A stretch of 64,000 nucleotides of DNA, taken from assembly GCA_029267445.1 (NCBI GenBank), contig JAJUIU010000006.1, forward strand, positions 1-64,000. Direction: 5' to 3'. Positions within the stretch are counted from its first letter, which is position 1. The number at the start of each line of letters is the position of its first letter. A program made the translations under genes and the position numbers. This DNA comes from Rhodospirillaceae bacterium (GTDB lineage Bacteria; Pseudomonadota; Alphaproteobacteria; Azospirillales; Azospirillaceae). Positions 1 to 64,000 of this stretch are shown one piece after another. The notes below the pieces were generated by a model. The model was not told the DNA's origin and searched no databases. It was given only the letters and a program-made list of their open reading frames with translations.

Positions 1-4
1 GCCC

Positions 5-103
5 TCGCCCTTCGACAAGCTCAAGGTGAGGGGAGAGGGAGTGGGTGGGCTATGGAACGGAGAGGAACCGCCCCTCGCCCTTCGACAGGCTCAGGGTGAG
101 GGG
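5..103. repeat. Two REP-like palindromic repeats
   Basis: Two copies of a palindromic repeat lie at about 5-33 and 71-103, with core CCCTTCGACARGCTCARGGTGAGGG. The same core recurs in either orientation at 161-200, 523-555, 600-640 and, more diverged, at 8111-8197. Copies like this, scattered between genes and able to form hairpins, are typical of REP elements. No protein-coding role is supported. Confidence 0.8.
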
Positions 104-160
104 GTTGGGGTGGGTTGGAGGCTTGGTGCTATTTTCAACAAGGGGTTGATCTGGAGTCCC

Positions 161-200
161 CTTTCCCTCACCCTGAGCTTGTCGAAGGGCGAGGGAAAGG
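161..200. repeat. REP-like palindrome, inverted copy
   Basis: This is the reverse-complement orientation of the copies at 5-103: CCCTCACCCTGAGCTTGTCGAAGGGCGAGGG core. It ends about 20 bases before the likely start of the GIY-YIG gene, so it sits in that gene's leader and could form a hairpin there. Confidence 0.75.
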
Positions 201-217
201 GGCGGTGCCAGAGACCT

Positions 218-550
218 ATGCGCGGCGACCCCGTGATCGGTGCCTGGGTCTACATCCTGCTATGCCGGGACGGCAGCTACTATGTCGGTTCGACCCGCGG
301 CGACCTGGCGGATCGGGTAGGCACCCACAATACCGGGGCGCTCGGCGGATACACCTCGACGCGTCGGCCGGTCACCCTCGTCTACGCCGACTACTTCCAA
401 CTGATCACCGACGCGATCGCCGCTGAACGCCAGCTCAAAGGCTGGTGCCGTGCCAAGAAGGAGGCGCTGATCGCGGGTCGGTTCGAACTGTTGCCCGAGC
501 TGGCGAGGACGGCGAAGAACCGCCCTCCCCCTTCGACAGGCTCAGGGTGA
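218..550 (+). CDS. GIY-YIG domain small nuclease-like protein
   Basis: A 110-residue protein with the GIY-YIG fold signature near its N-terminus (VYILLCRDGSYYVGST, about residues 9-25), as in stand-alone UvrC-N/YhbQ-like proteins, which are putative structure- or single-strand-specific nucleases. The reading frame is open further upstream to position 26, but that extension only translates REP repeat sequence, so the ATG at 218 beginning MRGDPVIGAW is preferred. The last ~9 codons also run into another REP copy (523-555), so the C-terminus has been extended or altered by the repeat. The cellular role of this family is poorly defined. Confidence 0.8.
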   Translation: MRGDPVIGAWVYILLCRDGSYYVGSTRGDLADRVGTHNTGALGGYTSTRRPVTLVYADYFQLITDAIAAERQLKGWCRAKKEALIAGRFELLPELARTAKNRPPPSTGSG

Positions 551-555
551 GGGGA
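523..555. repeat. REP-like palindrome overlapping a gene end
   Basis: A copy of the CTTCGACAGGCTCAGGGTGAGGGG element overlaps the 3' end of the GIY-YIG gene and supplies its last codons and region of termination. Confidence 0.75.
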
Positions 556-599
556 GTGGGTGGGGTTATGGGACGGAGAAGAACCGTCCCTCTGAACCC

Positions 600-640
600 T
601 TTCCCTCACCCTGAGCTTGTCGAAGGGCGAGGGAAAGGGG
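600..640. repeat. REP-like palindrome, inverted copy
   Basis: An inverted-orientation copy (CCCTCACCCTGAGCTTGTCGAAGGGCGAGGG). Together with 523-555 it brackets the downstream side of the GIY-YIG gene, mirroring the pair before that gene. The stretch 641-728 has no other recognisable feature. Confidence 0.75.
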
Positions 641-728
641 CGGTGGCGGCGGACGATCTCGGGGACTCGCCCCGCGCCGCCGTCGCCTCTATGTTAGCGG
701 CCGATCGCGTTCCAGGGGTGAAGCACCG

Positions 729-1385
729 ATGTCCGAGGACCAGAGCGGCGAGATCCGGCGGAAGCTGGTGGAGAGCAAGGAGAACTGGGCGAGGGAGGGC
801 CGGCTGCTGACCGGGACCAACGCCCCGCCGGAACAGCGCCTGCCGCCCGGCCAGCGGCTGGTGACCAACTGGCCGGTGCTGGACCTGGGCGTGCAGCCGG
901 ACATCTCCACCGACAAGTGGCACCTGCGGGTGGACGGGCTGGTGGAGAACCCGGTCGTCTGGAAATGGGCGGATTTCATGGCCCAGCCGCAGGTGGAGGA
1001 CGTGTCGGACATCCACTGCGTCACCGCCTGGTCCCGCTTCGACAACCGCTGGGAGGGCGTGTCGGCCCGCCACCTTCTGTCCGTGGTGAAGCCGAAGCCG
1101 GAGGCGAAGCACATCATCTTCCACAGCTTCGATGGCTACACCACCAACCTGCCGCTGGAGGCCTTCGCCGACGCCGACGTGCTGCTGGCCCACAGCTGGG
1201 AGGGCAAGCCGATCACGAAGGAGCATGGCGGGCCGGTGCGCGTGATCGTGCCCAAGCTCTATTTCTGGAAGTCGGCCAAGTGGGTGAACCGCATGGAGTT
1301 CATCGCGGCGGACCGGCCCGGCTTTTGGGAGGAGCGCGGGTACCACAACGAGGGCGACCCCTGGACGGAGCAGCGCTACAGCTGA
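729..1385 (+). CDS. Sulfite oxidase-like molybdopterin oxidoreductase
   Basis: A 218-residue protein of the oxidoreductase molybdopterin-binding (SUOX-like) fold, in the small cytoplasmic YuiH-type group. The likely molybdenum-ligating cysteine is in the motif DIHCVTAWSRFD (about residues 97-108), the position used by sulfite oxidase and MsrP. No signal peptide or dimerisation domain is present, unlike MsrP or periplasmic sulfite oxidases. The substrate cannot be told from sequence. It is followed 11 bp later by the KamA-like gene and probably shares its transcript. Confidence 0.85.
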   Translation: MSEDQSGEIRRKLVESKENWAREGRLLTGTNAPPEQRLPPGQRLVTNWPVLDLGVQPDISTDKWHLRVDGLVENPVVWKWADFMAQPQVEDVSDIHCVTAWSRFDNRWEGVSARHLLSVVKPKPEAKHIIFHSFDGYTTNLPLEAFADADVLLAHSWEGKPITKEHGGPVRVIVPKLYFWKSAKWVNRMEFIAADRPGFWEERGYHNEGDPWTEQRYS

Positions 1386-1396
1386 GCCGCCCGCCC

Positions 1397-2455
1397 ATGC
1401 CCCGCGACAAGTCCCCCATCGGCAAGACCCTGCGCCGCCCGGCCGAGCTGGCGGCGGCCGGCCTCGTGCCCCCCACTGCCCTGCCGGACCTGGAACGGGT
1501 GGCGGCAAGCTTCGCCGTGGCCGTCACGCCCGCGATGGCGGAGCTGATCGACCCGACCGATCCGGCCGACCCCATCGCCCGCCAGTTCGTGCCCGACGCG
1601 CGGGAGCTGGAGGTGCGCGACGGCGAGCTGGCCGACCCCATCGGCGACGGGCCCCACAGCCCGGTGAAGGGCATCGTCCACCGCTACCGCGACCGGGTGC
1701 TGCTGAAGCTCGTCGCCGCCTGCCCGGTCTATTGCCGCTTCTGCTTCCGGCGCGAGATGGTGGGGCCGGGGGCCGACGGCCTGTCGCCGGCGGAGCTGGA
1801 CGCCGCCATCGCGTATATCGCCGGGAATCCGGACATCTGGGAGGTCATCCTGACGGGTGGGGACCCGCTGGTCGCCTCCCCCCGCCGGCTGGCCGAGGTG
1901 GTGGCGCGGCTTGACGTCATCCCGCATGTCGAGGTGGTGCGCATCCACACCCGCGTGCCGGTGGTGGACCCCGACCGGGTGACGCCGGACCTGGTGGCGG
2001 CCCTGAAGGCCCCGCGCGTCGCCACCTGGGTGATGCTGCATTCCAACCACTGGCGGGAGATCACCGACGAGGCCCGCGCCGCCATCGGCCGGATCGTCGA
2101 CGCCGGCATGCCGATGCTGGCGCAGACGGTGCTGCTGAGGGGGGTGAACGACGACGCGGGCACGCTCGCCCGCACCTTCCGCGCCCTGGTGGCGGCACGG
2201 GTGAAACCGCACTACCTGCACCATGGCGACCTCGCCAAGGGTACGGCCCATTTCCGCACCACCATCGCGGAAGGCCAGGCCCTGATGCGGGAGCTGCGGG
2301 GCGACGTGTCGGGCCTTTGCCAGCCCACATACATGCTCGACATCCCCGGCGGGCACGGCAAGGTGCCGCTGACGCCCGGATATGTGGAGCCGGGGCCGGA
2401 CGGGTCGCTGACCGTGACAGACCCGCATGGGCGACGGCACGCCTATCCAGTCTAA
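1397..2455 (+). CDS. Lysine 2,3-aminomutase-like radical SAM protein
   Basis: A 352-residue KamA/EpmB-family radical SAM, PLP-dependent aminomutase. The cluster-binding motif is CPVYCRFC (CxxxCxxC, about residues 112-119), followed by TGGDPL, and the C-terminal half contains LHHGDLAKGTAHF, typical of the family. The frame is open much further upstream, but that part is only the antisense-like shadow of the previous gene; the ATG at 1397 begins MPRDKSPIGKT. The length matches EpmB (which makes beta-lysine for elongation factor P) better than the longer clostridial KamA. No efp or epmA gene is adjacent, so beta-lysine use in EF-P modification is possible but not shown. Confidence 0.88.
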   Translation: MPRDKSPIGKTLRRPAELAAAGLVPPTALPDLERVAASFAVAVTPAMAELIDPTDPADPIARQFVPDARELEVRDGELADPIGDGPHSPVKGIVHRYRDRVLLKLVAACPVYCRFCFRREMVGPGADGLSPAELDAAIAYIAGNPDIWEVILTGGDPLVASPRRLAEVVARLDVIPHVEVVRIHTRVPVVDPDRVTPDLVAALKAPRVATWVMLHSNHWREITDEARAAIGRIVDAGMPMLAQTVLLRGVNDDAGTLARTFRALVAARVKPHYLHHGDLAKGTAHFRTTIAEGQALMRELRGDVSGLCQPTYMLDIPGGHGKVPLTPGYVEPGPDGSLTVTDPHGRRHAYPV

Positions 2456-2507
2456 TGAAGCGCCATTTCTACAATCATTTCGCTTGATCGTATGCATCCG
2501 CGCCTGT

Positions 2508-2543
2508 AATCCCGCGAGAAAGAAAAACAATTTAAGCGGGATT
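2508..2543 (+). promoter_or_regulatory. Hairpin over the ribosome-binding region
   Basis: AATCCCGC at 2508-2515 is perfectly complementary to GCGGGATT at 2536-2543, with an A-rich 20-nt loop. The hairpin ends 7 bases before the ATG at 2551, where a Shine-Dalgarno sequence should be, and GCGGGA is the only purine-rich candidate. It could control translation of the downstream monooxygenase, or simply terminate upstream transcription. Confidence 0.4.
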
Positions 2544-2550
2544 TGCGCAG

Positions 2551-3828
2551 ATGCGGTTGGCGGTTGTGGGTGGCGGACCCAAGGCGGCGGCAATCGCGGC
2601 CTTGGCGGAATGTCGCAGCCTTGAAGGCTACCGCACTCCTGAAATCGTCATATTCGAGCCGAATGAGATCGGCGCCAGCTGGACTGGCCGTTACGGCTTC
2701 ACCGATGGCGAGCAGCGGCTCTGCACGCTTGCGGAACGTGATCTCGGTTTTCCCTACGCGTTCGACCCTTGGCATCCGCGTGTGTCCGGGGCTCTTCTCA
2801 ATCAATTCTCCTGGCAGGCGTACCTCACCGATACGTGGGGATATGGCGACTGGCTCGATCGTGGTCGGCGCCCTCCGCGGCACCAGGACTACGCGAAATA
2901 CCTGAAGTGGGCAGTTGACCGCGCCGTAAGGACAACGATCCAGATCAGGGAGCAGGTGGTCAGCCTCGCCTATAAGGGCGACTGGTCGGTCCGCACGCGG
3001 GCCAGTGTGCATGGAGGCTTCGATGGCGTCGTGATCACGGGGAGCGGCCCTCCGCTCCCTCCGCTGCTGGGAGCCGATCCAGCCTTCGTGTTCAATGCCT
3101 TCGACGTATTCATGCAAGAGAGGCTGCTGAGGCCCTTGCTCGAATCGATACCGTTCGAGGACCGCAAGGTCGTTGTGATCGGAAGCGGGGGTGCCGGTGC
3201 GGCCTCTGTGGACTGGCTGCTTCGATCGGGCATGCCCCGGTCGCAGATTCTGATCGTGAGCACGGGCGCCACCGTCTTCACGCGCAGCCACGCCTACTTC
3301 GAGAACAGGCTGTTTTCCGACTTTGATGGTTGGAATGAACTGCCGATCCGCGCGCGGCGACAGGCGTTGGATCGCCTGACGCAAGGCGTGGTGTGGGCCC
3401 CGGTGGCAGAGCGGCTGGCCGAAACGGATCTGGTCGGCTACCTGCACGGCGCGGCCAAGAAGTTCGAACTGCTGCCGACGCATGAACTGGCGCTCATAGT
3501 TGACCGGGATCCGGGGCCCGCGCTCCCAGGGTCGGCACCTCCATTGGGCTCGGTGTCCGTGCCGGCGACGATATTCATCGACGCAAGGGGCTTCTGGTTC
3601 GGTTGGTTCGTCCAGCTTCTCCCGCAGCCGGAGCGAGGGGTCCTGCAGCAGCTCAGGTCAGACCCCGGCTGGGACATGTCTCTGGACAGCGGGTTCGCGA
3701 TCGACCACCCGATGTTTCCGCCAAACCTGCATATTCCTGCGTTCGGCGGGTTGGTGCATCCCGCGTCAACCAACCTGATGGCGCTGGGCGAGGTCGCCAA
3801 AATGATCCTCGACCGCTACGACGTTTGA
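2551..3828 (+). CDS. MbtG-like lysine N6-hydroxylase
   Basis: A 425-residue flavoprotein resembling mycobacterial MbtG (lysine N6-monooxygenase of mycobactin synthesis; SidA/IucD/PvdA superfamily). It has an N-terminal FAD-binding glycine motif (VVGGGPKAAAIAALA, residues 5-19), the family stretch GFTDGEQRLCT...DLGFPY, FSWQAYLTDTWGYGDWLDRG, a second dinucleotide motif (VVIGSGGAGAAS, about 210), and FTRSHAYFENRLFSD. The expected reaction is NADPH- and FAD-dependent hydroxylation of an amine side chain. No siderophore synthetase, acyltransferase or exporter is nearby, so the substrate is unknown. Its codon use is less GC-biased than its neighbours, suggesting transfer. Confidence 0.72.
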   Translation: MRLAVVGGGPKAAAIAALAECRSLEGYRTPEIVIFEPNEIGASWTGRYGFTDGEQRLCTLAERDLGFPYAFDPWHPRVSGALLNQFSWQAYLTDTWGYGDWLDRGRRPPRHQDYAKYLKWAVDRAVRTTIQIREQVVSLAYKGDWSVRTRASVHGGFDGVVITGSGPPLPPLLGADPAFVFNAFDVFMQERLLRPLLESIPFEDRKVVVIGSGGAGAASVDWLLRSGMPRSQILIVSTGATVFTRSHAYFENRLFSDFDGWNELPIRARRQALDRLTQGVVWAPVAERLAETDLVGYLHGAAKKFELLPTHELALIVDRDPGPALPGSAPPLGSVSVPATIFIDARGFWFGWFVQLLPQPERGVLQQLRSDPGWDMSLDSGFAIDHPMFPPNLHIPAFGGLVHPASTNLMALGEVAKMILDRYDV

Positions 3829-3891
3829 AGCCGCCTGTCTCCAATGGCGTCGCCGCATGCGACAATCTCAGCGTTTGCCATGCGGCACCTT

Positions 3892-3913
3892 AACCTATAC
3901 ATATATACAGGTT
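3892..3913. promoter_or_regulatory. 22-bp AT-rich imperfect palindrome, likely operator
   Basis: AACCTATACATATATACAGGTT reads the same on both strands at 18 of 22 positions and stands out in GC-rich surroundings. It lies 42 bases before the ribbon-helix-helix gene and also holds -10-like TATA sequence. Self-repression by the ribbon-helix-helix product is the simplest reading (inference). Confidence 0.5.
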
Positions 3914-3954
3914 GCGAGATGCGAAGCTCACGCAAACGGTGAAGGATTCCGATT

Positions 3955-4191
3955 ATGTCCGAGAATCATGCAGAGGGTCCGGATCGGGAGAACATGGTCT
4001 TGCGGACCGTGTTCCTGCCTCCGTACATGGACCAGATGCTCGCCGCCCTGGCCCGGAAGTCCGGTCGCAGTAAAGGCGAGATCATCCGGCGTGCCATTGA
4101 CGCGCACATCTCGGCGGAGTTCAACATCATGCCGGAGCCTGCTGAGACAATGCGGGTTCGACAGCTCCCCGCGATGGCGGGCGTCGATTGA
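3955..4191 (+). CDS. Ribbon-helix-helix (CopG/Arc-like) regulator
   Basis: A 78-residue protein with one ribbon-helix-helix DNA-binding domain: strand VLRTVFLPPYMDQMLA (residues 15-30), then the two helices ending SGRSKGEIIRRAIDAHI (about 36-52). The motif KSGRSKGEIIR is characteristic of CopG-like proteins. Such proteins are often antitoxins or autoregulators; no toxin gene follows, as the next gene is convergent. An AAGGA ribosome-binding site precedes the ATG, and the palindrome at 3892-3913 is a plausible binding site. Confidence 0.75.
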   Translation: MSENHAEGPDRENMVLRTVFLPPYMDQMLAALARKSGRSKGEIIRRAIDAHISAEFNIMPEPAETMRVRQLPAMAGVD

Positions 4192-4200
4192 TGGCGGACG

Positions 4201-4983
4201 CTACGGCGACTGATCCTTCGCGCCAGGGGCGCGGACGGCGAGGGCCGCCGCGTAGCGCTTCACCGCGCCGTATGAGCCGGAGCGGAACTGGCGGGCCAGC
4301 AGCAGCAGCGTCACCGCCGCCACCAGCGCCATGAACATCAGCGGCCCGACGAACCAGCCCAGCGTGGCGAAGGCGTAGTAGTAGCAGCGCAGGCCGCTGT
4401 TGAAGGCGCGCAGCGACCGGGACAGCACGCCCGCCGTGTCCGTCACCAGCGCCTCGATCTCCGGGGCGGGGACCGAGGGGGGTGATGGGGATGCCGCGCC
4501 CTCGGTCCCGCTCCGCGCGATGGGGAAGGCGCCCAGCAGGGCGACCGTGTAGTTGAACTGCCTGAGCGACCAGGTGAAGGCGAAGAAGGCGAAGACGAAG
4601 ATCAGCGCGATCGCCAGCACCTTGATCTCGAACAGGGCGCGGCTGCCGGGCTGGGTGAAGCCCAGATCCATCACCACCCGGTGGGCGTCCTCCGCCGCCG
4701 CCAGCACGCCGATCAGGCCGGCCAGGACCAGCACCGTGGTGGAGGCGAAGAAGGAGACCGAGGTGATCAGATGGCCCAGCAGCATGCTGTCCATCATCCG
4801 GTTCTCGCGCGCCAGCATGTTGCGCATCCAGGCGCGGCGCACGCCGTACATGTGCATGTTCAGGCTTTTCGCCCCGAACAGGCCCCGGTCCACGACCAGC
4901 CCATGGACCGCCCAGGCCAGGAACAGCCAGCCAAGCGCGATCAGGTCGAGGGGGGAGACATCGGCGGGAAGCATCGGGACCAT
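4201..4983 (-). CDS. DUF599 family integral membrane protein
   Basis: A 260-residue membrane protein of the DUF599 family. An N-terminal hydrophobic helix (LIALGWLFLAWAVHGLVV) precedes the family motif HMYGVRRAWMRNMLARENRMMDS, then three further hydrophobic segments (about 75-95, 120-145 and 215-235). The loop around residue 165-175 is an S/P-rich low-complexity insert. No function is known for the family. It is the last gene of a leftward series after maiA and starts 48 bp past that gene's end, so read-through is possible. Confidence 0.82.
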   Translation of the reverse strand: MVPMLPADVSPLDLIALGWLFLAWAVHGLVVDRGLFGAKSLNMHMYGVRRAWMRNMLARENRMMDSMLLGHLITSVSFFASTTVLVLAGLIGVLAAAEDAHRVVMDLGFTQPGSRALFEIKVLAIALIFVFAFFAFTWSLRQFNYTVALLGAFPIARSGTEGAASPSPPSVPAPEIEALVTDTAGVLSRSLRAFNSGLRCYYYAFATLGWFVGPLMFMALVAAVTLLLLARQFRSGSYGAVKRYAAALAVRAPGAKDQSP

Positions 4984-5031
4984 CGTGCCAAGCGCTTTCC
5001 CGCCCGTCCAGGATCGGCGCTCCCGCGGCCG

Positions 5032-5664
5032 TCAGGCGGCGTCGGGCTGGCGCTCCGGGGCGGCGGCCGCGAAGGGCTCCAGCGTGCGGCAGTGCGTGTC
5101 GATGCGCAGCAGGGTGGGGTAGGGGGTCAGGTCCGTGTGCACCCGCCGCGCGTTGGTCATCTGCGGCACCAGGCAGACATCGGCCAGGGTCGGCCGGTCG
5201 CCGAAACAGAACGCGCCGGCGGTGGCCTTCGCCTGCGCCTCCAAGGCCGCGAACCCCTCCTCGATCCAGTGGCGGGACCAGCCGTCCGTGTCCTCCTGCC
5301 CCAGCGCCCGCTTCAGGTGCCGCAGGACGCGCAGGTTGTTCAGCGGATGGATGTCGCAGGCGATGGCCAGCGCGAAGGCGCGGATGCGCGCCCGCTCCAG
5401 CGCGGTGCCCGGCAGCAGCGGGGGTTCCGGATGCGTCTCGTCCAGATACTCGATGATGGCCAGCGACTGGCCCAGCACCGTGCCGTCCACCTCCAGCGCC
5501 GGGACGAAGCCCTGCGGGTTCAGCGCGCGGAAGCCGGGCTGGTGCTGCTCCCCGCCGTCCTTCGTCAGGTGGATTGCCCGCTGCTCCGGCGTCAGCCCCT
5601 TCAGGTTCAGGGCGATGCGAACGCGGTAGGCGGCCGACGACCGGAAATAGGTGTAGAGCTTCAT
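5032..5664 (-). CDS. maiA: Maleylacetoacetate isomerase
   Basis: A 210-residue zeta-class glutathione transferase. It catalyses glutathione-dependent cis-trans isomerisation of maleylacetoacetate to fumarylacetoacetate in tyrosine/phenylalanine degradation. The N-terminal signature KLYTYFRSSAAYRVRIALN carries the glutathione-contacting Ser-Ser pair, and NPQGFVPALEVDG and the cis-Pro region follow. The length is normal for the family. It starts 21 bp after the fumarylacetoacetase gene and is the third gene of the hmgA-fah-maiA leftward operon, which supports the specific assignment over a generic GST. Confidence 0.92.
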   Translation of the reverse strand: MKLYTYFRSSAAYRVRIALNLKGLTPEQRAIHLTKDGGEQHQPGFRALNPQGFVPALEVDGTVLGQSLAIIEYLDETHPEPPLLPGTALERARIRAFALAIACDIHPLNNLRVLRHLKRALGQEDTDGWSRHWIEEGFAALEAQAKATAGAFCFGDRPTLADVCLVPQMTNARRVHTDLTPYPTLLRIDTHCRTLEPFAAAAPERQPDAA

Positions 5665-5685
5665 GCCTGCCTCCTCACGCGGGGC

Positions 5686-6714
5686 TCATCGGGGGCCGGC
5701 GTAGGCCCGGACCTCCTGCTCGATGGCGCCGAAGATGGAACGCCCGGCGGCGTCCTTCATCTCGATCCTGACGGTGTCGCCGAACTTCAGGAAGGGCGTG
5801 CGCGGCTTGCCCTCCAGGATCGTCTCCACGGTCCGCACCTCGGCGAGGCAGGAGTAGCCGAGACCGCCCTGGTCGATCGGTTTGCCGGGACCGCCGTCGG
5901 CGTCGCGGTTGGACACGGTGCCCGACCCGATGATGGTGCCCGCCGCCAGCGGCCGCGTCTTCGCCGCATGGGCGATGAGCTGGCCGAAATCGAAGGTCAT
6001 GTCCACACCGGCGTCCGGCTTCCCGAAGGGCTTGCCGTTGATCCAGGACAGCAGCGCTCCGTGCAGCTTGCCCCCGTCCCAGGCCGTGCCGAGCTGGTCC
6101 GGCGTCACCGCCACCGGGCTGAAGGCGCTGCTGGGCTTGGACTGGAAGAAGCCGAAGCCCTTGGCCAGCTCGTTCGGGATCAGGTTGCGCAAGCTGACGT
6201 CGTTCACCAGCATGACCAGCCGGATGTGGCGGCGCGCCTGCTCCGGCGTCACACCCATGGGCACGTCGCCGGTGACGACCGCGACCTCCCCCTCCAGGTC
6301 GACGCCGTAACCCTCGTCCGCCATCAGGATCGGGTCGCGGGGGCCCAGGAAGCTGTCGCTGCCGCCCTGGTACATCAGCGGGTCGGTCCAGAAGCTTTCC
6401 GGCATCTCGGCGTTGCGGGCCTTCCGGACGAGCTGGACGTGGTTCACGTACGCCGAGCCGTCCGCCCACTGGTAGGCGCGGGGCAGGGGGCTGTGGCAGG
6501 CCGCCGGGTCGAAGGGCATCTCCCCCTCCACGCTGCCGCCGGCGTCCAGCTCCGCCGCGATGCCCTCCAGCTTGGGTCGCGCCGTGTCCCAATGGTCCAG
6601 CGCCTGCTGCAGGGTCAGCGCGATGGCGGGCACCGGCGCGCAGCGCGCGAGGTCGGCCGACACCACCACCAGCGTCCCGTCCCGGCCGCCATTCTTCAAG
6701 GTCGCGAGCTTCAT
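5686..6714 (-). CDS. Fumarylacetoacetase
   Basis: A 342-residue fumarylacetoacetate hydrolase-family protein. It hydrolyses fumarylacetoacetate to fumarate and acetoacetate, the last step of homogentisate degradation. An N-terminal domain (to about residue 85) precedes the metal-binding catalytic fold, with the acidic ligand region around EGEVAVVTGDVPMGV and the later GTVSNRDADGGPGK and GLGYSCLAE motifs. The start at 6714 (MKLATLKNGG) is chosen over an upstream ATG at 6753, which lies in repeat sequence. Bacterial members of this length replace the longer 420-residue animal type. It sits between hmgA and maiA. Confidence 0.9.
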   Translation of the reverse strand: MKLATLKNGGRDGTLVVVSADLARCAPVPAIALTLQQALDHWDTARPKLEGIAAELDAGGSVEGEMPFDPAACHSPLPRAYQWADGSAYVNHVQLVRKARNAEMPESFWTDPLMYQGGSDSFLGPRDPILMADEGYGVDLEGEVAVVTGDVPMGVTPEQARRHIRLVMLVNDVSLRNLIPNELAKGFGFFQSKPSSAFSPVAVTPDQLGTAWDGGKLHGALLSWINGKPFGKPDAGVDMTFDFGQLIAHAAKTRPLAAGTIIGSGTVSNRDADGGPGKPIDQGGLGYSCLAEVRTVETILEGKPRTPFLKFGDTVRIEMKDAAGRSIFGAIEQEVRAYAGPR

Positions 6715-6746
6715 GATCTTCCGTCTCCCTGCGTTCCCGCCTTTAC

Positions 6747-6920
6747 CCCTCACCCGGTTCGCTGGCGCTCACCACCCTCTCCCGCAAGGGGAGAGGGTTG
6801 ACACGGGCCACGCTCAAACTCCTGACCGCCATGCCCACTGTGGCAGGACGATGCCGGCGCCAAGTTCCCCCTCTCCCCCTGCGGGAGAGGGTCCCGAGCG
6901 CAAGCGAGGGGGGTGAGGGG
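6747..6920. repeat. Inverted pair of REP-like repeats in hmgA-fah spacer
   Basis: The 234-bp spacer between hmgA and the fumarylacetoacetase gene contains two inversely oriented copies of a second repeat type. One is at about 6747-6800 (CCCCTCACCC...CTCTCCCGCAAGGGGAGAGGG) and the other at about 6868-6920 (CCCTCTCCCCCTGCGGGAGAGGG...GGGGTGAGGGG). Each holds its own short hairpin, and the pair could fold into a long stem, which could uncouple expression of hmgA from the downstream genes. Confidence 0.75.
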
Positions 6921-6948
6921 TATGGCCCCGTTCTGTCCAGCCCCGTCC

Positions 6949-8085
6949 CTACTTCACCCGCCAGCTGTCGGCGTAGCTGGCCAGTTCCACGCCCTCCAGG
7001 CCGGGCATGACCTCCAGCGCGTCGCGGGTGTCCAGCATCACCGCGTACTCGTCGGTGGCGGGCTTGGTCTGCTGGAACATCTTGGTCAGCGCCTTCGGGT
7101 GCGGCCCGTGGGTGAAGCCGCAGGGGTGGAAGGTCAGCATGCCGGCCTTGATGTTGTCGCGGCTGAAGAAGTCGCCCGCGTGGTAGAACAGGACCTCGTC
7201 ATAGTCGTCGTTGTTGTGGAAGAACGGCACCTTCAGCGCCTCCGGATCCGTCTCGAACGGGCGCGGGGCGAAGGTGCAGACGACGAAGCGGTTCGCCACG
7301 AAGGTGGTGTGCGCGCTGGGCGGCAGGTGGTAGCGGTGGGACATCAGCGGCCGGATGTCCCGGACGTTGATCCGCACCGGGGCGAGGTCGCCCTTCCAGC
7401 CCACGGCGTCCAGCGGGTTGAACGGGTAGGTGACGGTGCTGACGGCACCCCGCCGCTTCACCTTCACGCGCCAGACACCGTCCGGCCCGTCGTCGGCCTG
7501 CTGCGTCAGGAAGGCGTCGTCGATGGCGGGCGTGTCCAGCATGGCCGGGTCGAACACGGCGTGCGGGCCGACGATGCCCCGGTCCGGAAGCTGGTAGGTG
7601 GACCCCGTGGCCTCGATGAGCAGGGCGGTGACGGGCATGGTCGGCGACAGGCGCCACATGGTGCCGCGCGGCAGCACCACATAGTCCCCGGCCTCCACGG
7701 ACAGGTGCCCATAGTCGCAGTAGAGGTCGCCGGCCCCCTCGTGCACGAAGATCAGGTCGTCGCCGTCGCCGTTGCGGACCAGATGATCCATCGCCGCCTC
7801 GCAGCGCCAGATGCGCACGGCGCAGTGGGCGTTGCCCAGCACGCCCCGGGCGGCCCAGGGGCTGCCCTCCCCGCCCAGCTCCTTCACCAGGTCGAAGGCG
7901 CGGGGGCGCAGCGGCCCCTCCCAGGTCAGCCAGCCGGTGGGCGGGTTGCGGTGGTACATGTGCGTGGCGGGGCCGAAGAACCCCTCCTTGCCGATCTCCC
8001 GCTCGTAGGTGCCGGCGGGCAGGTTGGCATGGGCCTGACGCGAACTCTCACCCTCGATCCTGGGGAAGCTGATGTACCGGCGCAT
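6949..8085 (-). CDS. hmgA: Homogentisate 1,2-dioxygenase
   Basis: A 378-residue cupin-fold iron dioxygenase that opens the ring of homogentisate to maleylacetoacetate. The start at 8085 (MRRYISFPRIEGE) is preferred; the frame upstream translates a REP copy. Iron-ligand candidates are in the C-terminal half: PPSAHTTFVAN, NNDDYDEVLFYHAGDF and CGFTHGPHP. The protein is shorter than the ~440-residue classic enzyme, matching the short form frequent in alphaproteobacteria. It heads the leftward tyrosine-degradation operon and is divergent from a MarR-family gene. Confidence 0.88.
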   Translation of the reverse strand: MRRYISFPRIEGESSRQAHANLPAGTYEREIGKEGFFGPATHMYHRNPPTGWLTWEGPLRPRAFDLVKELGGEGSPWAARGVLGNAHCAVRIWRCEAAMDHLVRNGDGDDLIFVHEGAGDLYCDYGHLSVEAGDYVVLPRGTMWRLSPTMPVTALLIEATGSTYQLPDRGIVGPHAVFDPAMLDTPAIDDAFLTQQADDGPDGVWRVKVKRRGAVSTVTYPFNPLDAVGWKGDLAPVRINVRDIRPLMSHRYHLPPSAHTTFVANRFVVCTFAPRPFETDPEALKVPFFHNNDDYDEVLFYHAGDFFSRDNIKAGMLTFHPCGFTHGPHPKALTKMFQQTKPATDEYAVMLDTRDALEVMPGLEGVELASYADSWRVK

Positions 8086-8110
8086 GGGGTCCTCCGGTGA
8101 TGGCCTCCGC

Positions 8111-8197
8111 CTTCGACCCTTCGACGGGCTCAGGGTGAGGGCGACGGGCGCAAGGTTCACGAGCACCCCTCATCCTGAGCCTGTCGATGGAGGAGGG
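8111..8197. repeat. Inverted pair of REP-like repeats upstream of hmgA
   Basis: Diverged copies of the first repeat type: CCCTTCGACGGGCTCAGGGTGAGGG at about 8117-8142 and the opposite orientation CATCCTGAGCCTGTCGATGGAGGAGGG at about 8171-8197. They lie between the likely regulator operator (8209-8222) and the hmgA start, thus inside the hmgA mRNA leader. Confidence 0.7.
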
Positions 8198-8208
8198 GGG
8201 CACAGATC

Positions 8209-8222
8209 GTTTCAAGTGAAAC
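8209..8222. promoter_or_regulatory. Palindromic operator, probable MarR-family site
   Basis: GTTTCA-AG-TGAAAC is a perfect 6-2-6 inverted repeat in the hmgA/marR divergent intergenic region. It fits the size of MarR-family operators and overlaps the space where both promoters would lie. Repression of both genes, relieved by homogentisate or a related acid, is inferred from arrangement. Confidence 0.7.
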
Positions 8223-8283
8223 AAATAGCGTCCCGACAGCCCCCTTGCAAGCGCGACCGCCCCGCGCGACGCTGGGGGCGCCC

Positions 8284-8829
8284 ATGCTCGAACTCGACAG
8301 CTTCCTGCCCTACCGCCTCAACGTGCTGGCCAAGCGGGTCAGCCGCCAACTGGCGCGCCAGTACCAGGACCGGTTCGGAATCAGCATCCCGGAATGGCGC
8401 GTGATCGCCATCCTGGGCCGGGAGCAGCCGCTCAGCTCCAACGACATCGTGGAGCGGTCGCAGATGGACAAGGCGAAGGTCAGCCGGGCCGTGGCCGGCC
8501 TCGTGGAGCGGGGATATCTCTCCCGGCAGGTGCACCCCGACGACCAGCGCCTGCTCCGCCTCGCCTTCACGGCGGAGGGCCGCGCGCTGTACGACCGGAT
8601 CGCCCCGCTGGCCCTGGACTGGGAGCGGCGGTTCCTCGCGGCACTCACGCCCACCGAACGCGCCGCTTTCACCGGCCTGCTCGACCGGCTGGAGGCGCGG
8701 CTGGCGGCGATGGCGTCGGAGGATGAGACGGCCTACCTGCTTTCGGGAGAGGCGAACGCCGAACGGCTCCGGAAGGCCGCCGCCGACATGGATGCCGGCA
8801 AGGGCATCCTGAGGGACATCAAGGATTGA
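8284..8829 (+). CDS. MarR-family regulator, likely of tyrosine degradation
   Basis: A 181-residue winged-helix MarR protein. The recognition region reads LSSNDIVERSQMDKAKVSRAVAGLVERGYL (about 50-80; here split by the turn), and the wing VHPDDQRLLRLAFTAEG carries the conserved D-x-R. The ATG at 8284 (MLELDSFLPY) is chosen over a start 39 bp earlier because it matches the usual N-terminus. It is transcribed divergently from hmgA across a perfect palindrome. Homogentisate-pathway genes are commonly controlled by such regulators, so local control is likely (inference). Confidence 0.85.
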   Translation: MLELDSFLPYRLNVLAKRVSRQLARQYQDRFGISIPEWRVIAILGREQPLSSNDIVERSQMDKAKVSRAVAGLVERGYLSRQVHPDDQRLLRLAFTAEGRALYDRIAPLALDWERRFLAALTPTERAAFTGLLDRLEARLAAMASEDETAYLLSGEANAERLRKAAADMDAGKGILRDIKD

Positions 8830-8850
8830 GCGGCGGCCGCCGCCGTATCC

Positions 8851-10170
8851 TCACCCCACCGCCGGGCCCATCAGCAGGTCCGGCAGGAAGGTGACGATGC
8901 CGGGGAAGATCGACAGGATGACGATCGCCAGGATCATCAGCAGGCAGTAGGGCAGCGACCCCATCAGCACCTTCTTCAGGGGCACGTCGGGGGCGATGCC
9001 GTTGATGACATAGAGGTTCAGCCCCACCGGCGGCGTGATCAGCCCGACCTCCATGTTGATGGTCATGATGATGCCGAACCAGATCGGGTCGAACCCGGCC
9101 CCGGTGATGATCGGCAGCAGGATCGGCGTGGTCATCAGGATGATGGCGGCCGGCGGCAGGAAGCACCCGGCCGCCAGCAGCAGCACGTTGATCAGCCCCA
9201 GCAGCACCCACTTGTTGACGTCCAGCCCCGCCACCCAGCCGGCCAGCGCCTGGGTCAGGAACAGGTTGGTCAGCATGTAGCCGTAGAGGATGGAGCCCGC
9301 GATGATCAGCAGGATCATCACGCTCTCCCGCGTGGTGTCGCGCAGGATCGGCCACAGGTCCTTCATCCGGGTCAGGCCGTAGACCAGCATCACCAGCGCC
9401 ACGCAGGCGAAGGCGCCCACGCCCGCCGCCTCCGACGGGGTGGCGATGCCGCCATAGAGCGCCACCACCACCGCCACCACGATGGCGAGGAAGGGCAGCA
9501 CCCGGGGCAGCGCCGCCAGCTTGTCGCGCAGGGTGTAGCGCAGGCCGGGCGCCGCCATGCCCCCGCCCGTGCGCCGCACGCTGAACCAGGTCCACACCAT
9601 GAACATGGCGGTCAGCAGCAGGCCGGGGATCACCCCGGCCAGGAACAGCCGGCCGATGGAGCTTTCCGTGGCGATGCCGTAGAGGATCAGCGTGATCGAC
9701 GGCGGGATCAGGATGCCCAGCGTGCCGCCCGCCGCGATGCTGCCGGTGGCGATCTCGTCGCTGAAGCCGCGCCGCCGCATCTCCGGGATGCCCATCTTGC
9801 CGATGGCCGCACAGGTGGCTGGGCTGGACCCGGTCAGTGCGGCGAACAGGGCGCAGGCGCCAAGGTTGGAGATGACGAGCCCGCCCGGCAGGCGGTAGAG
9901 CCAGCGGTCCAGCGCCTCGTAAAGATCCGATCCGGCCCGGCTGACGGCAATGGCCGCCCCCATCAGCACGAACATGGGGATGGAGACGAGGGTGAAATCG
10001 TCGAGCCCGCTGTAGAACACCTCCGCGATCCCCATCAGGCCGCCCGGTCCCTCGAAGATCAGCAGGGAGGCGATGGCGACCAGCCCCAGCCCGAAGGCGA
10101 TGGGCGTGCCGCTGGCCAGCACCAGGAACGTGAGGGCGAGGACGACGAGGCCGATGGTCAGCTCGCTCAC
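8851..10170 (-). CDS. dctM: TRAP transporter large permease
   Basis: A 439-residue DctM-family permease with about 12 hydrophobic segments, the ion-coupled translocation subunit of a tripartite ATP-independent periplasmic transporter. Family features are SGTPIAFGLGLVA near the N-terminus, SIPMFVLMGAAIAVSRAG, GSSPATCAAIGKMGIPEM and the C-terminal ITPPVGLNLYVINGIA. The start is GTG at 10170, overlapping the TGA of the small permease gene by 4 bp, so the two are translationally coupled. The ligand is not identifiable from this subunit. Confidence 0.92.
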   Translation of the reverse strand: MSELTIGLVVLALTFLVLASGTPIAFGLGLVAIASLLIFEGPGGLMGIAEVFYSGLDDFTLVSIPMFVLMGAAIAVSRAGSDLYEALDRWLYRLPGGLVISNLGACALFAALTGSSPATCAAIGKMGIPEMRRRGFSDEIATGSIAAGGTLGILIPPSITLILYGIATESSIGRLFLAGVIPGLLLTAMFMVWTWFSVRRTGGGMAAPGLRYTLRDKLAALPRVLPFLAIVVAVVVALYGGIATPSEAAGVGAFACVALVMLVYGLTRMKDLWPILRDTTRESVMILLIIAGSILYGYMLTNLFLTQALAGWVAGLDVNKWVLLGLINVLLLAAGCFLPPAAIILMTTPILLPIITGAGFDPIWFGIIMTINMEVGLITPPVGLNLYVINGIAPDVPLKKVLMGSLPYCLLMILAIVILSIFPGIVTFLPDLLMGPAVG

Positions 10171-10748
10171 GGCCGGGCCTCCCCATGCGGGCCACCATGC
10201 GCCATCGCCGGATGTTCCGCCCCCGAAAGGATCGTCGGCACGTCGCCCTTCATTCCGAAGGGTTCGTCCGCCCCCGTCCACACGGCCAGGGTCCGCGCCA
10301 CGTACTGCAAGGCCAGCAGGGTCATGCCCAGCGGCAGCGAGAAGTACGGGATCCACAGCGGCACCCGCCACACCGTGTCGGAGTACCAGTTGCCGGACCA
10401 CGCCTCCCACCAGAACTCCCAGCCGTGGAAGGCCAGGATCAGGACGAAGACGAGGCCGAGGGCGTCCGCCGCGTAGGAGAGGGCGCGCCGCGTCCGCCCC
10501 CTCGCCACGATGGGGACGATGTCGCAGTTCACGTGCCCATGGGTCAGCAGCACGTAGGGGCTGCCGATCAGCGTGGCCGCGACCAGGGCGTATGTCGTGA
10601 ATTCCGTCTGCCAGATCGTGTTCCAGCCCAGCACGTAGCGGACGAACACCATGTGGCAGACGACCAGCACGGCGGCCACGATCAGCAGGGCGGCGAACAC
10701 GCCCATGGCGCGCGACAGGGCGGCGACCGCGCCGATGAAGGATCGCAT
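10167..10748 (-). CDS. dctQ: TRAP transporter small permease
   Basis: A 193-residue DctQ-family membrane protein with four predicted hydrophobic helices (about 17-37, 50-70, 90-110 and 132-152) and the family pattern WQTEFTTYALVAATLIGSPYVLLTHGHVNCD. It joins DctM to form the membrane complex. The hydrophilic 30-residue tail overlaps the dctM start. It follows the binding-protein gene after an 85-bp spacer with a hairpin. Confidence 0.9.
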   Translation of the reverse strand: MRSFIGAVAALSRAMGVFAALLIVAAVLVVCHMVFVRYVLGWNTIWQTEFTTYALVAATLIGSPYVLLTHGHVNCDIVPIVARGRTRRALSYAADALGLVFVLILAFHGWEFWWEAWSGNWYSDTVWRVPLWIPYFSLPLGMTLLALQYVARTLAVWTGADEPFGMKGDVPTILSGAEHPAMAHGGPHGEARP

Positions 10749-10796
10749 GGGATCGACTTTCCCTTCTGTCGGGAAACTGCGGATGGGCGAAGGGCG

Positions 10797-10819
10797 GGGC
10801 CGCGCCCGGGGCGCGGCCC
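10797..10819 (-). terminator. Strong hairpin between dctP and dctQ
   Basis: GGGCCGCGC and GCGCGGCCC form a perfect 9-bp stem with a 5-nt loop. No U-tract follows, so it is more likely an mRNA-stabilising or attenuating hairpin that lets the binding protein be made in excess over the permeases, as in many TRAP and ABC operons. Confidence 0.5.
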
Positions 10820-10833
10820 TCCCCGGCCCGGGA

Positions 10834-11826
10834 TCACTTCACGGTCAGCGCCATGTCGATCAGCTGCTTGCCGTTGGGCACGCTGTCGGCGAACTCCTTG
10901 TAGGAGGTCTTGGCCGCGATATCGCGCCACATCTGCGCCTGCTCGGCCGTCATCTCGACGATCTTCACGCCGGCCTTCTTGAAGGTGTCGATGGTCTGCT
11001 GGTCGGATTCCTCCGCCTTCTGGTAGCCGAAGTCCTCCGCCTTCTTGGCGGCGGCCATGATCGCCTTCCTCTGCTTCTCGTCCAGGCCGTCGAAGGTCTT
11101 CTTGGACATCAGGATCGGCTGGTACATGAACCACAGGGCGTTCTCGCCCGGCGGGGTGTAGCAGGTCACCTGCTCATAGAGCCGGTAGCTGGCGAAGCTC
11201 TCCGAACTGGTGTTTGCGGCGTCCAGCACGCCCGTCTGCATGCCGGTGTAGATCTCGCTGGACGGCATGCTGGCGATCGAGGCGCCGGCGCCCACCAGCA
11301 TCTTCTCGAACATCGGGCCGGCCGCACGGGTCACCTGCCCCTTGATGTCGGCCGGCTCCAGGATGCAGTTCTTCTTGGACGCGAAGCCGCCGGCCAGCCA
11401 GCTGTCGGCGATCACCACCAGCCCCGCCTCCTCGATGATCTTCTTGATCTCGGTCATGAAGGGGCTGTCGGACAGCCGCTTGGCGTGCTCGTGGTTCTTC
11501 ACCAGCCCCGGCATCAGCGTGGCGCTGAACTGCGGGTGCTTGCCGGCGGCGTAGTCCAGCGGGAACAGGGTCAGGTCGATCTGGCCCCGCGCCGCCGCGT
11601 TCCACTGGTCGCGCGGCTTCACCAGCGAGGAGCCGGGGAAGACCTTGATCTCCAGCCCCACATCGGCCGCCGCCACGTCCTTGGCGATCATGTCGATCAT
11701 GTCGGCGCGGAAGTCGCCGGTGCCCTGGGGCCACTGGTGCGACGCCTTCAGCGTGGTCTGGGCCATCGCCGCCGGCGCCACCAGCGCCAGGGTGGCCGCG
11801 ACACAGATTGCCATGCGCAGTTTCAT
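10834..11826 (-). CDS. dctP: TRAP transporter substrate-binding protein
   Basis: A 330-residue periplasmic DctP-family solute receptor. Residues 1-22 form a Sec signal peptide (MKLRMAICVAATLALVAPAAMAQ, cleavage after AMA). Mature family features include LKASHQWPQGTGDFRADMIDMIAKDV, GLEIKVFPGSSLVKPRDQW, and IYTGMQTGVLDAANTSSESFASY, which carries the ligand-contacting region. An upstream in-frame start at 12000 is rejected because AGGA at good spacing precedes the ATG at 11826 and this start reveals the signal peptide. It heads the dctPQM operon. The ligand is probably a carboxylate but is not determined. Confidence 0.9.
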   Translation of the reverse strand: MKLRMAICVAATLALVAPAAMAQTTLKASHQWPQGTGDFRADMIDMIAKDVAAADVGLEIKVFPGSSLVKPRDQWNAAARGQIDLTLFPLDYAAGKHPQFSATLMPGLVKNHEHAKRLSDSPFMTEIKKIIEEAGLVVIADSWLAGGFASKKNCILEPADIKGQVTRAAGPMFEKMLVGAGASIASMPSSEIYTGMQTGVLDAANTSSESFASYRLYEQVTCYTPPGENALWFMYQPILMSKKTFDGLDEKQRKAIMAAAKKAEDFGYQKAEESDQQTIDTFKKAGVKIVEMTAEQAQMWRDIAAKTSYKEFADSVPNGKQLIDMALTVK

Positions 11827-12256
11827 CGGTGTCCTCCCGTTCCGTTGTCCAATCCTCTGAGGGGGTCCCGGAAGATCGTCGTTGCCGCGCCGTTGCCCGG
11901 CGCTTCGCGTCATTGCGCATACAATGGTGCCGTCATACCCAATGATCCCGCAATATAGTTTTTCAGTTTGCGCCGATGAACCGGGGCGGACGCCCATCAT
12001 TTCCCTGATATTCCGCCTTCACGCCCGAGTCTTCGGGGAGAACAGGCCGGAATCGCTTTCGAATCAGTTTCCGCTTTCTTTGCGGCGCAACATGATTCGG
12101 TTCCGCGCGTTGGACGTCGGAACTGTGCCGAATGTCTTAGTCCATTTGGATGAGCGGCGCCGGACGGCGGAAGCGGTCCGCGAACGAAGCGCGGCGCCGC
12201 CCGGCCGGGCGGCGGCAGGAACGGTCGCAGCGGTGATGGCGTGCCGGCGCGCGGCC
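11827..12256. other. Intergenic region: dctP leader and pspF 3' side
   Basis: A 430-bp non-coding stretch. The right part (about 12000-12256) lies downstream of pspF and shows no convincing gene. The left part is the dctP promoter/leader region, AT-richer around 11930-11965, and contains the small inverted repeat at 11911-11926. Reading frames here are low-quality shadows. Confidence 0.6.
11911..11926. promoter_or_regulatory. Possible GntR-type operator before dctP
   Basis: CATTG-CGCATA-CAATG is an inverted repeat about 90 bp upstream of the dctP start. Its shape resembles the TTGTATACAA-like sites of FCD-type GntR regulators, which often control TRAP operons. No such regulator is encoded nearby. 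Weak evidence. Confidence 0.3.
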
Positions 12257-13420
12257 TCAGCCCTCGGCGGCCTGCGCTTCCTGATCGGCGCCGTTCGACC
12301 CGCCCTTCTCCAGCAGGTCGTATTTGCGCAGGTATCCGCGGAACTGGTGGTAGTTCAGGCCCAGGTCGGCGGCGGCGCGCTTCTGATGGTACTTGTTGCG
12401 CTCCAGTGCTGCCCGCAGCAGCGCCTTCTCGAAATCCGCCACCTGACCCAGGAAGTCGCAAGGCCCCCCGTCCTTGGGCCACAGCTGCAGCACGTTGCCC
12501 CGGCCGCCGAAGGCGCCACCGAACGCGCCGCCGGGTCCCATCCCCTGGCCGCCGCCGTTGCCCCCGTCCACGGCCACGGGGGTCGCGGCGGGCTGGGTGG
12601 CCGGGGCGGTGTCGTAGATCGCCATCTGCTTGGGCCGCCAGGGGCTTTCGAACGGGTCGAAGACGATCTCGTCGATCTCCTTCTCCGGCTCCGCCTGTTT
12701 GTAGACGGCGCGCTCCACCACGTTCTTCAGCTCGCGCACGTTGCCCGGCCAGGGATAGTCCAGCATCTGGCGCATGGCCGCCGGGGTGAAGCCGCCGAAG
12801 AAGGGCCGGCCCAGCTCCCGCGCCATGGCCACGGCGAAATGCTCTGCCAGCACGGGGATGTCCTCCGGCCGGGCGCGCAGGGGCGGGATGGTCAGCACGT
12901 CGAAGCACAGCCGGTCCAGCAAGTCGGCGCGGAACTTGCCGACCTCGGCCAGCTTCGGCAGGTCGGCGTTGGTGGCGCCGACCACCCGCACATCCACCTC
13001 GATCGTCTGGGTGCCGCCCACCCGCTCGAACTCCCCGTATTCGATCACGCGCAGGATCTTCTCCTGCACCCGCAGGCTGGCGGTGGCGATCTCGTCCAGG
13101 AACAGGGTGCCGCCGTCCGACAGCTCGAACCGGCCGACATGGCGCTTCTGGGCGCCGGTGAAGGCCCCGGCCTCGTGGCCGAACAGCTCCGTCTCCAGCA
13201 GCGTCTCCGACAGGGCGGCGCAGTTCAGCTTGACGAAGGGCTTGTCCCAGCGCGGCGACAGGTAGTGCAGGCGGGCACCCACCAGCTCCTTGCCGGTGCC
13301 GCGCTCCCCGATCACCAGGGTGGGGCGGTTCAGCGGGGCCGCCTGGGAGACATGGTCCATCAGCCCCAGGAAGCTGGGCGCCTGGCCGATCAGGGATGGC
13401 GGGCTGGCGGCGGCGGACAT
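12257..13420 (-). CDS. pspF: PspF, sigma54 activator of the psp operon
   Basis: A 387-residue AAA+ enhancer-binding protein without a receiver domain. It has Walker A GERGTGKE, the sigma54-contact loop GAFTGAQ, Walker B GTLFLDEI, and an arginine-finger region FRADLLDRL, followed by [18 protein letters not shown]. The C-terminal helix-turn-helix ([31 protein letters not shown], split here by function) is FIS-like. A Gly-rich insert (about 290-310) lies before the helix-turn-helix. It is divergent from the pspA cluster, whose promoter is a perfect -24/-12 site; PspA normally inhibits PspF. The start at 13420 gives the usual short N-terminus. Confidence 0.93.
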
Positions 13421-13464
13421 GCGCGTTCCCCTCGCTCCGGCCCCCTTTCGGAGACCGGTCGCGA

Positions 13465-13487
13465 TTCCCGCCACCATGTGGGCGGAA
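13465..13487. promoter_or_regulatory. Candidate PspF upstream activating site
   Basis: TTCCCGCC-ACCATGT-GGGCGGAA is a near-symmetrical inverted repeat about 120 bp upstream of the -24/-12 promoter, a normal distance for an enhancer-binding protein site. It could serve both the psp promoter and pspF autoregulation. No experimentally known site supports it. Confidence 0.35.
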
Positions 13488-13604
13488 CCGCTATTCGTTG
13501 GCCGGAACCCTAGCTGCCAACATGTCGCAGGTCAACCCCGCCTGCCCCTTTCGCGCCTGGAATCCCTTGGGTTTCCGGTTCGCCCACCGGCGTTGTCCAC
13601 AGTC

Positions 13605-13620
13605 TGGCACGGGCCTTGCT
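13605..13620 (+). promoter_or_regulatory. Sigma54 (-24/-12) promoter of the psp operon
   Basis: TGGCAC-GGGCC-TTGCT matches the consensus TGGCACN5TTGCW at every position, including the invariant GG and GC. It lies 49 bp upstream of the first small gene of the psp cluster and opposite pspF, exactly where PspF-dependent transcription should begin. Confidence 0.92.
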
Positions 13621-13668
13621 GAGATGGGGGCGACCCGATCCGGGGTCCCGAGCAGAGGACTGCGAGCG

Positions 13669-13878
13669 ATGACCGACCACACCCTGCACGACACGACGTT
13701 CCGCCCGGGCCACCGTTCGGACCGCCGCGCCGTCGACATGGAGCGTGGCCGCTTCGAGCAGGACGAGCCCGGGCTCATCCGGATGCTCATGGACGATTTC
13801 CGCGCCGTGCCCGCCGAGGCCTGGATCATCCTTGCGGTCGCCACCGTGATGAGCAACCTTTTCATCGCCCTTGCCTGA
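13669..13878 (+). CDS. Small membrane protein leading the psp operon
   Basis: A 69-residue protein with a hydrophilic N-terminus and a single C-terminal hydrophobic helix (AWIILAVATVMSNLFIALA, residues 51-69). It has no recognised family. It is the first gene behind the sigma54 promoter and ends 13 bp before pspA, so it is part of the stress-induced transcript. A role anchoring or sensing for PspA at the inner membrane is possible but only inferred from position. Confidence 0.75.
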   Translation: MTDHTLHDTTFRPGHRSDRRAVDMERGRFEQDEPGLIRMLMDDFRAVPAEAWIILAVATVMSNLFIALA

Positions 13879-13891
13879 GGAGCACCGAATC

Positions 13892-14569
13892 ATGGGTATC
13901 TTTTCCCGTCTCGGCGACATCGTGAATTCCAACATCAACGCCATCCTGGACCGGGCGGAGGATCCCGAGAAGCTGATCCGCCTGATCATCCAGGAGATGG
14001 AGGACACCCTCGTCGAGGTCCGGTCCTCGGCCGTGAAGACCGTGGCCGAGAAGAAGGAGCTGGAGCGCAAGCTGGCCGACATCCGGCGCGAGGCGGACGA
14101 CTGGCAGCGCAAGGCGGAGTTCGCCCTGTCCAAGGACCGCGAGGATCTGGCCAAGGGTGCCCTGGTCGCCAAGGCGAAGCTGGCCGAGGCCGCCGAGTCC
14201 ATGGGGACCGAGCTGGGCCGGCTGGACGAGGCGCTGTCCAAGACCAACGAGGACATCACCGCGCTGCAGCAGAAGCTGGCCGACGCCAAGGCGCGCGAGA
14301 AGGCCCTGATCGCCCGGCACAAGACCGCGACGAACCAGATCAAGGTCCGCACGCAGCTCTACGACAACCGCATCGGCGACGCCTTCGCCCGTTTCGAGCA
14401 GGTCGAGAAGAACCTCGACGTGCTGGAGGGCAAGGCCGAGGTGATGGCCATGGGCCAGAAGCGCAGCCTGTCGGACGAGATCGCCGAGCTGGAGGCCGAC
14501 GCCAAGGTCGAGTCCGAGCTGCAGGCCCTCAAGGCCCGGATGGCGCAGAAGTCCGCCCAGGAGGGGTGA
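13892..14569 (+). CDS. pspA: Phage shock protein A
   Basis: A 225-residue PspA/IM30 (ESCRT-III-like) protein, almost entirely coiled coil. The N-terminal amphipathic helix MGIFSRLGDIVNSNINAIL precedes the family motif ILDRAEDPEKLIRLIIQEMEDTL (here in two parts). It coats and stabilises damaged inner membrane and holds PspF inactive when unstressed. The start at 13892 gives the canonical MGIF N-terminus; an in-frame ATG 21 bp earlier is less likely. The length matches E. coli PspA. Confidence 0.96.
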   Translation: MGIFSRLGDIVNSNINAILDRAEDPEKLIRLIIQEMEDTLVEVRSSAVKTVAEKKELERKLADIRREADDWQRKAEFALSKDREDLAKGALVAKAKLAEAAESMGTELGRLDEALSKTNEDITALQQKLADAKAREKALIARHKTATNQIKVRTQLYDNRIGDAFARFEQVEKNLDVLEGKAEVMAMGQKRSLSDEIAELEADAKVESELQALKARMAQKSAQEG

Positions 14570-14675
14570 GTGCCGCGTGCGCACGACCCGTCCGACGCAA
14601 CCTGCCGAAGGATGATCTGGACTGGCGACGCCCTTCGGGGCATCACCGGTGTGGGTAACCCGACTGGGGGATAAG

Positions 14676-14903
14676 ATGCCTGAAGGCGCATTTGTGGTAG
14701 CGGTCATCTTCCTGGCGATCGTCGCCCCGATCTGGATCGTCCTCCATTACGTCACCAAGTGGCGCATCGCGAAGACGCTGTCCGCCGACGACGAGCAGAT
14801 GCTGGCCGACCTGTGGCACAGCGCCGGCCAGATGGAGGACCGGATCAGGCAGCTCGAGCGCATCCTCGACAGCGAGGTGCCGGGCTGGAGGAGCAAGTCA
14901 TGA
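14676..14903 (+). CDS. pspB: Phage shock protein B
   Basis: A 75-residue inner-membrane protein: an N-terminal transmembrane helix (FVVAVIFLAIVAPIWIVLHYV) and a cytoplasmic leucine-zipper-like tail (DLWHSAGQMEDRIRQLERIL) ending DSEVPGWRSKS, the PspB hallmark. With PspC it relieves PspA inhibition of PspF during membrane stress. Its stop overlaps the pspC start by 4 bp (ATGA). The start at 14676 is preferred over an upstream GTG-type start. Confidence 0.93.
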   Translation: MPEGAFVVAVIFLAIVAPIWIVLHYVTKWRIAKTLSADDEQMLADLWHSAGQMEDRIRQLERILDSEVPGWRSKS

Positions 14904-15646
14904 GCGACCGGGACGGCGACCAGGGCCGCCCGCCCCCCTTCCGCCAGCGCCGGGGCCGATGCGGCCCCAGCCGGCGGGGCTCCGCCGAGGAGCAGGGCCG
15001 GGAGCGGGGCCGGGAGCGGCAGGAGACGCGGGTCGAGTTCGACGCCGAGGTCGAGTTCGGCCGACGCTCCCGCGGCGGCTCCCGCCGCGAGGCCGGGTAT
15101 GGGGCCGGGTACGGGCCCGGGTACGAGCGCGACTGGCGGGCCGAAGGCAAGGCGGCCGCCGAGGAGGCTCTGCGCGGCCACGATGACGGCCATGACGGCT
15201 ACGGCCGCGGCTATGGCCGGGGCCGGGGTGGGGCCGGGGATGGCGACGGGCGCGACCCGTTCCGCTCACCCAACCCGCACCGGCTCTACCGCAACACCAA
15301 GGACGGCAAGATCGCGGGCGTGTGCGCCGGCATCGCCGACTACGTCAACATCGACGCCTGGATCGTGCGGGTGGGCCTGATCATCGGCCTGATCTTCTTC
15401 CCGCCGGTGTTCGCGGTCGGCTACGTGGTCCTGTGGGGCGTGCTGAAGAAGCGCCCGCCGCATCTCTACGAGAATCCGGAGGAGGAGGTGTTCTGGCGCT
15501 CCGTCACCACCAAGCCGGACCAGACCCTGGCCGGGCTGAAGACCAAGTTCCGCGAACTCGACCGGCAGATCGTCGAGATGGAGACGTACATCGCCTCCAA
15601 GGAGTTCGACCTGCACCGGCAGTTCCGGGACCTGGAGAAGAAGTGA
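14900..15646 (+). CDS. pspC: Phage shock protein C with long charged N-terminal extension
   Basis: A 248-residue PspC. The conserved PspC domain is at about 130-195: LYRNTKDGKIAGVCAGIADY, then the membrane helix VGLIIGLIFFPPVFAVGYVVLWGVL. A C-terminal coiled-coil segment (LKTKFRELDRQIVEMETYIA) follows. Residues 1-125 are an unusual R/G/D/Y-rich low-complexity extension absent from the ~120-residue E. coli protein. The ATG at 14900 overlaps the pspB stop. Confidence 0.93.
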   Translation: MSDRDGDQGRPPPFRQRRGRCGPSRRGSAEEQGRERGRERQETRVEFDAEVEFGRRSRGGSRREAGYGAGYGPGYERDWRAEGKAAAEEALRGHDDGHDGYGRGYGRGRGGAGDGDGRDPFRSPNPHRLYRNTKDGKIAGVCAGIADYVNIDAWIVRVGLIIGLIFFPPVFAVGYVVLWGVLKKRPPHLYENPEEEVFWRSVTTKPDQTLAGLKTKFRELDRQIVEMETYIASKEFDLHRQFRDLEKK

Positions 15647-15668
15647 ACGCGGGGCCGGAGGGCGCGGC

Positions 15669-15911
15669 ATGAGCGGCGGAATCCTGATCGCCATCCTGGC
15701 GCTGATGATCCCGATCGCGGGGATCGTCACCGACGGCCTGCGCAAACTGAACCGGCTGGAGGTGCGCAAGGCGGAGCGCGACGTGGAGCTGCGCCGCCGC
15801 TTCCGCGCCTTCGACGAGATCGAGCGGCGCGTGGCCGACATCGAGCGCCACGTCACCAGCCCCGAATTCCACCTGGACCGGGAGATCGGCCGGCTGGCCG
15901 GGAAACCCTGA
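15669..15911 (+). CDS. Small psp-cluster membrane protein
   Basis: An 80-residue protein: an N-terminal membrane helix (GILIAILALMIPIAGIVTDG), then a charged helix, ending DIERHVTSPEFHLDREIGRL. That tail strongly resembles the PspC C-terminus (METYIASKEFDLHRQFRDL), suggesting it arose from, or partners with, that coiled-coil segment. It follows pspC by 22 bp in the same direction. No established name. Confidence 0.75.
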   Translation: MSGGILIAILALMIPIAGIVTDGLRKLNRLEVRKAERDVELRRRFRAFDEIERRVADIERHVTSPEFHLDREIGRLAGKP

Positions 15912-15935
15912 GGTCAACCGCGCGAGGCGTCTGCC

Positions 15936-16169
15936 ATGTTCGACATCACCGGCGGCCAGCTCGTCGCCATCGTCGCCCTGCTGATCCCGATCACCGCCAT
16001 CGTCATGAACGGGGTGGTGAAGATGCGGGAGCGCGACGCCGGACCCGGCCTGTCGGCCGAGGCCGAGCGCGCCCTGATGGAGCGGGCGGATCGCCTGAAC
16101 GAGCGCGTGGCCCAGCTCGAGACGATCCTGGACGCCGAATCCCCCGGCTGGCGCTCCCGCGCCTCCTGA
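15936..16169 (+). CDS. Second PspB-like protein
   Basis: A 77-residue protein with the PspB plan: a membrane helix (LVAIVALLIPITAIVMNGVV) and a charged helix ending LNERVAQLETILDAESPGWRSRAS, almost the same tail as PspB in this operon (LERILDSEVPGWRSKS). It is the last gene of the cluster, 24 bp after the previous one. A PspB paralogue is the best description; whether it replaces or antagonises PspB is unknown. Confidence 0.8.
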   Translation: MFDITGGQLVAIVALLIPITAIVMNGVVKMRERDAGPGLSAEAERALMERADRLNERVAQLETILDAESPGWRSRAS

Positions 16170-16172
16170 CGG

Positions 16173-16586
16173 TCAGCCGCCGCCGGCCGCGGCAGGCTCC
16201 GGCCGCCACAGCGCCTCGATGATGCGGCAGTCCCCGACCCTGCCGCCCCGGCACTGGTCCGCCACCCGCGCCAGCTCGTCGCGCAGGCGGGTCAGGTCGG
16301 CGATCTTCGCCTCCACCTCCGCGATCTGCGCCCGCGCCAGCGTGTCCACCGTGCCGCAGGACTGGTCCGGCCGGTCGGCGATGTCCAGCAGCGCGCGGAT
16401 CGTGTCCAGGTGGAAGCCCAGCCCCCGCGCCCGCCGGATGAAGGCCAGCCGCCGGGCGTGCGCCTCGCCATAGGCGCGGTAGTTCCCCGCCGTCCGGGGC
16501 GGGGCCGGCAGCAGGCCGATGCGCTCGTAATAGCGGATCGTCTCCACATTGGTGCCGGTCAGCCGGCCCAGCGCGCCGATATTCAT
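16173..16586 (-). CDS. MerR-family metal-responsive regulator
   Basis: A 137-residue MerR regulator. The N-terminal helix-turn-helix plus wing (TNVETIRYYERIGLLPAPPRT) is followed by the dimerisation helix and a metal-site region with Cys in DQSCGTVD (near residue 79) and QCRGGRVGDC (about 114-123). That layout resembles ZntR/CadR/PbrR rather than CueR. It is divergent from a cation diffusion facilitator gene across a MerR-type promoter. The metal is probably zinc, cadmium, cobalt or lead. Confidence 0.88.
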   Translation of the reverse strand: MNIGALGRLTGTNVETIRYYERIGLLPAPPRTAGNYRAYGEAHARRLAFIRRARGLGFHLDTIRALLDIADRPDQSCGTVDTLARAQIAEVEAKIADLTRLRDELARVADQCRGGRVGDCRIIEALWRPEPAAAGGG

Positions 16587-16616
16587 GGCCCCACCCTTTC
16601 CTTGGCGTTCCGCCCC

Positions 16617-16648
16617 TTGACCCTGTAGCGGCTACAGGCCCCAGCTTA
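16617..16648 (+). promoter_or_regulatory. MerR-type promoter and operator
   Basis: TTGACC (16617-16622) is followed by the dyad CCTGTAG-CGG-CTACAGG (16622-16638), placed as in MerR-family promoters between the -35 and a stretched 19-20 bp spacer. The -10 near 16642-16648 is poor (CAGCTT/AGCTTA), as expected of an activator-dependent promoter. It drives the metal-efflux gene at 16676. Confidence 0.72.
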
Positions 16649-16675
16649 ACGGGGAACGCGTGGAGGGAGGAACCG

Positions 16676-17335
16676 TTGGGCGCTTCCTGTTGTGACAGCG
16701 GCTGCGGCACGGCCGCCAAGGCCGCCGCGCTGGACCCGGTCTACCGCCGGGTGCTGTGGGCGGCACTGATCGTCAACGCGGCCATGTTCGCGGTGGAGAT
16801 CGCGGCCGGTGTCGCCGCCGGGTCCATGGCGCTGAAGGCCGACGCGCTGGATTTCCTGTCGGACGCCGCCAACTACGGCATCAGCCTGATGGTGCTGGGC
16901 TCCGCCGTGGCGCTGCGGGCGAAGGCGGCGCTGGTAAAGGGGCTGTCGCTGGGGGCGGTGGGCCTGTTCGTCGCCGGCAACACCGCCTGGAACGCGCTGG
17001 TGCTGAAGGTGCCGAGTGCCGAGGTGATGGGGGTGGTCGGCCTGCTGGCGCTGGCGGCGAACGTGGGCGTGGCCGCGATGCTCTATGCCTGGCGGCGGGG
17101 CGACGCCAACATGCGCTCCGTCTGGATCTGCTCGCGCAACGACGCCATCGGGAACGTGGCCGTGGTGCTGGCCGCCATCGGCGTGTTCGGCACGGGCACC
17201 GCCTGGCCGGACCTGGTGGTGGCCGCCATCATGGCCGGCCTCGCCCTCAGCGGTGCCGTTCAGATCGTGCGCCAGTCCCTGGCCGAACTGGCGCGGGACC
17301 GGCGCATCGCCGGGGCGGAACTGGCGGCGGAGTAG
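16676..17335 (+). CDS. Cation diffusion facilitator-type metal transporter
   Basis: A 219-residue membrane protein of the CDF superfamily with about six hydrophobic segments. The transport-site segments are KADALDFLSDAANYG (second helix) and SRNDAIGNVAVVLAA (fifth helix), where N/D replace the H-x3-D of classic zinc CDFs. The N-terminus GASCCDSGCGTA carries four cysteines, a likely metal-binding extension. The cytoplasmic C-terminal domain of YiiP is missing. The start is TTG at 16676, supported by GGAGG six bases before. MerR-controlled metal export is the natural reading. Confidence 0.83.
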   Translation: MGASCCDSGCGTAAKAAALDPVYRRVLWAALIVNAAMFAVEIAAGVAAGSMALKADALDFLSDAANYGISLMVLGSAVALRAKAALVKGLSLGAVGLFVAGNTAWNALVLKVPSAEVMGVVGLLALAANVGVAAMLYAWRRGDANMRSVWICSRNDAIGNVAVVLAAIGVFGTGTAWPDLVVAAIMAGLALSGAVQIVRQSLAELARDRRIAGAELAAE

Positions 17336-17393
17336 CCGGGGGCTTGCCAAAGTCGCCCGACAGGGCGAGGGGCGCCAGATCGCCACGCCTCAT
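17247..17393 (-). pseudogene. Truncated mazF toxin gene remnant
   Basis: The ATG at 17393 overlaps the mazE stop (ATGA) as in an intact mazEF pair and encodes MRRGDLAPLALSGDFGKP, the N-terminus of MazF/PemK-type endoribonucleases. After residue 18 (around 17340) the homology ends abruptly and the frame runs antisense into the 3' end of the CDF gene, stopping at 17247 (48 codons). The rest of the toxin is gone, apparently removed when the metal-efflux block was joined here. Confidence 0.75.
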
Positions 17394-17608
17394 GCCCCGT
17401 CACGCCTGTCCGTCAGGGCTGCGTCCAGGAAGTCCATCATCCCGGTATCGCCGCTGTCGGCCCGGGCGGCGGTCAGGGACTGGCGGCGGCATTCCTCCAC
17501 GAAGCCCGGCCGCCGTGTGTCCGGCACCCAGATCTCCAGCGGGCGGAGCCCCGCCGCGCGCAGGGCGGCCCGGCGCTTGCGGACACGTTCCGTCACCGGC
17601 GTCGCCAT
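17390..17608 (-). CDS. MazE-family antitoxin, toxin partner truncated
   Basis: A 72-residue DUF3018/MazE-like antitoxin with the typical N-terminus TERVRKRRAALRAAGLRPLE and the motif VPDTRRPGFVEECRRQ. Antitoxins of this group precede a MazF endoribonuclease gene and bind both it and their own promoter. Here only the first ~18 codons of mazF remain, so it is an orphan. The start at 17608 (MATPVTERVR) is preferred over the longer frame from 17668. Confidence 0.82.
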   Translation of the reverse strand: MATPVTERVRKRRAALRAAGLRPLEIWVPDTRRPGFVEECRRQSLTAARADSGDTGMMDFLDAALTDRRDGA

Positions 17609-17673
17609 GGTCTCCCCCTTCCGTCGTGGCGTTCCATGTGACCTGTGCCGATTGAACGGGCCTGTCAAACGGA

Positions 17674-17699
17674 AAGGCCCCCGGTCTCCCGGGGGCCTT
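17674..17699. terminator. Rho-independent terminator-like hairpin
   Basis: AAGGCCCCC (17674-17682) pairs perfectly with GGGGGCCTT (17691-17699) around an 8-nt loop. On the minus strand it follows the TonB-dependent receptor gene and is followed by TTTCCGTTTG, so it most likely terminates that transcript. Confidence 0.8.
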
Positions 17700-17723
17700 C
17701 CGCGTCGAGCGCTTGCCTGGGCG

Positions 17724-20288
17724 TCACCAGTTGTAGGAGACGCGGCCGTAGACGTAGCGGCCGTTGAAGCCGAACGGCGAGTAGCGGGAGAAGGAGAGCG
17801 AGCCCGTGGCGTTCAGCACCCGGCCCGGCACGTTTGGCACGGCGTCCGGATACTCGTCGAACACGTTCTCGGCTCCCAGCGCCACGGTCACGCCCTGGAA
17901 CACCTCCCAGCGGCCCTCCATGTCCACCAGGGTCTTCTCGCCAAGCGGGATGTCGGTGGCCGGCGTGGTGCCCGGCTCGATCAGCGCGCCGTAGTACGTC
18001 GCCCGCACGGTGGCGCCGAACGGCCCGCCCTCCCAGCTGGTGGAGAAGGTCACCTTCTCCGACGGCTGCCCGTCGGTCAGGGTGAACCGCGCCACCCGGC
18101 CGAACAGGGCGGCCGGCGGCGCCGACTTCACCTCCGTCTCGTTGAAGGCGCCGCTCAGGGTGAAGTCGAACCGCCCGGCGGCGTCCGTCTCCAGCGTGTA
18201 GGTCGCCACCGCCTCGATGCCGCGGGTGCGCGTGTTCACGCCGTTGACGAAGAAGCGCAGGCCCGCCACCCCCACCGGCAGCAGGGCCGCCTCGGGCGTG
18301 CCGCGGGTCGGGATTATGTTCTCCGACAGGGTGATGCGGTCGTCGACCTCGATATGGTAGCCGTCGACGGTCAGCGAGAAGCCGCCGCCCCGCAGCACCA
18401 CGCCGAGGGAGTAGTTGGTGCTCTCCTCGGCGTCCAGCGCGCGGCCCCCGAACCGGGCGCCCAGCGCGCTCGTGGCCGGCACCGTGTTGATCTCGAAGGG
18501 CAGGCCGCCGATGAAGTTGGTCGCCGTCGCCTGGAAGAACTGCTGTTGCAGCGACGGTGCGCGGAAGCCGGTCTGGGCGGCGCCGCGCAGGGCGATCGCG
18601 TCGTTGATGTCGAACCGGCCGGCGACCTTGAAGTTCACCGTGCTGCCGAAGTCCGAATACTCCTCCGCCCGGATGGCGCCCGAAAGCAGGAGCTGCGGCG
18701 TCAGGTTGGCTTCCAGGTCGACGAAGGCGCCCACCGCCTCGCGGTTGGCGTCCACCTCGTTCTGCGGCCGGAAGCCGGGGAACACCTGCGCGCCCGGCAC
18801 CGCCGGGAACGGGGCCGTGCCCTGGACCGCCGGACGGAACCCGCCGTCGCGGTAGCTGTCCGGCTCGCCGGCGCGGATCTCGTACCCGTCCTGGCGCGCC
18901 TCCACGCCGAAGGCGACGTTCAGGGGCGAGGCGAGCCCCGCCTCGAACTGCCGCACCAGGCTGAGGTTGCCGACGATCTGGTCGAAGAACAGGCTGCCGG
19001 CGTCGAAGCTGCGCGGCGACCCGGTGCCCAGCGTCACGTTGATGCTGTCCCGCACGCCGAACTCGAACTCGTTGGCGCCGTAGACGACGCTGAGGTCGGC
19101 GTCCCAGCCGCCAAGCTGGAAGCGGGCGCCGGCCGCCGCGCTGTAGTCCTGCACGACCGAGTTGATCTTGGGCAGGAAGCCGTCCGGATAGACGGCGACG
19201 ATGACTTGGCTGGCCGTCACGCCGGCGAACGGGCCCTGCTGGACCGCGCGGCGGAAGAAGCCGGCGGACAGGGCGTCGCGGTGCTGGTAGCTGGCCCAGC
19301 CGTACAGCTCGACCCCGCTCTTCAGGTCGATGCCGGCGTTGGCGAACAGCGTGTACTGCTCCACCTCCGGATCGCCGTACCAGCTGTTCAGCCGCTCGAT
19401 GGAGTTCTCGCGCGGATCGAAGCGGTTGCCCGGCAGGGAGAAGTACTGCTGGCGGGTGTCGGGGGCGGCGCGGACCGTCCGCCCGCTGTCCCGGTACTCC
19501 GCCGTCAGGGTCAGGAACCCGGCGTCGGTCAGCGGCAGGCCGACCCATGAGGACAGGGTCAGCGTCTCGCCGTCCCGCTCCTCCCGCTCGGGGCTTACGG
19601 TCCAGGTGGCGCCGGCGGGGGCGGGGGCCGGCACGGTCTTCACCGTGGTGACCCGCTGCCCGTATGTCGCCGTGGCGCCGCCGCCGGACGCGGCCTCGCG
19701 CAGGCGGACGTTGATCACGCCGGCGATGGCGTCCGAGCCGTACTGGGCGGCCGCACCGTCACGCAGCACCTCCACCGCCTCGATCGCACCCGACGGAATG
19801 GTGTTCAGGTCCACCGCCGCCGAGCCGCGGCCGACCGAGCCGTTGACGTTGACCAGGGCCGCCGTGTGCCGCCGCTTGGAATTGACCAGGACCAGCGTCT
19901 GGTCGGGGGCGAGGCCGCGCAGCGTGGCCGGGCGCACCGTGTCGGTGCCGTCCGTGATCGCCGGGCGCGGGAAGTTGAACGAGGGCAGGGCCACCGACAG
20001 CGCCTGGTTCAGCTCCGTCGTGCCGGCCTTCGACAGGGCGTTGGCGGTGATGACGTCGACGGGCGAGATCGTGTCCAGCTTGCTGCGGTTCGCCACGCGC
20101 GTACCGGTGACGACGATCTCCTCCACCCCCGGTGCCGGCGGCGTCTGCGCCCGCGCGGCCGTGGAGAGCGCCGCCGCCGAGAGAAGCGCCGCCGCCGACA
20201 GCAGCGCCGTCGTGGACAGCAAAGCCGTCAGCCCACGATCCGCAGATGCCGCCGCGCGCGCCAAAGTCCTGACCTGTCCCATTCCCAT
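17724..20288 (-). CDS. TonB-dependent outer-membrane receptor
   Basis: An 854-residue TonB-dependent receptor. A long Ala/Leu-rich signal peptide ends ARAQ (about residue 48), then a TonB-box-like EEIVVTGTR, a plug domain (SPVDVITANALSKAG to GVINVRLREA, about 65-200, including QYGSDAIAGVIN) and a 22-strand barrel ending in the aromatic GRVSYNW. The substrate cannot be told; no siderophore, B12 or sugar gene flanks it. An AAGGAGG ribosome-binding site precedes the ATG at 20288. The signal peptide is coded by 18-bp tandem repeats. Confidence 0.92.
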   Translation of the reverse strand: MGMGQVRTLARAAASADRGLTALLSTTALLSAAALLSAAALSTAARAQTPPAPGVEEIVVTGTRVANRSKLDTISPVDVITANALSKAGTTELNQALSVALPSFNFPRPAITDGTDTVRPATLRGLAPDQTLVLVNSKRRHTAALVNVNGSVGRGSAAVDLNTIPSGAIEAVEVLRDGAAAQYGSDAIAGVINVRLREAASGGGATATYGQRVTTVKTVPAPAPAGATWTVSPEREERDGETLTLSSWVGLPLTDAGFLTLTAEYRDSGRTVRAAPDTRQQYFSLPGNRFDPRENSIERLNSWYGDPEVEQYTLFANAGIDLKSGVELYGWASYQHRDALSAGFFRRAVQQGPFAGVTASQVIVAVYPDGFLPKINSVVQDYSAAAGARFQLGGWDADLSVVYGANEFEFGVRDSINVTLGTGSPRSFDAGSLFFDQIVGNLSLVRQFEAGLASPLNVAFGVEARQDGYEIRAGEPDSYRDGGFRPAVQGTAPFPAVPGAQVFPGFRPQNEVDANREAVGAFVDLEANLTPQLLLSGAIRAEEYSDFGSTVNFKVAGRFDINDAIALRGAAQTGFRAPSLQQQFFQATATNFIGGLPFEINTVPATSALGARFGGRALDAEESTNYSLGVVLRGGGFSLTVDGYHIEVDDRITLSENIIPTRGTPEAALLPVGVAGLRFFVNGVNTRTRGIEAVATYTLETDAAGRFDFTLSGAFNETEVKSAPPAALFGRVARFTLTDGQPSEKVTFSTSWEGGPFGATVRATYYGALIEPGTTPATDIPLGEKTLVDMEGRWEVFQGVTVALGAENVFDEYPDAVPNVPGRVLNATGSLSFSRYSPFGFNGRYVYGRVSYNW
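20164..20228 (-). repeat. 18-bp tandem repeats in a signal peptide
   Basis: Imperfect tandem units of 18 bp (AGCGCCGCCGCCGAGAGA-like) encode LLSTTA, LLSAAA, LLSAAA and LSTAA in the hydrophobic core of the TonB receptor signal peptide. Because each unit is six codons, gain or loss by slippage would change the core length without shifting the frame. Confidence 0.7.
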
Positions 20289-20511
20289 GGCCTCCTTATG
20301 GATTCTTTCTCCGGCCCTGGGCGATTCCCCTTAGTATTATTATGGAATTACTTCCTCATCGAGATTTGGTGCGCGGCGGCGACGGCGCAACGCGAATCGC
20401 GCCGCGCCCGCACGCGTCCGGCGCGATTGCGGGGTCGCTGTGACGGATCGGCCACAAGTGGTAGCCCTTTCGGGGTATTCGGCGCGTGACCCGGCCGGTC
20501 AGCCCGGCCGG

Positions 20512-21855
20512 TCAGCCAGGGTGGGAGGTCTTCGCCGTGGCGGCCTTGACCCGGTGGCTTTCCGGGGCGCCGCGCGGCAGGCGCCGCTCCAGCGCGTACA
20601 TCAGCGGCGGTCCGGCCAGCCCGATGCCGATGGCGAGTGCGGCCACCGCCGGCATGTTCTCCAGCCGTCCGTCGGCCGCCGTCTCCAGCATGGCGGCCCC
20701 GATCATGCTGCCCAGCCCGGCGAAGACCTGGGTGGTGGCCTGGACCAGCGCCATGAACCCCGCCCGCTCCGCCGGGGCCGGCACCTTGGACACGGCCGTG
20801 TTCTGCGCCACCATCCGCGCCGTGTTGAACAGCATGAACAGCGGCACCAGCAGCATCACCGGCAGGGCGAAATAGGCCCAGTCGTAGTAGAGCAGCCACA
20901 GCAGGACCGCCAGCGCCAGCGTGGTCGCCAGCGTGATCAGGCTGGACCCGAAGCGGTCCACCAGCCGGCCCGTCACCTGCATGCCGACGAAGCTGACGGT
21001 GCCGCCGATCATGTAGAGCAGGCCCAGCTGCTCGCGCGGGAAGCCAAGGTTGAACTGGGCGAACACGGCCATGTTGGTGATGACCAGGAAGCCCGGCAGG
21101 ATCGCCGCCGCCGACAGCGCCAGCGCCAGCAGGGAGGTCGGCCGCAGGGTGATGCGCACCATGCGGACCAGGGCATGGGCCGGGCTGAAGCCGCCCTCGG
21201 CCAGGGCCTCGGCGAGGTGGGACCGCTGCGGCGCCAGCCGCCACAGGGCTGCGGCGATGATGATCCCGCCCAGGAGCGCCACGGCGAAGAAGGCGGCGCG
21301 CCAGCCGGCGAGGTTCGCCAGCTCCAGCCCCAGCGGCACGCCCACCACGGCGCTGACGGACAAAGCACCCATCACCTGCCCCATGGCGCGGCCCCGGCGG
21401 GCCAGCGGCACGTTGTCGGCCACGATGGCGATGGCCAGCGCCGCCGCCGGCCCGCCGAACAGCCCGGCCAGCCCGCGCGCCGCGATCAGCCCCTCCAGGC
21501 TGTCGGCCAGCCCGGCCGCCACGTTGCACAGCACCAGCCCGCCCATGGCCACGGCCAGGGCCGGCCTGCGGTCGAACCGGTCCAGGAACAGGGCCGCCGT
21601 CAGGCCGGACGCGGCGGCGGTCAGGGTGTAGCTGGCGGTGATCCAGCCCACCAGCGACGGGTCGATGCCCAGCGCCAGGGTGAAATCCGGGCCCAGCGGC
21701 ATCACGATCATGAAGGACAGCACGCTGACGAACTGGACGCACGCCATCAGGAAGGTGACGCGGCGCTCCTCCCTGGTCAGGACGGCGGCGCCGGGGGCGG
21801 GATCCGGCGCCGGCGCCGGGGGCGGGGTGGGCGCTGCATCGGGCTTGGCGGACAT
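20512..21855 (-). CDS. MFS transporter
   Basis: A 447-residue major facilitator with 12 predicted membrane helices after a Pro/Ala-rich cytoplasmic N-terminus (residues 1-27). The A-motif-like loop LDRFDRRPALAVAMG follows helix 2, and RGLAGLFGGPAAALAIAI resembles the arabinose/multidrug DHA1 group. The substrate is unknown. It is separated from the TonB receptor gene by 223 bp containing that gene's promoter/leader, with an AT-rich stretch at about 20333-20350. Confidence 0.87.
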   Translation of the reverse strand: MSAKPDAAPTPPPAPAPDPAPGAAVLTREERRVTFLMACVQFVSVLSFMIVMPLGPDFTLALGIDPSLVGWITASYTLTAAASGLTAALFLDRFDRRPALAVAMGGLVLCNVAAGLADSLEGLIAARGLAGLFGGPAAALAIAIVADNVPLARRGRAMGQVMGALSVSAVVGVPLGLELANLAGWRAAFFAVALLGGIIIAAALWRLAPQRSHLAEALAEGGFSPAHALVRMVRITLRPTSLLALALSAAAILPGFLVITNMAVFAQFNLGFPREQLGLLYMIGGTVSFVGMQVTGRLVDRFGSSLITLATTLALAVLLWLLYYDWAYFALPVMLLVPLFMLFNTARMVAQNTAVSKVPAPAERAGFMALVQATTQVFAGLGSMIGAAMLETAADGRLENMPAVAALAIGIGLAGPPLMYALERRLPRGAPESHRVKAATAKTSHPG

Positions 21856-21962
21856 GCCCCCGAATTAGCCCGCCGCCCGGCCTTCGTCCATGCGCGCTTT
21901 TCTCAACGCTGCGTCCCGGCGCCGCGTCCCGGCCCCGATCCAAGGCGTCGGGTGCGGCCCCC

Positions 21963-22640
21963 TCACGCGCTCTGTTTCAGCTGGTCCAGCCGCTCGCCAG
22001 ACAGGTTCAGCCGGTCGGCCAGGTAGGCCAGCCACGACTGCTCGGCCTTGCCGTCCGGCTTGATGGCCGTGCGCGCGGCCAGATAGACCTGCTCCGCCGT
22101 CTCCGGATCGCCGCCCGCACCCGCCACGATGTCATCGATGCTGGGCGGGTCGGCCAGTTCGCGCTCCAGGATGCGGCGGTCCTCGGCGTCGCCGCCGGCC
22201 GCGTCCACCTGGCTTAGGATGTGGCGCCGCTCCGACTCGTCGATCTCGCCGTCGGCGTTGGCCGCCGCCACCATGGCCCGGATCAGCAGGATGGCCTTCT
22301 GGTCGCCGATCCCGGCCTCCATCGCCGGGTCCTCCTGGTGCGGCCCGCGCGACAGCATGTCGGCCATCCGGTCGCCCAGGGACCGGCCACCGCCGGTGGC
22401 CGACCTGGCGTTGCCGTGCACCTGCGTGCCCTGCTGGGCGGCGGGATTGTTCGTCTGGTACTGCTGATAGGCCTTGTAGGCGAGGTATCCCAGCGAGGCG
22501 AGGCCCGCCGCCTGCCCGAAGCCGCCGCCGCTGCGCCCGATGCCCGGCCGCATGCCGGTGGCGAAGGCGGGCCCGCGCGCGCTGCGCCCCCCCATGCCCG
22601 TCGCCAGCATGGTGCCCAACAGGTTCTGCAGATTGGCCAT
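21963..22640 (-). CDS. DUF533/TerB-like protein
   Basis: A 225-residue YebE/DUF533-family protein: a Gly-rich N-terminus with a short hydrophobic patch (GLASLGYLAYKAYQQY, about 42-57), a low-complexity linker, then the alpha-helical TerB-like domain (ILLIRAMVAAANADGEIDESERRHIL). The acidic DGEIDESE turn is the TerB signature for metal binding. Function is unknown; YebE is a Cpx/envelope-stress gene in enterics. The start at 22640 (MANLQNLL) is preferred over the longer frame. Confidence 0.85.
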   Translation of the reverse strand: MANLQNLLGTMLATGMGGRSARGPAFATGMRPGIGRSGGGFGQAAGLASLGYLAYKAYQQYQTNNPAAQQGTQVHGNARSATGGGRSLGDRMADMLSRGPHQEDPAMEAGIGDQKAILLIRAMVAAANADGEIDESERRHILSQVDAAGGDAEDRRILERELADPPSIDDIVAGAGGDPETAEQVYLAARTAIKPDGKAEQSWLAYLADRLNLSGERLDQLKQSA

Positions 22641-22705
22641 GGCCCGTTCCTCCGGTCGCGATCGTTGCGGTCCGGGAATGAACAGGCGGGGTGGGCGGGA
22701 ATTCC

Positions 22706-23098
22706 CTAGGGTCGGACCTGCTCCGGCAGATCCCAAAGGAATTCCGGTGCGTCGTCTTCCTGCATTCCATCCGGAACCTGCCGGCGAAGCGCATTTTCCA
22801 GCGGGTCGAGATGCAGGGTGATGATGTCCCAGATCGTCTCGAGAGCGACCTTGTCGTACTCGTGAACAATGTGGTTCCGAAGGGCGATGATGGCCGGCCA
22901 GGGAATGTCCGGCAGCTGGTCCTTGAACGCGGGGCTGAGTGCCCTGGCGGCCTCTCCGATAACGATGAAACTGTAAAGGATGGCCTTCACCCGCACGTCT
23001 CGGATGGACAGGTTGGCCCGCGACAGGCCTTGGACGGTGTCCCGGATATCCTCGATCGCGTTCAGGATGTCGCGCGCCCGCGCCGCGTCCCGTGTCAC
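22706..23098 (-). CDS. HepT-like HEPN ribonuclease toxin
   Basis: A 130-residue DUF86/HEPN protein with the active-site motif RNHIVHEY (R-x4-H-x-Y, about residues 83-90). HepT toxins cleave RNA with this R/H pair and are silenced by AMP addition to the Tyr by the partner nucleotidyltransferase. It starts 2 bp after the MNT gene. The C-terminal ~20 residues (GMQEDDAPEFLWDLPEQ) extend beyond the usual domain. Confidence 0.88.
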   Translation of the reverse strand: MTRDAARARDILNAIEDIRDTVQGLSRANLSIRDVRVKAILYSFIVIGEAARALSPAFKDQLPDIPWPAIIALRNHIVHEYDKVALETIWDIITLHLDPLENALRRQVPDGMQEDDAPEFLWDLPEQVRP

Positions 23099-23100
23099 GG

Positions 23101-23400
23101 CTAGAACACCTTCACCCCATCCTGGGCGAAGGCGCGGCGCAGCGCCGGCTTGAGGCCGCGATAGTCGCAGAGGTCGACCTTGCGGCCCAGCAGGCGCTCG
23201 GCCCGCTGCTCCATCTGGATCAGTTCGATCAGCGAAACAGGGCGGGTTTCATCGACCTTGACGACCAGATCGACATCGCTGTCGGCGCCCGCCTCTCCCC
23301 GCGCCACCGAGCCGAACACGGCCATATGCTCCGCCCCCAGCCGGCGGAAGTCCTCGGCATGATCCCTCAGCACCCGTGTCACATGATCGAGCGTGGTCAT
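23101..23400 (-). CDS. MntA-like nucleotidyltransferase antitoxin
   Basis: A 99-residue minimal nucleotidyltransferase: MAVFGSVARGEAGADSDVDL (about residues 26-45) is the GS-x10-DxD active site. It is the antitoxin of type VII HEPN/MNT pairs and inactivates HepT by adding AMP. It is the first gene of the leftward pair and is followed 2 bp later by hepT. Confidence 0.9.
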   Translation of the reverse strand: MTTLDHVTRVLRDHAEDFRRLGAEHMAVFGSVARGEAGADSDVDLVVKVDETRPVSLIELIQMEQRAERLLGRKVDLCDYRGLKPALRRAFAQDGVKVF

Positions 23401-23495
23401 GCCGCAACGATATCATGTCCGGACGGTCCACGAAAACGGGCCGCCCCGTCGCCGGAGCGGCCCTTGCCGTTCGTCGCTCGCGGAACGCATGGCGC

Positions 23496-24158
23496 TCAGG
23501 CGAGCGCCACCCTGAACTCCGCTTCCGTCTTCGACCGGATCTCGTCGACCGTCACGCCGGGGGCGAGTTCCATCAGGGCGAGGCCGCCATGGCCCTTCTT
23601 GTCGATGGTGAAGACGCCCAGGTCGCTGATCACCATGTCCACCACGCCGGCCCCGGTCAGCGGCAGGGTGCAGGCGCGCAGCAGCTTGGGCTCCAGGTTC
23701 CCGGTCGCCTTGTCCACCGCACAGTGTTCCATGGTGACGACCACCTTCTTGACGCCGGCCACCAGGTCCATGGCGCCACCCATCCCCTTCACCATCTTGC
23801 CGGGGATCATCCAGTTGGCGAGGTCGCCGTTGGCCGCCACCTGCATGGCGCCCAGCACCGACAGGTCGATGTGCCCGCCCCGGATCATGGCGAAGCTGTC
23901 GGCGCTGCTGAAATAGCTGCTGGTCGGCAGCTCGGTGATGGTCTGCTTGCCGGCGTTGATCAGGTCCGGGTCCTCCTCCCCCTCGAAGGGGAAGGGGCCC
24001 ATGCCCAGCATGCCGTTCTCGCTCTGCAGCGTCACCTTCATGCCGTCGGGGATGAAGTTCGCCACCAGCGTGGGGATGCCGATGCCCAGGTTCACATAGA
24101 AGCCGTCGCGCAGTTCCTTGGCGGCGCGGGCGGCCATCTCCTCACGGGTCCAAGCCAT
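23496..24158 (-). CDS. scoB: 3-oxoacid CoA-transferase subunit B
   Basis: A 220-residue SCOT beta subunit. It moves CoA from succinyl-CoA to acetoacetate with subunit A. The catalytic glutamate lies in [10 protein letters not shown] (about residues 51-60). Domain features [17 protein letters not shown] and [19 protein letters not shown] are present. It is downstream of scoA with a 125-bp spacer rich in hairpins. Acetoacetate from the fumarylacetoacetase reaction encoded upstream is one possible substrate source. Confidence 0.93.
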
Positions 24159-24189
24159 GTGTCTCTCCCTGTTCCCTCAGTCGCCGGGC

Positions 24190-24271
24190 GCCGCCTCCGG
24201 CGGCTTGGCTTTCGCGGGGCGGGGCCCGCGGGCCGGCGGTCGCCGGCCTTGCGACCCGGGTTCCGGGTCGC
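24190..24271. repeat. GC-rich hairpins between scoA and scoB
   Basis: Perfect short palindromes fill the spacer: GCCGCC-TCC-GGCGGC (24190-24204) and GCGACCCGG-GTT-CCGGGTCGC (24251-24271), with more GC-rich inverted sequence between. They probably stabilise or modulate the shared scoAB mRNA; no T-tract follows. Confidence 0.6.
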
Positions 24272-24283
24272 CCCTCCCTGCCG

Positions 24284-24988
24284 TCAGGCGCGCTTGCGCA
24301 CGGTGCGCTGTTCGATCCGCTTCTCGTAGTCGCGGCCCTGGATGATGCGCTGGACGAAGATGCCCGGCGTGTGGATGTGGTCGGCGTCGATCTCGCCCGG
24401 CTTCACCAGCCGCTCAACCTCCGCCACGGTGACCTTGCCGGCCATGGCCATCATCGGGTTGAAGTTCCGCGCCGTCTTCCGGTAGACGAGGTTGCCCTCG
24501 GTGTCGCCGATGTGCGCCTTCACGATGGACAGGTCGGCGCGCAGCCAGCGTTCCATCACATAGGTCTCGCCGTCGAACTCCCGGGTCTCCTTGCCCTCGG
24601 CCACCAGCGTGCCCACGCCCGTCTTGGTGAAGAAGGCGGGGATGCCGGCCCCGCCGGCGCGGATGCGCTCGGCGAGCGTGCCCTGGGGGTTGAACTCCAG
24701 CTCCAGTTCGCCCGACAGGAACTGCTGCGCGAACAGCTTGTTCTCGCCGACATAGCTGCTGACCATCTTGGCGATCTGCTTGGTCTCCAGCAGGACGCCC
24801 AGGCCGAAGCCGTCCACGCCCGCGTTGTTGGAGATCACGGTCAGGCCCTTCACGCCCGACAGCTTGATCGCCGCGATCAGGTTCTCCGGGATGCCGCACA
24901 GGCCGAAGCCGCCGGCCATGATCGTCATGTCGTCGCGCAGCAGGCCGGCGAGCGCCGCCACCGCGTCGGAATGGACCTTGGTGCTCAT
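24284..24988 (-). CDS. scoA: 3-oxoacid CoA-transferase subunit A
   Basis: A 234-residue SCOT alpha subunit with the family signature DDMTIMAGGFGLCGIPENLI (about residues 19-38) and a C-terminal HIHTPGIFVQRII. The ATG at 24988 (MSTKVHSDAV) is preferred to a start 78 bp upstream. It heads the leftward scoAB operon used for ketone-body or acetoacetate activation. Confidence 0.93.
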   Translation of the reverse strand: MSTKVHSDAVAALAGLLRDDMTIMAGGFGLCGIPENLIAAIKLSGVKGLTVISNNAGVDGFGLGVLLETKQIAKMVSSYVGENKLFAQQFLSGELELEFNPQGTLAERIRAGGAGIPAFFTKTGVGTLVAEGKETREFDGETYVMERWLRADLSIVKAHIGDTEGNLVYRKTARNFNPMMAMAGKVTVAEVERLVKPGEIDADHIHTPGIFVQRIIQGRDYEKRIEQRTVRKRA

Positions 24989-25176
24989 GGGTGTGGCGCG
25001 GCCTCCCTTCCCTTGACCCTCATCCCGGGCGGGCACAGCCATAGAAGCCCGCCCGTGCCATGTCAATTCGACCCGAAGTGATCTCCGGCCGAGGGTATTT
25101 CATCGGACGATGAATTTGGCAAGGGGGGAGTGGCCGCCTCCGTCGCCGGTCGAAGCGGCCTGGTCCCGATGTCAGC

Positions 25177-26247
25177 CTACTCCGCCGCCTCCAGCGCGGC
25201 GGGATGCACGCGGGACTCTTCCGCCCACATGCTCATGATCTCAGTGGGGCCGGCCAGCCCAAGCGCGTCCAGCAACCGGAGTTCGCCCATGATTGCATCC
25301 TGTTGACGCTCCAGCGCCGCCGGGATCAGCGCCCTGATCTCGGGGGTATGGAACAGGATGTGGCAGGCCTCGCAGTTGCCGCCAACATCTTCGCGGGCGG
25401 GGACCGCCGCACCAAACTCCGTGCCGATGTACGCCAGCACGGCGTAAGGACCGCGCAGATAAATCCAGTTCAGCAGAGGGTCGTCCATGCCGCGCTGGAT
25501 CGCTTCTTCCAGGTTGGCGGGATGGAAATCAGGATCGAGCACAAGCTCTGGCGTCTCCTGGATGACGCCGCAGCAGGCAAGCAGCTTGTTCCGCGCGCTC
25601 AGGGTTGGGCCGGTGAGCACATAGGGGCATGGCCCGACCGTGCGTTCCGGCCGCAGCTGCGCGTCCTCGAGCTCGGTCCTCGCGCGCCCGGTCTTGTTCA
25701 GCGGGGATTCGGAAAGGATCGCGTCGCTGTCCTCCGGCTCGCCGAGCTCGTCAAGAAGCCGGGCGCGCGACCATTTGCTGTCGGCCGCCTGCACGGTGTT
25801 GATCGCTACCGTCATGCCAGCGGCCCGGGCCGCCTTGAACGTGTTGATGACGGCGTCGAACGGGACGAATTCCTCATGGAAGTCGTCCCAGCTGATCGAA
25901 AGCTCGTCCAACCCCGCCGCTGTCAACTGGTCGACGATCCGCGCCGCATGCTTCGGCTGGCGTCCGAAATATGCGCTGGTCACGACCCGCGTCGTGAGGC
26001 CCCGGTCCTTTGCGCGACGGATCGCCCGCATCAACTGGTCGCCCAGCAACAGCGGTTCGCCGCCGGTGAAGGCGACCATCTTGATCGTTTCGGCGTCCAG
26101 GGCGTCCAGCGTGGACAGGATGTGTTCGATGTCCAGTCGGTCCTTGTTGGCCGGGCTGGAGGAGAAGCAGCAGTGCGCACACGCCAGGGGGCATGTATAG
26201 GTCACGTGGATGGCGAAGCTGCGCGGAAAGATCATCGCGTCCTCCAC
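25177..26247 (-). CDS. Radical SAM enzyme, likely peptide maturase
   Basis: A 356-residue radical SAM protein. The [4Fe-4S] motif is CPLACAHC (C19, C23, C26), followed by FTGGEPLL (60-67). Additional cysteines C207, C225/C226 and C292/C295 (GGNCEACH) in the C-terminal half suggest an auxiliary cluster of the kind found in peptide-modifying radical SAM enzymes, although a full SPASM pattern is not evident. It lies 51 bp behind a small Cys-free gene that looks like a leader-plus-core precursor. Modification type (epimerisation, C-C or other crosslink) cannot be deduced. The annotation as radical SAM is firm; the peptide role is inferred. Confidence 0.8.
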   Translation of the reverse strand: MEDAMIFPRSFAIHVTYTCPLACAHCCFSSSPANKDRLDIEHILSTLDALDAETIKMVAFTGGEPLLLGDQLMRAIRRAKDRGLTTRVVTSAYFGRQPKHAARIVDQLTAAGLDELSISWDDFHEEFVPFDAVINTFKAARAAGMTVAINTVQAADSKWSRARLLDELGEPEDSDAILSESPLNKTGRARTELEDAQLRPERTVGPCPYVLTGPTLSARNKLLACCGVIQETPELVLDPDFHPANLEEAIQRGMDDPLLNWIYLRGPYAVLAYIGTEFGAAVPAREDVGGNCEACHILFHTPEIRALIPAALERQQDAIMGELRLLDALGLAGPTEIMSMWAEESRVHPAALEAAE

Positions 26248-26298
26248 TTCTGGCGGGATGGAGGCCGGCCGGGCTCCCGGCCGGCCCGTTACTGAAGT

Positions 26299-26649
26299 TC
26301 AGAAAGCGACGGCGATCTTGCTGGAGGCCATCGAATAGGAACCGGCCGCGACCGCCCAGACAGTCGCGCCGACGATGCTGGGGTCTCTCGTGCCGACCAA
26401 GCCCCGCAGCTGTTCAAGGCTGTCGACCCCCTTCAGCGCATCCTTCAACTTGGCCGAAATGTCCGCATCGACCTTGAAGCCGTACTTTCCGGTAAAGGCC
26501 TGGGGATCGTTGGCGAAATCCTTGAAGTTCTTCGGGTCCAACAGCGCCTTGTTCAGATCCCATCCTCCCCTCTTCGGATTCTTGATGTCGATGATTTTGC
26601 CGTCGACATTGATGGAGATAGTGTTTCCCTTGATCCTCGAGATAGGCAT
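26299..26649 (-). CDS. Putative RiPP-like precursor or substrate of the radical SAM enzyme
   Basis: A 116-residue protein of no recognised family. Residues 1-85 are mixed charged, with helix-forming stretches (DISAKLKDALKGVDSLEQLRG split by turns), resembling a long leader. The last ~25 residues (IVGATVWAVAAGSYSMASSK then IAVAF) are small, hydrophobic and Ser/Ala-rich, resembling a core. It has W30, W98 and Y105 but no cysteine. GGAGG lies 7 bases before the ATG. It is upstream of, and co-directional with, the radical SAM gene. No protease or exporter gene is adjacent, so a precursor role is inference. Confidence 0.6.
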   Translation of the reverse strand: MPISRIKGNTISINVDGKIIDIKNPKRGGWDLNKALLDPKNFKDFANDPQAFTGKYGFKVDADISAKLKDALKGVDSLEQLRGLVGTRDPSIVGATVWAVAAGSYSMASSKIAVAF

Positions 26650-26742
26650 TTAGACCTCCACACGTAAAGCGGATGCGTTCACGCCCGAGGAATCTCGGAC
26701 GCGTCAGGAACCATTCATGATATCCCTACAGGAGCAAAGGGT

Positions 26743-26748
26743 ATTATA
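26743..26748 (-). promoter_or_regulatory. -10 element for the peptide/radical SAM cassette
   Basis: TATAAT (minus strand) is a perfect -10 in an AT-rich island about 95 bp upstream of the small-protein start. No well-spaced -35 is visible (TTGACC is only 13 bp away), so another sigma factor or an activator may be involved. The rest of 26650-26879 holds no gene. Confidence 0.4.
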
Positions 26749-26879
26749 AGGAAGCAATCGCGGTCAATACACAACCGATGCGAGTCACGTCCGCGACGCC
26801 CGGTCGGATTCGCATATCCGCGACGGCGAAATTCGCCGTGCGCTGCTCACCATGGCTCAGGGGACTGGTACTCTGGAGT

Positions 26880-27281
26880 CTACCGCCGCCGGTCGCGGCT
26901 GAGGCCTTTCCTCTCCAGGGCGGCCAGGTAGTCCGCCCATTTCTCCGCCTGCTTGGCGCCAAGCTCGTGCAGGTAGGTCCAGGAGAAGATGCCGGTGTCG
27001 TGGCCGTCGTCGAACAGGATCTTGATGGCGTAGTTGCCCACGGGCTCCACGCCCGTGATGCCGACGTCGCGCTTGCCCGCCACGGTCTGCTTCTGGCTGG
27101 GGCTGTGGCCCTGCACCTCGGCCGAGGGGCTTTCCACCCTCAGATACTCCGCCGGCAGCTCGAAGCGCGCGCCGTCGTCGAAGGCGACGACCAGCAGCTT
27201 CTCCGCCTTCCTGACCCGCACCTCCGTCGGCCACGCCCTGGTGCCGAACGGATCGCTGGCGAAACGTTCCTCGGTCGCCAT
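26880..27281 (-). CDS. DUF971 domain protein
   Basis: A 133-residue DUF971 protein (the N-terminal fold of gamma-butyrobetaine hydroxylase, related to ApbC/Mrp-associated domains). Recognisable features are EVRVRKAEKLLVVAFDDGARFELPAEYLRV, then NYAIKILFDDGHDTGIFSWTYLHELG. It is thought to act in iron-sulfur or cofactor-linked processes, but no activity is established. It ends a leftward run ybbN-LON-trm112-DUF971. The start at 27281 (MATEERF) is chosen. Confidence 0.88.
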   Translation of the reverse strand: MATEERFASDPFGTRAWPTEVRVRKAEKLLVVAFDDGARFELPAEYLRVESPSAEVQGHSPSQKQTVAGKRDVGITGVEPVGNYAIKILFDDGHDTGIFSWTYLHELGAKQAEKWADYLAALERKGLSRDRRR

Positions 27282-27292
27282 GGTATGGCCCC

Positions 27293-27499
27293 TCAACGTG
27301 CGGCGTGGGGCGGCGTGTCGTCCAGGTGCCGCGCCTCGTCCACCAGCATGATCGGGATGCCGTCGCGGATCGGGTAGGCGAGGCCGGCCTGGTCGCTGAT
27401 CAGCTCCTGCGCGTCGGCGTCATAGCGCAGCGGCCCCTTGGTCAGGGGGCAGACCAGGATTTCCAGGAGTTTCGGGTCGACCTTGGCGGACTCGGGCAT
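27293..27499 (-). CDS. Trm112-family protein
   Basis: A 68-residue Trm112/UPF0434 (YcaR-like) protein with [25 protein letters not shown] and [17 protein letters not shown]. In eukaryotes Trm112 activates methyltransferases. This bacterial version keeps only one Cys (CPLTKG rather than CPxCKG), so no zinc site is expected. It starts 21 bp after the LON-domain gene. Confidence 0.9.
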
Positions 27500-27520
27500 G
27501 GGCGCCTGACCTCTGGACCG

Positions 27521-28192
27521 TCAATGCTTGGCGGTGTCGCCGCCGGGCAAGTCGTGCACCGCCATCTCGATCAGCGCAAGCAGCATCTGCGCCCGGCTGG
27601 GCAGGTCCGGCGCCTCCAGCAGGGCCTGCTTCTCCGTCGGCTCGAACGGGCAGATCATGGCCAGGCTGTGCACCAGCCGCTCGTCCGGCGTCTGCTCGAT
27701 CGCCTCCCAGTTGGCGGAGATGCCGCACTGCTGGAAATAGACCTTCAGCCCGCTGGTCAGCCGGTCGCGGTCCAGGCACGTGCCCTCCACCTCCTCCAGG
27801 TCGGCCTTGAACGGCTCCCAGTCGGGGACGACCCGGCGGTAGCCCCGCGTGGTCGCCAGCTCCTGCGCCACGGTGAAGCGGCATACGCCGGTCAGCGTGA
27901 TCAGGATGCGGCCGTCGTCGGTCTCGGCGAAGCTGGTGATGCGGCCGGCGCAGCCGATCTCGTACAGCGCCGGGTCGCGGGCGATGCCGTTGTTCGGCAC
28001 CGGCCCCTGCGGCTGGATCATGCCGATCATGCGGTCGGAGGCCAGCGCGTCCTTCACCATGGCGAGGTAGCGCGGCTCGAAGATGTTCAGCGGCAGCCGC
28101 CCGCGCGGCAGCAGCAGGGCTCCCGTCAGCGGAAAGACGGGGATCGTCGCGGGCAGCTGGTCGAATGTCGGGTCGAACGGATTCCGGCTCAT
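27521..28192 (-). CDS. LON substrate-binding domain protein
   Basis: A 223-residue protein consisting only of the Lon N-terminal (PUA-like) domain: IPVFPLTGALLLPRGRLPLNIFEPRYLAMV near the N-terminus and GCAGRITSFAETDDGR in the middle. It lacks the AAA+ and protease parts. Its ATG at 28192 overlaps the ybbN stop by 4 bp, so the two are translationally coupled, hinting at a shared proteostasis role. Confidence 0.9.
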   Translation of the reverse strand: MSRNPFDPTFDQLPATIPVFPLTGALLLPRGRLPLNIFEPRYLAMVKDALASDRMIGMIQPQGPVPNNGIARDPALYEIGCAGRITSFAETDDGRILITLTGVCRFTVAQELATTRGYRRVVPDWEPFKADLEEVEGTCLDRDRLTSGLKVYFQQCGISANWEAIEQTPDERLVHSLAMICPFEPTEKQALLEAPDLPSRAQMLLALIEMAVHDLPGGDTAKH

Positions 28193-29115
28193 GCGAACAA
28201 GATAGATGACAATTTCCGCCTTGCCATGACCGTCAGCTTGTCCGTGGGCCCGAACGCCTCGAAAAACTTCAGAAGCTGCTTGCGCGCGGCCTGTTCGTTC
28301 CACTCCCGGTCGCGCTTGACGATTTCCAGAAGCTCCTCCACCGCCGCCTCGTTCTTGCCGGCGGCATAGAGCGCCAGGGCGAGGTCGTAGCGGGTCTGGT
28401 GGTCGTTCGGGTTCTTCGCCACCGCGTTCATCAGGTCCGGGATCGGCCCGGCCGCCTTCGCCTGCTCGGCGAGGTCGAGCTGGGTGCGGATGGCGGCCAG
28501 ATCCGGGCTTTTCGCCATGCTCTCCGGCGCGCCGTCCAGCAGCTGCTTGGCCTGGTCGGTCTCCCCCACCGCCAGCAGGCAGCGGATCAGCCCGGCATAG
28601 GCGGCCGCGTTCTCCGGCTCCACCTGCAGGACCTCGTTGTAGATGCCGGCCGCGTTCTCCGCGTCGCCCGCCTCCAGCAGCTGCTTGGCCTCATCCAGGA
28701 TGGCGGCGATGTCGGCCGCCCCCGGCGGGCCGCCGGCGGCCTGCACCAGCGGGTCGACGAACTGGTTCAGCTGGGGTTCCGGCCGGGCGCCGACGAAGCC
28801 GTCCACCGGCCGGGCCGTGTAGAAGGCGAACACGGCCGGGATCGACTGGATGCGGAGCTGCCCGGCCACGGCCGGGTTCTTGTCCGTGTCGATCTTGACC
28901 AGCTTCACGGCCCCCTTGGCGGCGGTCACCACCTTCTCCAGCGCCGGGCCCAGCTGCTTGCAGGGGCCGCACCAGGGCGCCCAGAAGTCCACCAGCACGG
29001 GCACGTCGCGCGACGCCTCGATGACGTCGGCCATGAAGCTCTGGTCGGTGCCGTCCTTGATCAGGCCGGCGGGCGGGGCGGCGGGCGCCGGATTGGGCGA
29101 CAGGTTGAACTGCAT
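28189..29115 (-). CDS. ybbN: Thioredoxin/TPR co-chaperone YbbN (CnoX)
   Basis: A 308-residue protein with an N-terminal thioredoxin domain (active site FWAPWCGPCKQLG, about 44-56) and C-terminal tetratricopeptide-like helices. CnoX/YbbN holds unfolding proteins for GroEL/DnaK under oxidative stress. Unlike E. coli YbbN (SxxC), the CGPC site has both cysteines and may be redox-active. It heads the leftward operon and lies beside the tRNA-Gly gene. Confidence 0.92.
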   Translation of the reverse strand: MQFNLSPNPAPAAPPAGLIKDGTDQSFMADVIEASRDVPVLVDFWAPWCGPCKQLGPALEKVVTAAKGAVKLVKIDTDKNPAVAGQLRIQSIPAVFAFYTARPVDGFVGARPEPQLNQFVDPLVQAAGGPPGAADIAAILDEAKQLLEAGDAENAAGIYNEVLQVEPENAAAYAGLIRCLLAVGETDQAKQLLDGAPESMAKSPDLAAIRTQLDLAEQAKAAGPIPDLMNAVAKNPNDHQTRYDLALALYAAGKNEAAVEELLEIVKRDREWNEQAARKQLLKFFEAFGPTDKLTVMARRKLSSILFA

Positions 29116-29329
29116 GGGTCGTTTCCCGGGCGTGTCGGTGTCTTCGGTTGGGGCTTATATAGGCCGGAACGGCGCGCCCCGCAAACCGCCCGGATTCGCC
29201 GGCCGGTGCGCCGCCCCCCGGCCCGGCCCCGGCGACATCCGTGGGGCGCAACAAAGCGCTTGCAACGCGTCGCGCGCTGGGTATAGTCCGCGCTCACCGC
29301 CGGGGGCGCCCGGTGGTGCCAGAGACCGG

Positions 29330-29404
29330 GCGGGCGTAGCTCAGGGGTAGAGCACAACCTTGCCAAGGTTGGGGTCGAGGGTTCGAATCCCTTCGCCCGC
29401 TCCA
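29330..29404 (+). tRNA. tRNA-Gly (GCC)
   Basis: Complete cloverleaf: acceptor GCGGGCG/CGCCCGC, D-loop AGCTCAGGGGTAGAGC, anticodon arm ACCTTGCCAAGGT with anticodon GCC, T-arm GGGTTCGAATCCC, discriminator T and encoded CCA. Its 3' part is the insertion site of an island: a 50-bp copy (29360-29409) recurs at 45639. Confidence 0.97.
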
Positions 29405-29409
29405 GTCTC
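29360..29409. repeat. attL: left 50-bp direct repeat of the tRNA-Gly island
   Basis: TTGCCAAGGTTGGGGTCGAG through CCAGTCTC is identical over 50 bases to 45639-45688. It runs from the anticodon loop through the T-arm and CCA into the downstream sequence, the usual crossover region for tyrosine recombinases that use tRNA genes. The tRNA remains intact after insertion. Confidence 0.95.
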
Positions 29410-29426
29410 TCCAAGCACTTAGCGGC

Positions 29427-29458
29427 AGGGCCGGGCGATTCCCCGGCCCTTTTTGTTT
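29427..29458 (+). terminator. Terminator after tRNA-Gly (island-borne copy)
   Basis: AGGGCCGGG/CCCGGCCCT stem (9 bp, 6-nt loop) followed by TTTTTGTTT. A related but different terminator follows the right att copy (45717-45745), so this one came with the island. Confidence 0.9.
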
Positions 29459-29460
29459 GC

Positions 29461-29481
29461 CGGGGAATCCGGGGGGAATCA
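29461..29481. promoter_or_regulatory. Left arm-type repeat, possible integrase site
   Basis: CGGGGAATCCGGGGGGAATCA matches 45486-45506 (CGGGGAATCCCGGGGGAATCA) at 20 of 21 positions in the same orientation. Both lie just inside an att repeat, and each contains two GGGGAATC half-repeats. This is the pattern of recombinase arm-binding or excision-factor sites. From 29482 to 29783 no gene is seen. Confidence 0.55.
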
Positions 29482-29694
29482 TAGTAAGGCCCGCGACGGC
29501 GTGTCCTGTCGCACCGGAGCGCACGTCTGTGACCGCCCGACCTCCCGCCTGATTGGTCCATATCCTGTCGGCAGTCGGCCACTCCGAACCGCTCGGCGCG
29601 CACACGCCTGTCAACCTACGCCCCAGCACACCCCTCGATGGGCACGCCAGCTCCGAAGCTTGCCTAGCCTTGGTCCGGTAAGAGCGGCATGGGC

Positions 29695-29703
29695 TGTGGA
29701 CAC
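29695..29703 (-). promoter_or_regulatory. Possible DnaA box near the iterons
   Basis: GTGTCCACA on the minus strand matches the DnaA consensus TTATCCACA at 7 of 9 positions, about 80 bp upstream of the iterons. Consistent with, but not proof of, a plasmid origin here. Confidence 0.3.
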
Positions 29704-29783
29704 GTGGTCTGCCTAGATTCGAAGATTCCGGATTCCGGTTCGAGGGCCATAAAGCCGTTTGGCGGCAAAGGCTTACGGGTCAT

Positions 29784-29868
29784 ATCCCGAGGGATCGGGG
29801 GCGGTGCCCGAGGAGTCGGGGGCACCATCCCGAGGGATGGGGGGCCGTTTCCCGAGGAATCGGGGGCG
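29784..29868 (+). repeat. Four iterons upstream of rep: candidate plasmid origin
   Basis: Four direct repeats of consensus CCCGAGGRRTSGGGGGC begin near 29786, 29807, 29829 and 29851, i.e. every 21-22 bp (two helical turns), ending 21 bp before the rep start codon. Iterons at this spacing directly before a Rep_3-family gene are the typical arrangement of theta-replicating plasmid origins and rep autoregulation. Confidence 0.8.
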
Positions 29869-29888
29869 CGCCCCGCCCTGGGGGCGCC

Positions 29889-30662
29889 ATGACCGATGCC
29901 CCCGCGCCGCCGCTACGGGACACGCTTCCGACCGGCCGCCTGGTGCGTGTGGCCAAAGCCGCCCGCCAACATGCGGGCGCCGAGCTGGTCGAACCCCGCG
30001 AGTTGGTGGAGGCCCGCTTCCTGGCCGGCCAGTCGCCGTCCCTGGCCGCCCGGCGCCTGTTGCTGCTCATGGTGGTGACAGCTGCGGAGGCCGGCTTCAC
30101 AGACCGCCGGCACCGGCTCTCCAAGCGCGCGATCCGCCAGGGCCACAAGGGCAACGAGCGTATCGGGCCTCTGCTGGCGGAGGTCGCCGGCATCCGGCTG
30201 GAGCTGCCAGCCGCCTCTTCGCGGGGGCGGCCGGCGGTGCTGCGCGCCGGGCTGTTCAGCGAGATCGTGGAGGAGACGGCGGAGGACGGCGGGGCCTGGG
30301 TGGAATTCCGTCTGGCCGAGCCGGCCCGGCAACTCTTCACCGCCTCGGGCGTCTATGCCGTGCTGGACCGGGCCGCGGTATTGGCCTTCGCCTCCAAATA
30401 CGCGCTGCGGCTCTACGAGCTGGGCTGCCTCTATGCCGGCCGGCGCCACCCGAGCCTGACGCTGACCATTCCGGAGCTGTGCGCCCTGATGGGCGTGCCG
30501 GAGGGCGTCTACCGCGACTCGACCGACCTGTGCCGCAACGTGCTGGCCCAGGCGCGGCGCGAACTGGCTGCCCGCGCCGGCTTGCAGGCGACCATGAAGG
30601 AGCATCGTCGCGGTCGCGCTGTCGAGGCCGTGACGTTGGGCTTCTGGCAGCTGGAGCCCTGA
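29889..30662 (+). CDS. Rep_3-family plasmid replication initiator
   Basis: A 257-residue protein matching the plan of plasmid initiators (RepA/RepB, two winged-helix domains): LVEPRELVEARFLAGQ... in WH1, then AWVEFRLAEPARQLFTASG and FASKYALRLYELGCLYAGR (about 155-175), a typical Rep_3 segment, and LTIPELCALMGVPEGVY in WH2. It would bind the four iterons immediately upstream and open the origin. It is the first gene inside the island and a second broken copy of its middle part lies at 31750-31855. Integrative plasmids are the best parallel. Confidence 0.8.
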   Translation: MTDAPAPPLRDTLPTGRLVRVAKAARQHAGAELVEPRELVEARFLAGQSPSLAARRLLLLMVVTAAEAGFTDRRHRLSKRAIRQGHKGNERIGPLLAEVAGIRLELPAASSRGRPAVLRAGLFSEIVEETAEDGGAWVEFRLAEPARQLFTASGVYAVLDRAAVLAFASKYALRLYELGCLYAGRRHPSLTLTIPELCALMGVPEGVYRDSTDLCRNVLAQARRELAARAGLQATMKEHRRGRAVEAVTLGFWQLEP

Positions 30663-30675
30663 TCGGGACAGCGGG

Positions 30676-31050
30676 TCAGGGGCGGGATGCCAGGGGCAGC
30701 AGCCGCACCTGGCTGCGGCCGGGTTCGAGCGTGACCAACGCGCCCTCCGCCAGCTCCTCCGCCAGCTGCCGCAGCGCCGCGACGACGGCTTGGCCGATCG
30801 CCTCCGGCCGCAGGTCGGCGGCGCGCAGCTGGACCACGCTGGGCCTGTCCCCCTGTGTGGCGGCCAGCATGGCTCCGAAGTCCAGGTCGTGGGTGAGCAC
30901 GACGAAGCCGTTGTCCCGGGCATGGGCCATGATGTCGGCGTCCGGCGCGTCGCCGGGGCCGAGGCGCGACCAGTGCTGAGCCTCGAACCCCGCCGCAGTC
31001 AGCAGGTCCACCCAGCGCGGCGACAGGTTCATGTCGACCAGCAGCTTCAT
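30676..31050 (-). CDS. DUF5615 PIN-like toxin
   Basis: A 124-residue DUF5615 protein, a small PIN-like fold: LLVDMNLSPRWVDLLTAAGF at the N-terminus and DADIMAHARDNGFVVLTHDLDFG (about 37-59) with the acidic residues expected of a nuclease site (D6, D37/D39, D55, D57). It is paired with a DUF433 gene that overlaps it by 4 bp; such pairs behave as toxin-antitoxin modules. Its target RNA is unknown. The C-terminal region after residue 85 is Ala/Glu-rich. Confidence 0.85.
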   Translation of the reverse strand: MKLLVDMNLSPRWVDLLTAAGFEAQHWSRLGPGDAPDADIMAHARDNGFVVLTHDLDFGAMLAATQGDRPSVVQLRAADLRPEAIGQAVVAALRQLAEELAEGALVTLEPGRSQVRLLPLASRP

Positions 31051-31277
31051 GCGCTGGCCAGGTCCACGTCCCGCTGTTCCGCCAGCCAGGCGGCGTAGCG
31101 CAGGGCTTGGAGGATGTCGTCCCGCTCCAGGTACGGGTAGTCGGCGAGGATGTCATCGATGCCGACCCCGGCGCCGATCATGCCGACGACCATACCCACG
31201 GTCACCCGCGTTCCCCGGATGCAGGCCTTGCCGCCCATCACCTCCGGCCGCAGGCTGATCCTGTCCAGCCGTTCCAT
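31047..31277 (-). CDS. DUF433 antitoxin
   Basis: A 76-residue DUF433 protein with the family signature GGKACIRGTRVTVGMVVGMI and YPYLERDDILQALRYAAWLAE, a small winged-helix fold. It is the usual partner of DUF5615 toxins and probably binds the pair's own promoter. The start at 31277 (MERLDRISL) gives best spacing from an AAGGG site; in-frame starts at 31283 and 31298 are possible. Confidence 0.87.
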   Translation of the reverse strand: MERLDRISLRPEVMGGKACIRGTRVTVGMVVGMIGAGVGIDDILADYPYLERDDILQALRYAAWLAEQRDVDLASA

Positions 31278-31298
31278 CGCCATTACCCTTGCCGCCAT

Positions 31299-31749
31299 CA
31301 GCTTGCCGAGGCCGGTCCACAGCCGGCCTACACGTCCGGCCGCAGTTTATCCCATCGGCGCAAGGCTGGGTACGGTCCTGCCGCCCCCTCCGGCCGCATC
31401 GCTTCGGCGATCTGACTCCCCCATTCGCGCATGGGAGCCCTTTGCCGGGCCGGCGGGGGCGGTCCAGGGGGCGCGTCACGCGCCTCGCCGGAGGCGACGG
31501 CGCAGCCGCCCTTGACGGCCCCCCGCCCGCGCCCGGCACTCTTCCCTTGCGCGGATGGGTGGATTCTCATTCCATCGGGGAAGCGGTTAAGCCCCTTCGG
31601 ACCTTGTTCGGGGATGTTCGCCGGAAGCGAGCGCGTAGACGCGAAAATCTCGTCGTTGCAACGGCTTAACACATGGCAGCACACAGGGTTTATCTTGCTG
31701 ATCCCGGTTAACCCGTGCCCGAGACTGGCTTGTCATCGTCGCGATTGTG
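31299..31749. other. Non-coding stretch inside island A
   Basis: No supported gene in this 450 bp. Frames are open on both strands but consist of Arg/Pro/Gly-rich low-quality sequence with GC-rich composition effects. It joins the toxin-antitoxin pair to a rep gene remnant and may be decayed plasmid backbone. Confidence 0.55.
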
Positions 31750-31855
31750 CGCCGGGCCGTTCGGCGGGATCGTGGAGCAGACGGCGGGGGCGCCTGGGTG
31801 GAGTTCGGTCTGGCCGAACCGGCCCGAAAACGTCTGGCAGCCTCGGGCGTCCATC
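31750..31855 (+). pseudogene. Fragment of a second rep gene
   Basis: This piece aligns with 30241-30352 of the intact initiator gene: CGGGCCGTTCGGCGGGATCGTGGAG, ACGGCGGGGGCGCCTGGGTGGAG, TCTGGCCGAACCGGCCCG and GCCTCGGGCGTC all have counterparts there in the same order. A deletion of about 7 bases in the middle breaks the frame, so the matching protein segments (GIVEQT; GAWVEFGLAEPARK) lie in different frames. It is a relic of a related replicon or a duplication. Confidence 0.75.
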
Positions 31856-31991
31856 AAGTTTCGTGTCTGGTCGCCGCCGGCTACCAACACGACCCAGCCT
31901 GCCATACGGAGACCAGGATCTGCGGTATTGCGACTGCTTTCAAACAGGGGGGCTGACCGGATCACTCCGGCCAGCCTCGCCTGTGCCGCTC

Positions 31992-32078
31992 TTAGAACGG
32001 CCACGTAAGGACCCAGTCCAGCAACCTGATCAGCACCTCGATCAGCAGCCAGAGCAGGAATTCAATGAGTTGCCTCAT
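31992..32078 (-). CDS. 28-residue Leu-rich hydrophobic peptide
   Basis: A small open frame encoding MRQLIEFLLWLLIEVLIRLL then DWVLTWPF. It is preceded by an exceptionally good ribosome-binding site (GAGGAGGTGG, 32081-32090) immediately before the ATG. The peptide forms a single hydrophobic/amphipathic helix, like the small membrane toxins of type I systems (TisB, Ibs, Fst) or membrane micro-proteins. A structured RNA with its own terminator is encoded on the opposite strand just upstream. The peptide is not in any family I recognise; function is inferred from form only. Confidence 0.55.
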   Translation of the reverse strand: MRQLIEFLLWLLIEVLIRLLDWVLTWPF

Positions 32079-32108
32079 TGCCACCTCCTCTTGAAGGGTT
32101 GACTTGCT

Positions 32109-32204
32109 GCCGAAGGCGCACCAGCTTCAGGGCTGTGAATTGTTAGGCCATTGGGAAGCTAATGGCATCCTTCGGCCCCGCAGCGATAGCTGCGGGGTAT
32201 TTTT
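32109..32204 (+). ncRNA. Candidate structured small RNA with terminator
   Basis: GCCGAAGG (32109-32116) is perfectly complementary to CCTTCGGC (32169-32176) and would close a stem around a region that itself can pair (CCATT...AATGG; AGCTTC...GAAGCT). This is followed directly by a strong intrinsic terminator (32176-32204). It lies on the strand opposite the peptide gene, across the peptide mRNA's 5' side, so it could be an antisense regulator, or a leader. No match to a known RNA family was recognised. Confidence 0.45.
32176..32204 (+). terminator. Rho-independent terminator
   Basis: CCCCGCA/TGCGGGG 7-bp stem with an 8-nt loop followed by TATTTTT. There is no protein gene directly before it on this strand, which supports a non-coding transcript ending here. 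From 32205 to 32461 nothing else is recognised apart from the AT-rich promoter-like region before 32462. Confidence 0.85.
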
Positions 32205-32461
32205 CGACCTCGCGTCGGTCAGGGACGTGGCGTTAAACGGCTGTAACCTCCTCGTTAAGTGCGTTAGATACTTGACCGAAGCTTCCTACAGCAAATAGCC
32301 AGTCTGCTGCGCTCCGATGGACATCGGGACGGGCGGAACACCCTTTCGCAACGTCCATAGCTCAAGTAGGACTGATACCTCGGACTGACAAGACCGCTCT
32401 AGACATTTTTTTCATGACCGAGTACCGCTAGAGCAAAACCACGGCCCGAGGGGAGCTTCCG

Positions 32462-33040
32462 ATGCCGATGGAACGGACGGTCAGCGTGGCCGATGTGGCC
32501 AAGGTCTTCCTGGGAGTGAACCTAAGCAGGCTGTCCAAGGACCCGGCGGCGGCCGATATCCCATTGATCAACATCAAGGATATGGCCGACGGCGGGATCG
32601 CCCCCCGCGAAAGCCTCCAGCAGGTCAAGCCAGCCGACCAGGATCACTATCGGCTGCAGGATGGCGACGTCCTGGTTTCCGTACGGGGCACGCTACTGAA
32701 GACGGCGAGAGTGACCGCGGACCATGAAGGGGCCTATGCCTCGGTCAACATCGCTATCGTCCGGCCGACAGGCTTTATCCGACCAGAGACCCTCTTTGCG
32801 CTGTTTCGGTCAAATCGGGTCCAGAGCGAGTTGATGAGCAAGTCCGTCGCGTCGGTCGTCTCGGGACTGCCTGTGAAATCGATCGCCGACGTCCGGTTCC
32901 GGCCACCGGCGCGGGAGGCGCTGCTGGTCGAATTGATCCGCAACGCGGATGAGCAGTACCGTGCTGGCCTGGACCTAATCGAAGAGCGCCGCGCAATCGC
33001 GATGGACATCATCGACCGCGCCCTGGACCCCATGTCATGA
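32462..33040 (+). CDS. Half-length HsdS-like specificity protein
   Basis: A 192-residue protein equivalent to one target-recognition domain plus spacer helix of a type I S subunit: IPLINIKDMADGGI, YRLQDGDVLVSVRGTLLKTA (about 60-80), ASVNIAIVRP and SVASVVSGLPVKSIADVRF, then a terminal helix. Full HsdS has two such units (~400 residues). Half-S proteins can act as dimers. Its stop overlaps the following hsdM-like gene by 4 bp. Confidence 0.75.
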   Translation: MPMERTVSVADVAKVFLGVNLSRLSKDPAAADIPLINIKDMADGGIAPRESLQQVKPADQDHYRLQDGDVLVSVRGTLLKTARVTADHEGAYASVNIAIVRPTGFIRPETLFALFRSNRVQSELMSKSVASVVSGLPVKSIADVRFRPPAREALLVELIRNADEQYRAGLDLIEERRAIAMDIIDRALDPMS

Positions 33041-34413
33041 CCGATCAAGCGCTGGCGCGTAAGCTGGACGATGCCTTCGCCGCCCTCACCAGGATCGGGC
33101 AGGACCTTGGCCGTCAGACGCGGGGACACGGCGCCGTCGCGCTGATGGTTCTGATGGCGGCCAAAGCCGTCAGCGACCGCGACGACCCGGCGAAATGGTA
33201 TGAGATTCAACGATCCCTGCGGGCCCCAGGCGGCCAGCACCGTTCCCATTTCCAAGGCCTGTTTCTCGATATCCTCTATCGTGTCGTTCCGGTCCAGGCC
33301 GCGACGGAGCTCGTGACGGTCCTCCAGGCTGCGGACAATAGGGCGCTCACCGCATGGGTCGATCACCTCGCCGGGCTCTACATCGGGCCGGAGGTCGAGG
33401 CGCAGCGCCTGTTCGCCCGGTGGCTGGACACAAAAATGGACCTGCTGGGCAACGAGATGGCCGAACTGGGCCAATTCTTCACGCCTGCCGACGTGGTTCG
33501 GATGATGGTCGATCTCGCCCCGCTGCGGGCCGACGCCAAGGTCCTCGATCCGGCTTGCGGCAGTGGATCGTTCCTGGCGTCGGCCATCTCCCGTCTGCAG
33601 GAAAACGATGGCGACCGGCATGCGCATCTGACCGGCGTTGAACTGAATTCCGAGGTCGCGGCGCTTGCCGCGTTGAGGCTGAGCCTGCTCGGCGGGGACA
33701 CTTCGGACATCGTGTCCGGCGCACGACAGCCCGGCTACGAGCGGAAGTTCGACCTCATCCTCTCCGCTCCACCGTTCGGGCGGAGCATGGCCCGGGCCGA
33801 ACTCGATGCGCTTGAGCTCCAGGGCATGCTTAACAGCCGGCCATCGCTCAACGCGGAAGCGGCCTTCGTGAGCTACGCGGCGGAACGGCTGGCGCCCGGC
33901 GGGCGCGCCGCGATGCTCATCCCACCGGGATTCCTGTATCGGTCGGAGGATGAGGCGGTCCGTCGGCACCTGGTCTCCAGGCATCAGGTCGCGGCGGTGA
34001 TCATGCTGCCGAAGGGTGTGCTGTCCCCGTCGACCAAGCTGGCCCCGGCCGTCATCATGCTGCGAAATCCAGAGGGAAGAGATCCCGGATTCGTCACCTT
34101 CGTGGATGCGATGCTGCTCGGCCGCAAGGAACGCAAGCGTGTGGCGCTGGATGCGGCGGAGGCCGAAGCGATCACCCAGGCGGTCCGGACCGGGCACGCG
34201 GCACTGGATACGTTGCGTGTGGCCCAGGTCGATGAAGACCGGATTCGCGCCGAACACTACGACCTGCGCCCCGAGACCTATCTGGAGACACCGACCGTGG
34301 CCAGGCAGCCCCTTGAGGAACGCCTTTCGCGGCTGAGGAAGCTGGACCAACGCTATGCCGAACTGGCCCGAACCACCGATGCGCTGATCGAGCAGCTGTC
34401 CAAGACGCGCTGA
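33037..34413 (+). CDS. HsdM-like protein with altered catalytic motif
   Basis: A 458-residue N6-adenine methyltransferase-fold protein of the type I M group. The AdoMet motif is normal ([17 protein letters not shown], about 170-186), but the catalytic motif IV, normally NPPF/Y, is SAPPFG (about 243-248): Asn is replaced by Ala, which should abolish methyl transfer. It is coupled to a half-size S gene and lies just before a complete hsdMSR set. It may be a non-catalytic, DNA-binding or regulatory pair, or decaying. The C-terminal coiled coil needed for S contact appears intact. Confidence 0.75.
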   Translation: MTDQALARKLDDAFAALTRIGQDLGRQTRGHGAVALMVLMAAKAVSDRDDPAKWYEIQRSLRAPGGQHRSHFQGLFLDILYRVVPVQAATELVTVLQAADNRALTAWVDHLAGLYIGPEVEAQRLFARWLDTKMDLLGNEMAELGQFFTPADVVRMMVDLAPLRADAKVLDPACGSGSFLASAISRLQENDGDRHAHLTGVELNSEVAALAALRLSLLGGDTSDIVSGARQPGYERKFDLILSAPPFGRSMARAELDALELQGMLNSRPSLNAEAAFVSYAAERLAPGGRAAMLIPPGFLYRSEDEAVRRHLVSRHQVAAVIMLPKGVLSPSTKLAPAVIMLRNPEGRDPGFVTFVDAMLLGRKERKRVALDAAEAEAITQAVRTGHAALDTLRVAQVDEDRIRAEHYDLRPETYLETPTVARQPLEERLSRLRKLDQRYAELARTTDALIEQLSKTR

Positions 34414-34427
34414 CCGCCCCGGTTGCG

Positions 34428-34445
34428 CGTGCAATTAATTGCACG
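34428..34445. promoter_or_regulatory. Perfect 18-bp palindrome before hsdM
   Basis: CGTGCAATTAATTGCACG is a perfect palindrome in the 70-bp gap between the degenerate hsdM-like gene and the complete hsdM. It is 39 bp upstream of the GTG start and looks like an operator for an HTH regulator. None is encoded beside it in island A. Confidence 0.55.
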
Positions 34446-34483
34446 TCATAGTCGCCCCGCCCGCATCCAGGAGTCCCCCGCCC

Positions 34484-36031
34484 GTGCCCGCCGACCTGCG
34501 TGAGATCGATCAGACCCTGTGGAAGGCGGCGGACAAGCTCCGCGCCGATGCGGGGCTGAAGCCGTCGGACTACGCCTATCCGGTGCTGGGGCTGCTGTTC
34601 CTGCGCTATGCGGAGTCCCGCTTCACCGAGATGGCGAAGGCGCTGAAGCCGGCCCCCGGGTCGCGCCGTACCATCGGGCCGGCGGATTTCATCAGCCGGG
34701 GCGTCATCTACCTGCCGGAGGACGCGCGCTATTCCCGGCTGATCGCCCTGCCGGAGGGGGAAAACCTGGGAAAGCACCTGAACGACGCCATGGCGGCGAT
34801 CGAGCGGGACAACAGCTATCTGGCCGACGTGCTGCCCAAGACCTACCAGGGCCTGCCGAAGGAGACGCTGCGCGAGCTGCTGAAGCTGCTGCACCCGCTG
34901 GACATCGCCGGCGACGCGTTCGGGCAGGTTTACGAGTACTTCATGGGCGCCTTCGCCATGGAGACGATGCAGAAGGGGGGCGAGTTCTACACCCCCGCCA
35001 GCATCGTCAAGCTGATCGTGGAGATCATCGAGCCCTACCACGGCCGCATCCTGGACCCCGCCTGCGGGTCCGGTGGCATGTTCGTGCATTCCGCCGATTT
35101 CGTGAAGGCGCATGAGAAGTCGCCGCAGAAGGAGCTGTCCATATACGGGGTGGAGCTTTACCGCGACACCCTGCGCCTCGCCCGCATGAACCTGGCCGTG
35201 CATGGGCTGACGGGGGAGCTGGCGGAGGCGAACAGCATGTACGCCGACCCGCACAAGGCCACCGGCCGGTTCGACTTCGTCATGGCCAATCCGCCCTTCA
35301 ACGTCTCCGGCATCGACCGGGAGCGGCTGGTGGGCGTCAAGGCCCGCTTCCCCTTCGGCGTGCCGACGACGGACAACGCCAATTACCTGTGGATCCAGCT
35401 CTTCCACTCCGCCCTCAACGATACCGGCCGGGCCGGCTTCGTCATGGCCAACAGCGCGTCCGACGCCCGTGGCAAGGAGGCGGAGATCCGTAAGGCGCTG
35501 GTGGAAAGCGGCGCGGTGGACGTGATGGTCGCCGTCGGCACCAACTTCTTCTACACGGTCACCCTGCCCGTGACGCTGTGGTTCTTCGACAAGGGCAAGG
35601 TGGGCGGGCCGCGCGAGGATCAGGTCCTGTTCATCGACGCCCGCCACACCTACCGGCAGATCGACCGGGCGCACCGGGATTTCGAGGGCTGGCAGATCGA
35701 GTTCCTGGCCAACATCGCCCGGCTGTGGCGCGGTGAGGCGGCGGAGGCCCTGCGCGGCAGTGCGGCCGCCCTGCGGGAGCATTTCTCCGACGGCCGGTAC
35801 CGGGACGTGCCCGGCCTGTGCAAGGTGGCGAGCCGGGCGGAGATCGAGGCCCAGGGCTGGAGCCTGAACCCCGGCCGCTATGTCGGCGTCGCCCCCGGTG
35901 CCAAGGACGATGTGGATTTCAAGGAGCGGCTGGAGGCGTTGCAGGAGGAGCTGGAGGTCCTGAACGCCGAGGCGGCGGGGTTGCAGGCGAAGATCGCGGC
36001 GAACGTGGCTGATCTGTTGGGGGCGGAGTGA
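34484..36031 (+). CDS. hsdM: Type I restriction system methyltransferase HsdM
   Basis: A 515-residue type I M subunit: N-terminal helical domain ([20 protein letters not shown]), AdoMet motif [12 protein letters not shown] (about 190-201) and catalytic NPPF in [11 protein letters not shown] (about 266-276), with a C-terminal coiled coil. It methylates adenine with HsdS and is needed for restriction with HsdR. The GTG at 34484 follows CAGGAG; an earlier TTG frame start falls inside the palindrome and is rejected. It overlaps hsdS by 4 bp. Confidence 0.92.
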
Positions 36032-37215
36032 TGTCGCAGTGGCCACTCAGAACCTTGTCATCACTTACCGTAGAGCACCGGCCGATTACATACGGCGTGG
36101 TCCAGCCTGGCCCCGAGCCTGTGGTGAATGGCATCAAGTTCATTAGAGGTGGTGATGTTTTTGGCGGCCGCATAATTGAGGAGCAGTTGCGGACGATATC
36201 GCCCTCAGTCTCAGAAAAGTACGCAAGAACGATTCTCGAAGGCGGTGAGCTAATCGTTTCTCTGGTGGGCTATCCAGGCGAAGTCGCTGTTGTGCCTTAC
36301 AGACTTCGGGGAGCCAACTTGGCTCGGCAAGTGGGACTTGTTGCTCTTGGGGAGGAATGCGCTCCTCACTACGCGAAGTACGCGCTGATGTCGCCGCAGG
36401 GACGCGCCGAACTGTTTTCGCAGTCTGGGGGAACGGCACAACAGGTGATCAACCTTTACAATCTAAAGCTGGTTCGAATTCCATTGCCCCCAGTTGCGGT
36501 TCAGCAGCGCATCGCCGACATCCTCTCCGCCTACGACGACCTGATCGAGAACAATACGCGGCGGATCGCGATCCTGGAGGAGATGGCGCGGCGGCTGTTC
36601 GACGCAGAGGCAGCGCTTTGCTATCTGGTCGCAGGCCAGGAGGCCCTTCGGGACGCATTGCCGGATGGATGGGGGCTTCACGATCTCGGTGATGTGTTGA
36701 CCCTTCAGCGTGGCTTCGATCTGCCTGTGTCGGACAGAACCCCTGGCGACGTTCCGGTCTTCGCAGCGACAGGACATCATGGCACCCACAATGAAGCCAA
36801 GGTCTCCGCGCCCGGCATCGTGACCGGCAGGTCCGGGACGATTGGGACCGTGAACTTCGTTGACCAGGATTTCTGGCCGCTGAACACAACGCTTTGGGTC
36901 AAGGACTTCAAGAGGGTCGGGCCGAGGTTTGCGTATTGCCTGCTTTCATGCCTAGATTTGAAAGGGCAGGCGTCCGGTGCCGCCGTCCCAACGCTGAACC
37001 GAAATGATGTGCATCGGCTGAAGGTGGCGCTCCCGCCCGCCGACACAGTGCAAGCTGTTGAGGAGAGATTGGAGCCGATTTTCGCTCTCATTCAATCGCT
37101 CCAACGAGCGAGCGAAAACCTCCGCGCCGCCCGCGACCTTCTCCTGCCCAAGTTGATCTCCGGGGAGATCGACGTGTCGCGGGCTGCGCTGCCGCAGGAC
37201 CTCGCCGCCGAATGA
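36028..37215 (+). CDS. hsdS: Type I restriction specificity subunit HsdS
   Basis: A 395-residue S subunit with two target-recognition domains (about 1-150 and 215-345), each followed by a conserved helix ([25 protein letters not shown] and [20 protein letters not shown]). The DNA of the recognition domains is visibly less GC-rich than the conserved helices and neighbours, the usual sign of domain exchange. It lies between hsdM and hsdR with 4-bp overlaps on both sides. Confidence 0.92.
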
Positions 37216-40200
37216 CGCCGCCGCCCCGCGACCGCGATTTCGTCCAACCCGACCGGCTGTATGCCGGGCTGGGCGAGGGCGATCTGGTGGAGGATGCGGC
37301 GGTGGAGCTGTTCGCGTCGCTCGGCTGGCAGACGGCGGACCTGTCCGGGGAGACCTTCGGGCCGGAGGGCACGGAGGGACGGACCGGCCGGCGGGACATG
37401 GTGCTGCCCCGCCGCCTGCGCGCCGCCCTTGCCCGGCTGAACCCCGGCCTGCCGGCCGAGGCACTGGATCTCGCGGAGGCGGAGCTGACCCGCGATCGCG
37501 GGGCGATGGAGCCGGTGGCCGCCAACCGCGAGGTCTGGCGCCTGCTGCGCGATGGCGTGCCCGTCCGCACCCGCGGGGCCGATGGGGAGATGGTGGATGA
37601 GGTGGTGCGCCCGATCGACTGGCGCGACCCGGCCGCCAACGACTTCCTGCTGGCCCGGCAGGTCTGGTTCGCCAGCGATCTGTGGCAGCGCCGGGCCGAC
37701 ATCGTCGGCTTCGTCAACGGCATCCCCCTGCTGTTCGGGGAGCTGAAGGGCCTGGGCCGGCCGCTGCGCGCCGCCCATGACGAGAACCTCCGCGACTACA
37801 AGGACACGATTCCCCGGCTGTTCGACTTCAACGGCATCACCCTGCTGTCCAACGGCATCGACGCCGTGATCGGGGCCAGCCACGCCGCATTCGACCAGTT
37901 CAAGCCCTGGAAGCGCATCGAGCGGGAGGACGAGGCGCCCCGCCCCGGCCTGGAGACGGCCATCCGCGCCGCCTGCACGCCCGCCCGCCTGCTGGACCTG
38001 GTGGAGAACTTCACCGCCTTCGAGGAGACGCGGGACGGGCTGGTCAAGAAGATCGCCCAGAACCATCAGGTTCTGGGCGTCAACAACGCCATCGCCAAGC
38101 TGATCGGGCTGCGCGGGACGACAGGGCCGGACGCCGGCAAGCTGGGCGTGTTCTGGCACACCCAGGGCAGCGGCAAGAGCCTGTCCATGGTCTTCTTCAC
38201 GGAGAAGGTCCACCGCACCATTCGCGGCAACTGGACCTTCGTCATCCTGACCGACCGGACGGAGCTGGACGACCAGATATCGTCCACCTATGCGGCCACC
38301 GGCGCCGTGACCAAGGACCTGGACGACGCGCGGGCCCGGGACCGGGAGCACCTGAAGCGGCTGCTGCGCGGCGATGAGCGCTACGTCTTCACCCTGATCC
38401 AGAAATTCTCCACAGCGTCCAAGGGGGAGCGATACGAGCGGCTGTCCGACCGGTCGGACATCATCGTCATCACCGACGAGGCGCACCGCAGCCAGTACGA
38501 CCAGCTGGCGCTCAACCTGCGCCGCGCCCTGCCCAACGCCGCCTTCCTGGGCTTCACCGGCACGCCGCTGATGGCGGGGGACGAGCCGACCCGTGAGGTG
38601 TTCGGCGACTATGTCTCCATCTACGATTTCGGCCAGTCGGTGGAGGACGAGGCGACGGTCCCGCTCTATTACGAGAAGCGGGTGCCGGAGGTGCACATCG
38701 TCAATGACAGCTTCAAGGACGAGGCCCAGGCGATCATCGACGGCTCCGGCCTGGACGAGGAGGAGGAGCGCGCGCTCGCCCGCAAGCTGGGCAACCTCTA
38801 CCAGCTGATCACCAACCCCGACCGCCTGGACAAGATCGCCGCCGATCTGGTGCGCCATTTCTCCGGGCGCGGCTATCGCGGCAAGGCCATGGTCGTCAGC
38901 ATCGACAAGGCCACCGCCGTGCAGATGCACGATCTGGTGCGGCGGCGCTGGGCCGCCCTGATCGCGGCGGCGGAGGCGGAACTGGCCGCCGCCCCGGACG
39001 ACCTGAAGCCCGCCATCGCCGACAATCTGGCCTGGCTGAAGGCGACCGACATGGCCGTGATCGTCAGCCAGGGCCAGAACGAGGTGGCGGATCTGGCCGA
39101 GCGCGGGCTGGACATCCGCCCCCATCGGGCGCGGATGCAGGCGGAGGACCTGGACGAGGATTTCAAGAACCCGGCGCACCCGCTTCGGCTGGTCTTTGTC
39201 TGTGCCATGTGGATCACCGGCTTCGACGTGCCGACCTGCTCCACCATCTACATCGACAAGCCGATGCGGAACCACACGCTGATGCAGACGATCGCGCGGG
39301 CCAACCGCCGCGCGCCCGGCAAGGAGGCGGGGGTGATCGTCGACTATGTCGGCGTGTTCGCGAACCTGCAGAAGGCGCTCGCCATCTATGCCCGCCCGCG
39401 CCCCGGTGGCGGGGAGGATCGGCCCATCGAGGACAAGCGGGCGCTGGTCCAGGTGCTGCGGGACAAGCTGGCCTCCGTCCGGTTGCTCTGCTCCGCCCAC
39501 GGGGCCGACCTGGACGCCATCTGGACGACGAACAAGCTGGACCGGATGGTGCGGGTGAAGGAAGCGGCCGACGCGCTGATCCATCCGGAGAACCGGCGGC
39601 ACGCCTTCCTGGCGCAGGCGAGCCTCATCCTGCGCCTCTACAAGGCCATCCTGCCGGACGAGGCGGCCTCCGACTTCACCCGCGACGTGGCCGCCATCAG
39701 CATCGTCGCCGACGCCATCCGGGCCAGCACCCGCCCCGACCCGACGGCGCTGGCCCGGGTGCGGGCGGAGATGGCGGCCCTGATCCAGCGGTCCATCGCC
39801 GGCATCGACATCGACATCCCGCTGCGCGGGCCCGGTGAGCTGGGAGAGCTGTTCGACCTCTCCGCCATCGACTTCGAAAAGCTGGCCGGCGGCCTGAAGG
39901 GCGGCAACCGGCGCAGCAAGGCGGAAGCCCTGATCGCCGCCGCGAAGGCGAAGCTGGAGGAGATGGTCTCCGCCAACCCGTCGCGCCGCGACCTGGCCGA
40001 GAAGCTCGAACAGCTGATCGCCGATTACAACGCCAACACCGTCTCGCTGGAGCGGCTGTTCGACCGGCTGCTGGCCTTCGTGAAGGAGCTGGACGAGGAG
40101 ACCCGCCGCGCCACCCGCGAACAGCTGAGCGAGGAGGAGCTGGCCGTTTTCGACCTGCTGGTCAAACCAGGGCCGACGCTGTCACGCGCCGAGACGGTGC

Positions 40201-40415
40201 AGGTGAAGACCGTCGCCCGCGACCTGCTGGCCCGGCTGAAGCGGGAGACCGCCATCATCGACTGGTGGCGCAAGCCCGCCCAGCGTGCCGCGGTCGTGCT
40301 CGCCATCGAAGAGGAGCTGGACAAGCTCCCCGACGCCTTCGCCCAGGACATCTGGCAACTGAAGGTCCAGGACACCTTCCGTTTCGTCTACGAACGCCGG
40401 CCGACGGTGCATTGA
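37212..40415 (+). CDS. hsdR: Type I restriction endonuclease subunit HsdR
   Basis: A 1067-residue R subunit. The N-terminal nuclease domain has RADIVGFVNGIPLLFGELKG (the D...ExK site; ELK at about 176-178). The motor has Walker A TQGSGKS (about 316-322), DEAH in ITDEAHRSQYDQ (about 422), motif III FLGFTGTPLM and later MWITGFDVPTCSTIYIDKPM. The C-terminal helical domain binds the MTase. Translocates DNA and cuts at a distance from unmodified sites. This length and domain order match the EcoR124-like class. Confidence 0.95.
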   Translation: MTPPPRDRDFVQPDRLYAGLGEGDLVEDAAVELFASLGWQTADLSGETFGPEGTEGRTGRRDMVLPRRLRAALARLNPGLPAEALDLAEAELTRDRGAMEPVAANREVWRLLRDGVPVRTRGADGEMVDEVVRPIDWRDPAANDFLLARQVWFASDLWQRRADIVGFVNGIPLLFGELKGLGRPLRAAHDENLRDYKDTIPRLFDFNGITLLSNGIDAVIGASHAAFDQFKPWKRIEREDEAPRPGLETAIRAACTPARLLDLVENFTAFEETRDGLVKKIAQNHQVLGVNNAIAKLIGLRGTTGPDAGKLGVFWHTQGSGKSLSMVFFTEKVHRTIRGNWTFVILTDRTELDDQISSTYAATGAVTKDLDDARARDREHLKRLLRGDERYVFTLIQKFSTASKGERYERLSDRSDIIVITDEAHRSQYDQLALNLRRALPNAAFLGFTGTPLMAGDEPTREVFGDYVSIYDFGQSVEDEATVPLYYEKRVPEVHIVNDSFKDEAQAIIDGSGLDEEEERALARKLGNLYQLITNPDRLDKIAADLVRHFSGRGYRGKAMVVSIDKATAVQMHDLVRRRWAALIAAAEAELAAAPDDLKPAIADNLAWLKATDMAVIVSQGQNEVADLAERGLDIRPHRARMQAEDLDEDFKNPAHPLRLVFVCAMWITGFDVPTCSTIYIDKPMRNHTLMQTIARANRRAPGKEAGVIVDYVGVFANLQKALAIYARPRPGGGEDRPIEDKRALVQVLRDKLASVRLLCSAHGADLDAIWTTNKLDRMVRVKEAADALIHPENRRHAFLAQASLILRLYKAILPDEAASDFTRDVAAISIVADAIRASTRPDPTALARVRAEMAALIQRSIAGIDIDIPLRGPGELGELFDLSAIDFEKLAGGLKGGNRRSKAEALIAAAKAKLEEMVSANPSRRDLAEKLEQLIADYNANTVSLERLFDRLLAFVKELDEETRRATREQLSEEELAVFDLLVKPGPTLSRAETVQVKTVARDLLARLKRETAIIDWWRKPAQRAAVVLAIEEELDKLPDAFAQDIWQLKVQDTFRFVYERRPTVH

Positions 40416-40556
40416 GCAGGCATCGGCGCACAGAGAGCGGGCCCCAGCATCAATCCAGAAGCGACGGGATCCGCGCGCGCATCCAAAATAGTTGCAAAGG
40501 AAAACCGTACGCACTACGCGCTACCACCTTGGACACTCCTCTTTCGGTGGGCGCGC

Positions 40557-43500
40557 ATGTTCTTCCTGTCAGAATCGCAGGAATCGCTCGAAATCGGGCA
40601 GTTCGGCCATGTGGCCGTCCGTGCCGTAACGACCAGCACACCTTGGGAAATCTCGGCCGACGCGCTGGTGGTACCAACGGGGCCGCATATCCAGGATTTG
40701 AGTGGTGGGCTCGCTCGGGCCTTGCAGATGGTCCTCGGCCCCGATGGATGGGGCCGTCTCCGTAACCGGATCGGAGCGTCAGCCGCCGTGGAGGTGGAGC
40801 CATACGCCGCCGACCGCCCGCTTTTGGTTGCAACTGGTGACTTAGCGGTGAGCGCCTCTCTCCCACCGGTACTGATTCTCGCGACCGCGTTCCAAGACCC
40901 AAGTGAACCCACCCTCGCCCATACCGCCACACTCCACGTGCTCCGGGCGTTCCGGGACGAAGCTCCACCACCGTCCTTGAATCGCGTGGTTCTTCCGCTT
41001 TTGGGCGCGGGCGACGGTGGGGCAAATGCCGTAAAGACGGCCACCGCCATGTTGCGGGCTGTCTGGAAGTTTGCCTGCGAGATGCCCGGAGACCCAATGG
41101 AGCTGGTGCTGGTCTCCCACAAGCCTGAGGACTGGCAGGCCGTCCGGATGGCGGTGAGCGAGATCAAGCGTGGCAAGCAGACGCCATCGCTTCTTGCGAC
41201 CGCAGATCGGCAAGTGCGCCGCGTCGTCACCATTGCCGAACGGGTCGCCGCTCGGCGGAACGGCGTGATGGAGGTTGGATGGCTGCTTCACGCGATGTCG
41301 GATGCGGCCTTCCTGGTACCTCGGCGGCTGACCCAGCGTGGAGCCGCGATTGTCACGAAGGAGATCGACGTTGCCAATCTGGTCCAGAGTATCATCAAGC
41401 ACCATCGTGGATATTCAACGGGACTGTTCACGGATTTAAGAGAAACGGTATCGGGTGATATAAAATTTGGCTCTATAAAGCTATCATCCACTTATGTGAG
41501 ATTGATTAGGGATTCTGCAGCCGCATCAGTTAAAGAGAAGAAACCGGAGTTCGGAATCAATCATCTTCTATCGTCAATATCCAAGATATTCCCAAACGAA
41601 AATTTTCCTGACATAAACCCAGAAAATTTTACGAGAGCTATTGAGAAAATATTTCCGGATTTGGGTGGGCTGGCGAAGCAATTTCTTGAATCGATATCGT
41701 TGTCAGAGTCTCAGTCTTCCAAGTCGCCTCCGACTCGTCGCATCACCCGCTTCCAAGCTGACACCACGACGGGCCCTGATCTTCTGGGCGTGGATCGGGA
41801 TGCGAAAGCATTCGCGGAACTGGTGACCCTGCGAGCCACGCAGCCGCCCTTGTCCATTGCGCTGTTCGGAGACTGGGGGAGCGGCAAGAGCTTCTTCATG
41901 GAGCGGATGGGTGCCCTGGCGCAGCAGGTGGCGCAGGCGGCGCGGGAGAGTGGAGACCGACAGTTCTGCCACCATATCGTGCCGATCCGCTTCAATGCCT
42001 GGCACTATGTGGAACAGAACCTGTGGGCCAGCCTGGTCCACCACATCTTCCAGGAACTGGATCGGTGGATCCGGGATCAGGAAACAGACCGGCGGCCGGA
42101 TGATCTGTTCGACCAGCTGGCGACCGCCCGACGCCTGCGCCTGGAGGCATTGGAGGGGTTGGTCGCCGCGGGTCTTGCCACCCGGCAAGCGGAGACGGAG
42201 GTTGCAAAGGCTCGCAAAGTCTATGGCGAGGCGGTGCAGAAAAAGTCCCTGCATGGGACGGAGACCATGCTGGCAGCTGTCCGCCGCGCCTTCCAGCCGG
42301 AAGCATTAGCCAAGGTGAAGGACAATCCGGCGAAAGCGATCTCGGAACTCGCAAACGGCACCGGGATCGAGGGCTTGGAGCAGCATAGCCAGCAGCTGCT
42401 GGAGCTGTGGCAGACCGGAGGTACACTGTCCACACGCGCATGGGTCCTTTGGCGGGGGCTGCGCCAAACGGTTCCGGGCTGGGAGGTCCTGGTCCTGGCG
42501 GTTGGGGTGATTGCGTTCCCGTTCGGCTTGGCGGCAATGCATCAATGGACGGCGCATGCTCTGGAGTCCACTTGGCTGCAACAGGCGCGCCTGGAGCTTT
42601 CCAGCTTGCTGGTGACCCTGACTGGAGCCGCCGCCGTGGTCCGAGCTTGGCTGAATAGGGCCAAGCCCGTCCTGGACAAACTGGAGAAAGTACGGACAGC
42701 ACTCGATGCCATCGCCACCGAGGCCGTGGCGGGGGAAGCCGACCAGATCGCAACGGCTGAGGCCGGGGCCGAACAGGCTCGGCTTGCGCTCCAGGACAGT
42801 GAGCGGCGCTTCCATCAGGCTCAGGACGCCCTGTCTGCGGCGGAAAGGGACTATGTCGCCCAGGGGGCTGCTGGCCGGCTGACCCGCTTCATCCGCGAGC
42901 GGGCAGGCGGCGGCGACTACTCCCGACATCTGACGCTGGTCGCCACGATCCGCAAAGATTTTGAGTACCTGTCAGAGTTGATGGCCGGTATGGCCAAAGG
43001 TGACAACAGAGCCAAACAACATGCGCTTGCGGCCAACCAGCGCTATCGACAGCGGTTAGGGGATCTCCTGGACCGCCACAAAGACTCCTTGCCTAAGGAA
43101 GTTGAGCAAAAGATCCGCCAAGCCATGCCGGATGAAACCGGGAACACCACGGACCTCCCCAGTTTCGACCGCATCGTCTTGTTCATCGACGATCTGGATC
43201 GGTGCCCGCCGGACAAGGTGGTGGAAGTGTTGCAGGCGGTCCACCTGCTTCTGGCGTTCCCGCTGTTCGTTGTCGTGGTCGCCGTCGATTCCCGATGGGT
43301 CGAACGGTCACTGGAACGGCACTATTCCGGTATGCTCCGCCAGGACAAGGGGAGTGCCGCGGCGGCCGGACCGCGCGATTATCTGGAGAAAATCTTCCAG
43401 ATCCCCTTCTGGGTCGAGCCCATGGACGGGGTTGCCTGCGGACGGTTTCTCGACGGCGTGCTCGGGTTGATCCCGGACGGCGACAGCGCAGATGCCCCTG

Positions 43501-44213
43501 GTCCCGTGGGCACCGGCGCCAAAGCCGCCGGCGCGATTGACGCAACGTCCGGGGGAGGAAGGGACGAGGGGCCCGCGACCACCCTCTCCAGCACCGACAA
43601 TGAAAACGAGAACATGTACGACGATGGAGAACCGGACCCGGAGGCCAATCAAGGCCCGGCAACGGCTCCAAAGCAGCCCGAGTCCGAAGTTGCCTTGCCC
43701 CCGATACCCATCCTCGCGCCATTGGGTCGACGAGACCGGGAAGCCATTAGGCTGGTGGCGCCATTGCTGTCTGGGTCGCCGAGGCGGGCGAAGCGGTTCC
43801 TCAACATCTATCAGATCATCAGGACCCAACTGGCTTCCGGTGGTGCCGATGAGAGCGGGGCGCAAGACCTAGTCACCCCCATTGTCCTGTCAGGCGTGCT
43901 CGCGCTCAACACGGCATATCCAGAACAAGGGGAGAAGCTGTATGCGTCACTCGCGTCGAACGTAGAGGATGAGCCGTACGACGTGGTTGCAGGCAAGGCC
44001 GGGAACTCCGCAGTGCGAGCACTGGGGATAGTGCGGCAGGCGGCCTCTGATGCCGGCATCCTGGATGAAGCGCTGTTGCGGCAAAGGATGTTGCAGGTGG
44101 CCACCTTAGTGCGGCGATTCACCTTTGACGGGCCGGGTAATGGTGACTTGTTTCCACCGTCTCCGGATGTTCCCGCTGTCGCCGTGGCGACCCCGGTTGA
44201 GCCGTCTCCATAA
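40557..44213 (+). CDS. Large KAP P-loop NTPase with macro-like and Clp-N-like regions
   Basis: A 1218-residue protein. Residues 1-185 resemble a macro domain (DALVVPTG; RVVLPLLGAGDGG; MELVLVSHKPEDW). Residues about 210-350 resemble Clp N-terminal repeats (VRLIRDSAAASVKEKKPEFGINHLLSSI split over two helices). A KAP-family NTPase follows: Walker A GDWGSGKS (438-445), two membrane segments at about 643-663 and 679-698, as is usual for KAP proteins, a coiled coil, and Walker B IVLFIDDLDRCPPDKV (about 873-888). An acidic low-complexity insert lies near 1020-1045. KAP NTPases (e.g. PifA) act in phage exclusion. It stands alone after hsdR, and its 3' end overlaps the convergent integrase by 95 bp. 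Confidence 0.75.
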   Translation: MFFLSESQESLEIGQFGHVAVRAVTTSTPWEISADALVVPTGPHIQDLSGGLARALQMVLGPDGWGRLRNRIGASAAVEVEPYAADRPLLVATGDLAVSASLPPVLILATAFQDPSEPTLAHTATLHVLRAFRDEAPPPSLNRVVLPLLGAGDGGANAVKTATAMLRAVWKFACEMPGDPMELVLVSHKPEDWQAVRMAVSEIKRGKQTPSLLATADRQVRRVVTIAERVAARRNGVMEVGWLLHAMSDAAFLVPRRLTQRGAAIVTKEIDVANLVQSIIKHHRGYSTGLFTDLRETVSGDIKFGSIKLSSTYVRLIRDSAAASVKEKKPEFGINHLLSSISKIFPNENFPDINPENFTRAIEKIFPDLGGLAKQFLESISLSESQSSKSPPTRRITRFQADTTTGPDLLGVDRDAKAFAELVTLRATQPPLSIALFGDWGSGKSFFMERMGALAQQVAQAARESGDRQFCHHIVPIRFNAWHYVEQNLWASLVHHIFQELDRWIRDQETDRRPDDLFDQLATARRLRLEALEGLVAAGLATRQAETEVAKARKVYGEAVQKKSLHGTETMLAAVRRAFQPEALAKVKDNPAKAISELANGTGIEGLEQHSQQLLELWQTGGTLSTRAWVLWRGLRQTVPGWEVLVLAVGVIAFPFGLAAMHQWTAHALESTWLQQARLELSSLLVTLTGAAAVVRAWLNRAKPVLDKLEKVRTALDAIATEAVAGEADQIATAEAGAEQARLALQDSERRFHQAQDALSAAERDYVAQGAAGRLTRFIRERAGGGDYSRHLTLVATIRKDFEYLSELMAGMAKGDNRAKQHALAANQRYRQRLGDLLDRHKDSLPKEVEQKIRQAMPDETGNTTDLPSFDRIVLFIDDLDRCPPDKVVEVLQAVHLLLAFPLFVVVVAVDSRWVERSLERHYSGMLRQDKGSAAAAGPRDYLEKIFQIPFWVEPMDGVACGRFLDGVLGLIPDGDSADAPGPVGTGAKAAGAIDATSGGGRDEGPATTLSSTDNENENMYDDGEPDPEANQGPATAPKQPESEVALPPIPILAPLGRRDREAIRLVAPLLSGSPRRAKRFLNIYQIIRTQLASGGADESGAQDLVTPIVLSGVLALNTAYPEQGEKLYASLASNVEDEPYDVVAGKAGNSAVRALGIVRQAASDAGILDEALLRQRMLQVATLVRRFTFDGPGNGDLFPPSPDVPAVAVATPVEPSP

Positions 44214-45441
44214 GCAACAGTTCCGCCCGCTCCGACACCCTGTCCGCCGCAACCCGGATCGCCTCGTCCAGGTGGATGTAGCGTTGCGTGACCCCGCGGG
44301 AGGCATGCCCAAGCAGGGCGGCGACGGTCAGTTCCGTGAAGCCCATCTCGGCGGCGATGCTGGCGAAGGTGTGGCGGAGGACATGGGGTGTCACACCGGT
44401 AAGCTTGGCGCGGGCGCAGACGCGGGCGAGCACGCGGGGGACACCGATGAAGTGGCCGTCGCCCTGCTCGGCCGGGAAGACGTAGGGGCTGTCCTCCCGG
44501 CGGGGGGCGGTGCGGATCACGGCCAGGGCGGCCTGGCCGATTGGGCGCACCTGGGGGCCGCTCTTGGTGTCGGGAAAGCGGATATAGCCCTTCTCCGGGT
44601 TGACCCAGTCGAGCTGGAGCGCCATCGCCTCCATCCGCCGGAACCCGGTCAGCAGCAACAGTCGGATCGCGGCGAGGCCGGTCTTGTTCTCGTGATCCGT
44701 CTCCGCCTCCCGCATGGCCTTGCCAAGAGCGGCCAGCTCCTTCTCCGTCAGCGCCCGGTCGCGCTTGCGGTCGGGGGCGATCTTGCGGACGCCGCGGGCG
44801 GGGTTGGCGTCGATCCGCTTGCGGCGCCGGGCGTGTTCCAGGATGGTGTGCAGCATGCTGACGGTGCGGCTGGCGCTGCCGGCCCCGCCCGTGGCCACAC
44901 CGCCGCGCTTCGGCCCGCGGGGCCGGGCCGTCTTGCCAGCGGCGACATCGCCCTGGAAACGCTCGATGTCCTCCAGGGTCAGGCTGCGCACCGTGCGTCG
45001 GCCCAGCAGCGGCTTCACATGCGTTTCGATCCGACTGCGGTCCATGGCGAGGGTGCTGGCCTTGATCGGTCGCCCGCGCCGGCCGAGCAGGGTCCCGGCT
45101 TCCGCCTCGGCCAGGTATCAATCGCAGATTTCCGCCACGGTCGGCGCCTCGCGGGCGACGTGGCGCTCGGCGGAAGGATCCGCCCCCTTCGCGACCTCGG
45201 CCAGCCGCTCGCGGGCCAGCCGGCGCGCCTCGTCCGGCGTCAGGGTCCCGGCCTTGCCGATCACCATGCGGCGCAGGCGTCCCTCCGCGTTGCGGTACTG
45301 GATGATGAAGCTGCGCGACCCGCTCGGCTTGAGCCGGATGCCGAAGCCCTTGAGTTCGGAGTCCCAGGCGAACACATCGTCCGATTCCCCCGGCCGCAAG
45401 GCGTCGATCACGCGCTTCGTCAGTTTCGGCATGTAGATCAA
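44119..45441 (-). pseudogene. Tyrosine recombinase (island integrase) with an in-frame stop
   Basis: A 441-codon integrase frame interrupted once. Codons 1-107 (45441-45121) encode the arm-binding domain (KLTKRVIDALRPGESDDVFAW... then VAEICD); a TGA at 45118-45120 follows; the same frame continues YLAEAEAGTLLGRRGRPI into the core and catalytic domains. Catalytic residues are present: R in LLLTGFRRMEAMAL, H-x2-R in HVLRHTFASIA, a later GH in ALLGHASRG and Tyr in VTQRYIHLDEA. One change from CGA or TGG would restore it. Re-initiation at 45045 could give a 308-residue core-only protein. It lies next to attR. Confidence 0.88.
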
Positions 45442-45485
45442 CCCCTTGCCGCGATTCTGATTCCCCAGGCGGCCAGTCTACAGGT

Positions 45486-45506
45486 CGGGGAATCCCGGGG
45501 GAATCA
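45486..45506. promoter_or_regulatory. Right arm-type repeat upstream of the integrase
   Basis: CGGGGAATCCCGGGGGAATCA repeats the sequence at 29461-29481 with one difference. It lies between the integrase start and attR, so it could be both an arm-binding site and an integrase autoregulation site. The remaining intergenic sequence (45507-45638) is AT-rich near 45555-45590 and may hold the integrase promoter. Confidence 0.55.
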
Positions 45507-45638
45507 CGCGGAGGGGTAATGGGGCGTTGCAGCGCGTACCGGGGCGCAGCTTCTACCATTTAAAAAATCTTTCTTTATCAATTGCTTAATGCACAGTGCG
45601 TTGATCTCATTCGGTGATCGGTTCGGTTCCATGGGTCG

Positions 45639-45688
45639 TTGCCAAGGTTGGGGTCGAGGGTTCGAATCCCTTCGCCCGCTCCAGTCTC
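45639..45688. repeat. attR: right 50-bp direct repeat (tRNA-Gly 3' copy)
   Basis: Identical over 50 bp to 29360-29409. Only the anticodon-to-CCA part of tRNA-Gly is present, with no 5' half, so it is not a functional tRNA. It marks the right junction of island A. Confidence 0.95.
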
Positions 45689-45716
45689 AGTCCAGCTCTC
45701 AGTCCAGCGCGCACGA

Positions 45717-45745
45717 AAAGGGCCGGGGTCGATCCCCGGCCCTTT
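45717..45745 (+). terminator. Terminator after attR (original tRNA-Gly terminator)
   Basis: AAAGGGCCGGGG/CCCCGGCCCTTT forms a perfect 12-bp stem with a 5-nt loop. It is the chromosomal tRNA-Gly terminator displaced by island A, or its equivalent; part of the same sequence recurs at 62060. Confidence 0.85.
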
Positions 45746-45760
45746 CGCGTTCCGGGGCCT
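45725..45760. repeat. Left copy of terminator-region repeat flanking region B
   Basis: GGGGTCGATCCCCGGCCCTTTCGCGTTCCGGGGCCT recurs at 62060-62094 with one base missing and one substitution, same orientation. The two copies bracket the second defence block. From 45761 to 45865 only a short hairpin (AGCGGG/CCCGCT, about 45822-45838) is seen. Confidence 0.8.
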
Positions 45761-45865
45761 CAGACGCGGAAGCCCCTCGGTCACAATCCTTCGACGCGCC
45801 CCTTCAACGCACGCCCTCATAGCGGGCTTGTCCCGCTCACCGCCGGTGGCCACGCCGGTCCGGCG

Positions 45866-47563
45866 TCAGCCCAGCCGCCACAGCCGGGCCAGGGCGCCGA
45901 CCAGTTCCGCCTGCCTTTCCATCAGCACCTCCCGCGTCCAGCTTTGTTTGTTGACGATCCAGGTGGTCAGGGCGAACGTCGTTGTCCCGTTCCGCTGAAA
46001 GTATTCCGTCTTCTTCCGGTCGAAGTCGAAATTGCTGGCCTGGCTGTTCTTCCGACGGGACAGAAGAGCCAGGTTGCCGAGCTTGTGGACCCACTCCGCC
46101 CTTTCCACGGGATCGGGGAACCAGTCGAGCCAGACGCTGTCCGGCGGGGGGGTCTGTGGCAGCACGTGCTCCACCGTCACCACATCCGGATCATGGCGGA
46201 CACCGCCGTCCGCGAGCACAGAGTCGAGGCGCAGCAGGACCGGCAAGCGGATGCGCGTCTCGGTATATAGCGGTCCATTCAGCCGGCCCAGGATTTCCGA
46301 CCGCTCGATCGGATCGAGCTGCATCGGCGAGCCGGGGTCGCGGTAATCGAGGCCGCCCTCCAGCGAGGTCAACAGTCTGCCATATCGCTGGATGCGCTCG
46401 GTCGCGTTGCGCCGGAGAATGAAGAGCCCGTAGGAGAGGCGCTCCAGCTCCACCAGGAACGGCAGCAGCGTCTCGGGGTGGCGGTTGAACCTCGCCATGT
46501 ACCAGATGGCTGGCGGCATCCAGTCGAAGTTGTCCAACCGGTTCAGATATCGCAGGTACGCGTTGATGCTCTCGGCAAGCGTGGTGCTGCGATAGTCTTC
46601 GCGGATGATCGTCTCGTAGGCGTCGGCGTAGGGAACGAGCATCCGGTCGATGAAGGCGGCCGGCGCGTTCTGCGGTTGGACGTACGCCTTGAACTCGACC
46701 GCGAGCGTCTTCTGCGCCTTCTGCTTGGCCACGATCATCCGGATATGGGCGAACAGGTCCTCGAAGGCGGAACGGCCGAGGCTCGCCTCGCAATCCTCCC
46801 AGATGTCCGTATAGGTCTTGCGCAGCTCCTCATTCTCCGGCAGCGCGCCGATGATCTCGGCCTTGAGGATATCCGTCGCCGACAGATCGAGGCCCCGGTC
46901 GTTCATCACGCTGAAGATGCGGTAGGCCGCCTCCTGGTCGGAGGCGCAGACGACCACCAGGAAGCACCGCTGGAGAAGAAACGCCGCCAGACGATCCCTG
47001 TACCCTTGCGGCAGTTCGGCGAGTTGCTCCTTCAGGAAAAGGGCATTGGCGCGCATGTTCGCCTGCGCCTCGGGAATCTCGTCCCCCGCAGCGTCCAAAC
47101 CCGCAAGACCGCCCATGGCCTGGATGTGGCGCCGGAAGAAATCCCGATCCCGCGTCCGGGGTGACAGGCGGAACCGCGCCTGCGCGCCGGTCAGCATGTC
47201 GGCTTCCTCGCAGACGAAGCTTTGGAGCTTGATCGCCAAGGGTGCCGGCGCCAGCTCCCGCAGGACCGACAGCATGATGGTCAGCGTCGTCAGCCGTTGC
47301 TGGCCGTCCACGACCTGGGCTTCAGGGCGGAGCGGGTCCTTGATCAGGACGACGCTGCCAAGGAAATAGGGCGACAGGTCCTGGATGGGGATCACCCCGT
47401 CGTCATCCTGCATGGCGGTCCGGATGTCGGCCAGCAGGTCGCCGACCTGTTCCAGACCCCAGGAATAGGGGCGCTGGTAGTCCGGGATGGAGAACGCATA
47501 GTCGTTGCTGAAGATCTTCATCAACGGACGCTCTTGCGCCTGGATCGTCTCGACCATCGTCAT
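45866..47563 (-). CDS. GmrSD-type DUF262/DUF1524 protein (type IV restriction)
   Basis: A 565-residue protein. The N-terminal DUF262 domain has the ParB-like nucleotide motif VVDGQQRLTTLTIM (about 84-97) preceded by YAFSIPDYQRPYSWG. The C-terminal DUF1524 domain has the His-Me nuclease sequence VTVEHVLPQTPP with a later KLGNLALLSRRKNSQASNFDF. Fused GmrS-GmrD proteins cut phage DNA with glucosylated or otherwise modified cytosine using NTP. BrxU-like proteins share this plan. It stands alone, leftward. ATGs at 47563 and 47557 are both possible starts. Confidence 0.88.
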   Translation of the reverse strand: MTMVETIQAQERPLMKIFSNDYAFSIPDYQRPYSWGLEQVGDLLADIRTAMQDDDGVIPIQDLSPYFLGSVVLIKDPLRPEAQVVDGQQRLTTLTIMLSVLRELAPAPLAIKLQSFVCEEADMLTGAQARFRLSPRTRDRDFFRRHIQAMGGLAGLDAAGDEIPEAQANMRANALFLKEQLAELPQGYRDRLAAFLLQRCFLVVVCASDQEAAYRIFSVMNDRGLDLSATDILKAEIIGALPENEELRKTYTDIWEDCEASLGRSAFEDLFAHIRMIVAKQKAQKTLAVEFKAYVQPQNAPAAFIDRMLVPYADAYETIIREDYRSTTLAESINAYLRYLNRLDNFDWMPPAIWYMARFNRHPETLLPFLVELERLSYGLFILRRNATERIQRYGRLLTSLEGGLDYRDPGSPMQLDPIERSEILGRLNGPLYTETRIRLPVLLRLDSVLADGGVRHDPDVVTVEHVLPQTPPPDSVWLDWFPDPVERAEWVHKLGNLALLSRRKNSQASNFDFDRKKTEYFQRNGTTTFALTTWIVNKQSWTREVLMERQAELVGALARLWRLG

Positions 47564-47713
47564 CCCCCCACCGCTCTCGCCGATAAGGCGTAAAGGAGTG
47601 CTACACTATCCGCAATAGGGGAATGACCGGATCGGATAGGCCCAGGGTATCTTGCCCTTTCCACATCCGCCCCGCCTGCGCTACCACGGTCCCCGCCGCA
47701 ACCGGGGGGCCTG

Positions 47714-49252
47714 ATGATCACGGGTGAGATCAAGCGTCAGATCGACGACATCTGGAACGACTTCTGGACCGGCGGGATGTCCAATCCCCTGGCCGTGATG
47801 GAGCAGATCACCGTCCTGCTGTTCATCCGCCGCCTGGACGAACTCCACACGCTGGAGGAGGCGCGGGCCGCCACCCTGAAGAAGCCGATGGCGCGCCGCG
47901 TCTTCCCCGAGGGGGCCGACCAGGACGGCGTGCCGTACGAGCGGATGCGCTGGTCCCGCTTCAGGTCGCTGGAACCCCGGGCGATGTTCGACCTCGTCGA
48001 CCGGCACGTCTTCCCCTTCCTGCGGACCCTGGGCGGCGCCGGGTCCAGCTTCGCCACGCACATGAAGGACGCCCGCCTGGGCATCCCCACGCCGGCCCTG
48101 CTGGCGAAGGTGGTGGAGAAGCTGGACCGCGTGCCCATGGAGGAGCGGGACACCAAGGGCGACGTCTACGAGTACATGCTGGGCAAGATCGCCAGCGCCG
48201 GCCACAACGGGCAGTTCCGCACGCCCCGGCACATCATCGCGGCGATGGTGGAACTGATGGCGCCCACGCCGGACGACGTGATCTGCGACCCGGCGGCGGG
48301 CACCGCCGGCTTCCTGGTGGCGGCGGGGGAGTATCTGCGGCGGGAGCACAAGGCCCTGTTCCATGACCCGGCGAAGCTGCGCCACTTCCACACCCGCGCC
48401 TTCAACGGATTCGACTTCGATCCCACCATGCTGCGCATCGGGGCCATGAACATGGTCCTGCACGGGGTGGAGGGGGCGAACATCGCCTACCGCGACAGCC
48501 TGGCGGAGGAGCATGGGGAGGATGCGGGCGCCTATTCCCTGATCCTGGCCAACCCGCCCTTCGCCGGCTCGCTGGATTACGAGGCCTGCGCCAAGGACCT
48601 GCAGCGCGTCGTCAAGACGAAGAAGACGGAGCTGCTGTTCATCGCCCTGTTCCTGCGGCTGCTGCGCGTCGGTGGCCGGGCGGCGGTGATCGTGCCGGAC
48701 GGCGTGCTGTTCGGCTCCTCCAAGGCGCACAGGGACATCCGCCGCATCCTGGTGGAGGACCACAGGCTGGACGCGGTGATCAAGCTGCCGTCGGGCGTGT
48801 TCCGCCCCTATGCCGGGGTGTCCACCGCCATCCTCTGCTTCACCCGCACGGACAGCGGCGGCACCGACCATGTCTGGTTCTACGACGTGCAGGCCGACGG
48901 CTTCTCCCTGGACGACAAGCGCACGCCCCTCGTGGGGGAGGATAAGCTGGGCCCCGTGCCCGGCCGCACCCTGACGGCCGAGGAGTTCCAGCGGAACAAC
49001 CTGCCCGACCTGGTGACCCGCTGGCAGGACCGCGCCGGCGACGAACGCAAGCGCCCCCGCACGGCCCAGAGCTTCTGCGTGCCCAAGGTGGAAATCGCTG
49101 CGGCCGGCTACGACCTGTCCCTCAACCGCTACAAGGAAGTGGCGCACGCGACGGCGGACCATGCCAGCCCGGCGGAGATCCTGGCCGAGCTGAAACGCAT
49201 CGAGGCGGAGATCGCCGACGGCACCCGGCGGCTGGAGGAGATGCTGGGATGA
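47714..49252 (+). CDS. hsdM: Type I restriction methyltransferase HsdM (second system)
   Basis: A 512-residue type I M subunit distinct from the one at 34484. The AdoMet motif is VICDPAAGTAGFL (about 190-202) and the catalytic motif is intact (LANPPFAGS, about 278-286). The N-terminal helical domain has IDDIWNDFWTGGMSNPLAVMEQ. It overlaps its hsdS by 4 bp. Its cognate hsdR is 5.4 kb downstream, beyond several inserted genes. Confidence 0.92.
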   Translation: MITGEIKRQIDDIWNDFWTGGMSNPLAVMEQITVLLFIRRLDELHTLEEARAATLKKPMARRVFPEGADQDGVPYERMRWSRFRSLEPRAMFDLVDRHVFPFLRTLGGAGSSFATHMKDARLGIPTPALLAKVVEKLDRVPMEERDTKGDVYEYMLGKIASAGHNGQFRTPRHIIAAMVELMAPTPDDVICDPAAGTAGFLVAAGEYLRREHKALFHDPAKLRHFHTRAFNGFDFDPTMLRIGAMNMVLHGVEGANIAYRDSLAEEHGEDAGAYSLILANPPFAGSLDYEACAKDLQRVVKTKKTELLFIALFLRLLRVGGRAAVIVPDGVLFGSSKAHRDIRRILVEDHRLDAVIKLPSGVFRPYAGVSTAILCFTRTDSGGTDHVWFYDVQADGFSLDDKRTPLVGEDKLGPVPGRTLTAEEFQRNNLPDLVTRWQDRAGDERKRPRTAQSFCVPKVEIAAAGYDLSLNRYKEVAHATADHASPAEILAELKRIEAEIADGTRRLEEMLG

Positions 49253-50415
49253 AGGGGGTGCGGAGGGTAAAGCTAGGAGAGGTCGCGGAGCTGGTCCGGC
49301 AGGTCATGTCGCCGGGCGACATGCCACAAGGAACCCGGTATGTCGGCCTTGAACACATCCTGTCCACAGGCGAAATCCAAGCGAACGGTCCGGTTGAACC
49401 CGGGGAAATAGCAAGCAACAAGTTCGAATTCCATCCAGGGCAGATCCTGTTCGGCAAGTTACGCCCTTACCTGCGCAAGGTAGCGCGGCCCGATTTTCGG
49501 GGCGTATGCAGCACAGACATCATACCTATCCAGCCTAGCCGACAAGTCGATGCAGGCTTTCTGTTTCACATGCTGAGGACAGACGAGTTCATTGACCGCG
49601 CTACGGCCCTGGCGACGGGAGCGAATCTGCCCCGCATAAGCCCAAAGCTGCTTGTTGAGTTCGAGTTCCCCCTTCCAACACTCGAGGAGCAGCGGCGGAT
49701 TGCTGCCATCCTCGACCAGGCCGATACGCTCCGCCGCCACCGCCGCGCTGCGCTGGAGCGGTTGACTAATCTCATTGAAGCGACGCTTACAGACTTCCTC
49801 GCGTCCGATATCAGCTATAAATGGCCTCTCGTCTCTTTAGGGAACTGTGGAGATGTCCAAGGTGGCCTCCAGGTCTCGGCGAAACGAAAGGGAGACGGTC
49901 CACCAGTTCCTTATCTTCGCGTCGCGAACGTCTATCGGAATCGTCTTGACCTGGGTGAAATCAAGGTAATGCCAGCCACATTAGCGGAAGTTGCCCGTCT
50001 TCGGCTCGAGGCGGGCGACATCCTTATCGTCGAAGGTCACGGAAATGCGGCCGAGATCGGTAGAACTGCTCTCTGGGATGGTTCTATTCCCGACTGTATT
50101 CACCAGAACCATTTGATCCGGGTTCGGCCCAACCGCCAGAAGCTCGAACCGACCTTTGCATCGCTTTACCTAAACTCCAGTGCGGGGAGACTCCATTTGG
50201 TGGGCCGAGGAAGAACGACGTCGGGACTGAACACAATCAGTGTGCGCGATGTTCGGGAAACGCCAATCCCGCTCCCCCCCCTTTCCCTCCAACGCGCCTT
50301 CGCCGACCGCGTGCGCGCCATCGAGGTCCTGAAGGCCAGGCACCGCGCCCACCTGTCCCACCTCGACGCCCTCTTCGCGTCGTTGCAACATCGAGCCATC
50401 AATGGGGGTTTTTGA
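49249..50415 (+). CDS. hsdS: Type I specificity subunit HsdS (second system)
   Basis: A 388-residue S subunit with two recognition domains (about 1-140 and 190-335) and conserved helices EFPLPTLEEQRRIAAILDQADTLRRHRR and LPPLSLQRAFADRVRAIEVL. The recognition domains are less GC-rich than the helices. The last 117 bp of shared helix are repeated at 51598-51714 at the end of an hsdS fragment, showing recombination at this gene. Confidence 0.9.
   Translation: MKGVRRVKLGEVAELVRQVMSPGDMPQGTRYVGLEHILSTGEIQANGPVEPGEIASNKFEFHPGQILFGKLRPYLRKVARPDFRGVCSTDIIPIQPSRQVDAGFLFHMLRTDEFIDRATALATGANLPRISPKLLVEFEFPLPTLEEQRRIAAILDQADTLRRHRRAALERLTNLIEATLTDFLASDISYKWPLVSLGNCGDVQGGLQVSAKRKGDGPPVPYLRVANVYRNRLDLGEIKVMPATLAEVARLRLEAGDILIVEGHGNAAEIGRTALWDGSIPDCIHQNHLIRVRPNRQKLEPTFASLYLNSSAGRLHLVGRGRTTSGLNTISVRDVRETPIPLPPLSLQRAFADRVRAIEVLKARHRAHLSHLDALFASLQHRAINGGF
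50281..50397. repeat. hsdS tail repeat, copy 1
   Basis: CTTTCCCTCCAACGCGCCTT through ...CATCGAGCC is nearly the same as 51598-51714, same orientation. It encodes the terminal coiled-coil helix of HsdS. Recombination between the copies would delete the Abi-like gene between them. Confidence 0.85.
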
Positions 50416-50418
50416 CCG

Positions 50419-51348
50419 ATGCGCGGTGATCTCCTGCGGGTATGGCCCGAAACCTGGACTGAGATCTGGTATCCAGTGCTCAGGCATGAGGATGCGCCAG
50501 AAGATATAGCGGTCGAGCTTTTCGACACTCTTGTACCGCAACCTGTTGCCCCGAAAGAGCCCAGCCGGCCAGAGGACTTCACAGAGGCCGGTGACTTCGC
50601 CGATCCCGCTGATCGGGATGCGTTTGCGGCATATGATGCCGCATTCAAGGCCTACGAGGTCGCCCTCGGTGAATACCAGGAAGCTGCCAACGACCCCGGC
50701 CTCGCCGAGATAGCGCTGAAAGAGTTTTTGACCCAACCAGTTCTTTCCGAGTTACATGCAGTAAAAAAGATTGAGGAGGGCAATAGCACAATTGCTGCAT
50801 TCGAATTAGAATCACTAAATGCATACTATTTTGAGAGAACAAAGAAGTTTCTCGAAAAATACAATTTACGATACACGGTTCGTCAACCATTTAGTTTACA
50901 TGTAACGCCGAGCGGCGTCCTTGTAAACATCATTCAAGAAATCGAGAAAATAAGTCAGGGGGACGAGGGGCTCCAAGGGCTGGTTCGCGACTACAACGAG
51001 GCTTTCGAAGACCTAAAGCTTGGACATACCCCAGGGAGAATACGGACCTGTATACAGAAGCAGGTCAACCTCCTTGAGGGCATCGGAACACTCAACCGTG
51101 AAATCAACGGAGGCCTCGGAGAAATATGCACGAAAATAGAAAATTGGCCACACCCGACAATTCCCAAAGCTATAATCGCCCTATATGGCCTAGCCTCTGA
51201 TGTGCAGGGCATTAGACATGGCGTACGGAACAAGAAAAAGCTTCCCGAAACAAATCTGCGTGACTTGGTTGCGCTGTCAGCAATGTTCTGCGGTGCCGCT
51301 GTATATCTGGACGACGACCTAGACCCTGCGCGGATATATTTTGGCTAA
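50419..51348 (+). CDS. Abi-like protein inserted in the type I locus
   Basis: A 309-residue protein with no secure family. The first ~100 residues are acidic and charged, with two amphipathic stretches; the DNA for residues 110-305 is clearly AT-richer than the surroundings. The C-terminal segment GIRHGVRNKKKLPETNLRDLVALSAMF (split here) resembles the RNK/HG-type end of abortive-infection HEPN-like domains, followed by a hydrophobic helix. It is framed by the 117-bp hsdS tail repeats. A toxin-like guard linked to the restriction system is plausible, but low confidence for function. Confidence 0.5.
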   Translation: MRGDLLRVWPETWTEIWYPVLRHEDAPEDIAVELFDTLVPQPVAPKEPSRPEDFTEAGDFADPADRDAFAAYDAAFKAYEVALGEYQEAANDPGLAEIALKEFLTQPVLSELHAVKKIEEGNSTIAAFELESLNAYYFERTKKFLEKYNLRYTVRQPFSLHVTPSGVLVNIIQEIEKISQGDEGLQGLVRDYNEAFEDLKLGHTPGRIRTCIQKQVNLLEGIGTLNREINGGLGEICTKIENWPHPTIPKAIIALYGLASDVQGIRHGVRNKKKLPETNLRDLVALSAMFCGAAVYLDDDLDPARIYFG

Positions 51349-51377
51349 TAAGGAAGTGTACATGTGTTCTTGATGCC

Positions 51378-51731
51378 ATGTGCAGGACCACAATACCGCA
51401 GGGCGACGAGCCCTACGCCTTCGCCGGCTATCTCGTGCGACTGCACACCAACGGGAGGGCCGATCCCGAACGCATTTCGGCGTTCCTCAACAGCCGCTAC
51501 GGCAAAGCGGTGCTGCGGGGAATGTGCAAGAGCATCATCGGCATGGCCAACATCAACGCGAAGGAACTGCTGGGCATCCGCATTCCCCTGGCGCCCCTTT
51601 CCCTCCAACGCGCCTTCGCCGAGCGCGTGCGCGCCATCGAGGCCCTGAAGGCCCAGCACCGCGCCCACCTGTCCCACCTCGACGCCTTGTTCGCGTCGCT
51701 GCAGCACCGGGCGTTCCGGGGGGAGTTGTGA
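51378..51731 (+). pseudogene. Truncated hsdS, C-terminal part
   Basis: 117 codons equal to the second half of a recognition domain and the terminal helix of an S subunit: TIPQGDEPYAFAGYLVRLH, SIIGMANINAKELLGIRIP and LQRAFAERVRAIEALKAQHR. Upstream the homology fades about 5 codons before the ATG (VLDAMC...). The other recognition domain is absent. It is a left-over of an hsdS that exchanged domains, or a donor cassette for new specificity. Confidence 0.8.
51598..51714. repeat. hsdS tail repeat, copy 2
   Basis: Second copy of the HsdS terminal-helix sequence (see 50281-50397), with scattered substitutions. Confidence 0.85.
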
Positions 51732-51818
51732 GGTTCCCCGCAGTGGCGCCCCCTTGTCACGGCGCTCCACCTTTAGGATAGTCGGTGCGGGCATATCGCC
51801 GTTTCGGGGGAGGCGATC

Positions 51819-52310
51819 GTGGGCAAACTCGGCGAACTTGCGCTCAAGCTGCTATGGCCGATCCTGCAGCAAGTCGTGCTGAAGCTGCTCGGCGTGCTGG
51901 TCGACTTCCTCATCGCCAAATGCAAAGCCTTCCTGAAGACGTACGGCGAGCGCAAGCGGCAGGAAGCTCAAGCGAAGAAGGCGGCGGCCGAGCGCGCCGC
52001 CGCCGAAGCCCAGGCGGGCACGGCGCCGATGGACGCGGCGGCCATCGAATCGCTCCGTCGAGCGGCGGACGAGGAGGTCGAGGCCGCCGAGACCTTGGCG
52101 AAGGCCATGGATGGCCTCGCCAGCGGCCTCGAGGCCGCCGTGCGCGATGCCGGCGAGGAGTACAAGCGGGAAATCCGGATCAATCCGCTGGGGAAGGGCT
52201 TGGAACTGAAGATCGGCGAGGAGCGCCACCTTCTCGGGCCGGAGGAGCCGAAGGCGCTGCCCCCGCCCCAGCCGCCGCTCGATGGGGGTGGTGCGAAGGC
52301 TCCGGCCTGA
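51819..52310 (+). CDS. Membrane-anchored coiled-coil protein, unknown
   Basis: A 163-residue protein of no recognised family. The N-terminal ~40 residues are a hydrophobic/amphipathic helix (LALKLLWPILQQVVLKLLGV then LVDFLIAKC), followed by an Ala/Glu/Lys/Arg-rich coiled coil (about 42-110) and a Pro-rich tail. The start is GTG at 51819 behind GGGGAGG. It is the first of three non-restriction genes between hsdS and hsdR of the second type I system. Confidence 0.65.
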   Translation: MGKLGELALKLLWPILQQVVLKLLGVLVDFLIAKCKAFLKTYGERKRQEAQAKKAAAERAAAEAQAGTAPMDAAAIESLRRAADEEVEAAETLAKAMDGLASGLEAAVRDAGEEYKREIRINPLGKGLELKIGEERHLLGPEEPKALPPPQPPLDGGGAKAPA

Positions 52311-52693
52311 TCGATTCCAGCCTCTCGGCGGAGCGGGTGTCGCGACCTGACGCCGACGGAGCAGATTGACCGGGGTCTCCAGCCGGCGGAGACCATCTTC
52401 CCCGCCCGTCCGCAACGGCAACGCACCATGCGACCGGCGGCCCTGCGGCTGCATCGCATGTCCCGATTGCACCGCGCCTGACCCGGATCACCCAAGGCTA
52501 GGGCTCTCCGGTCGGCATGGGAATGTTCACCGCTCCTCTCCGTCCCGTACCCAGCTCAGTATGCCGCTTCCGCATGCGTTGAACACTTCGCCATCTCTTA
52601 TAATGGCTTGATACATCCATTCGTCATATGCCACGCTCCACGATGTCGTCACGTGTGGACTTTTTCTCGGCAACCTTGGCGAAGGGGGGCGTA
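52311..52693. other. Intergenic stretch without recognised genes
   Basis: About 380 bp of non-coding sequence between two unknown genes. AT content rises after 52590, which may hold the promoter for the next pair. No repeat or hairpin stands out. Confidence 0.5.
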
Positions 52694-53113
52694 ATGTTGC
52701 TCTGGGCGGGTGCCGCTCCGGTGGCCACAGAAATCTATGCGTACATTGGCGACAGGGGGGTCGGCCTTTTTTCGCTGCACCGTCTGATACCCACAAACGG
52801 CAGTTGGGTAACGGAAGGCATGCGCATGGACGACTCCAACAAGCGTGATGGAGATGCTGTCTTCGGCTTCACAGGAAACCAAATTCAGTCTTGGGACGTA
52901 AATCCGATTTCCCTACGTATTTCAGTATTTAGCTTTGCTAAAGACAAAACAAAACTTCCCCTTTATATTTCGGTCAGACAAAACAACAGAGTTTTGAAGC
53001 CGATCGATATGATGGGAGATCCCGTCACGATGACAAAGGGCTTCGTTCTGGCCGAAAACGAGTTGGTTGTTGGACAAGGGGTCGCGAACGATTTCAATAT
53101 CTTGCTGCGCTAG
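52694..53113 (+). CDS. Small protein of unknown function
   Basis: A protein of 139 residues (from the ATG at 52694, which has AAGGGGGG at good spacing; an in-frame ATG at 52628 would add 22 residues). It has no recognised family. The sequence is rich in beta-strand-forming stretches (EIYAYIGDRGVGLFSLHRL, PISLRISVFSFAKDK, LPLYISVRQNN) and ends VANDFNILLR, resembling a compact beta protein. There is no clear signal peptide. It ends 8 bp before the outer-membrane protein gene and likely forms an operon with it. Confidence 0.6.
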   Translation: MLLWAGAAPVATEIYAYIGDRGVGLFSLHRLIPTNGSWVTEGMRMDDSNKRDGDAVFGFTGNQIQSWDVNPISLRISVFSFAKDKTKLPLYISVRQNNRVLKPIDMMGDPVTMTKGFVLAENELVVGQGVANDFNILLR

Positions 53114-53121
53114 GTCCATCC

Positions 53122-54522
53122 ATGACAAACACAAGATTGCTTTGGGTTCTGGCGGTCAGCCTTTCGACGTTTTCCGCCACAGCGCAGGAAGCGCCCCAGA
53201 AAAGCGCCAACGTCGTTCTCTTGGACAAGCAGGCTGCGGAGAAGGGTGTCTTCGCCTTCGATTATGGAGTTCCGTCATCGCCCGCGTTGAGGCTTCTCGA
53301 TCAGGCGGCTGACAAGGTGCAGGCGGCAACCAACCTGAAGCCCTTCATCCTCAGCCTGCCGACGGTCCTGACCGGAAGCGAGGATGGACAGAGCGTCGCC
53401 TTGGACATCGCGCCGGCGTGGGTGCTGCAAGGTCCCTTGGAGAGAAGCTACACGCGGTATCTTGAAGAGGGGCGACTGTACCGGATTCTCCAGCGAACCC
53501 ACGTGAACACCGCCGTCTATGAAGGGGTTGCCTCCGACGATGCCAGCAAGGCCAAACGCTCGCGACTGGCCCTTGGTTTCAGTACATCGCTGCTCGATAC
53601 CAGCGACGTTCTCGTCGCCCCGGACGCGCTCAGTGGAACCCAGTCCGCGTGGGAGCACTGTCTGGATCTGAGGCAACCGGAATTGGATCGCGCCTGGGCG
53701 GCAGTGGGATTCCCCATCAACATGGCGCGGGCGCAGTTGGACAAAAGACGGGCTGAACTGATAGAAGAGAAAATTAGCTATCGGGAAGATCTTGCCAAGC
53801 TTGGCCCGGACGGAAATCCAGACGTCATCGCCTATATCAACAGCAAAATTGAGAAAATTGATCAAGAACTCAAGTTGCTCGCAGAGGAACAGAAAAAAGA
53901 TGAGTCCGCAGCGAACGAAGTTCTGAAAAACTCAACATCGGCTCTTGGCGCGAAGGTTCTGTCGGAATGCACCGCCCGCGCCAACAGGGCCGCACGCTAC
54001 GGGGCGAGCTTCGAGGTGGGTGCCGGGGCGATCTGGCACGGAACGCCGGGCAGGGTGCGAGGTTTCGGCGACCCCGGGGGGGCCATTTGGGCGTCGTACC
54101 GGCTGCCGCTTGACGTTTTGTTTGATCAGACAGGCGATTCTCCGCTCCGTTACTGGGTGGTCGGGGCGTCTGGCCGCGTCGCCTTTGGTGAGTTCGTCAA
54201 GACTGGGAATAAGGTCACACCGGAAACGCGTGCAGATACCTGGGACGTTTGGGCCGGCGTTGAACGGCTCACCGCGAGCAACCGCCTTGCCCTCCAAACG
54301 GGGTACCAGTCCCGTGATTCCGAAGGCGGTGTGCCTGATTTCGACAGGGAACGCTGGCGTTATCTGGCAAGTTATTCCCAAGTCATCAGCAAAAATTCGG
54401 GGATTTGGGTCAAGTTGGCTTATGGTTATGTTGACCAGAAGGGTGATGATGACCGCAGTTTGCTGATCTCGTTGAGCTTCGCGCCACCTGATCCAGCCGA
54501 CCTGTTCGGCTTGGCGGATTAG
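53122..54522 (+). CDS. Predicted outer-membrane beta-barrel protein
   Basis: A 466-residue exported protein: signal peptide MTNTRLLWVLAVSLSTFSAT (cleavage after ATAQ), a globular N-terminal part, a coiled-coil stretch (about 205-275, KRRAELIEEKISYREDLAKL...KIDQELKLLAEEQKKD), then alternating barrel-like strands (ASFEVGAGAIWHG, LRYWVVGASGRVAFG, RLALQTGYQSRDS, GIWVKLAYGYVDQKG, SLLISLSF). No family is recognised. An outer-membrane protein inside a restriction operon is unusual; see findings. Confidence 0.6.
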   Translation: MTNTRLLWVLAVSLSTFSATAQEAPQKSANVVLLDKQAAEKGVFAFDYGVPSSPALRLLDQAADKVQAATNLKPFILSLPTVLTGSEDGQSVALDIAPAWVLQGPLERSYTRYLEEGRLYRILQRTHVNTAVYEGVASDDASKAKRSRLALGFSTSLLDTSDVLVAPDALSGTQSAWEHCLDLRQPELDRAWAAVGFPINMARAQLDKRRAELIEEKISYREDLAKLGPDGNPDVIAYINSKIEKIDQELKLLAEEQKKDESAANEVLKNSTSALGAKVLSECTARANRAARYGASFEVGAGAIWHGTPGRVRGFGDPGGAIWASYRLPLDVLFDQTGDSPLRYWVVGASGRVAFGEFVKTGNKVTPETRADTWDVWAGVERLTASNRLALQTGYQSRDSEGGVPDFDRERWRYLASYSQVISKNSGIWVKLAYGYVDQKGDDDRSLLISLSFAPPDPADLFGLAD

Positions 54523-54618
54523 GGGATTTTCAGCTCGATCCGGCAAAGCGAATGTGCTTGCCATGGGCGCCGGTTGCCAGGACGATCCATGAAGTTCTGA
54601 GTATTGGCGTCGGCTCCC

Positions 54619-57600
54619 ATGTCCCACTTCACCTTCCTCCGCGCAGAGTTCCCCGACCTGCACGCCCACGCGGCGCGGGCGGAGGGGTTGGTGCATGCGG
54701 ACCCGCGTGCGGCCTGCTTCTATGCCCGATTCGCGCTGGAGGGGATGGTCAAGTGGCTGTACCGCAACGACCGGACGCTGCGCCCGCCCTATGAGACGCA
54801 TCTGGACGCGCTGCTGCATGCGCCCGATTTCCAGGACCTGCTGGGCAACCCGCTGCTGACCAAGGCGAAGACGGTCAAGCGGCTGGGCAACGCGGCCGCG
54901 CACGACACCCGGTCCGTGTCGGCCGAGGCGGCGGTCGGCGCGGTGCGGGAGCTGTTCCACCTCTGCTATTGGCTGGCGCGGACCTATGGCCGGACGTCCC
55001 GGCCGGCGCCCGACCTCGCCTTCAACGCCGCCGCGTTGCCCCGGCCGGCGGCGCCCGGCGCGACGGTCCCGCTGGCGGAGCTCCAGGCGATCGCCAAACG
55101 GCTTGAGGAGGCGGAACGGGCGCGGGAGGAGGCGGAGGCGAGGCGCCTCGCCTCGGACACCGAGCGCGCGAAGCTGGAGGCGGAGATCGCGGCCGCGCAG
55201 GCGGAGATCGCCCGCATCAAAGCCGCGAACACCGCCGTTCCCGACCCGCACGACTACGACGAGGAGGCCACCCGGGACAGCTTCATCGACCTGCTGCTGC
55301 GGGAAGCGGGGTGGCTGCTGGACCAGCCGCGCGACCGCGAATACCCCGTCACCGGCATGCCGAACAGGACGGGGGAGGGCTTCGTCGACTATGTCCTCTG
55401 GGGTGACGACGGCAAGCCGCTGGCGGTGGTGGAGGCCAAGCGCACCCGCAAGGACCCGCGCGTCGGCCAGCAGCAGGCGAAGCTCTATGCCGACTGCCTG
55501 GAGGCGATGACCGGGCAGCGCCCGCTGATCTTCTACACCAACGGCTACGAGCATTGGCTGTGGGACGACCGGCGCTATCCGCCGCGCGCCGTGCAGGGGT
55601 TCCTGACGAAGGAGGAACTGGAACTCGCCATCCAGCGGCGGACCGCGCTGCGGCGGCTGGGCGAGGTGGAGATCGACCAGGCGATCGCCGGCCGGCCGTA
55701 CCAGACCCGCGCCATCCGCCGCGTCGCCGACGCGTTCGAGACGGACGGGCGGCGCCGCGCCCTGCTGGTGATGGCCACGGGATCGGGCAAGACCCGCACG
55801 GTGATCGCCCTGGCCGACCTGCTGATGCGGGCCAACTGGGCCAAGCGCGTGCTGTTCCTGGCCGACCGCAAGGCGCTGGTGAAACAGGCCGTCAACGCCT
55901 TCAAGACGCACCTGCCGTCGGCGGCCCCGGTCAACCTGCTGGAGGAGAAGACCCAGACCGGCCGGGTCTATGTCTCCACCTACGCCACCATGATGACCCA
56001 GATCGAGCAGGCGACGGACCCGGCCAACCCGGGCCGGAAGCGCTTCGGCCCCGGCCATTTCGACCTGATCGTCATCGATGAGGCGCACCGGTCCGTCTAT
56101 GCCAAGTACGGCGTGATCTTCGACTGGTTCGACGCGCTGCTGGTCGGCCTGACCGCCACGCCGAAGGACGAGGTGGACCGTGACACCTACCGCCTGTTCA
56201 GCCTGCAATCCGGCGTGCCGACGGATGCCTATGGCCTGGACGAGGCGGTGGCGGATCGCTGGCTCGTGCCGCCCAGGGCCGTGTCGGTGCCGCTGCGGTT
56301 CCAGCGCGACGGCATCCGCTACGACGACCTGCCGGAGGAGGAGAAGGAGCGCTGGGACGCCATCGAGTGGGAGGAGGGGGACGGCGCCATCCCGCGGGAG
56401 GTGGACCCGGCCGCCCTGAACAAATGGCTGTTCAACGCCGACACCGTGGACAAGGTGCTGGAACACCTGATGACCCACGGCCAGCGGGTCGCGGGCGGGG
56501 ACCGGCTGGGCAAGACCATCATCTTCGCCAAGAACCACAAGCACGCCGAGTTCATCGTCGAGCGGTTCGACGCGAACTATCCCCACTTGAAGGGCAGCTT
56601 CTGCCGCGTCATCGACAATCAGGTCGATTATGCCCAGACGCTGATCGACGATTTCAGCGTGGCGGACCGGGCCCCCCACATCGCCGTGTCGGTGGACATG
56701 CTGGACACCGGCATCGATGTGCCGGAGGTGGTGAACCTGGTCTTCTTCAAGATGGTGCGGTCCAAGACCAAGTTCTGGCAGATGGTGGGCCGTGGCACCC
56801 GCCTCTGCCCCGGCTTGTTCGGCCCCGGCCGGAACAAGGAATTCTTCTTCATCTTCGACTTCTGCCAGAACCTGGAATTCTTCAACCAGAACCCGGCGAC
56901 GACGGACGGTGCCCTGGGCGAGAGCCTGGGCGGGCGGCTGTTCAACGCCCGGCTCGACCTCATCGCGGAGCTCGACCGTCGCATCCCCGGGGACCCGGAG
57001 GTGACGCCGGGCCCCGGCTTCGCCGACCCGCCGGCACCGTTCGCCCATGCGGGCGCCCCCACGCCGGAGCAGGCGGAGGCGCTGCGGCGGCTGCGGGCCG
57101 ACACGGCCGAACGCCTGCGGCTGGAAGTGGCGGCGATGCCGGTGGAGAACTTCATCGTCCGCCCGCACCGCCGCATGGTGGAGACCTATGGCCAGCCCGG
57201 TTCCTGGGCAGCGCCAGGGGCGGAGGCGCTGGACAGGCTGCGCCCTCTGGCCGGTCTGCCGTCCGGCCATGCGGATGGGGAGCCGGAGGCGCGGCAGTTC
57301 GACCTGCTGATCCTGCGCACCCAGCTCGCCCTGCTGACGGCCGACCGCGCCTTCACCGCCTGCCGGCGCCGCATCGTCGAGATCGCGGGCCTGCTGGAGG
57401 AGCTGGCGAACGTGCCGATGGTGGCCGCCCATCTCCCCTTCATCCAGGAGATCCAGTCGGATGACTGGTGGCAGGACGCGACGGCGCCGATGCTCGAGAC
57501 CATCCGCCGCCGGCTGCGCGACCTGGTGAAGCTGATCGAGGTGAAGAAGCGCCCGATCATCTACACCGATTTCGCGGATGAGATCGGGGCGGGGCGGGAG

Positions 57601-58095
57601 ATCGCGCTGTCCGGCGTGCCGGTCGGCACCGACATGGACGAGTTCCGCAAGAAGGTCCGCAGCTTCCTGCGCGCTCACCAGGACCACATCGCCATCGCCA
57701 AGCTCCGCCGCAACGAGCCCCTGACCCCGACCGACCTGGCGGAGCTGGAGCGCATGCTGATCGCCGAGGGGGCGGACCCCGGCAGCCTGGACCGCATCCG
57801 CGCCGGCGGCGGCCTGGGCCTGTTCGTGCGCTCCCTGGTGGGCCTGGACCGGGAAGCCGCCAAGCGCGCCTTCGCCGCCTTCGAGGCCGGCCGCAACCTG
57901 ACCGCCAACCAGATCGAGTTCCTGACCCTGATCATCGACCACCTGACGGAGCGCGGGGTGATGGAACCCTCGGCCCTTTACGAAAGCCCCTTCACCGACT
58001 TGAACCCGCTGGGCGTCAACGGCGTGTTCGGCGCGGACCGGGCGGCGGAGGTGATCGCCGTGCTGGAAACGGTGCGGCGGCAGGCGGCGGCGTGA
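54619..58095 (+). CDS. hsdR: Type I restriction endonuclease subunit HsdR (second system)
   Basis: A 1158-residue R subunit of the EcoEI-like class. It has an N-terminal DUF4145 helical domain (about 8-125), coiled coil, nuclease domain with FVDYVLWGDDGKPLAVVEAK (D...ExK, about 255-273), Walker A MATGSGKT (about 386-393), IDEAHRSVYAKYG (about 486), motif III GLTATPKDE, SVDMLDTGIDVPEVVNLVF and a C-terminal helical region. It pairs with the hsdM/hsdS at 47714-50415. The ATG at 54619 (MSHFTFL) is chosen over a TTG 15 bp earlier. Confidence 0.93.
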   Translation: MSHFTFLRAEFPDLHAHAARAEGLVHADPRAACFYARFALEGMVKWLYRNDRTLRPPYETHLDALLHAPDFQDLLGNPLLTKAKTVKRLGNAAAHDTRSVSAEAAVGAVRELFHLCYWLARTYGRTSRPAPDLAFNAAALPRPAAPGATVPLAELQAIAKRLEEAERAREEAEARRLASDTERAKLEAEIAAAQAEIARIKAANTAVPDPHDYDEEATRDSFIDLLLREAGWLLDQPRDREYPVTGMPNRTGEGFVDYVLWGDDGKPLAVVEAKRTRKDPRVGQQQAKLYADCLEAMTGQRPLIFYTNGYEHWLWDDRRYPPRAVQGFLTKEELELAIQRRTALRRLGEVEIDQAIAGRPYQTRAIRRVADAFETDGRRRALLVMATGSGKTRTVIALADLLMRANWAKRVLFLADRKALVKQAVNAFKTHLPSAAPVNLLEEKTQTGRVYVSTYATMMTQIEQATDPANPGRKRFGPGHFDLIVIDEAHRSVYAKYGVIFDWFDALLVGLTATPKDEVDRDTYRLFSLQSGVPTDAYGLDEAVADRWLVPPRAVSVPLRFQRDGIRYDDLPEEEKERWDAIEWEEGDGAIPREVDPAALNKWLFNADTVDKVLEHLMTHGQRVAGGDRLGKTIIFAKNHKHAEFIVERFDANYPHLKGSFCRVIDNQVDYAQTLIDDFSVADRAPHIAVSVDMLDTGIDVPEVVNLVFFKMVRSKTKFWQMVGRGTRLCPGLFGPGRNKEFFFIFDFCQNLEFFNQNPATTDGALGESLGGRLFNARLDLIAELDRRIPGDPEVTPGPGFADPPAPFAHAGAPTPEQAEALRRLRADTAERLRLEVAAMPVENFIVRPHRRMVETYGQPGSWAAPGAEALDRLRPLAGLPSGHADGEPEARQFDLLILRTQLALLTADRAFTACRRRIVEIAGLLEELANVPMVAAHLPFIQEIQSDDWWQDATAPMLETIRRRLRDLVKLIEVKKRPIIYTDFADEIGAGREIALSGVPVGTDMDEFRKKVRSFLRAHQDHIAIAKLRRNEPLTPTDLAELERMLIAEGADPGSLDRIRAGGGLGLFVRSLVGLDREAAKRAFAAFEAGRNLTANQIEFLTLIIDHLTERGVMEPSALYESPFTDLNPLGVNGVFGADRAAEVIAVLETVRRQAAA

Positions 58096-58122
58096 GGCTG
58101 CTGAGCGATTGCGGGGCGGGCC

Positions 58123-61100
58123 CTACTCGAAGCGCAGGTTGCGGGCGCGCTGATTCCGCTCTTCCCTAGCGCGGTCCTCGGCCGCCGCTTGGGCCAGCTC
58201 TTGAATGGTCCTCTCCGCCCAAGCCCGAACTTCAGGCCGGTCATGCGTCAGCAACGGACGAAGTGCATCCAGGTTCCTGTCGATGGTGTCGGCACGGGAG
58301 CCGGACCAACTATTCGGCGTCAGGTTCGGCTTCAAGGCATCCAGGAATGCGACCGGGTCGGGCGCACGGGAGAGGAGGTCAAGGATTTCCGGGGACAACT
58401 CCGGCCGCGCGGGTTCGTCGGGGGCGTTAGTGACGTGGCGAAACGGAGGCAACGCAGCGCCCAAGCGAGGATAGTGGACCATCGGGTCATCGTCCGCCCA
58501 AGCCATGATTATCTCTGGAGCGATGCTGGCTATCGCGCTCCGCAAGTCGCTATCCGGATCGTCGTCCAAATCCAACCAGTGGCGCAGCCGAAGCGTGGGA
58601 CCGCCCAGCAACTCGTCCAATGCCACACGCGGGTGAGCCTTGCAGACAGGCACCCCGTAAATCAGACATCCAAGGGCATAGTTCAGAAATGTGTGGGCCA
58701 AGAGATTCCGCAAAAACGATCTGGCAGGCGCCTCCCCTTCAGGCCCTGTGAAGCACATCTCACAGAGCCTGATAATGTAGTAATCGGTCGTATAATTCTC
58801 AGACTCGGGCCTCCATTTCTCAAGGAGCCGCCGTCCAAGGCCAATCAGAATCGGCTCCTGCTGGACGCCTTGCTGAGGCGTGTCATTCAGGACGATTTCT
58901 GACATCATGATCGCAGTCTCCAGCCCATCGGGCCGCTCGGCGATGGCTTCGATCAGAACCGCCATTCTTTCCGGCGATAGCCGGCGGTCCTTGGATGCTC
59001 GCACAACGGTACGAAAGTTTCCGGGAGGTGCTAGACCGGCTGCGACAGACTTAATGAGCCGACCATACGCCGCACCCTCGAACCCGACCGCTGCTTGCAG
59101 GATGGGAAAGACGGGACCTAAGTCGGAATCGAGAATGGCCTGGTCGAGCAAACCTTCAACCCAGTCCGGGTCAATGTCATTTGCCCGCCGCAGATACCCA
59201 TAGAGGACATAAGGGTGCCTGTCCGAAGCTGGCAACGCCCGGAACGTTTCGATGACGAGAGCACCAAGTCCCGACACATTGAGATCCCCGTCCGCCAGCC
59301 CCTCGCCGAACTCCTGCTGATGCCCGTTCGCCGCACTATGGACGTCGCTCAGGGTCTCGCACAGCCATGATCGATCACTTACGGCGGCCAGTCGGCCCAG
59401 CTCTCTAGCCATGTCGGAGGCATTGCGCATGGCGGCTTCGTGATCCTTATCTCCATGGCGCGCTTCAAACAGTTCGATCGCCCTCCTGCGATCCTGCTCA
59501 ACATAAGCCCGGATCTGACTGCGAAGGTCCGCCGCCCGCAGGAGGGATTCCAGGTCTCTCAGCGTTTCCGGGATCGGTTGATCGTGGGACATCTTCCATG
59601 CAGTCATCGCGCGAACTGCAAGCCAACCCTCGACCCAGCTCTCTTCCCGGTGCAGTTGGGAAGCAAGGCTCAGCAGATCAGGTTGTAATGCCTCGTATTG
59701 CCAGAGTTCGCGCAGGTGGGAGGCGAGGACCTGCCGGGCCCGACGGCGGAGCTGCCCGATCGAAAGCCCGATATTGCAGAGCTTGCTGATAGCCGCCCGA
59801 TACCAACCCCATTGACAAGCGGAGTTCGTCGCCCGCCACTCCTGATCTCTGGCCCTGGCACCGAAATCATGTCCACCACTGACGAAGAAGAAGCGAACTC
59901 GCAGCATCGCGTCGAGCCCGACAATCCCATAGGCCTGCACGGCCGGGTTCGGATCACGCAGCAGTTCGTCGAGCACTGCCAGCCTCAGCTCCGGTGGTGC
60001 CTGTGTTCCAGACCCGATCATATGGAACAAGTCCTTGAAGATGTTCTCGGCCGTGCTGTTGTTCGGCCGCTCCGGCTCATGCGTCAGCAGCCGGACCAGC
60101 ATCAGCACGGCCCGGCGGAAACACTCCACCTCATAGGCGATGGACCGCAACAGGGACGCATAACGGTCCCGGCTGATGCCGAAGTGGGACACCGCCATGC
60201 GCGGCCATTCGCGCTCCATGGCGGTCAATGCTGCGCCGGGGGACACAGGCGCCAGCAGCTCGAACATTGTCAGGGTTTCCCCGAAACCATCGGCAAACCC
60301 GTGGAGCCGTCCGCCCGCCGCCATCCAGTCCTCCACCATCGCCACCGCCTTGGGGCTGTCGTGGAGATGGCCCAGGCGGCGGCAGAAGGAGCGGCGCAGG
60401 CGGTCATGCGCCCGAGTCCAGAACATCTCCTCGATCCGGTCGCGCCGCACATCCTCCAGCGCCTGCGCGGCCAGGCGCAGGGCGATGGCCTGTGGCAGGA
60501 CGGCACGCCAGGGCCCACGGCTCTGCACGATGCCGCGCCGGGCCAGCTCCGCGACATGGCGGTACAGCGTGTCAACGTCCAACCCCGCCAGATCGGCCAG
60601 CAGGCTTAGCTCCGCCTTCTCCTCCTTCGTCCCGTCCCCCTCCCCGATATGGAAGGAGTAGACGAGGGAGAGGATCTGCGCCGCCCGTTCCAACCCCTTG
60701 TCCTCCGGCCGGCGCTGGTGGAGGAGACGGCGGAACACTTCCCCGTCCTTCATCCCCGCCAGGGTCTCCCCCCGCGCCAGGGTCCGGGCCAGGGCCAAGG
60801 CCACCCGGGCATTGCCGTCGGAGAGGTCGGCGATGCGCCGGCGGTCCCCCTCCCCCACATGGGGGGCGTTGGCCCGCAGCACGGCTTCGATGATGTCGGG
60901 GGACGCGCTGTGCAGCCGAAAGACGGCGGTCTTTTCCGGCAGATCGTCCTGGATATCGTATTCCACGGTCAGCAGGCTGACCTGCGCCGTTGACTCCTTG
61001 CACAGCTTGGTCAGCGCCTCGTGCGTCCCGGCATTGCAGTTGTCGATGATCAGGACCACACGCTGCCCGCCCTGGATCAGCCGGGTCAGCATCGCCTCCG

Positions 61101-61941
61101 GGGACGGCGCCAGTTCCCGCCCGGTGTCCCCATAGACCACCTGCGACCGGGGCAGCGCGCCCGTTCCCACCCGCTCATCGAACAGCGCTTGGACCAGCCG
61201 GGTCTTGCCCATGCCCGACAGCCCGACCAGGCGCACGCTGGCCCGCGGTTCCCGCAGGACCTGCCGCAGCCGGTCGATGCCCTGTCCCGTGGTCAGCAGA
61301 TCCTGCCCGGCCGCCGTTCCGTCGATCATCCGGCCATGGTCGTCCAGCAGGTAGGGCGCATCCGCCGGCTCCTCGGCATTGGCCCAGGGGCCGTGGCCCT
61401 GCCATCCCCGCTCCTCCCGCCCAAGTCTGGACAGCATCCAGGCCGCGATGGCGGGATAGGCCCGGACCCAGGTGGCCAGCCGGCCCCGGTCCAGATAGTC
61501 AAGGTGCAGCGCATCGGCCCCTGGCAGATCCGCCACCGCCGCCCGCATCAAGGCAATCCGCTGTTGAAGGGCGGTATCTGTGACGCTCGCCCGGCCGCTG
61601 ACGATGACATAGGCCCCGCCGCACGCCGCCAGCTCCGCGATGGCGGGACGCAGGGTACCCTCGGGCCGCATCTCGGTCCCGATGCTCCTGCCGGCCAGGT
61701 CCGGCTTCTTGACCTGGAAGATGGTCTCCGCCCGTGGGACGAACCCGGTGCCGCCCGGTGCCCGGTCCAGGCTGACACGCACATCCACGCCGCCATCCCG
61801 CGCATCCTGGTGGCCGCCGCCGGTGACACCGATGCGGGGCAGCCCCGCCCGCTCCACCTCCGCCTCGCACAGGCGCAGGACCAGGGACCGCAGGGCCGCA
61901 TCGTCCAGCGCGGCGATATCGTCCTCGCTAATCTCCTGCAC
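58123..61941 (-). CDS. Avs-like STAND NTPase with Mrr-type nuclease domain
   Basis: About 1272 residues. Residues 1-130 form a PD-(D/E)xK Mrr-like nuclease (D53 in DGGVDVRV; Q-x-K in FQVKKPDL, 76-78). Next comes a STAND-type NTPase: P-loop GLSGMGKT (240-247), Walker B RVVLIIDNCN (294-303), a winged-helix-like part, then a long alpha-helical C-terminal array. This is the plan of Avs proteins, which sense phage terminase or portal and cut DNA. The likely start is GTG at 61941 (QEISEDDIAALDD follows); the frame upstream translates repeats. DNA for the C-terminal ~660 residues (58123-60100) is less GC-rich than the N-terminal part. Confidence 0.78.
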   Translation of the reverse strand: MQEISEDDIAALDDAALRSLVLRLCEAEVERAGLPRIGVTGGGHQDARDGGVDVRVSLDRAPGGTGFVPRAETIFQVKKPDLAGRSIGTEMRPEGTLRPAIAELAACGGAYVIVSGRASVTDTALQQRIALMRAAVADLPGADALHLDYLDRGRLATWVRAYPAIAAWMLSRLGREERGWQGHGPWANAEEPADAPYLLDDHGRMIDGTAAGQDLLTTGQGIDRLRQVLREPRASVRLVGLSGMGKTRLVQALFDERVGTGALPRSQVVYGDTGRELAPSPEAMLTRLIQGGQRVVLIIDNCNAGTHEALTKLCKESTAQVSLLTVEYDIQDDLPEKTAVFRLHSASPDIIEAVLRANAPHVGEGDRRRIADLSDGNARVALALARTLARGETLAGMKDGEVFRRLLHQRRPEDKGLERAAQILSLVYSFHIGEGDGTKEEKAELSLLADLAGLDVDTLYRHVAELARRGIVQSRGPWRAVLPQAIALRLAAQALEDVRRDRIEEMFWTRAHDRLRRSFCRRLGHLHDSPKAVAMVEDWMAAGGRLHGFADGFGETLTMFELLAPVSPGAALTAMEREWPRMAVSHFGISRDRYASLLRSIAYEVECFRRAVLMLVRLLTHEPERPNNSTAENIFKDLFHMIGSGTQAPPELRLAVLDELLRDPNPAVQAYGIVGLDAMLRVRFFFVSGGHDFGARARDQEWRATNSACQWGWYRAAISKLCNIGLSIGQLRRRARQVLASHLRELWQYEALQPDLLSLASQLHREESWVEGWLAVRAMTAWKMSHDQPIPETLRDLESLLRAADLRSQIRAYVEQDRRRAIELFEARHGDKDHEAAMRNASDMARELGRLAAVSDRSWLCETLSDVHSAANGHQQEFGEGLADGDLNVSGLGALVIETFRALPASDRHPYVLYGYLRRANDIDPDWVEGLLDQAILDSDLGPVFPILQAAVGFEGAAYGRLIKSVAAGLAPPGNFRTVVRASKDRRLSPERMAVLIEAIAERPDGLETAIMMSEIVLNDTPQQGVQQEPILIGLGRRLLEKWRPESENYTTDYYIIRLCEMCFTGPEGEAPARSFLRNLLAHTFLNYALGCLIYGVPVCKAHPRVALDELLGGPTLRLRHWLDLDDDPDSDLRSAIASIAPEIIMAWADDDPMVHYPRLGAALPPFRHVTNAPDEPARPELSPEILDLLSRAPDPVAFLDALKPNLTPNSWSGSRADTIDRNLDALRPLLTHDRPEVRAWAERTIQELAQAAAEDRAREERNQRARNLRFE

Positions 61942-62059
61942 GCCTGGATTGCCTATTCTCGGACGGAACCCTACGCCAGATTGGCACAAGGCCTGGAGCC
62001 GGTCGATCTGGATTGCAATGGTCCTGCGGCTGCCGTCGATCCGAATGCGAAGTCGGTAC

Positions 62060-62094
62060 GGGGTCGATCCCGGCCCTTTCGCGTTCCGTGGCCT
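62060..62094. repeat. Right copy of terminator-region repeat
   Basis: GGGGTCGATCCCGGCCCTTTCGCGTTCCGTGGCCT, the partner of 45725-45760. It is followed by the 17-bp tandem repeats and then moeB, so this is where accessory DNA stops and core chromosome resumes. Confidence 0.8.
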
Positions 62095-62134
62095 TTCGCG
62101 TTCCGGGGCCTTTCGCGTTCCGGGGCCTTTCGCG
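62084..62134. repeat. Three 17-bp tandem repeats
   Basis: TTCCGKGGCCTTTCGCG is repeated three times (62084-62100, 62101-62117, 62118-62134), one with T for G. One unit of the same sequence is present at 45750. Probably slippage at the edge of the terminator-region repeat. Confidence 0.85.
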
Positions 62135-62197
62135 TCGCGGTGGAACCCGGCACCACCCCCTCGCCAGTGCGCGGCGCCGCCGCTATGATCCGGCGCC

Positions 62198-63016
62198 ATG
62201 ACGCCAGCCACCCCCGCCGCCGCCATCGACCTCACCGACGCGCAGATCGAGCGCTACGCACGCCACATCATGCTGAAGGAGGTGGGCGGGGAGGGGCAGG
62301 CGCGGCTGCTGGGGGCGTCCGTCCTGGTGGTGGGTGCCGGCGGGCTGGGGGCGCCGCTGCTGCTCTATCTCGCCGCCGCCGGGGTTGGGCGCATCGGCGT
62401 GGTGGACCATGACGTGGTCGACCTCTCCAACCTGCAGCGCCAGGTGATCCACGACACGGGCACGGTCGGCATGCCCAAGGTGGACAGTGCCGCCGCCCGC
62501 CTTAAAGCCATCAACCCGGACGTCCGGGTGGAGGCGCACGCGGTGAAGCTGAACCGCGCCAACGTGCTGGACATCGTCTCCGGTTACGACGTGGTGGCCG
62601 ACGGGACGGACAATTTCGCCGCCCGCTTCCTGCTGAACGACGCCTGCTTCTTCGCCGGCAGGACGCTGGTCAGCGCCGCCATGCTGCGCTTCGACGCGCA
62701 GCTTTCGGTGTTCAAGGCGCATCTGGGCGAGCCGCACCCCTGCTACCGATGCGTCTTCCGGGAGCCGCCACCGCTGGGCCTGATCCCCAGCTGTTCTGAG
62801 GGCGGGGTCCTGGGGGCGCTGCCTGGCACCATCGGCTCCATGCAGGCGATCGAGGTGCTGAAGGAGCTGCTGGGCATCGGCGACAGTCTTTCGGGCAGGC
62901 TGCTCCTCTATTCCGCCCTCGAAACGAGCTTCCGGACGGTCAAGATCAGGCGGGACCCGACGTGCCCGCTCTGCGGCGCGCATCCCACATACCGCGACCT
63001 GTCCCACCATGCCTGA
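62198..63016 (+). CDS. moeB: Molybdopterin-synthase adenylyltransferase MoeB
   Basis: A 272-residue E1-like enzyme of the MoeB/ThiF family that adenylates the C-terminal Gly of MoaD or related sulfur carriers. It has the ATP motif VVGAGGLGAPLLLYLAAAG (about 46-64), SNLQRQV with its Arg finger, the catalytic Cys region IPSCSEGGVLG and a zinc site from CYRC and CPLC. ThiS activation is an alternative, as families overlap. Its end overlaps the DsrE gene by 8 bp. A molybdopterin enzyme is encoded at 729. Confidence 0.9.
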   Translation: MTPATPAAAIDLTDAQIERYARHIMLKEVGGEGQARLLGASVLVVGAGGLGAPLLLYLAAAGVGRIGVVDHDVVDLSNLQRQVIHDTGTVGMPKVDSAAARLKAINPDVRVEAHAVKLNRANVLDIVSGYDVVADGTDNFAARFLLNDACFFAGRTLVSAAMLRFDAQLSVFKAHLGEPHPCYRCVFREPPPLGLIPSCSEGGVLGALPGTIGSMQAIEVLKELLGIGDSLSGRLLLYSALETSFRTVKIRRDPTCPLCGAHPTYRDLSHHA

Positions 63017-63470
63017 CACGCCCCAGCCTTCCGCCGGCCCCGCCGCCCAGGGTCCCGCCAGCCAAGGCCTCGCGATCGTCATCCACGCCGGCGGCTACGA
63101 CCGGGTGCACTACGCCCTGGTGATGGCCAGCGGAGCGGCGGCCATCGGCCGGCCGGTCATCCTGTTCTTCACCGGCCGCGCGCTCTGGACCCTGGTGGCG
63201 GACGATGGCTGGAAGGCGCTGGATTTCGCGGAGGACGGGTCCAGTGCGGCCACCCGCGACGCCCTGCTGTCCCATCGCGGTGTCGCCACCATGCCCGAGC
63301 TGCTGGAGGCCTGCACGGCCCTGGGCGTGCGCATCATCGCCTGCGAGATGGGCTGGCGCGCCCTGGGCCTCAACAAGCCGCGCGTCGCCGAGGGCCTGAC
63401 GGTGGAGACCGCCGGCGTGGTGACCCTGCTCGGCGCCGTCCAGCCGGGGCACCATCTGGTGTTCGTGTGA
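63009..63470 (+). CDS. DsrE-family protein
   Basis: A 153-residue DsrE/DsrF-like (DsrE_2) small alpha/beta protein: [25 protein letters not shown] (split by turn) and [14 protein letters not shown], then [15 protein letters not shown] with a Cys in the sulfur-relay position. Such proteins are sulfurtransferase-like. Overlap with moeB suggests a role in sulfur transfer to a carrier protein (inference). The first ~20 residues are Pro/Ala/Gln-rich. Confidence 0.87.
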
Positions 63471-63565
63471 GCGGCGGCGGCGGTCGATCGCCATGCCGCC
63501 CTTGTCGCCGGACCGGCGCCCGTCTAAAGCTGCCGCGTCCGCAGCAACCACGCGCCCGTCCGTCC

Positions 63566-64000
63566 ATGCCCGAGCTTCCCGAGGTCGAGACCGTCCGCCG
63601 TGGCCTCGCCATGCGGCTGGAGGGGCGCACGCTGGCCCGTGTCGACCAGTACCGGCCGGACCTGCGCTTCCCCCTGCCGAAGGACTTCGCCAAACGCCTC
63701 ACCGGGCGGCGGGTGCTGCATCTCGACCGCCGGGCCAAGTACATCCTGGGCCATCTGGACGACGGCACCGTGTGGCTCGTGCATCTCGGCATGTCCGGCA
63801 GCATGGTGCTGCGGGAAGGGCCGCCCGGCCCCCCGGCCCCGCACGACCACATCGTGCTCCACACCGACGATGGCTGGACCGTCACCTACACCGACGTGCG
63901 CCGTTTCGGCTTCATGGACCTGATCCCGGCGGACCGGCAGGCCGACCATCCCATGCTGGCCAGCCTGGGGCCGGAGCCGCTGGGCAACGGCTTCAACGCC
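63566..64000 (+). CDS. mutM: Formamidopyrimidine-DNA glycosylase MutM (5' part)
   Basis: The first 145 codons of Fpg/MutM, running off the window. The N-terminal [13 protein letters not shown] contains the catalytic Pro2 and Glu3, Lys-57-type region RAKYILGHL and the strand [10 protein letters not shown] follow, and [10 protein letters not shown] is typical. It removes 8-oxoguanine and nicks AP sites. The C-terminal zinc finger is beyond the window. Confidence 0.95.

Follow-up and report, generated by a model that had tools for sequence, protein, structure and literature searches.

A two-gene cassette in a Rhodospirillaceae bacterium that probably encodes a ribosomal peptide and an EpeE-type radical SAM epimerase

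Introduction

The D-residues that radical SAM epimerases introduce into ribosomal peptides are irreversible, and we know of few classes of substrate on which these enzymes act. The best match to the locus described here is the epipeptide system epeXEPAB, described from Firmicutes, in which the precursor EpeX (YydF) is accompanied by the epimerase EpeE (YydG), the peptidase EpeP and the transporter EpeAB. The substrate residues on which EpeE acts are Val36 and Ile44, and C223 of EpeE is the proposed H-atom donor (PMC8326336); in B. subtilis, a terminator lies between epeX and epeE (PMC12871923). Other systems that invite comparison are the proteusins, with PoyA-like NHLP leaders and PoyD-type epimerases, and the sactipeptides and ranthipeptides.

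Here we analyzed a stretch of 64,000 nucleotides from a Rhodospirillaceae bacterium (contig JAJUIU010000006.1, positions 1 to 64,000; "the window"), in which a first-pass annotation had pointed to a small-protein gene next to a radical SAM gene. Judging from sequence comparisons, we consider it likely that the two genes form a horizontally acquired RiPP cassette whose EpeE-type enzyme would epimerize, at C-alpha, the hydrophobic C-terminal core of a 116-residue precursor.

Results

The gene pair and the radical SAM enzyme. The peptide gene precedes the radical SAM gene on the minus strand, with a gap of about 60 bases between them. The peptide gene (26299..26649, stop included) is an open reading frame with a GGAGG ribosome site and encodes a precursor-like protein of 116 residues (orthologue at L015:5620-5955 in Photobacterium galatheae; BLASTP, E value = 2e-34); that it is Cys-free and contains W98 and Y105 agrees with the first-pass annotation. 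The same annotation had placed both reading frames correctly but had started the enzyme at a GTG at 26247 (25177-26247, 356 residues). The ATG at 26235 is the most likely start, because a GGAGG ribosome-binding site (26241..26245, minus strand) stands just before it and overlaps the GTG, and because the P. galatheae and Pseudobacteroides orthologues begin with MI there too. With this start, the gene (25177..26235, minus strand, stop included) encodes an EpeE/YydG-like radical SAM protein of 352 residues; enzyme residue numbers below follow the GTG-based numbering.

The enzyme matched PF04055 (E value = 1.9e-16), and among 18,950 NCBIfam models its best match was TIGR04078, the YydG family peptide epimerase (96.2 bits, E value = 2.4e-27), with the next model at 45 bits. 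The score is below the TIGR04078 equivalog cut-off of 300, which counts against the epimerase reading. The best relatives in the PDB were the EpeE/YydG structures 8ai1-8ai6 (single-sequence search, E value = 2e-16), and a seven-row profile including the window enzyme aligned with the EpeE structures over nearly the whole length (E value = 9e-76, a value strengthened by the row for the named YydG from Macrococcoides, L102). Sactisynthases and crosslinking radical SAM families were not among the best NCBIfam matches. By these comparisons, the nearest relatives of the window enzyme are the EpeE/YydG peptide epimerases and not sactisynthases or crosslinkers.

All catalytic cysteines of the named YydG were matched in the window enzyme by alignment. 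Comparison with this protein and with other relatives assigned the radical SAM cluster ligands to a CxxxCxxC motif (C19, C23, and C26; codons at 26170..26193, minus strand). The extra C-terminal cysteines remarked upon in the first-pass annotation proved to be C207, C225, C226, C292, and C295. The predicted auxiliary-cluster ligands C207 (25627..25629, minus strand) and C292 and C295 (25363..25374, minus strand) are invariant in 41 relatives, as is C225, likewise taken as a cysteine of the predicted auxiliary cluster; C226, which forms a pair with C225 (25570..25575, minus strand), is kept in 40 of the 41. C226 was equated with EpeE C223 by a profile alignment that took in 8ai1 and the C248A (= C223A) chains 8ai3-8ai5. 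In the latter chains Ala stands at position 248, or residue 223 once the tag is discounted, and the second cysteine of the pair thus corresponds to the proposed hydrogen donor. At the place aligned with EpeE D210, the residue mutated in 8ai6, the window enzyme has no Asp, and this also speaks against the epimerase reading.

The precursor-like protein. The first-pass annotation had allowed that the small protein might belong to a known structural family; it matched no known family among NCBIfam and the Pfam precursor families. The YydF/EpeX family was likewise not matched, and the Macrococcoides YydF is unlike the window precursor by eye. The protein consists of a leader-like part (residues 1-94; 26368..26649, minus strand), about 50% identical to the P. 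galatheae leader, and a putative core (residues 95-116, ATVWAVAAGSYSMASSKIAVAF; 26302..26367, minus strand), a hydrophobic, Ala/Val/Ser-rich C-terminal segment of about 22 residues. The alignment that the first-pass annotation had proposed as a check did reveal a conserved C-terminal motif, with 19 of these 22 residues identical in the P. galatheae orthologue; W98, Y105, and K111 are conserved between the two precursors. The leader carries a DPxxF...YG element, as do other precursors of the enzyme family, and gave a weak match to the NHLP-clan model NF038399 (NCBIfam, E value = 0.018, 15.1 bits versus a cut-off of 40).

Some properties of the precursor weigh against epimerization of its core. 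The alternation of big and small residues expected of a D/L beta-helix was not significant in the core (shuffles, P values = 0.54 and 0.42), the A/V/N content of the core (11 of 24) is below that of most cores in the enzyme family, and a leader profile searched against three families of distant precursors gave nothing significant.

A second cassette in another class. A scan of genome contigs revealed two close enzymes, from Pseudobacteroides cellulosolvens (47% identity) and P. galatheae (45%). In a tree, these and the window enzyme grouped as a clade with full support, set apart from YydG by a long branch; the deeper placement of the clade is unsure because of the long branches. Immediately upstream of the P. 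galatheae enzyme gene lies a gene for a small protein, with order and orientation as in the window, and the two precursors are 55-57% identical. The core was better conserved than the leader, with 20 identical residues at 24 aligned positions compared with 44 of 88 (Fisher test, P value = 0.005), and the same codon was used at only 1 of the 20. Synonymous change between the two cores is saturated: base composition and codons are far apart while the protein sequence of the core has been held, and selection thus acts on the protein.

Judged by this intact copy in a distant genome, the pairing of precursor and enzyme is beyond chance. The suggestion in the first-pass annotation of a possible RiPP precursor/enzyme pair is thereby strengthened, both by the second copy in another class and by the conserved C-terminal motif. 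Its proposed check by co-occurrence succeeded in part: the pair is intact in P. galatheae, but the Pseudobacteroides enzyme, the closest by identity, adjoins an unrelated upstream ORF of 58-67 residues, and the clade of enzymes is thus not bound to a single precursor. This arrangement counts against the preferred reading, as does the number of intact cassettes known, which is only two. The 58-residue form of the Pseudobacteroides ORF (L014:5729-5905) has a strong ribosome site, is Tyr/Asn-rich, and contains Cys; it may be another substrate for this clade of enzymes. A literature search of incomplete coverage found no paper describing the precursor/enzyme pair.

An intergenic hairpin. Between the peptide stop and the enzyme start lies a hairpin with an 11-bp stem (26262..26287, minus strand), within a 66-nt region that folds at -32 kcal/mol (z = -2.3). 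P. galatheae has a 15-bp hairpin of other sequence at the same place (z = -4.05). By analogy with the epeX-epeE terminator, the hairpins would fit a design in which the precursor is made in excess.

Rarity and surroundings of the cassette. The peptide occurred convincingly in 1 of 82 genomes of the window's order; the other 81 held no convincing relative, with one marginal match (E value = 0.003). In the Photobacterium family it was present in 1 of 329 genomes and absent from the remaining 328. No further close enzyme orthologue was found in samples from the classes of the window (385 genomes), Photobacterium (360), and Pseudobacteroides (381). Plasmids, phages, and viral contigs, searched with the peptide or the enzyme, yielded no relative of the peptide and no phage or viral relative. 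The GC content of the peptide gene is 57%, versus 67% for the window (composition being judged within the window). Upstream stands a trx-LON-Trm112-DUF971 operon, which is conserved in relatives, and on the other side are two CoA-transferase subunit genes; the absence of an adjacent exporter or protease gene, noted in the first-pass annotation, was borne out. Two relatives have the same downstream CoA-transferase genes but other genes in the cassette slot, namely, VOC-like and MarC-like genes in one and a toxin-antitoxin-like pair plus a MarC-like gene in the other (ORFs named by eye). Because it is rare and GC-poor and its slot is filled by other genes in relatives, the cassette resembles an insertion, and it looks horizontally acquired.

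Elsewhere in the window, a HepT-like ribonuclease gene and a nucleotidyltransferase (MNT) gene form a likely toxin-antitoxin module (22706-23400), a Rep3-type replication initiator gene next to a DUF433/DUF5615 (PIN-like) pair looks like the remnant of a plasmid on the contig (29889-31298), and a GC-poor stretch holds the specificity gene of a type I restriction system along with four ORFs that have no Pfam match (49249-53865).

The wider family of EpeE-like enzymes. Enzymes about 25-33% identical to the window enzyme occur on plasmids and in genomes of many phyla. Their neighbors include proteins, roughly 115-370 residues long, in which one stretch is Ala/Val-rich or consists of Asn-Ala repeats, and some of these distant loci also have SdpI-family and methyltransferase genes nearby. 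An A/V/N-rich, core-like stretch was present in adjacent ORFs at 23 of 40 related enzyme loci, compared with 9 of 362 control ORFs, at a richness threshold that was chosen after seeing the data. Precursors at four loci (L004, L006, L017, and L022) gave weak NHLP-clan matches, all below the cut-off. Since the window leader has no significant alignment to the distant precursors, the family link rests on the enzyme.

Five loci (L004, L007, L009, L013, and L025) have precursor ORFs with Asn-Ala (NANANA) repeat cores beside the enzyme, often with a methyltransferase gene nearby; at L004, a DUF5969 domain (PF19394) follows the core. From their sequences, these proteins look like precursors of D/L-alternating peptides, and we found no paper on them. 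At two of the loci, SdpI-family (immunity-type) genes adjoin enzyme and precursor (L009:4597-4905 and L013:2859-3191), suggesting membrane-active products.

Discussion

The cassette shares with epeXEPAB the family to which the enzyme belongs by sequence, the full set of catalytic cysteines (the C222-C223 pair among them), and a Cys-free precursor that is encoded directly upstream, separated by a hairpin, and provided with a hydrophobic C-terminal core. We infer by analogy that it works like the epipeptide system. It is not, as that system is defined, a member of epeXEPAB: its precursor looks unrelated to YydF and has more than twice the length, it has no adjacent EpeP peptidase or EpeAB transporter (a point against the preferred reading), its enzyme reaches 96 of the 300 bits in the curated model and lacks D210, and it resides in Proteobacteria. 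With proteusins it has in common a long leader with a DPxxx..G element, a hydrophobic C-terminal core, and predicted epimerization with a Cys hydrogen donor. Its leader, in contrast, is marginally NHLP-like (15 bits, cut-off 40), no other tailoring genes accompany it, and its enzyme is nearest to EpeE, with YydG as the best family; it is probably not a proteusin as defined. Sactipeptide and ranthipeptide loci also pair an upstream peptide with a radical SAM enzyme bearing auxiliary-cluster cysteines. The window precursor, unlike theirs, has no Cys, so no thioether is possible; we rejected a sactipeptide reading, in line with the first-pass annotation.

Under the reading we prefer, the 116-residue protein would be a precursor with a leader of about 94 residues and a core of about 22. 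SAM would be cleaved at the C19/C23/C26 cluster, and the C-alpha hydrogen would be taken from chosen core residues, for which the conserved V100, I112, and V114 are natural candidates given that EpeE acts on Val and Ile. The radical would then be quenched from the other face by the C226 thiol, giving D-residues. The intergenic hairpin may keep the precursor in excess over the enzyme. Release and export of the mature D-peptide would fall to general functions of the host, and the peptide would have its effect on membranes.

Of the chemistries listed in the first-pass annotation, epimerization is favored because the best family is EpeE/YydG and the enzyme retains the Cys pair with the EpeE hydrogen donor; nothing was found in support of aromatic crosslinks at W98 and Y105. 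The same C-alpha radical could nonetheless lead to another product, either a C-C or C-O aromatic crosslink at these residues or a backbone change. Conservation of W98, Y105, and K111 in both precursors, substrate handling that must differ where D210 is not conserved, and the enzyme's score below the epimerase cut-off lend this some weight; the retained Cys pair that marks EpeE and the lack of crosslinking families among the best matches make it improbable in our judgment.

A slightly better case, still an unlikely one, can be made for in-place editing of the C-terminal tail of a folded cellular protein, the two genes being a protein-modification pair. The leader is long and well conserved, and neither intact cassette has an exporter or protease in its neighborhood. 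The core, however, is better conserved than the leader, and related enzymes mostly adjoin precursor-like proteins with hydrophobic cores, some of them beside SdpI-family genes. That the two genes are chance neighbors with no functional relation, as the different small ORF upstream of the close Pseudobacteroides enzyme might suggest, is very hard to reconcile with an order, orientation, short spacing, and intergenic hairpin common to two unrelated genomic contexts in different classes.

Epimerization of a RiPP core thus remains our preferred reading, and the product of the cassette is probably an unusual D-amino-acid peptide, of a previously unseen kind, in a bacterium outside those known to make such peptides. 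More tentatively, the cassette may be a founding member of a third class of radical SAM D-amino-acid peptides, distinct from both epipeptides and proteusins. It would then be a mobile, self-contained unit of two genes in Gram-negative bacteria, and the smallest form of a broad EpeE-like family. The other members of that family adjoin large precursors, whose Ala/Val or Asn-Ala cores could give rise to membrane peptides with alternating D- and L-residues. With two genes and a short conserved core, the cassette should be easy to express, and it would test EpeE-type chemistry beyond Firmicutes and without D210. Its relatives suggest that the pool of EpeE-like enzymes is larger, spread over many phyla and paired with core-bearing precursors.

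Follow-up and report, generated by a model that had tools for sequence, protein, structure and literature searches.

A small peptide gene and an opposing RNA in a mobile island

The minus strand of the window, by which we mean the whole 64-kb stretch of DNA analysed here, carries a putative toxin ORF (ATG at 32078 to TAA at 31992) for the 28-residue, Leu-rich peptide MRQLIEFLLWLLIEVLIRLLDWVLTWPF (GRAVY 1.27, 32% Leu), preceded by the Shine-Dalgarno sequence GAGGAGGTGG (32081-32090, minus). The preliminary description of this DNA had drawn attention to a very strong Shine-Dalgarno ahead of a tiny hydrophobic, Leu-rich frame, and both elements are confirmed. The frame is the only one of the 16 small Shine-Dalgarno-bearing ORFs in the window to combine a GRAVY of at least 0.9 with at least 30% Leu, and no comparable Leu-rich hydrophobic ORF occurred in 40 Markov-resampled 64-kb sequences. 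A hairpin directly 3' of the peptide stop codon (31950-31976, minus) would form the 3' end of the mRNA. Opposite the leader of this mRNA, the plus strand encodes a predicted antisense RNA antitoxin of ~71 nt (32134-32204, plus), whose 5' end is placed from a putative promoter, TTGACT-N17-CAGCTT (32099-32127, plus). The predicted RNA consists of a single-stranded 5' tail of 12-14 nt, an 8-bp hairpin with a GAAG/GAAA loop (hairpin 1; 32147-32166, 20 nt, plus) and an intrinsic terminator (32175-32204, plus; stem 32175-32198, then TTTTT), which is the only plus-strand terminator detected across 30-34.5 kb. Positions 32090-32204 of the plus strand fold with a z of -4.0.

The module lies in a mobile island of 16.3 kb (29359-45688) bounded by an exact repeat of 50 bp, the two copies of which (29359-29408 and 45639-45688) correspond to the 3' half of a tRNA-Gly gene and resemble att ends; a tyrosine integrase gene (44119-45045, minus) sits beside the right copy. 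The island holds a Rep3-like initiator gene, a DUF433/DUF5615 pair, the peptide module, five restriction-related genes in the order S'-M'-M-S-R, and a KAP ATPase gene; the module of the relatives has ParB-like and SLOG-family genes as its neighbours. That islands often carry such modules had been proposed beforehand, and the integrase- and tRNA-bounded setting agrees with this proposal; it therefore suggests that stabilising mobile DNA is the natural role of the module. The same island contains a replication initiator remnant (31747-31956) sharing 61% identity across 31 aa with the intact Rep3-like gene (29889-30662), and its DUF433-DUF5615 (PIN-like) pair (30676-31298, minus) is likely a type II toxin-antitoxin. 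To the right of the island, a second defence cluster (45866-58095) comprises a DUF262-like gene, a second HsdM-HsdS and a large helicase/HsdR-like gene (54604-58095) named from its sequence only.

In all three species in which the module was found, the peptide gene is divergent from a pair of HsdS-like and HsdM-like genes followed by HsdM-HsdS-HsdR. The HsdS-like neighbour, hereafter S' (32462-33040, plus; PADLOC Specificity_I, 6e-14), is a single-TRD protein 64% identical to the protein encoded at the same place in relatives. The HsdM-like protein, M' (33037-34413, plus; Pfam N6_Mtase, 6e-43), is 50% identical in relatives and retains the SAM-binding motif DPACGSG. It carries APPF (SPPF in relatives) in place of the catalytic NPPF, which the adjoining, normal HsdM has, and is therefore probably catalytically dead, although conserved. 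The type I restriction operon itself (34439-40415, plus), whose HsdM and HsdS were assigned by family search and whose HsdR was assigned by sequence and position, has an HsdM 93% and an HsdR 82% identical in relatives. In Azospirillum sp. RU38E and Niveispirillum irakense, M' and HsdM are separated by a TIR-domain gene (locus L013, 10573-11535, and locus L014, 10708-11670, minus) that the window lacks. Small single-TRD HsdS-like proteins are encoded directly upstream of HsdM-HsdS in the type I operons of many Alphaproteobacteria (32462-33040 in the window; loci L023-L033).

Conservation and structure of the two strands

Searching 145 related genomes at the DNA level recovered the module as a conserved segment of 195 bp, extending from the terminator T-run into the peptide coding sequence, in two of them, both Azospirillaceae: Azospirillum sp. 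RU38E (NZ_FZOI01000023.1) and Niveispirillum irakense DSM 11586 (NZ_AUCG01000022.1). Identity to the window is 73-75%, and the intergenic DNA flanking the module gave no BLAST match to these relatives. The peptide was recovered independently in both. Since they are ~97% alike, the window and its relatives amount to only two independent lineages. Further homologs were found neither by a covariance model in 385 and 367 genomes of the class, nor by a peptide profile in 385 class genomes, nor by DNA search in 398 genomes of the phylum; PLSDB plasmids, phages and viral contigs likewise gave none, though the plasmid and phage searches may omit records close to this genome. Relatives of S' with 37% identity (loci L023-L033) have no such peptide upstream. 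Other matches were inspected and judged to be due to chance, and a repeat element or MITE was rejected because the module is present in one copy per genome. On this sampling of sequences, the module appears to be a narrowly distributed new family.

Absence from relatives of a conserved peptide or start site had been named at the outset as an argument against the module; both of its parts are conserved, in a manner indicative of selection. The homologous peptides (loci L002 and L003), of 29 aa, are 63% and 59% identical to that of the window, and their genes have TGAGGAGATAACC as Shine-Dalgarno where the window has GAGGAGGTGG. Over the first 25 codons, differences between the window and RU38E at codon positions 1, 2 and 3 number 11, 1 and 9, and by our own calculation a second-position count of 1/21 has a probability near 0.002 if the positions were equal; this pattern indicates that the frame is under purifying selection. 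The polar residues R2, E6, E14, R18 and D/E21 are kept in relatives. In a helix, positions 2, 6, 14, 18 and 21 would line one side, as in amphipathic TisB (PMC11449926); the hydrophobic moment of the peptide does not significantly exceed that of shuffled sequences (p 0.18 and 0.10). Its charge is approximately neutral to slightly acidic. Many pore-forming peptides are cationic, unlike MRQLIEFLLWLLIEVLIRLLDWVLTWPF.

The antisense RNA has the same predicted fold in all three species. All eight pairs of hairpin 1 are kept, two changes turning U-A into U-G on the plus strand only, where the minus strand would have a broken C-A, and the terminator hairpin and T-run are likewise conserved, the closing pair being kept as G-C or G-U on the plus strand. 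This bears out the earlier report of a strong intrinsic terminator on the opposite strand, and since the peptide ORF and the terminator facing it are conserved in two relatives, their co-occurrence is not attributable to chance. The structured RNA previously described there holds in altered form, the conserved RNA extending from ~32134 to 32204 and having two hairpins. The 8-bp closing stem proposed for it (positions 32109-32116 pairing with 32169-32176) is present in the window but not in the relatives, and it shares positions with the putative -35/-10 region. The body of the RNA is identical to that of RU38E at 60 of 72 positions (83%), compared with 26 of 73 (36%, near saturation) for fourfold-degenerate sites in the adjacent S' gene, and is thus constrained rather than merely young. 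Nearly invariant are the AUUGUU of the 5' tail and the GAAR loop. Both boxes of the putative promoter and their spacing are identical in all three species; its -10 box is weak, hence its designation as putative, and it is absent from the list produced by a consensus promoter scan.

Both strands are predicted to be structured, each differently. The remaining complementarity is better explained as structure in the leader of the peptide mRNA than in the plus-strand RNA, with G-U pairs on the minus strand where the plus strand would have A-C mismatches. A long-range leader helix (32110-32173, minus) formed by AUUAGCUUC/GAAGCUGGU in the window becomes CCAGUUUCC/GGAAGCUGG in relatives, where exchanges between G-U and G-C preserve the pairing, with 91% of cells paired. 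In testing covariation, the register-shift control alone was clear and the shuffle control was not significant; with just two independent lineages, support from structural covariation is thin. Downstream, a predicted initiation hairpin (32052-32090, minus) would lock the Shine-Dalgarno and the AUG; ten of its pairs are kept in all three species, one by a two-sided change from C-G to A-U, and in each of them the Shine-Dalgarno is predicted to pair with codons 7-9. RU38E and N. irakense have a strong hairpin of different sequence at the equivalent site past the peptide stop. Upstream, TTGCTGTAGGAAGCTTCGG (32276-32294, minus) is a weak candidate promoter element for the mRNA, found in relatives at an equal spacing (80-85 nt) ahead of the terminator hairpin, with p = 0.25 when position is ignored. 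No SOS (LexA-like) box was detected.

Proposed mode of action and alternative readings

We consider it likely that the module is a type I toxin-antitoxin encoded in cis, its peptide being TisB-like by analogy, and that it stabilises a mobile island of restriction genes. A type I system had been suggested in the preliminary description, and the present analysis lends this suggestion support, in that the layout fits and both parts are under selection: the locus pairs a hydrophobic, toxin-like peptide gene of fewer than 60 aa with a complementary RNA gene that has its own terminator and shows sequence-level signs of selection. The minus-strand mRNA would comprise a long structured leader and then the frame of the 28-residue amphipathic, Leu-rich peptide, which, to judge from its form, would insert in the inner membrane when over-produced and dissipate the proton-motive force. 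Because the Shine-Dalgarno and AUG are predicted to be locked in a conserved hairpin, translation would need either upstream loading of ribosomes in the leader or processing of the mRNA. The conserved 71-nt RNA presumably transcribed from the opposite strand would pair with this leader up to a point ~43 nt ahead of the Shine-Dalgarno; such pairing may block ribosome loading or trigger cleavage by RNase III. In the predicted folds of the mRNA, the AUG is paired in almost all cases and the Shine-Dalgarno in part, whether or not the antisense footprint is blocked, and in silico blocking of the footprint did not close the Shine-Dalgarno further, so that repression by simple refolding is unsupported. 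By analogy with IstR-1, Sok and OrzO, antitoxins known to pair with the leader outside the initiation region (PMC4147584), a block of upstream loading or RNase III cleavage fits better than refolding. Presumably the antisense RNA decays quickly and the mRNA is stable, and a cell losing the island would therefore be poisoned; given its location, the module may in this way stabilise the tRNA-Gly-inserted island with its type I restriction genes.

The near-balanced charge and conserved polar strip of the peptide would also suit protein-protein contact, as expected of a non-toxic small membrane protein, for instance a modulator of the restriction system or of some membrane complex, with the antisense RNA adjusting how much of it is made. 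We regard this as unlikely, as no conserved membrane partner is encoded nearby, and a dedicated antisense RNA, doubly locked initiation, a single Leu-rich helix and an island location are typical traits of type I toxins. Quite improbable in our estimation is a guarding arrangement in which the divergent S'-M' pair, as a DNA-binding methyltransferase that looks catalytically dead, keeps the toxin promoter in the intervening DNA repressed, and the toxin is released once the restriction locus is lost or inhibited. This proposal is drawn solely from the gene order and the replacement of NPPF by APPF or SPPF in M'; if true, it would constitute a restriction-guarding analogue of CreTA with, for example, a phage anti-restriction protein as trigger. 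The fixed place of the module beside a dead-looking methyltransferase pair makes it possible to test whether restriction systems are guarded by toxins.

The plus-strand RNA points at the gene for S' (start at 32462), and antisense RNAs that regulate restriction systems are documented (PMC3874152), a precedent for reading it as an attenuated 5' leader of hsdS'-hsdM', whose terminator controls read-through and next to which the peptide is incidental. This we hold to be very unlikely: the 250 nt from the terminator to hsdS' cannot be aligned by BLAST and have no conserved antiterminator, an AT-rich stretch immediately precedes hsdS' in relatives, and selection acts on the peptide frame itself. 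The near invariance of the tail and loop of the RNA would further be expected if it acted mainly in trans on other mRNAs, with the peptide mRNA as a sponge or minor target; exact complementarity in cis to a conserved toxin-like gene provides a simpler target, and the module is rare and travels with the island, which leaves this reading with hardly any weight. A leader peptide of a downstream gene is rejected because the hairpin follows the stop codon and the downstream genes differ among species.

Comparison with known toxin-antitoxin systems

Type I toxin-antitoxins are difficult to detect from sequence, and those described come from few phyla (PMC12390103); our literature searches returned none in Azospirillaceae. 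If the type I reading is right, the module would represent a new toxin-antitoxin family with a physical link to a type I restriction island, and its small size would allow quick testing. No match to Pfam or NCBIfam was obtained for the three peptides, on queries so short that HMMER filters are weak. At the Rfam gathering score tRNA alone was matched in the window and no RNA antitoxin family, the best sub-threshold match being anti-hemB (18 bits against a threshold of 49.5).

The TisB/IstR-1 system of E. coli, in which the ribosome-binding site of the toxin mRNA is sequestered and an antisense RNA of ~75 nt acts far upstream of it (PMC4147584), resembles the present module in its single-helix small peptide, locked ribosome-binding site and antisense RNA of similar length distant from that site. 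TisB is an amphipathic single helix of 29 aa (PMC11449926), and aligned locally with the window peptide it gives a score of 33, where shuffled sequences average 19.8 (p 0.005; p 0.056 for the RU38E peptide). Unlike in TisB, no residues of the window peptide match K12 and Q19 in position; of the TisB polar residues D5, K12, Q19, D22 and K26, just one has a counterpart, a D close to the C-terminus for which relatives have E. IstR-1 is moreover divergent and does not fully overlap its target, whereas the antisense RNA here lies exactly opposite the leader.

The hok/sok and ldr/rdl systems share with the module a cis-antisense RNA covering the leader of the toxin mRNA rather than the toxin ribosome-binding site, and a role, putative here, in the maintenance of mobile DNA. 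Hok is, however, a protein of ~50 aa with an essential C-terminal Cys, as opposed to 28 aa without Cys in the window peptide, and no mok-like overlapping leader frame conserved in all three species was seen. The symE/symR pair is a cis-antisense RNA toxin system found within restriction-modification islands (PMC1891008; PMC12707154) and shares with the module both this layout and its place beside restriction genes, but SymE is a soluble protein of AbrB fold, in contrast to a membrane-type peptide of 28 aa with no Pfam match. CreTA, a CRISPR-guarding toxin RNA module fixed beside a defence system (PMC10097628), is similar in its fixed position next to such a system and differs in that CreT is an RNA repressed by the CRISPR effector, where the locus described here would rely on a peptide and an antisense RNA. 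By the sequence comparisons made, the module belongs to neither the Hok nor the SymE family and apparently not to that of TisB, and the peptide/antisense pair is most likely a previously undescribed type I toxin-antitoxin.

Follow-up and report, generated by a model that had tools for sequence, protein, structure and literature searches.

Phage defence has been linked to several KAP NTPases, among them Tmn, PifA and QatA. The macro domain is a fold that binds ADP-ribose, and SAVED domains are the nucleotide sensors of CBASS. Tmn is a KAP NTPase with two transmembrane domains that blocks phages (PMC11846954). KAP NTPases are already known from conflict systems (PMC8195603, PMC10907252), in which KAP is recorded as taking the place of STAND (PMC8195603). 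A macro sensor also occurs in TM-macro ThsA of the Thoeris system, which binds ADPR/IAD and oligomerises through its macro domain, with clustering of the transmembrane domains proposed as a consequence (PMC11204291).

Here we analyse a gene of a Rhodospirillaceae bacterium in which a macro domain precedes a membrane-inserted KAP NTPase. It lies in a 64,000-nucleotide stretch of DNA, the window, and a search of the 4.2-Mb genome turned up no other KAP gene. A preliminary description of this DNA had read it as one 1218-residue membrane protein with macro-like, Clp-N-like and KAP NTPase regions. The frame is genuine, with an ATG as its first in-frame start codon and none earlier; no sigma-70-type promoter was found in a search upstream of the gene. 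Its parts are as follows.

40557..44213, plus strand: macro-KAP gene, 1218 amino acids, open frame with ATG start, KAP_NTPase match at 3e-27
40572..41177, plus strand: macro domain, residues 6–207, proposed ligand sensor (profile, AF2, Foldseek, VIA)
41178..41732, plus strand: helical region, residues 208–392 (AF2 helices), equivalent in position to the Clp-N-like repeats of relatives
41865..41891, plus strand: Walker A, FGDWGSGKS, residues 437–445, invariant or nearly so in 86 relatives
42477..42545, plus strand: predicted membrane helix 1, residues ~641–663 (19-residue hydropathy 2.2; AF2 helix)
42594..42653, plus strand: predicted membrane helix 2, residues ~680–699 (19-residue hydropathy 1.58; AF2 helix)
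43173..43205, plus strand: Walker B, IVLFIDDLDRC, residues 873–883, invariant or nearly so in 86 relatives
43779..43811, plus strand: C-terminal motif PRRAKRFLNIY, residues 1075–1085, marked by conservation among 86 relatives

To gather relatives, GTDB contigs were searched using eight aligned members of the family, which recovered at least 382 encoded proteins; the 86 analysed here are the best 80 of these by core similarity plus six from plasmids. The KAP NTPase occupies approximately residues 395–1190 and is the only Pfam family over its cut-off in the protein (PF07693; 96 bits against a cut-off of 20). With both Walker motifs intact, the NTPase assignment of the preliminary description is upheld, and the QatA, PifA and PDC-S20 models of PADLOC and NCBIfam match this part only. 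The FNAWHY motif is likewise invariant or nearly so among the 86 relatives, as are, in the C-terminal motif that we infer to be a lid/sensor region, P1075, R1076 and N1083 (invariant) and R1080 and Y1085 (nearly so). Between Walker A and Walker B lies a helical insert of ~430 residues that holds the predicted membrane hairpin, for which hydropathy and the AF2 helices agree, bearing out the proposed membrane protein. The membrane segments are predicted to sit inside the NTPase domain, a feature of KAP NTPases. Both hydrophobic segments are found in 83 of the 86 relatives and at least one in all 86; the distance from Walker A to Walker B has a median of ~390 residues in this set and is 432 in the 1218-residue protein.

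In the AF2 model of the core (mean pLDDT 71.5), a P-loop core is broken by long helices carrying the hairpin. By VIA, the closest structures are the rings of RdrA (Z 16.7, rmsd 5.8, 351 residues aligned), followed by ORC/Cdc6 and, further down, the plant NLR resistosome 6j5t (Z 11.0), in comparisons that call for caution given a model of partly low confidence with long helical inserts. Foldseek of the same model returned nothing at E <= 0.001, so VIA is the one source of the ring analogy.

Pfam finds no macro match when run on the 1218-residue protein alone, and phmmer with residues 1–208 matches the macro protein TTHA0132 weakly (8.6e-4). A family profile reaches TTHA0132 at 3.8e-11, with the macro domains of PARP14 and macroH2A next. 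An AF2 model of the N-terminus, for which 15 sequences from the window and the loci of relatives were used, has pLDDT values mostly of 80–90 over residues 10–205; Foldseek places it with macrodomains (~1e-8, target TM ~0.8), and VIA aligns it with macroH2A1.1 (2fxk) at Z 21.2 and rmsd 2.6 over 183 residues. Pfam Macro independently matches the N-termini of five relatives, the best at 1.9e-4. The proposed macro-like region has thus come through both profile search and structure prediction, and the modelled macro fold of residues 6–207 is confirmed well beyond chance. Profile comparison with the genome's own canonical macro proteins covers only the second half of the domain (probability 85%). 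Because the loop that reads VNAAN in those canonical proteins reads VVPTG here, we take the domain to be a probable reader rather than a hydrolase. Its residues in this loop depart from those of classic binders. Within the macro group the diphosphate-binding loop is variable, the Xanthobacteraceae relative L024 being one example, and the ligand may therefore be something other than ADP-ribose.

The Clp-N-like repeats proposed for the following region are not established. Residues 208–392 are modelled as helices with pLDDT mostly of 30–63, which is low; Pfam on the protein alone gives no Clp-N match, Clp-N HMMs built from the family score an insignificant E of 0.11–0.12, and hhalign assigns a probability of 4–6%, with a macro-region control lower still. 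Indirect support for Clp-N comes from the family. L024, a MAG that is the closest full-length homologue among the best 80 of at least 382 relatives and the six plasmid ones, carries a macro domain plus a Clp-N match of ~1e-14 in the equivalent region, and the neighbours of the 1218-residue protein on the core tree carry Clp-N-like repeats. One of the Clp-N HMMs used also picks up L061, a protein with a pair of true Pfam Clp_N repeats (6.3e-31).

The gene is carried by a 16.3-kb island (window positions 29360–45688) at a tRNA-Gly gene, together with a type I restriction-modification system. The island and its surroundings comprise the following.

29330..29404, plus strand: tRNA-Gly(GCC), the island integration site (ARAGORN), beside the same left flank in relatives
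29360..29409, plus strand: left att repeat, 50 bp, made up of the 3' portion of tRNA-Gly and the 5 bp that follow it
32462..40415, plus strand: type I restriction-modification cluster inside the island (PADLOC type I M, S and R models)
44119..45045, minus strand: tyrosine integrase, catalytic part (Phage_integrase, 1.3e-18)
45639..45688, plus strand: right att repeat, 50 bp, an exact direct repeat of 29360–29409
45866–47563, minus strand: GmrSD-type restriction gene, just to the right of the island and outside it
47714–58095: second type I system, outside the island and next to the GmrSD gene

The integrase gene adjoins the right end of the island, and its frame is interrupted by a single in-frame stop, with the N-terminal part before it. 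Five related genomes retain the left flank with tRNA-Gly, and the window DNA to the right of tRNA-Gly has no match in the stretches of those five that were compared. The suggested defence island is borne out: one type I system shares the tRNA-Gly island with the macro-KAP gene, and a second one and a GmrSD gene stand close by. Relatives are sporadic, occurring in two of 82 genomes of the order, the organism's own included, and in 10 of 385 genomes of the class. No homologue was found in the phage records searched, and viral contigs gave weak KAP-level matches only.

The wider pattern, absent from the preliminary description, is that the N-terminal domain is one of many on a widespread core. 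The best 80 of at least 382 relatives and the six from plasmids span many phyla, and their N-termini were read by Pfam and iterated HMMs with labels whose counts overlap: macro in 25 of 86 (Alphaproteobacteria, Actinomycetota and Bacteroidota), EVE-like in 27, Clp-N-like in 29, peptidoglycan-binding in four, TIR and WD40 in three each and kinase in two. A myxococcotal relative (L060:7765-11517) has a SAVED domain (8e-19) in the place of the macro domain before the KAP core, and a Streptomyces relative (L092:7282-12033) has caspase and WD40 domains there. Other members combine trypsin with SLOG (L093) or with Clp_N (L054), an Mrr-like nuclease with macro (L081), and Clp_N with LRR (L061); among these N-termini the Pfam E-values are 2.8e-5 for caspase, 5.5e-7 for Trypsin_2 and 2.3e-7 for SLOG. 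Fusions to TIR, SAVED, SLOG, caspase and trypsin are a repertoire typical of bacterial immune proteins. On a maximum-likelihood tree of the core, obtained by a quick search and including two identical rows and some long branches, the macro state requires six changes and the full label set 20, and the 14-row set around the 1218-residue protein mixes macro, EVE plus Clp, and Clp forms. Macro stands on several branches apart from one another, which speaks for domain swapping. Computation thus shows a family that exchanges N-terminal domains on one common KAP core.

The genes that flank these relatives match 211 PADLOC models against three for control genes from four alphaproteobacterial genomes, counts that refer to models and not to genes, and many of the flanking genes look like ordinary metabolism. 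Relatives mostly lack a conserved operon partner, which makes it plausible that the macro-KAP gene acts as a single gene.

Two plasmid-borne relatives have suggestive surroundings. On a Rhizobium plasmid (L015:8708-14456), the KAP relative, a SIR2 gene and a nucleoside 2-deoxyribosyltransferase gene each overlap the next, and the three may form an operon. On a Sinorhizobium plasmid (L016:8621-18759), a TIR-KAP relative stands beside DarT, macro-domain and SIR2 genes.

How does this protein compare with the described systems? With Tmn it shares a KAP-family NTPase with two membrane segments, whereas the published passages on Tmn used for this comparison name no sensor of the macro kind, or any other, at its N-terminus (PMC11846954). 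QatA of qatABCD and PifA have the same KAP core, with their models matching around Walker B, but differ from the macro-KAP protein in its N-terminal domain and long insert. The score against the NCBIfam QatA equivalog is 100.2 bits with a cut-off of 600; we do not assign the protein to that system. TM-macro ThsA resembles it in joining a macro sensor to two membrane helices, although to our knowledge ThsA contains no KAP NTPase. Nor do we assign the locus to Thoeris, the genome having no ThsB/TIR gene by PF13676 and PF08937 (no match). RdrA, the ring ATPase of the RADAR phage-defence system, provides the closest solved structures to the core model, a likeness of fold only and a moderate one at rmsd 5.8. 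With STAND and NLR proteins the family shares a central NTPase with swappable immune-type domains, but the NTPase belongs to another family, the variable part is N-terminal and the membrane hairpin lies inside the NTPase domain. In the literature searched we found no KAP fused to macro, EVE, TIR or SAVED, and earlier mention is possible; a survey of EVE domains does not mention KAP (PMC7641849). The idea of an undescribed ligand-sensing, membrane-acting NTPase survives in its macro and KAP-membrane parts and its defence setting, and its Clp-N part is unproven for this protein.

We consider it somewhat probable that the macro-KAP protein serves bacterial immunity as an accessory receptor or effector, a KAP NTPase anchored in the membrane, which would work as a ligand-gated, membrane-damaging assembly. 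During infection, an ADP-ribose-type ligand or an ADP-ribosylated target would arise and be bound by the macro domain. Ligand binding could then release autoinhibition and allow the KAP domains to assemble with NTP, perhaps into a ring, and this assembly would cluster the hairpins, perturb the inner membrane and halt the infected cell. Since a search of the genome for TIR, ThsB and DarT genes (TIR and ThsB by PF13676 and PF08937) found none, the ligand would come from either a phage or a general host enzyme. More broadly, and more tentatively, the family could be an undescribed and widespread class of immune receptors that share one KAP ring NTPase inserted in the membrane and are analogous to STAND/NLR proteins, in which plug-in N-termini tune a shared membrane-acting output. 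As such a class, the plug-in modules (macro, EVE, SAVED, SLOG, TIR, caspase and trypsin) may respond to nucleotide signals, modified bases or proteins.

Defence need not involve killing through the membrane. The KAP core might instead be a scaffold at the membrane that blocks phage DNA entry or replication in the manner of PifA, while the macro domain would recognise a component of phage or host that carries ADP-ribose. Tmn and PifA are KAP proteins linked to phage exclusion, the PADLOC models of QatA and PifA match the core, and relatives bear protein-binding folds (WD40, LRR and Clp_N) besides nucleotide sensors at the N-terminus; the TIR, caspase-like and trypsin N-termini, however, resemble killing effectors and are better fitted by an activated assembly, and we regard such a scaffold as unlikely. 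Outside defence altogether, the protein could be an NTPase of general stress or signalling that the island carries as cargo, as the metabolic genes flanking some relatives would allow, and no homologue with a tested function was found. Against this stand the sporadic distribution, the carriage on an island and the fused domains of immune type, which together leave a non-defence role quite unlikely.

Macro domains such as that of DarG remove ADP-ribose marks, and the domain could thus counter ADP-ribosylating toxins or phage ADP-ribosyltransferases while the KAP part serves as a membrane tether. The pairing of DarT and macro genes beside the TIR-KAP gene of the Sinorhizobium plasmid would suit this activity. 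We nevertheless judge it very unlikely here, because the replacement of VNAAN by VVPTG and the absence of DarT from the genome speak against it, and because macro can be replaced on the same core by TIR, EVE, SAVED and others, which points to a sensing or signalling role.

With one membrane NTPase joined to different known sensors, the family makes it testable how KAP NTPases sense infection. It would also carry the combination of macro domain and membrane known from Thoeris over to an NTPase machine of much greater size. More generally, the finding in relatives of one shared motor behind other sensors of immune type suggests, from sequence comparison, that the macro-KAP family may be a swappable antiviral alarm protein.
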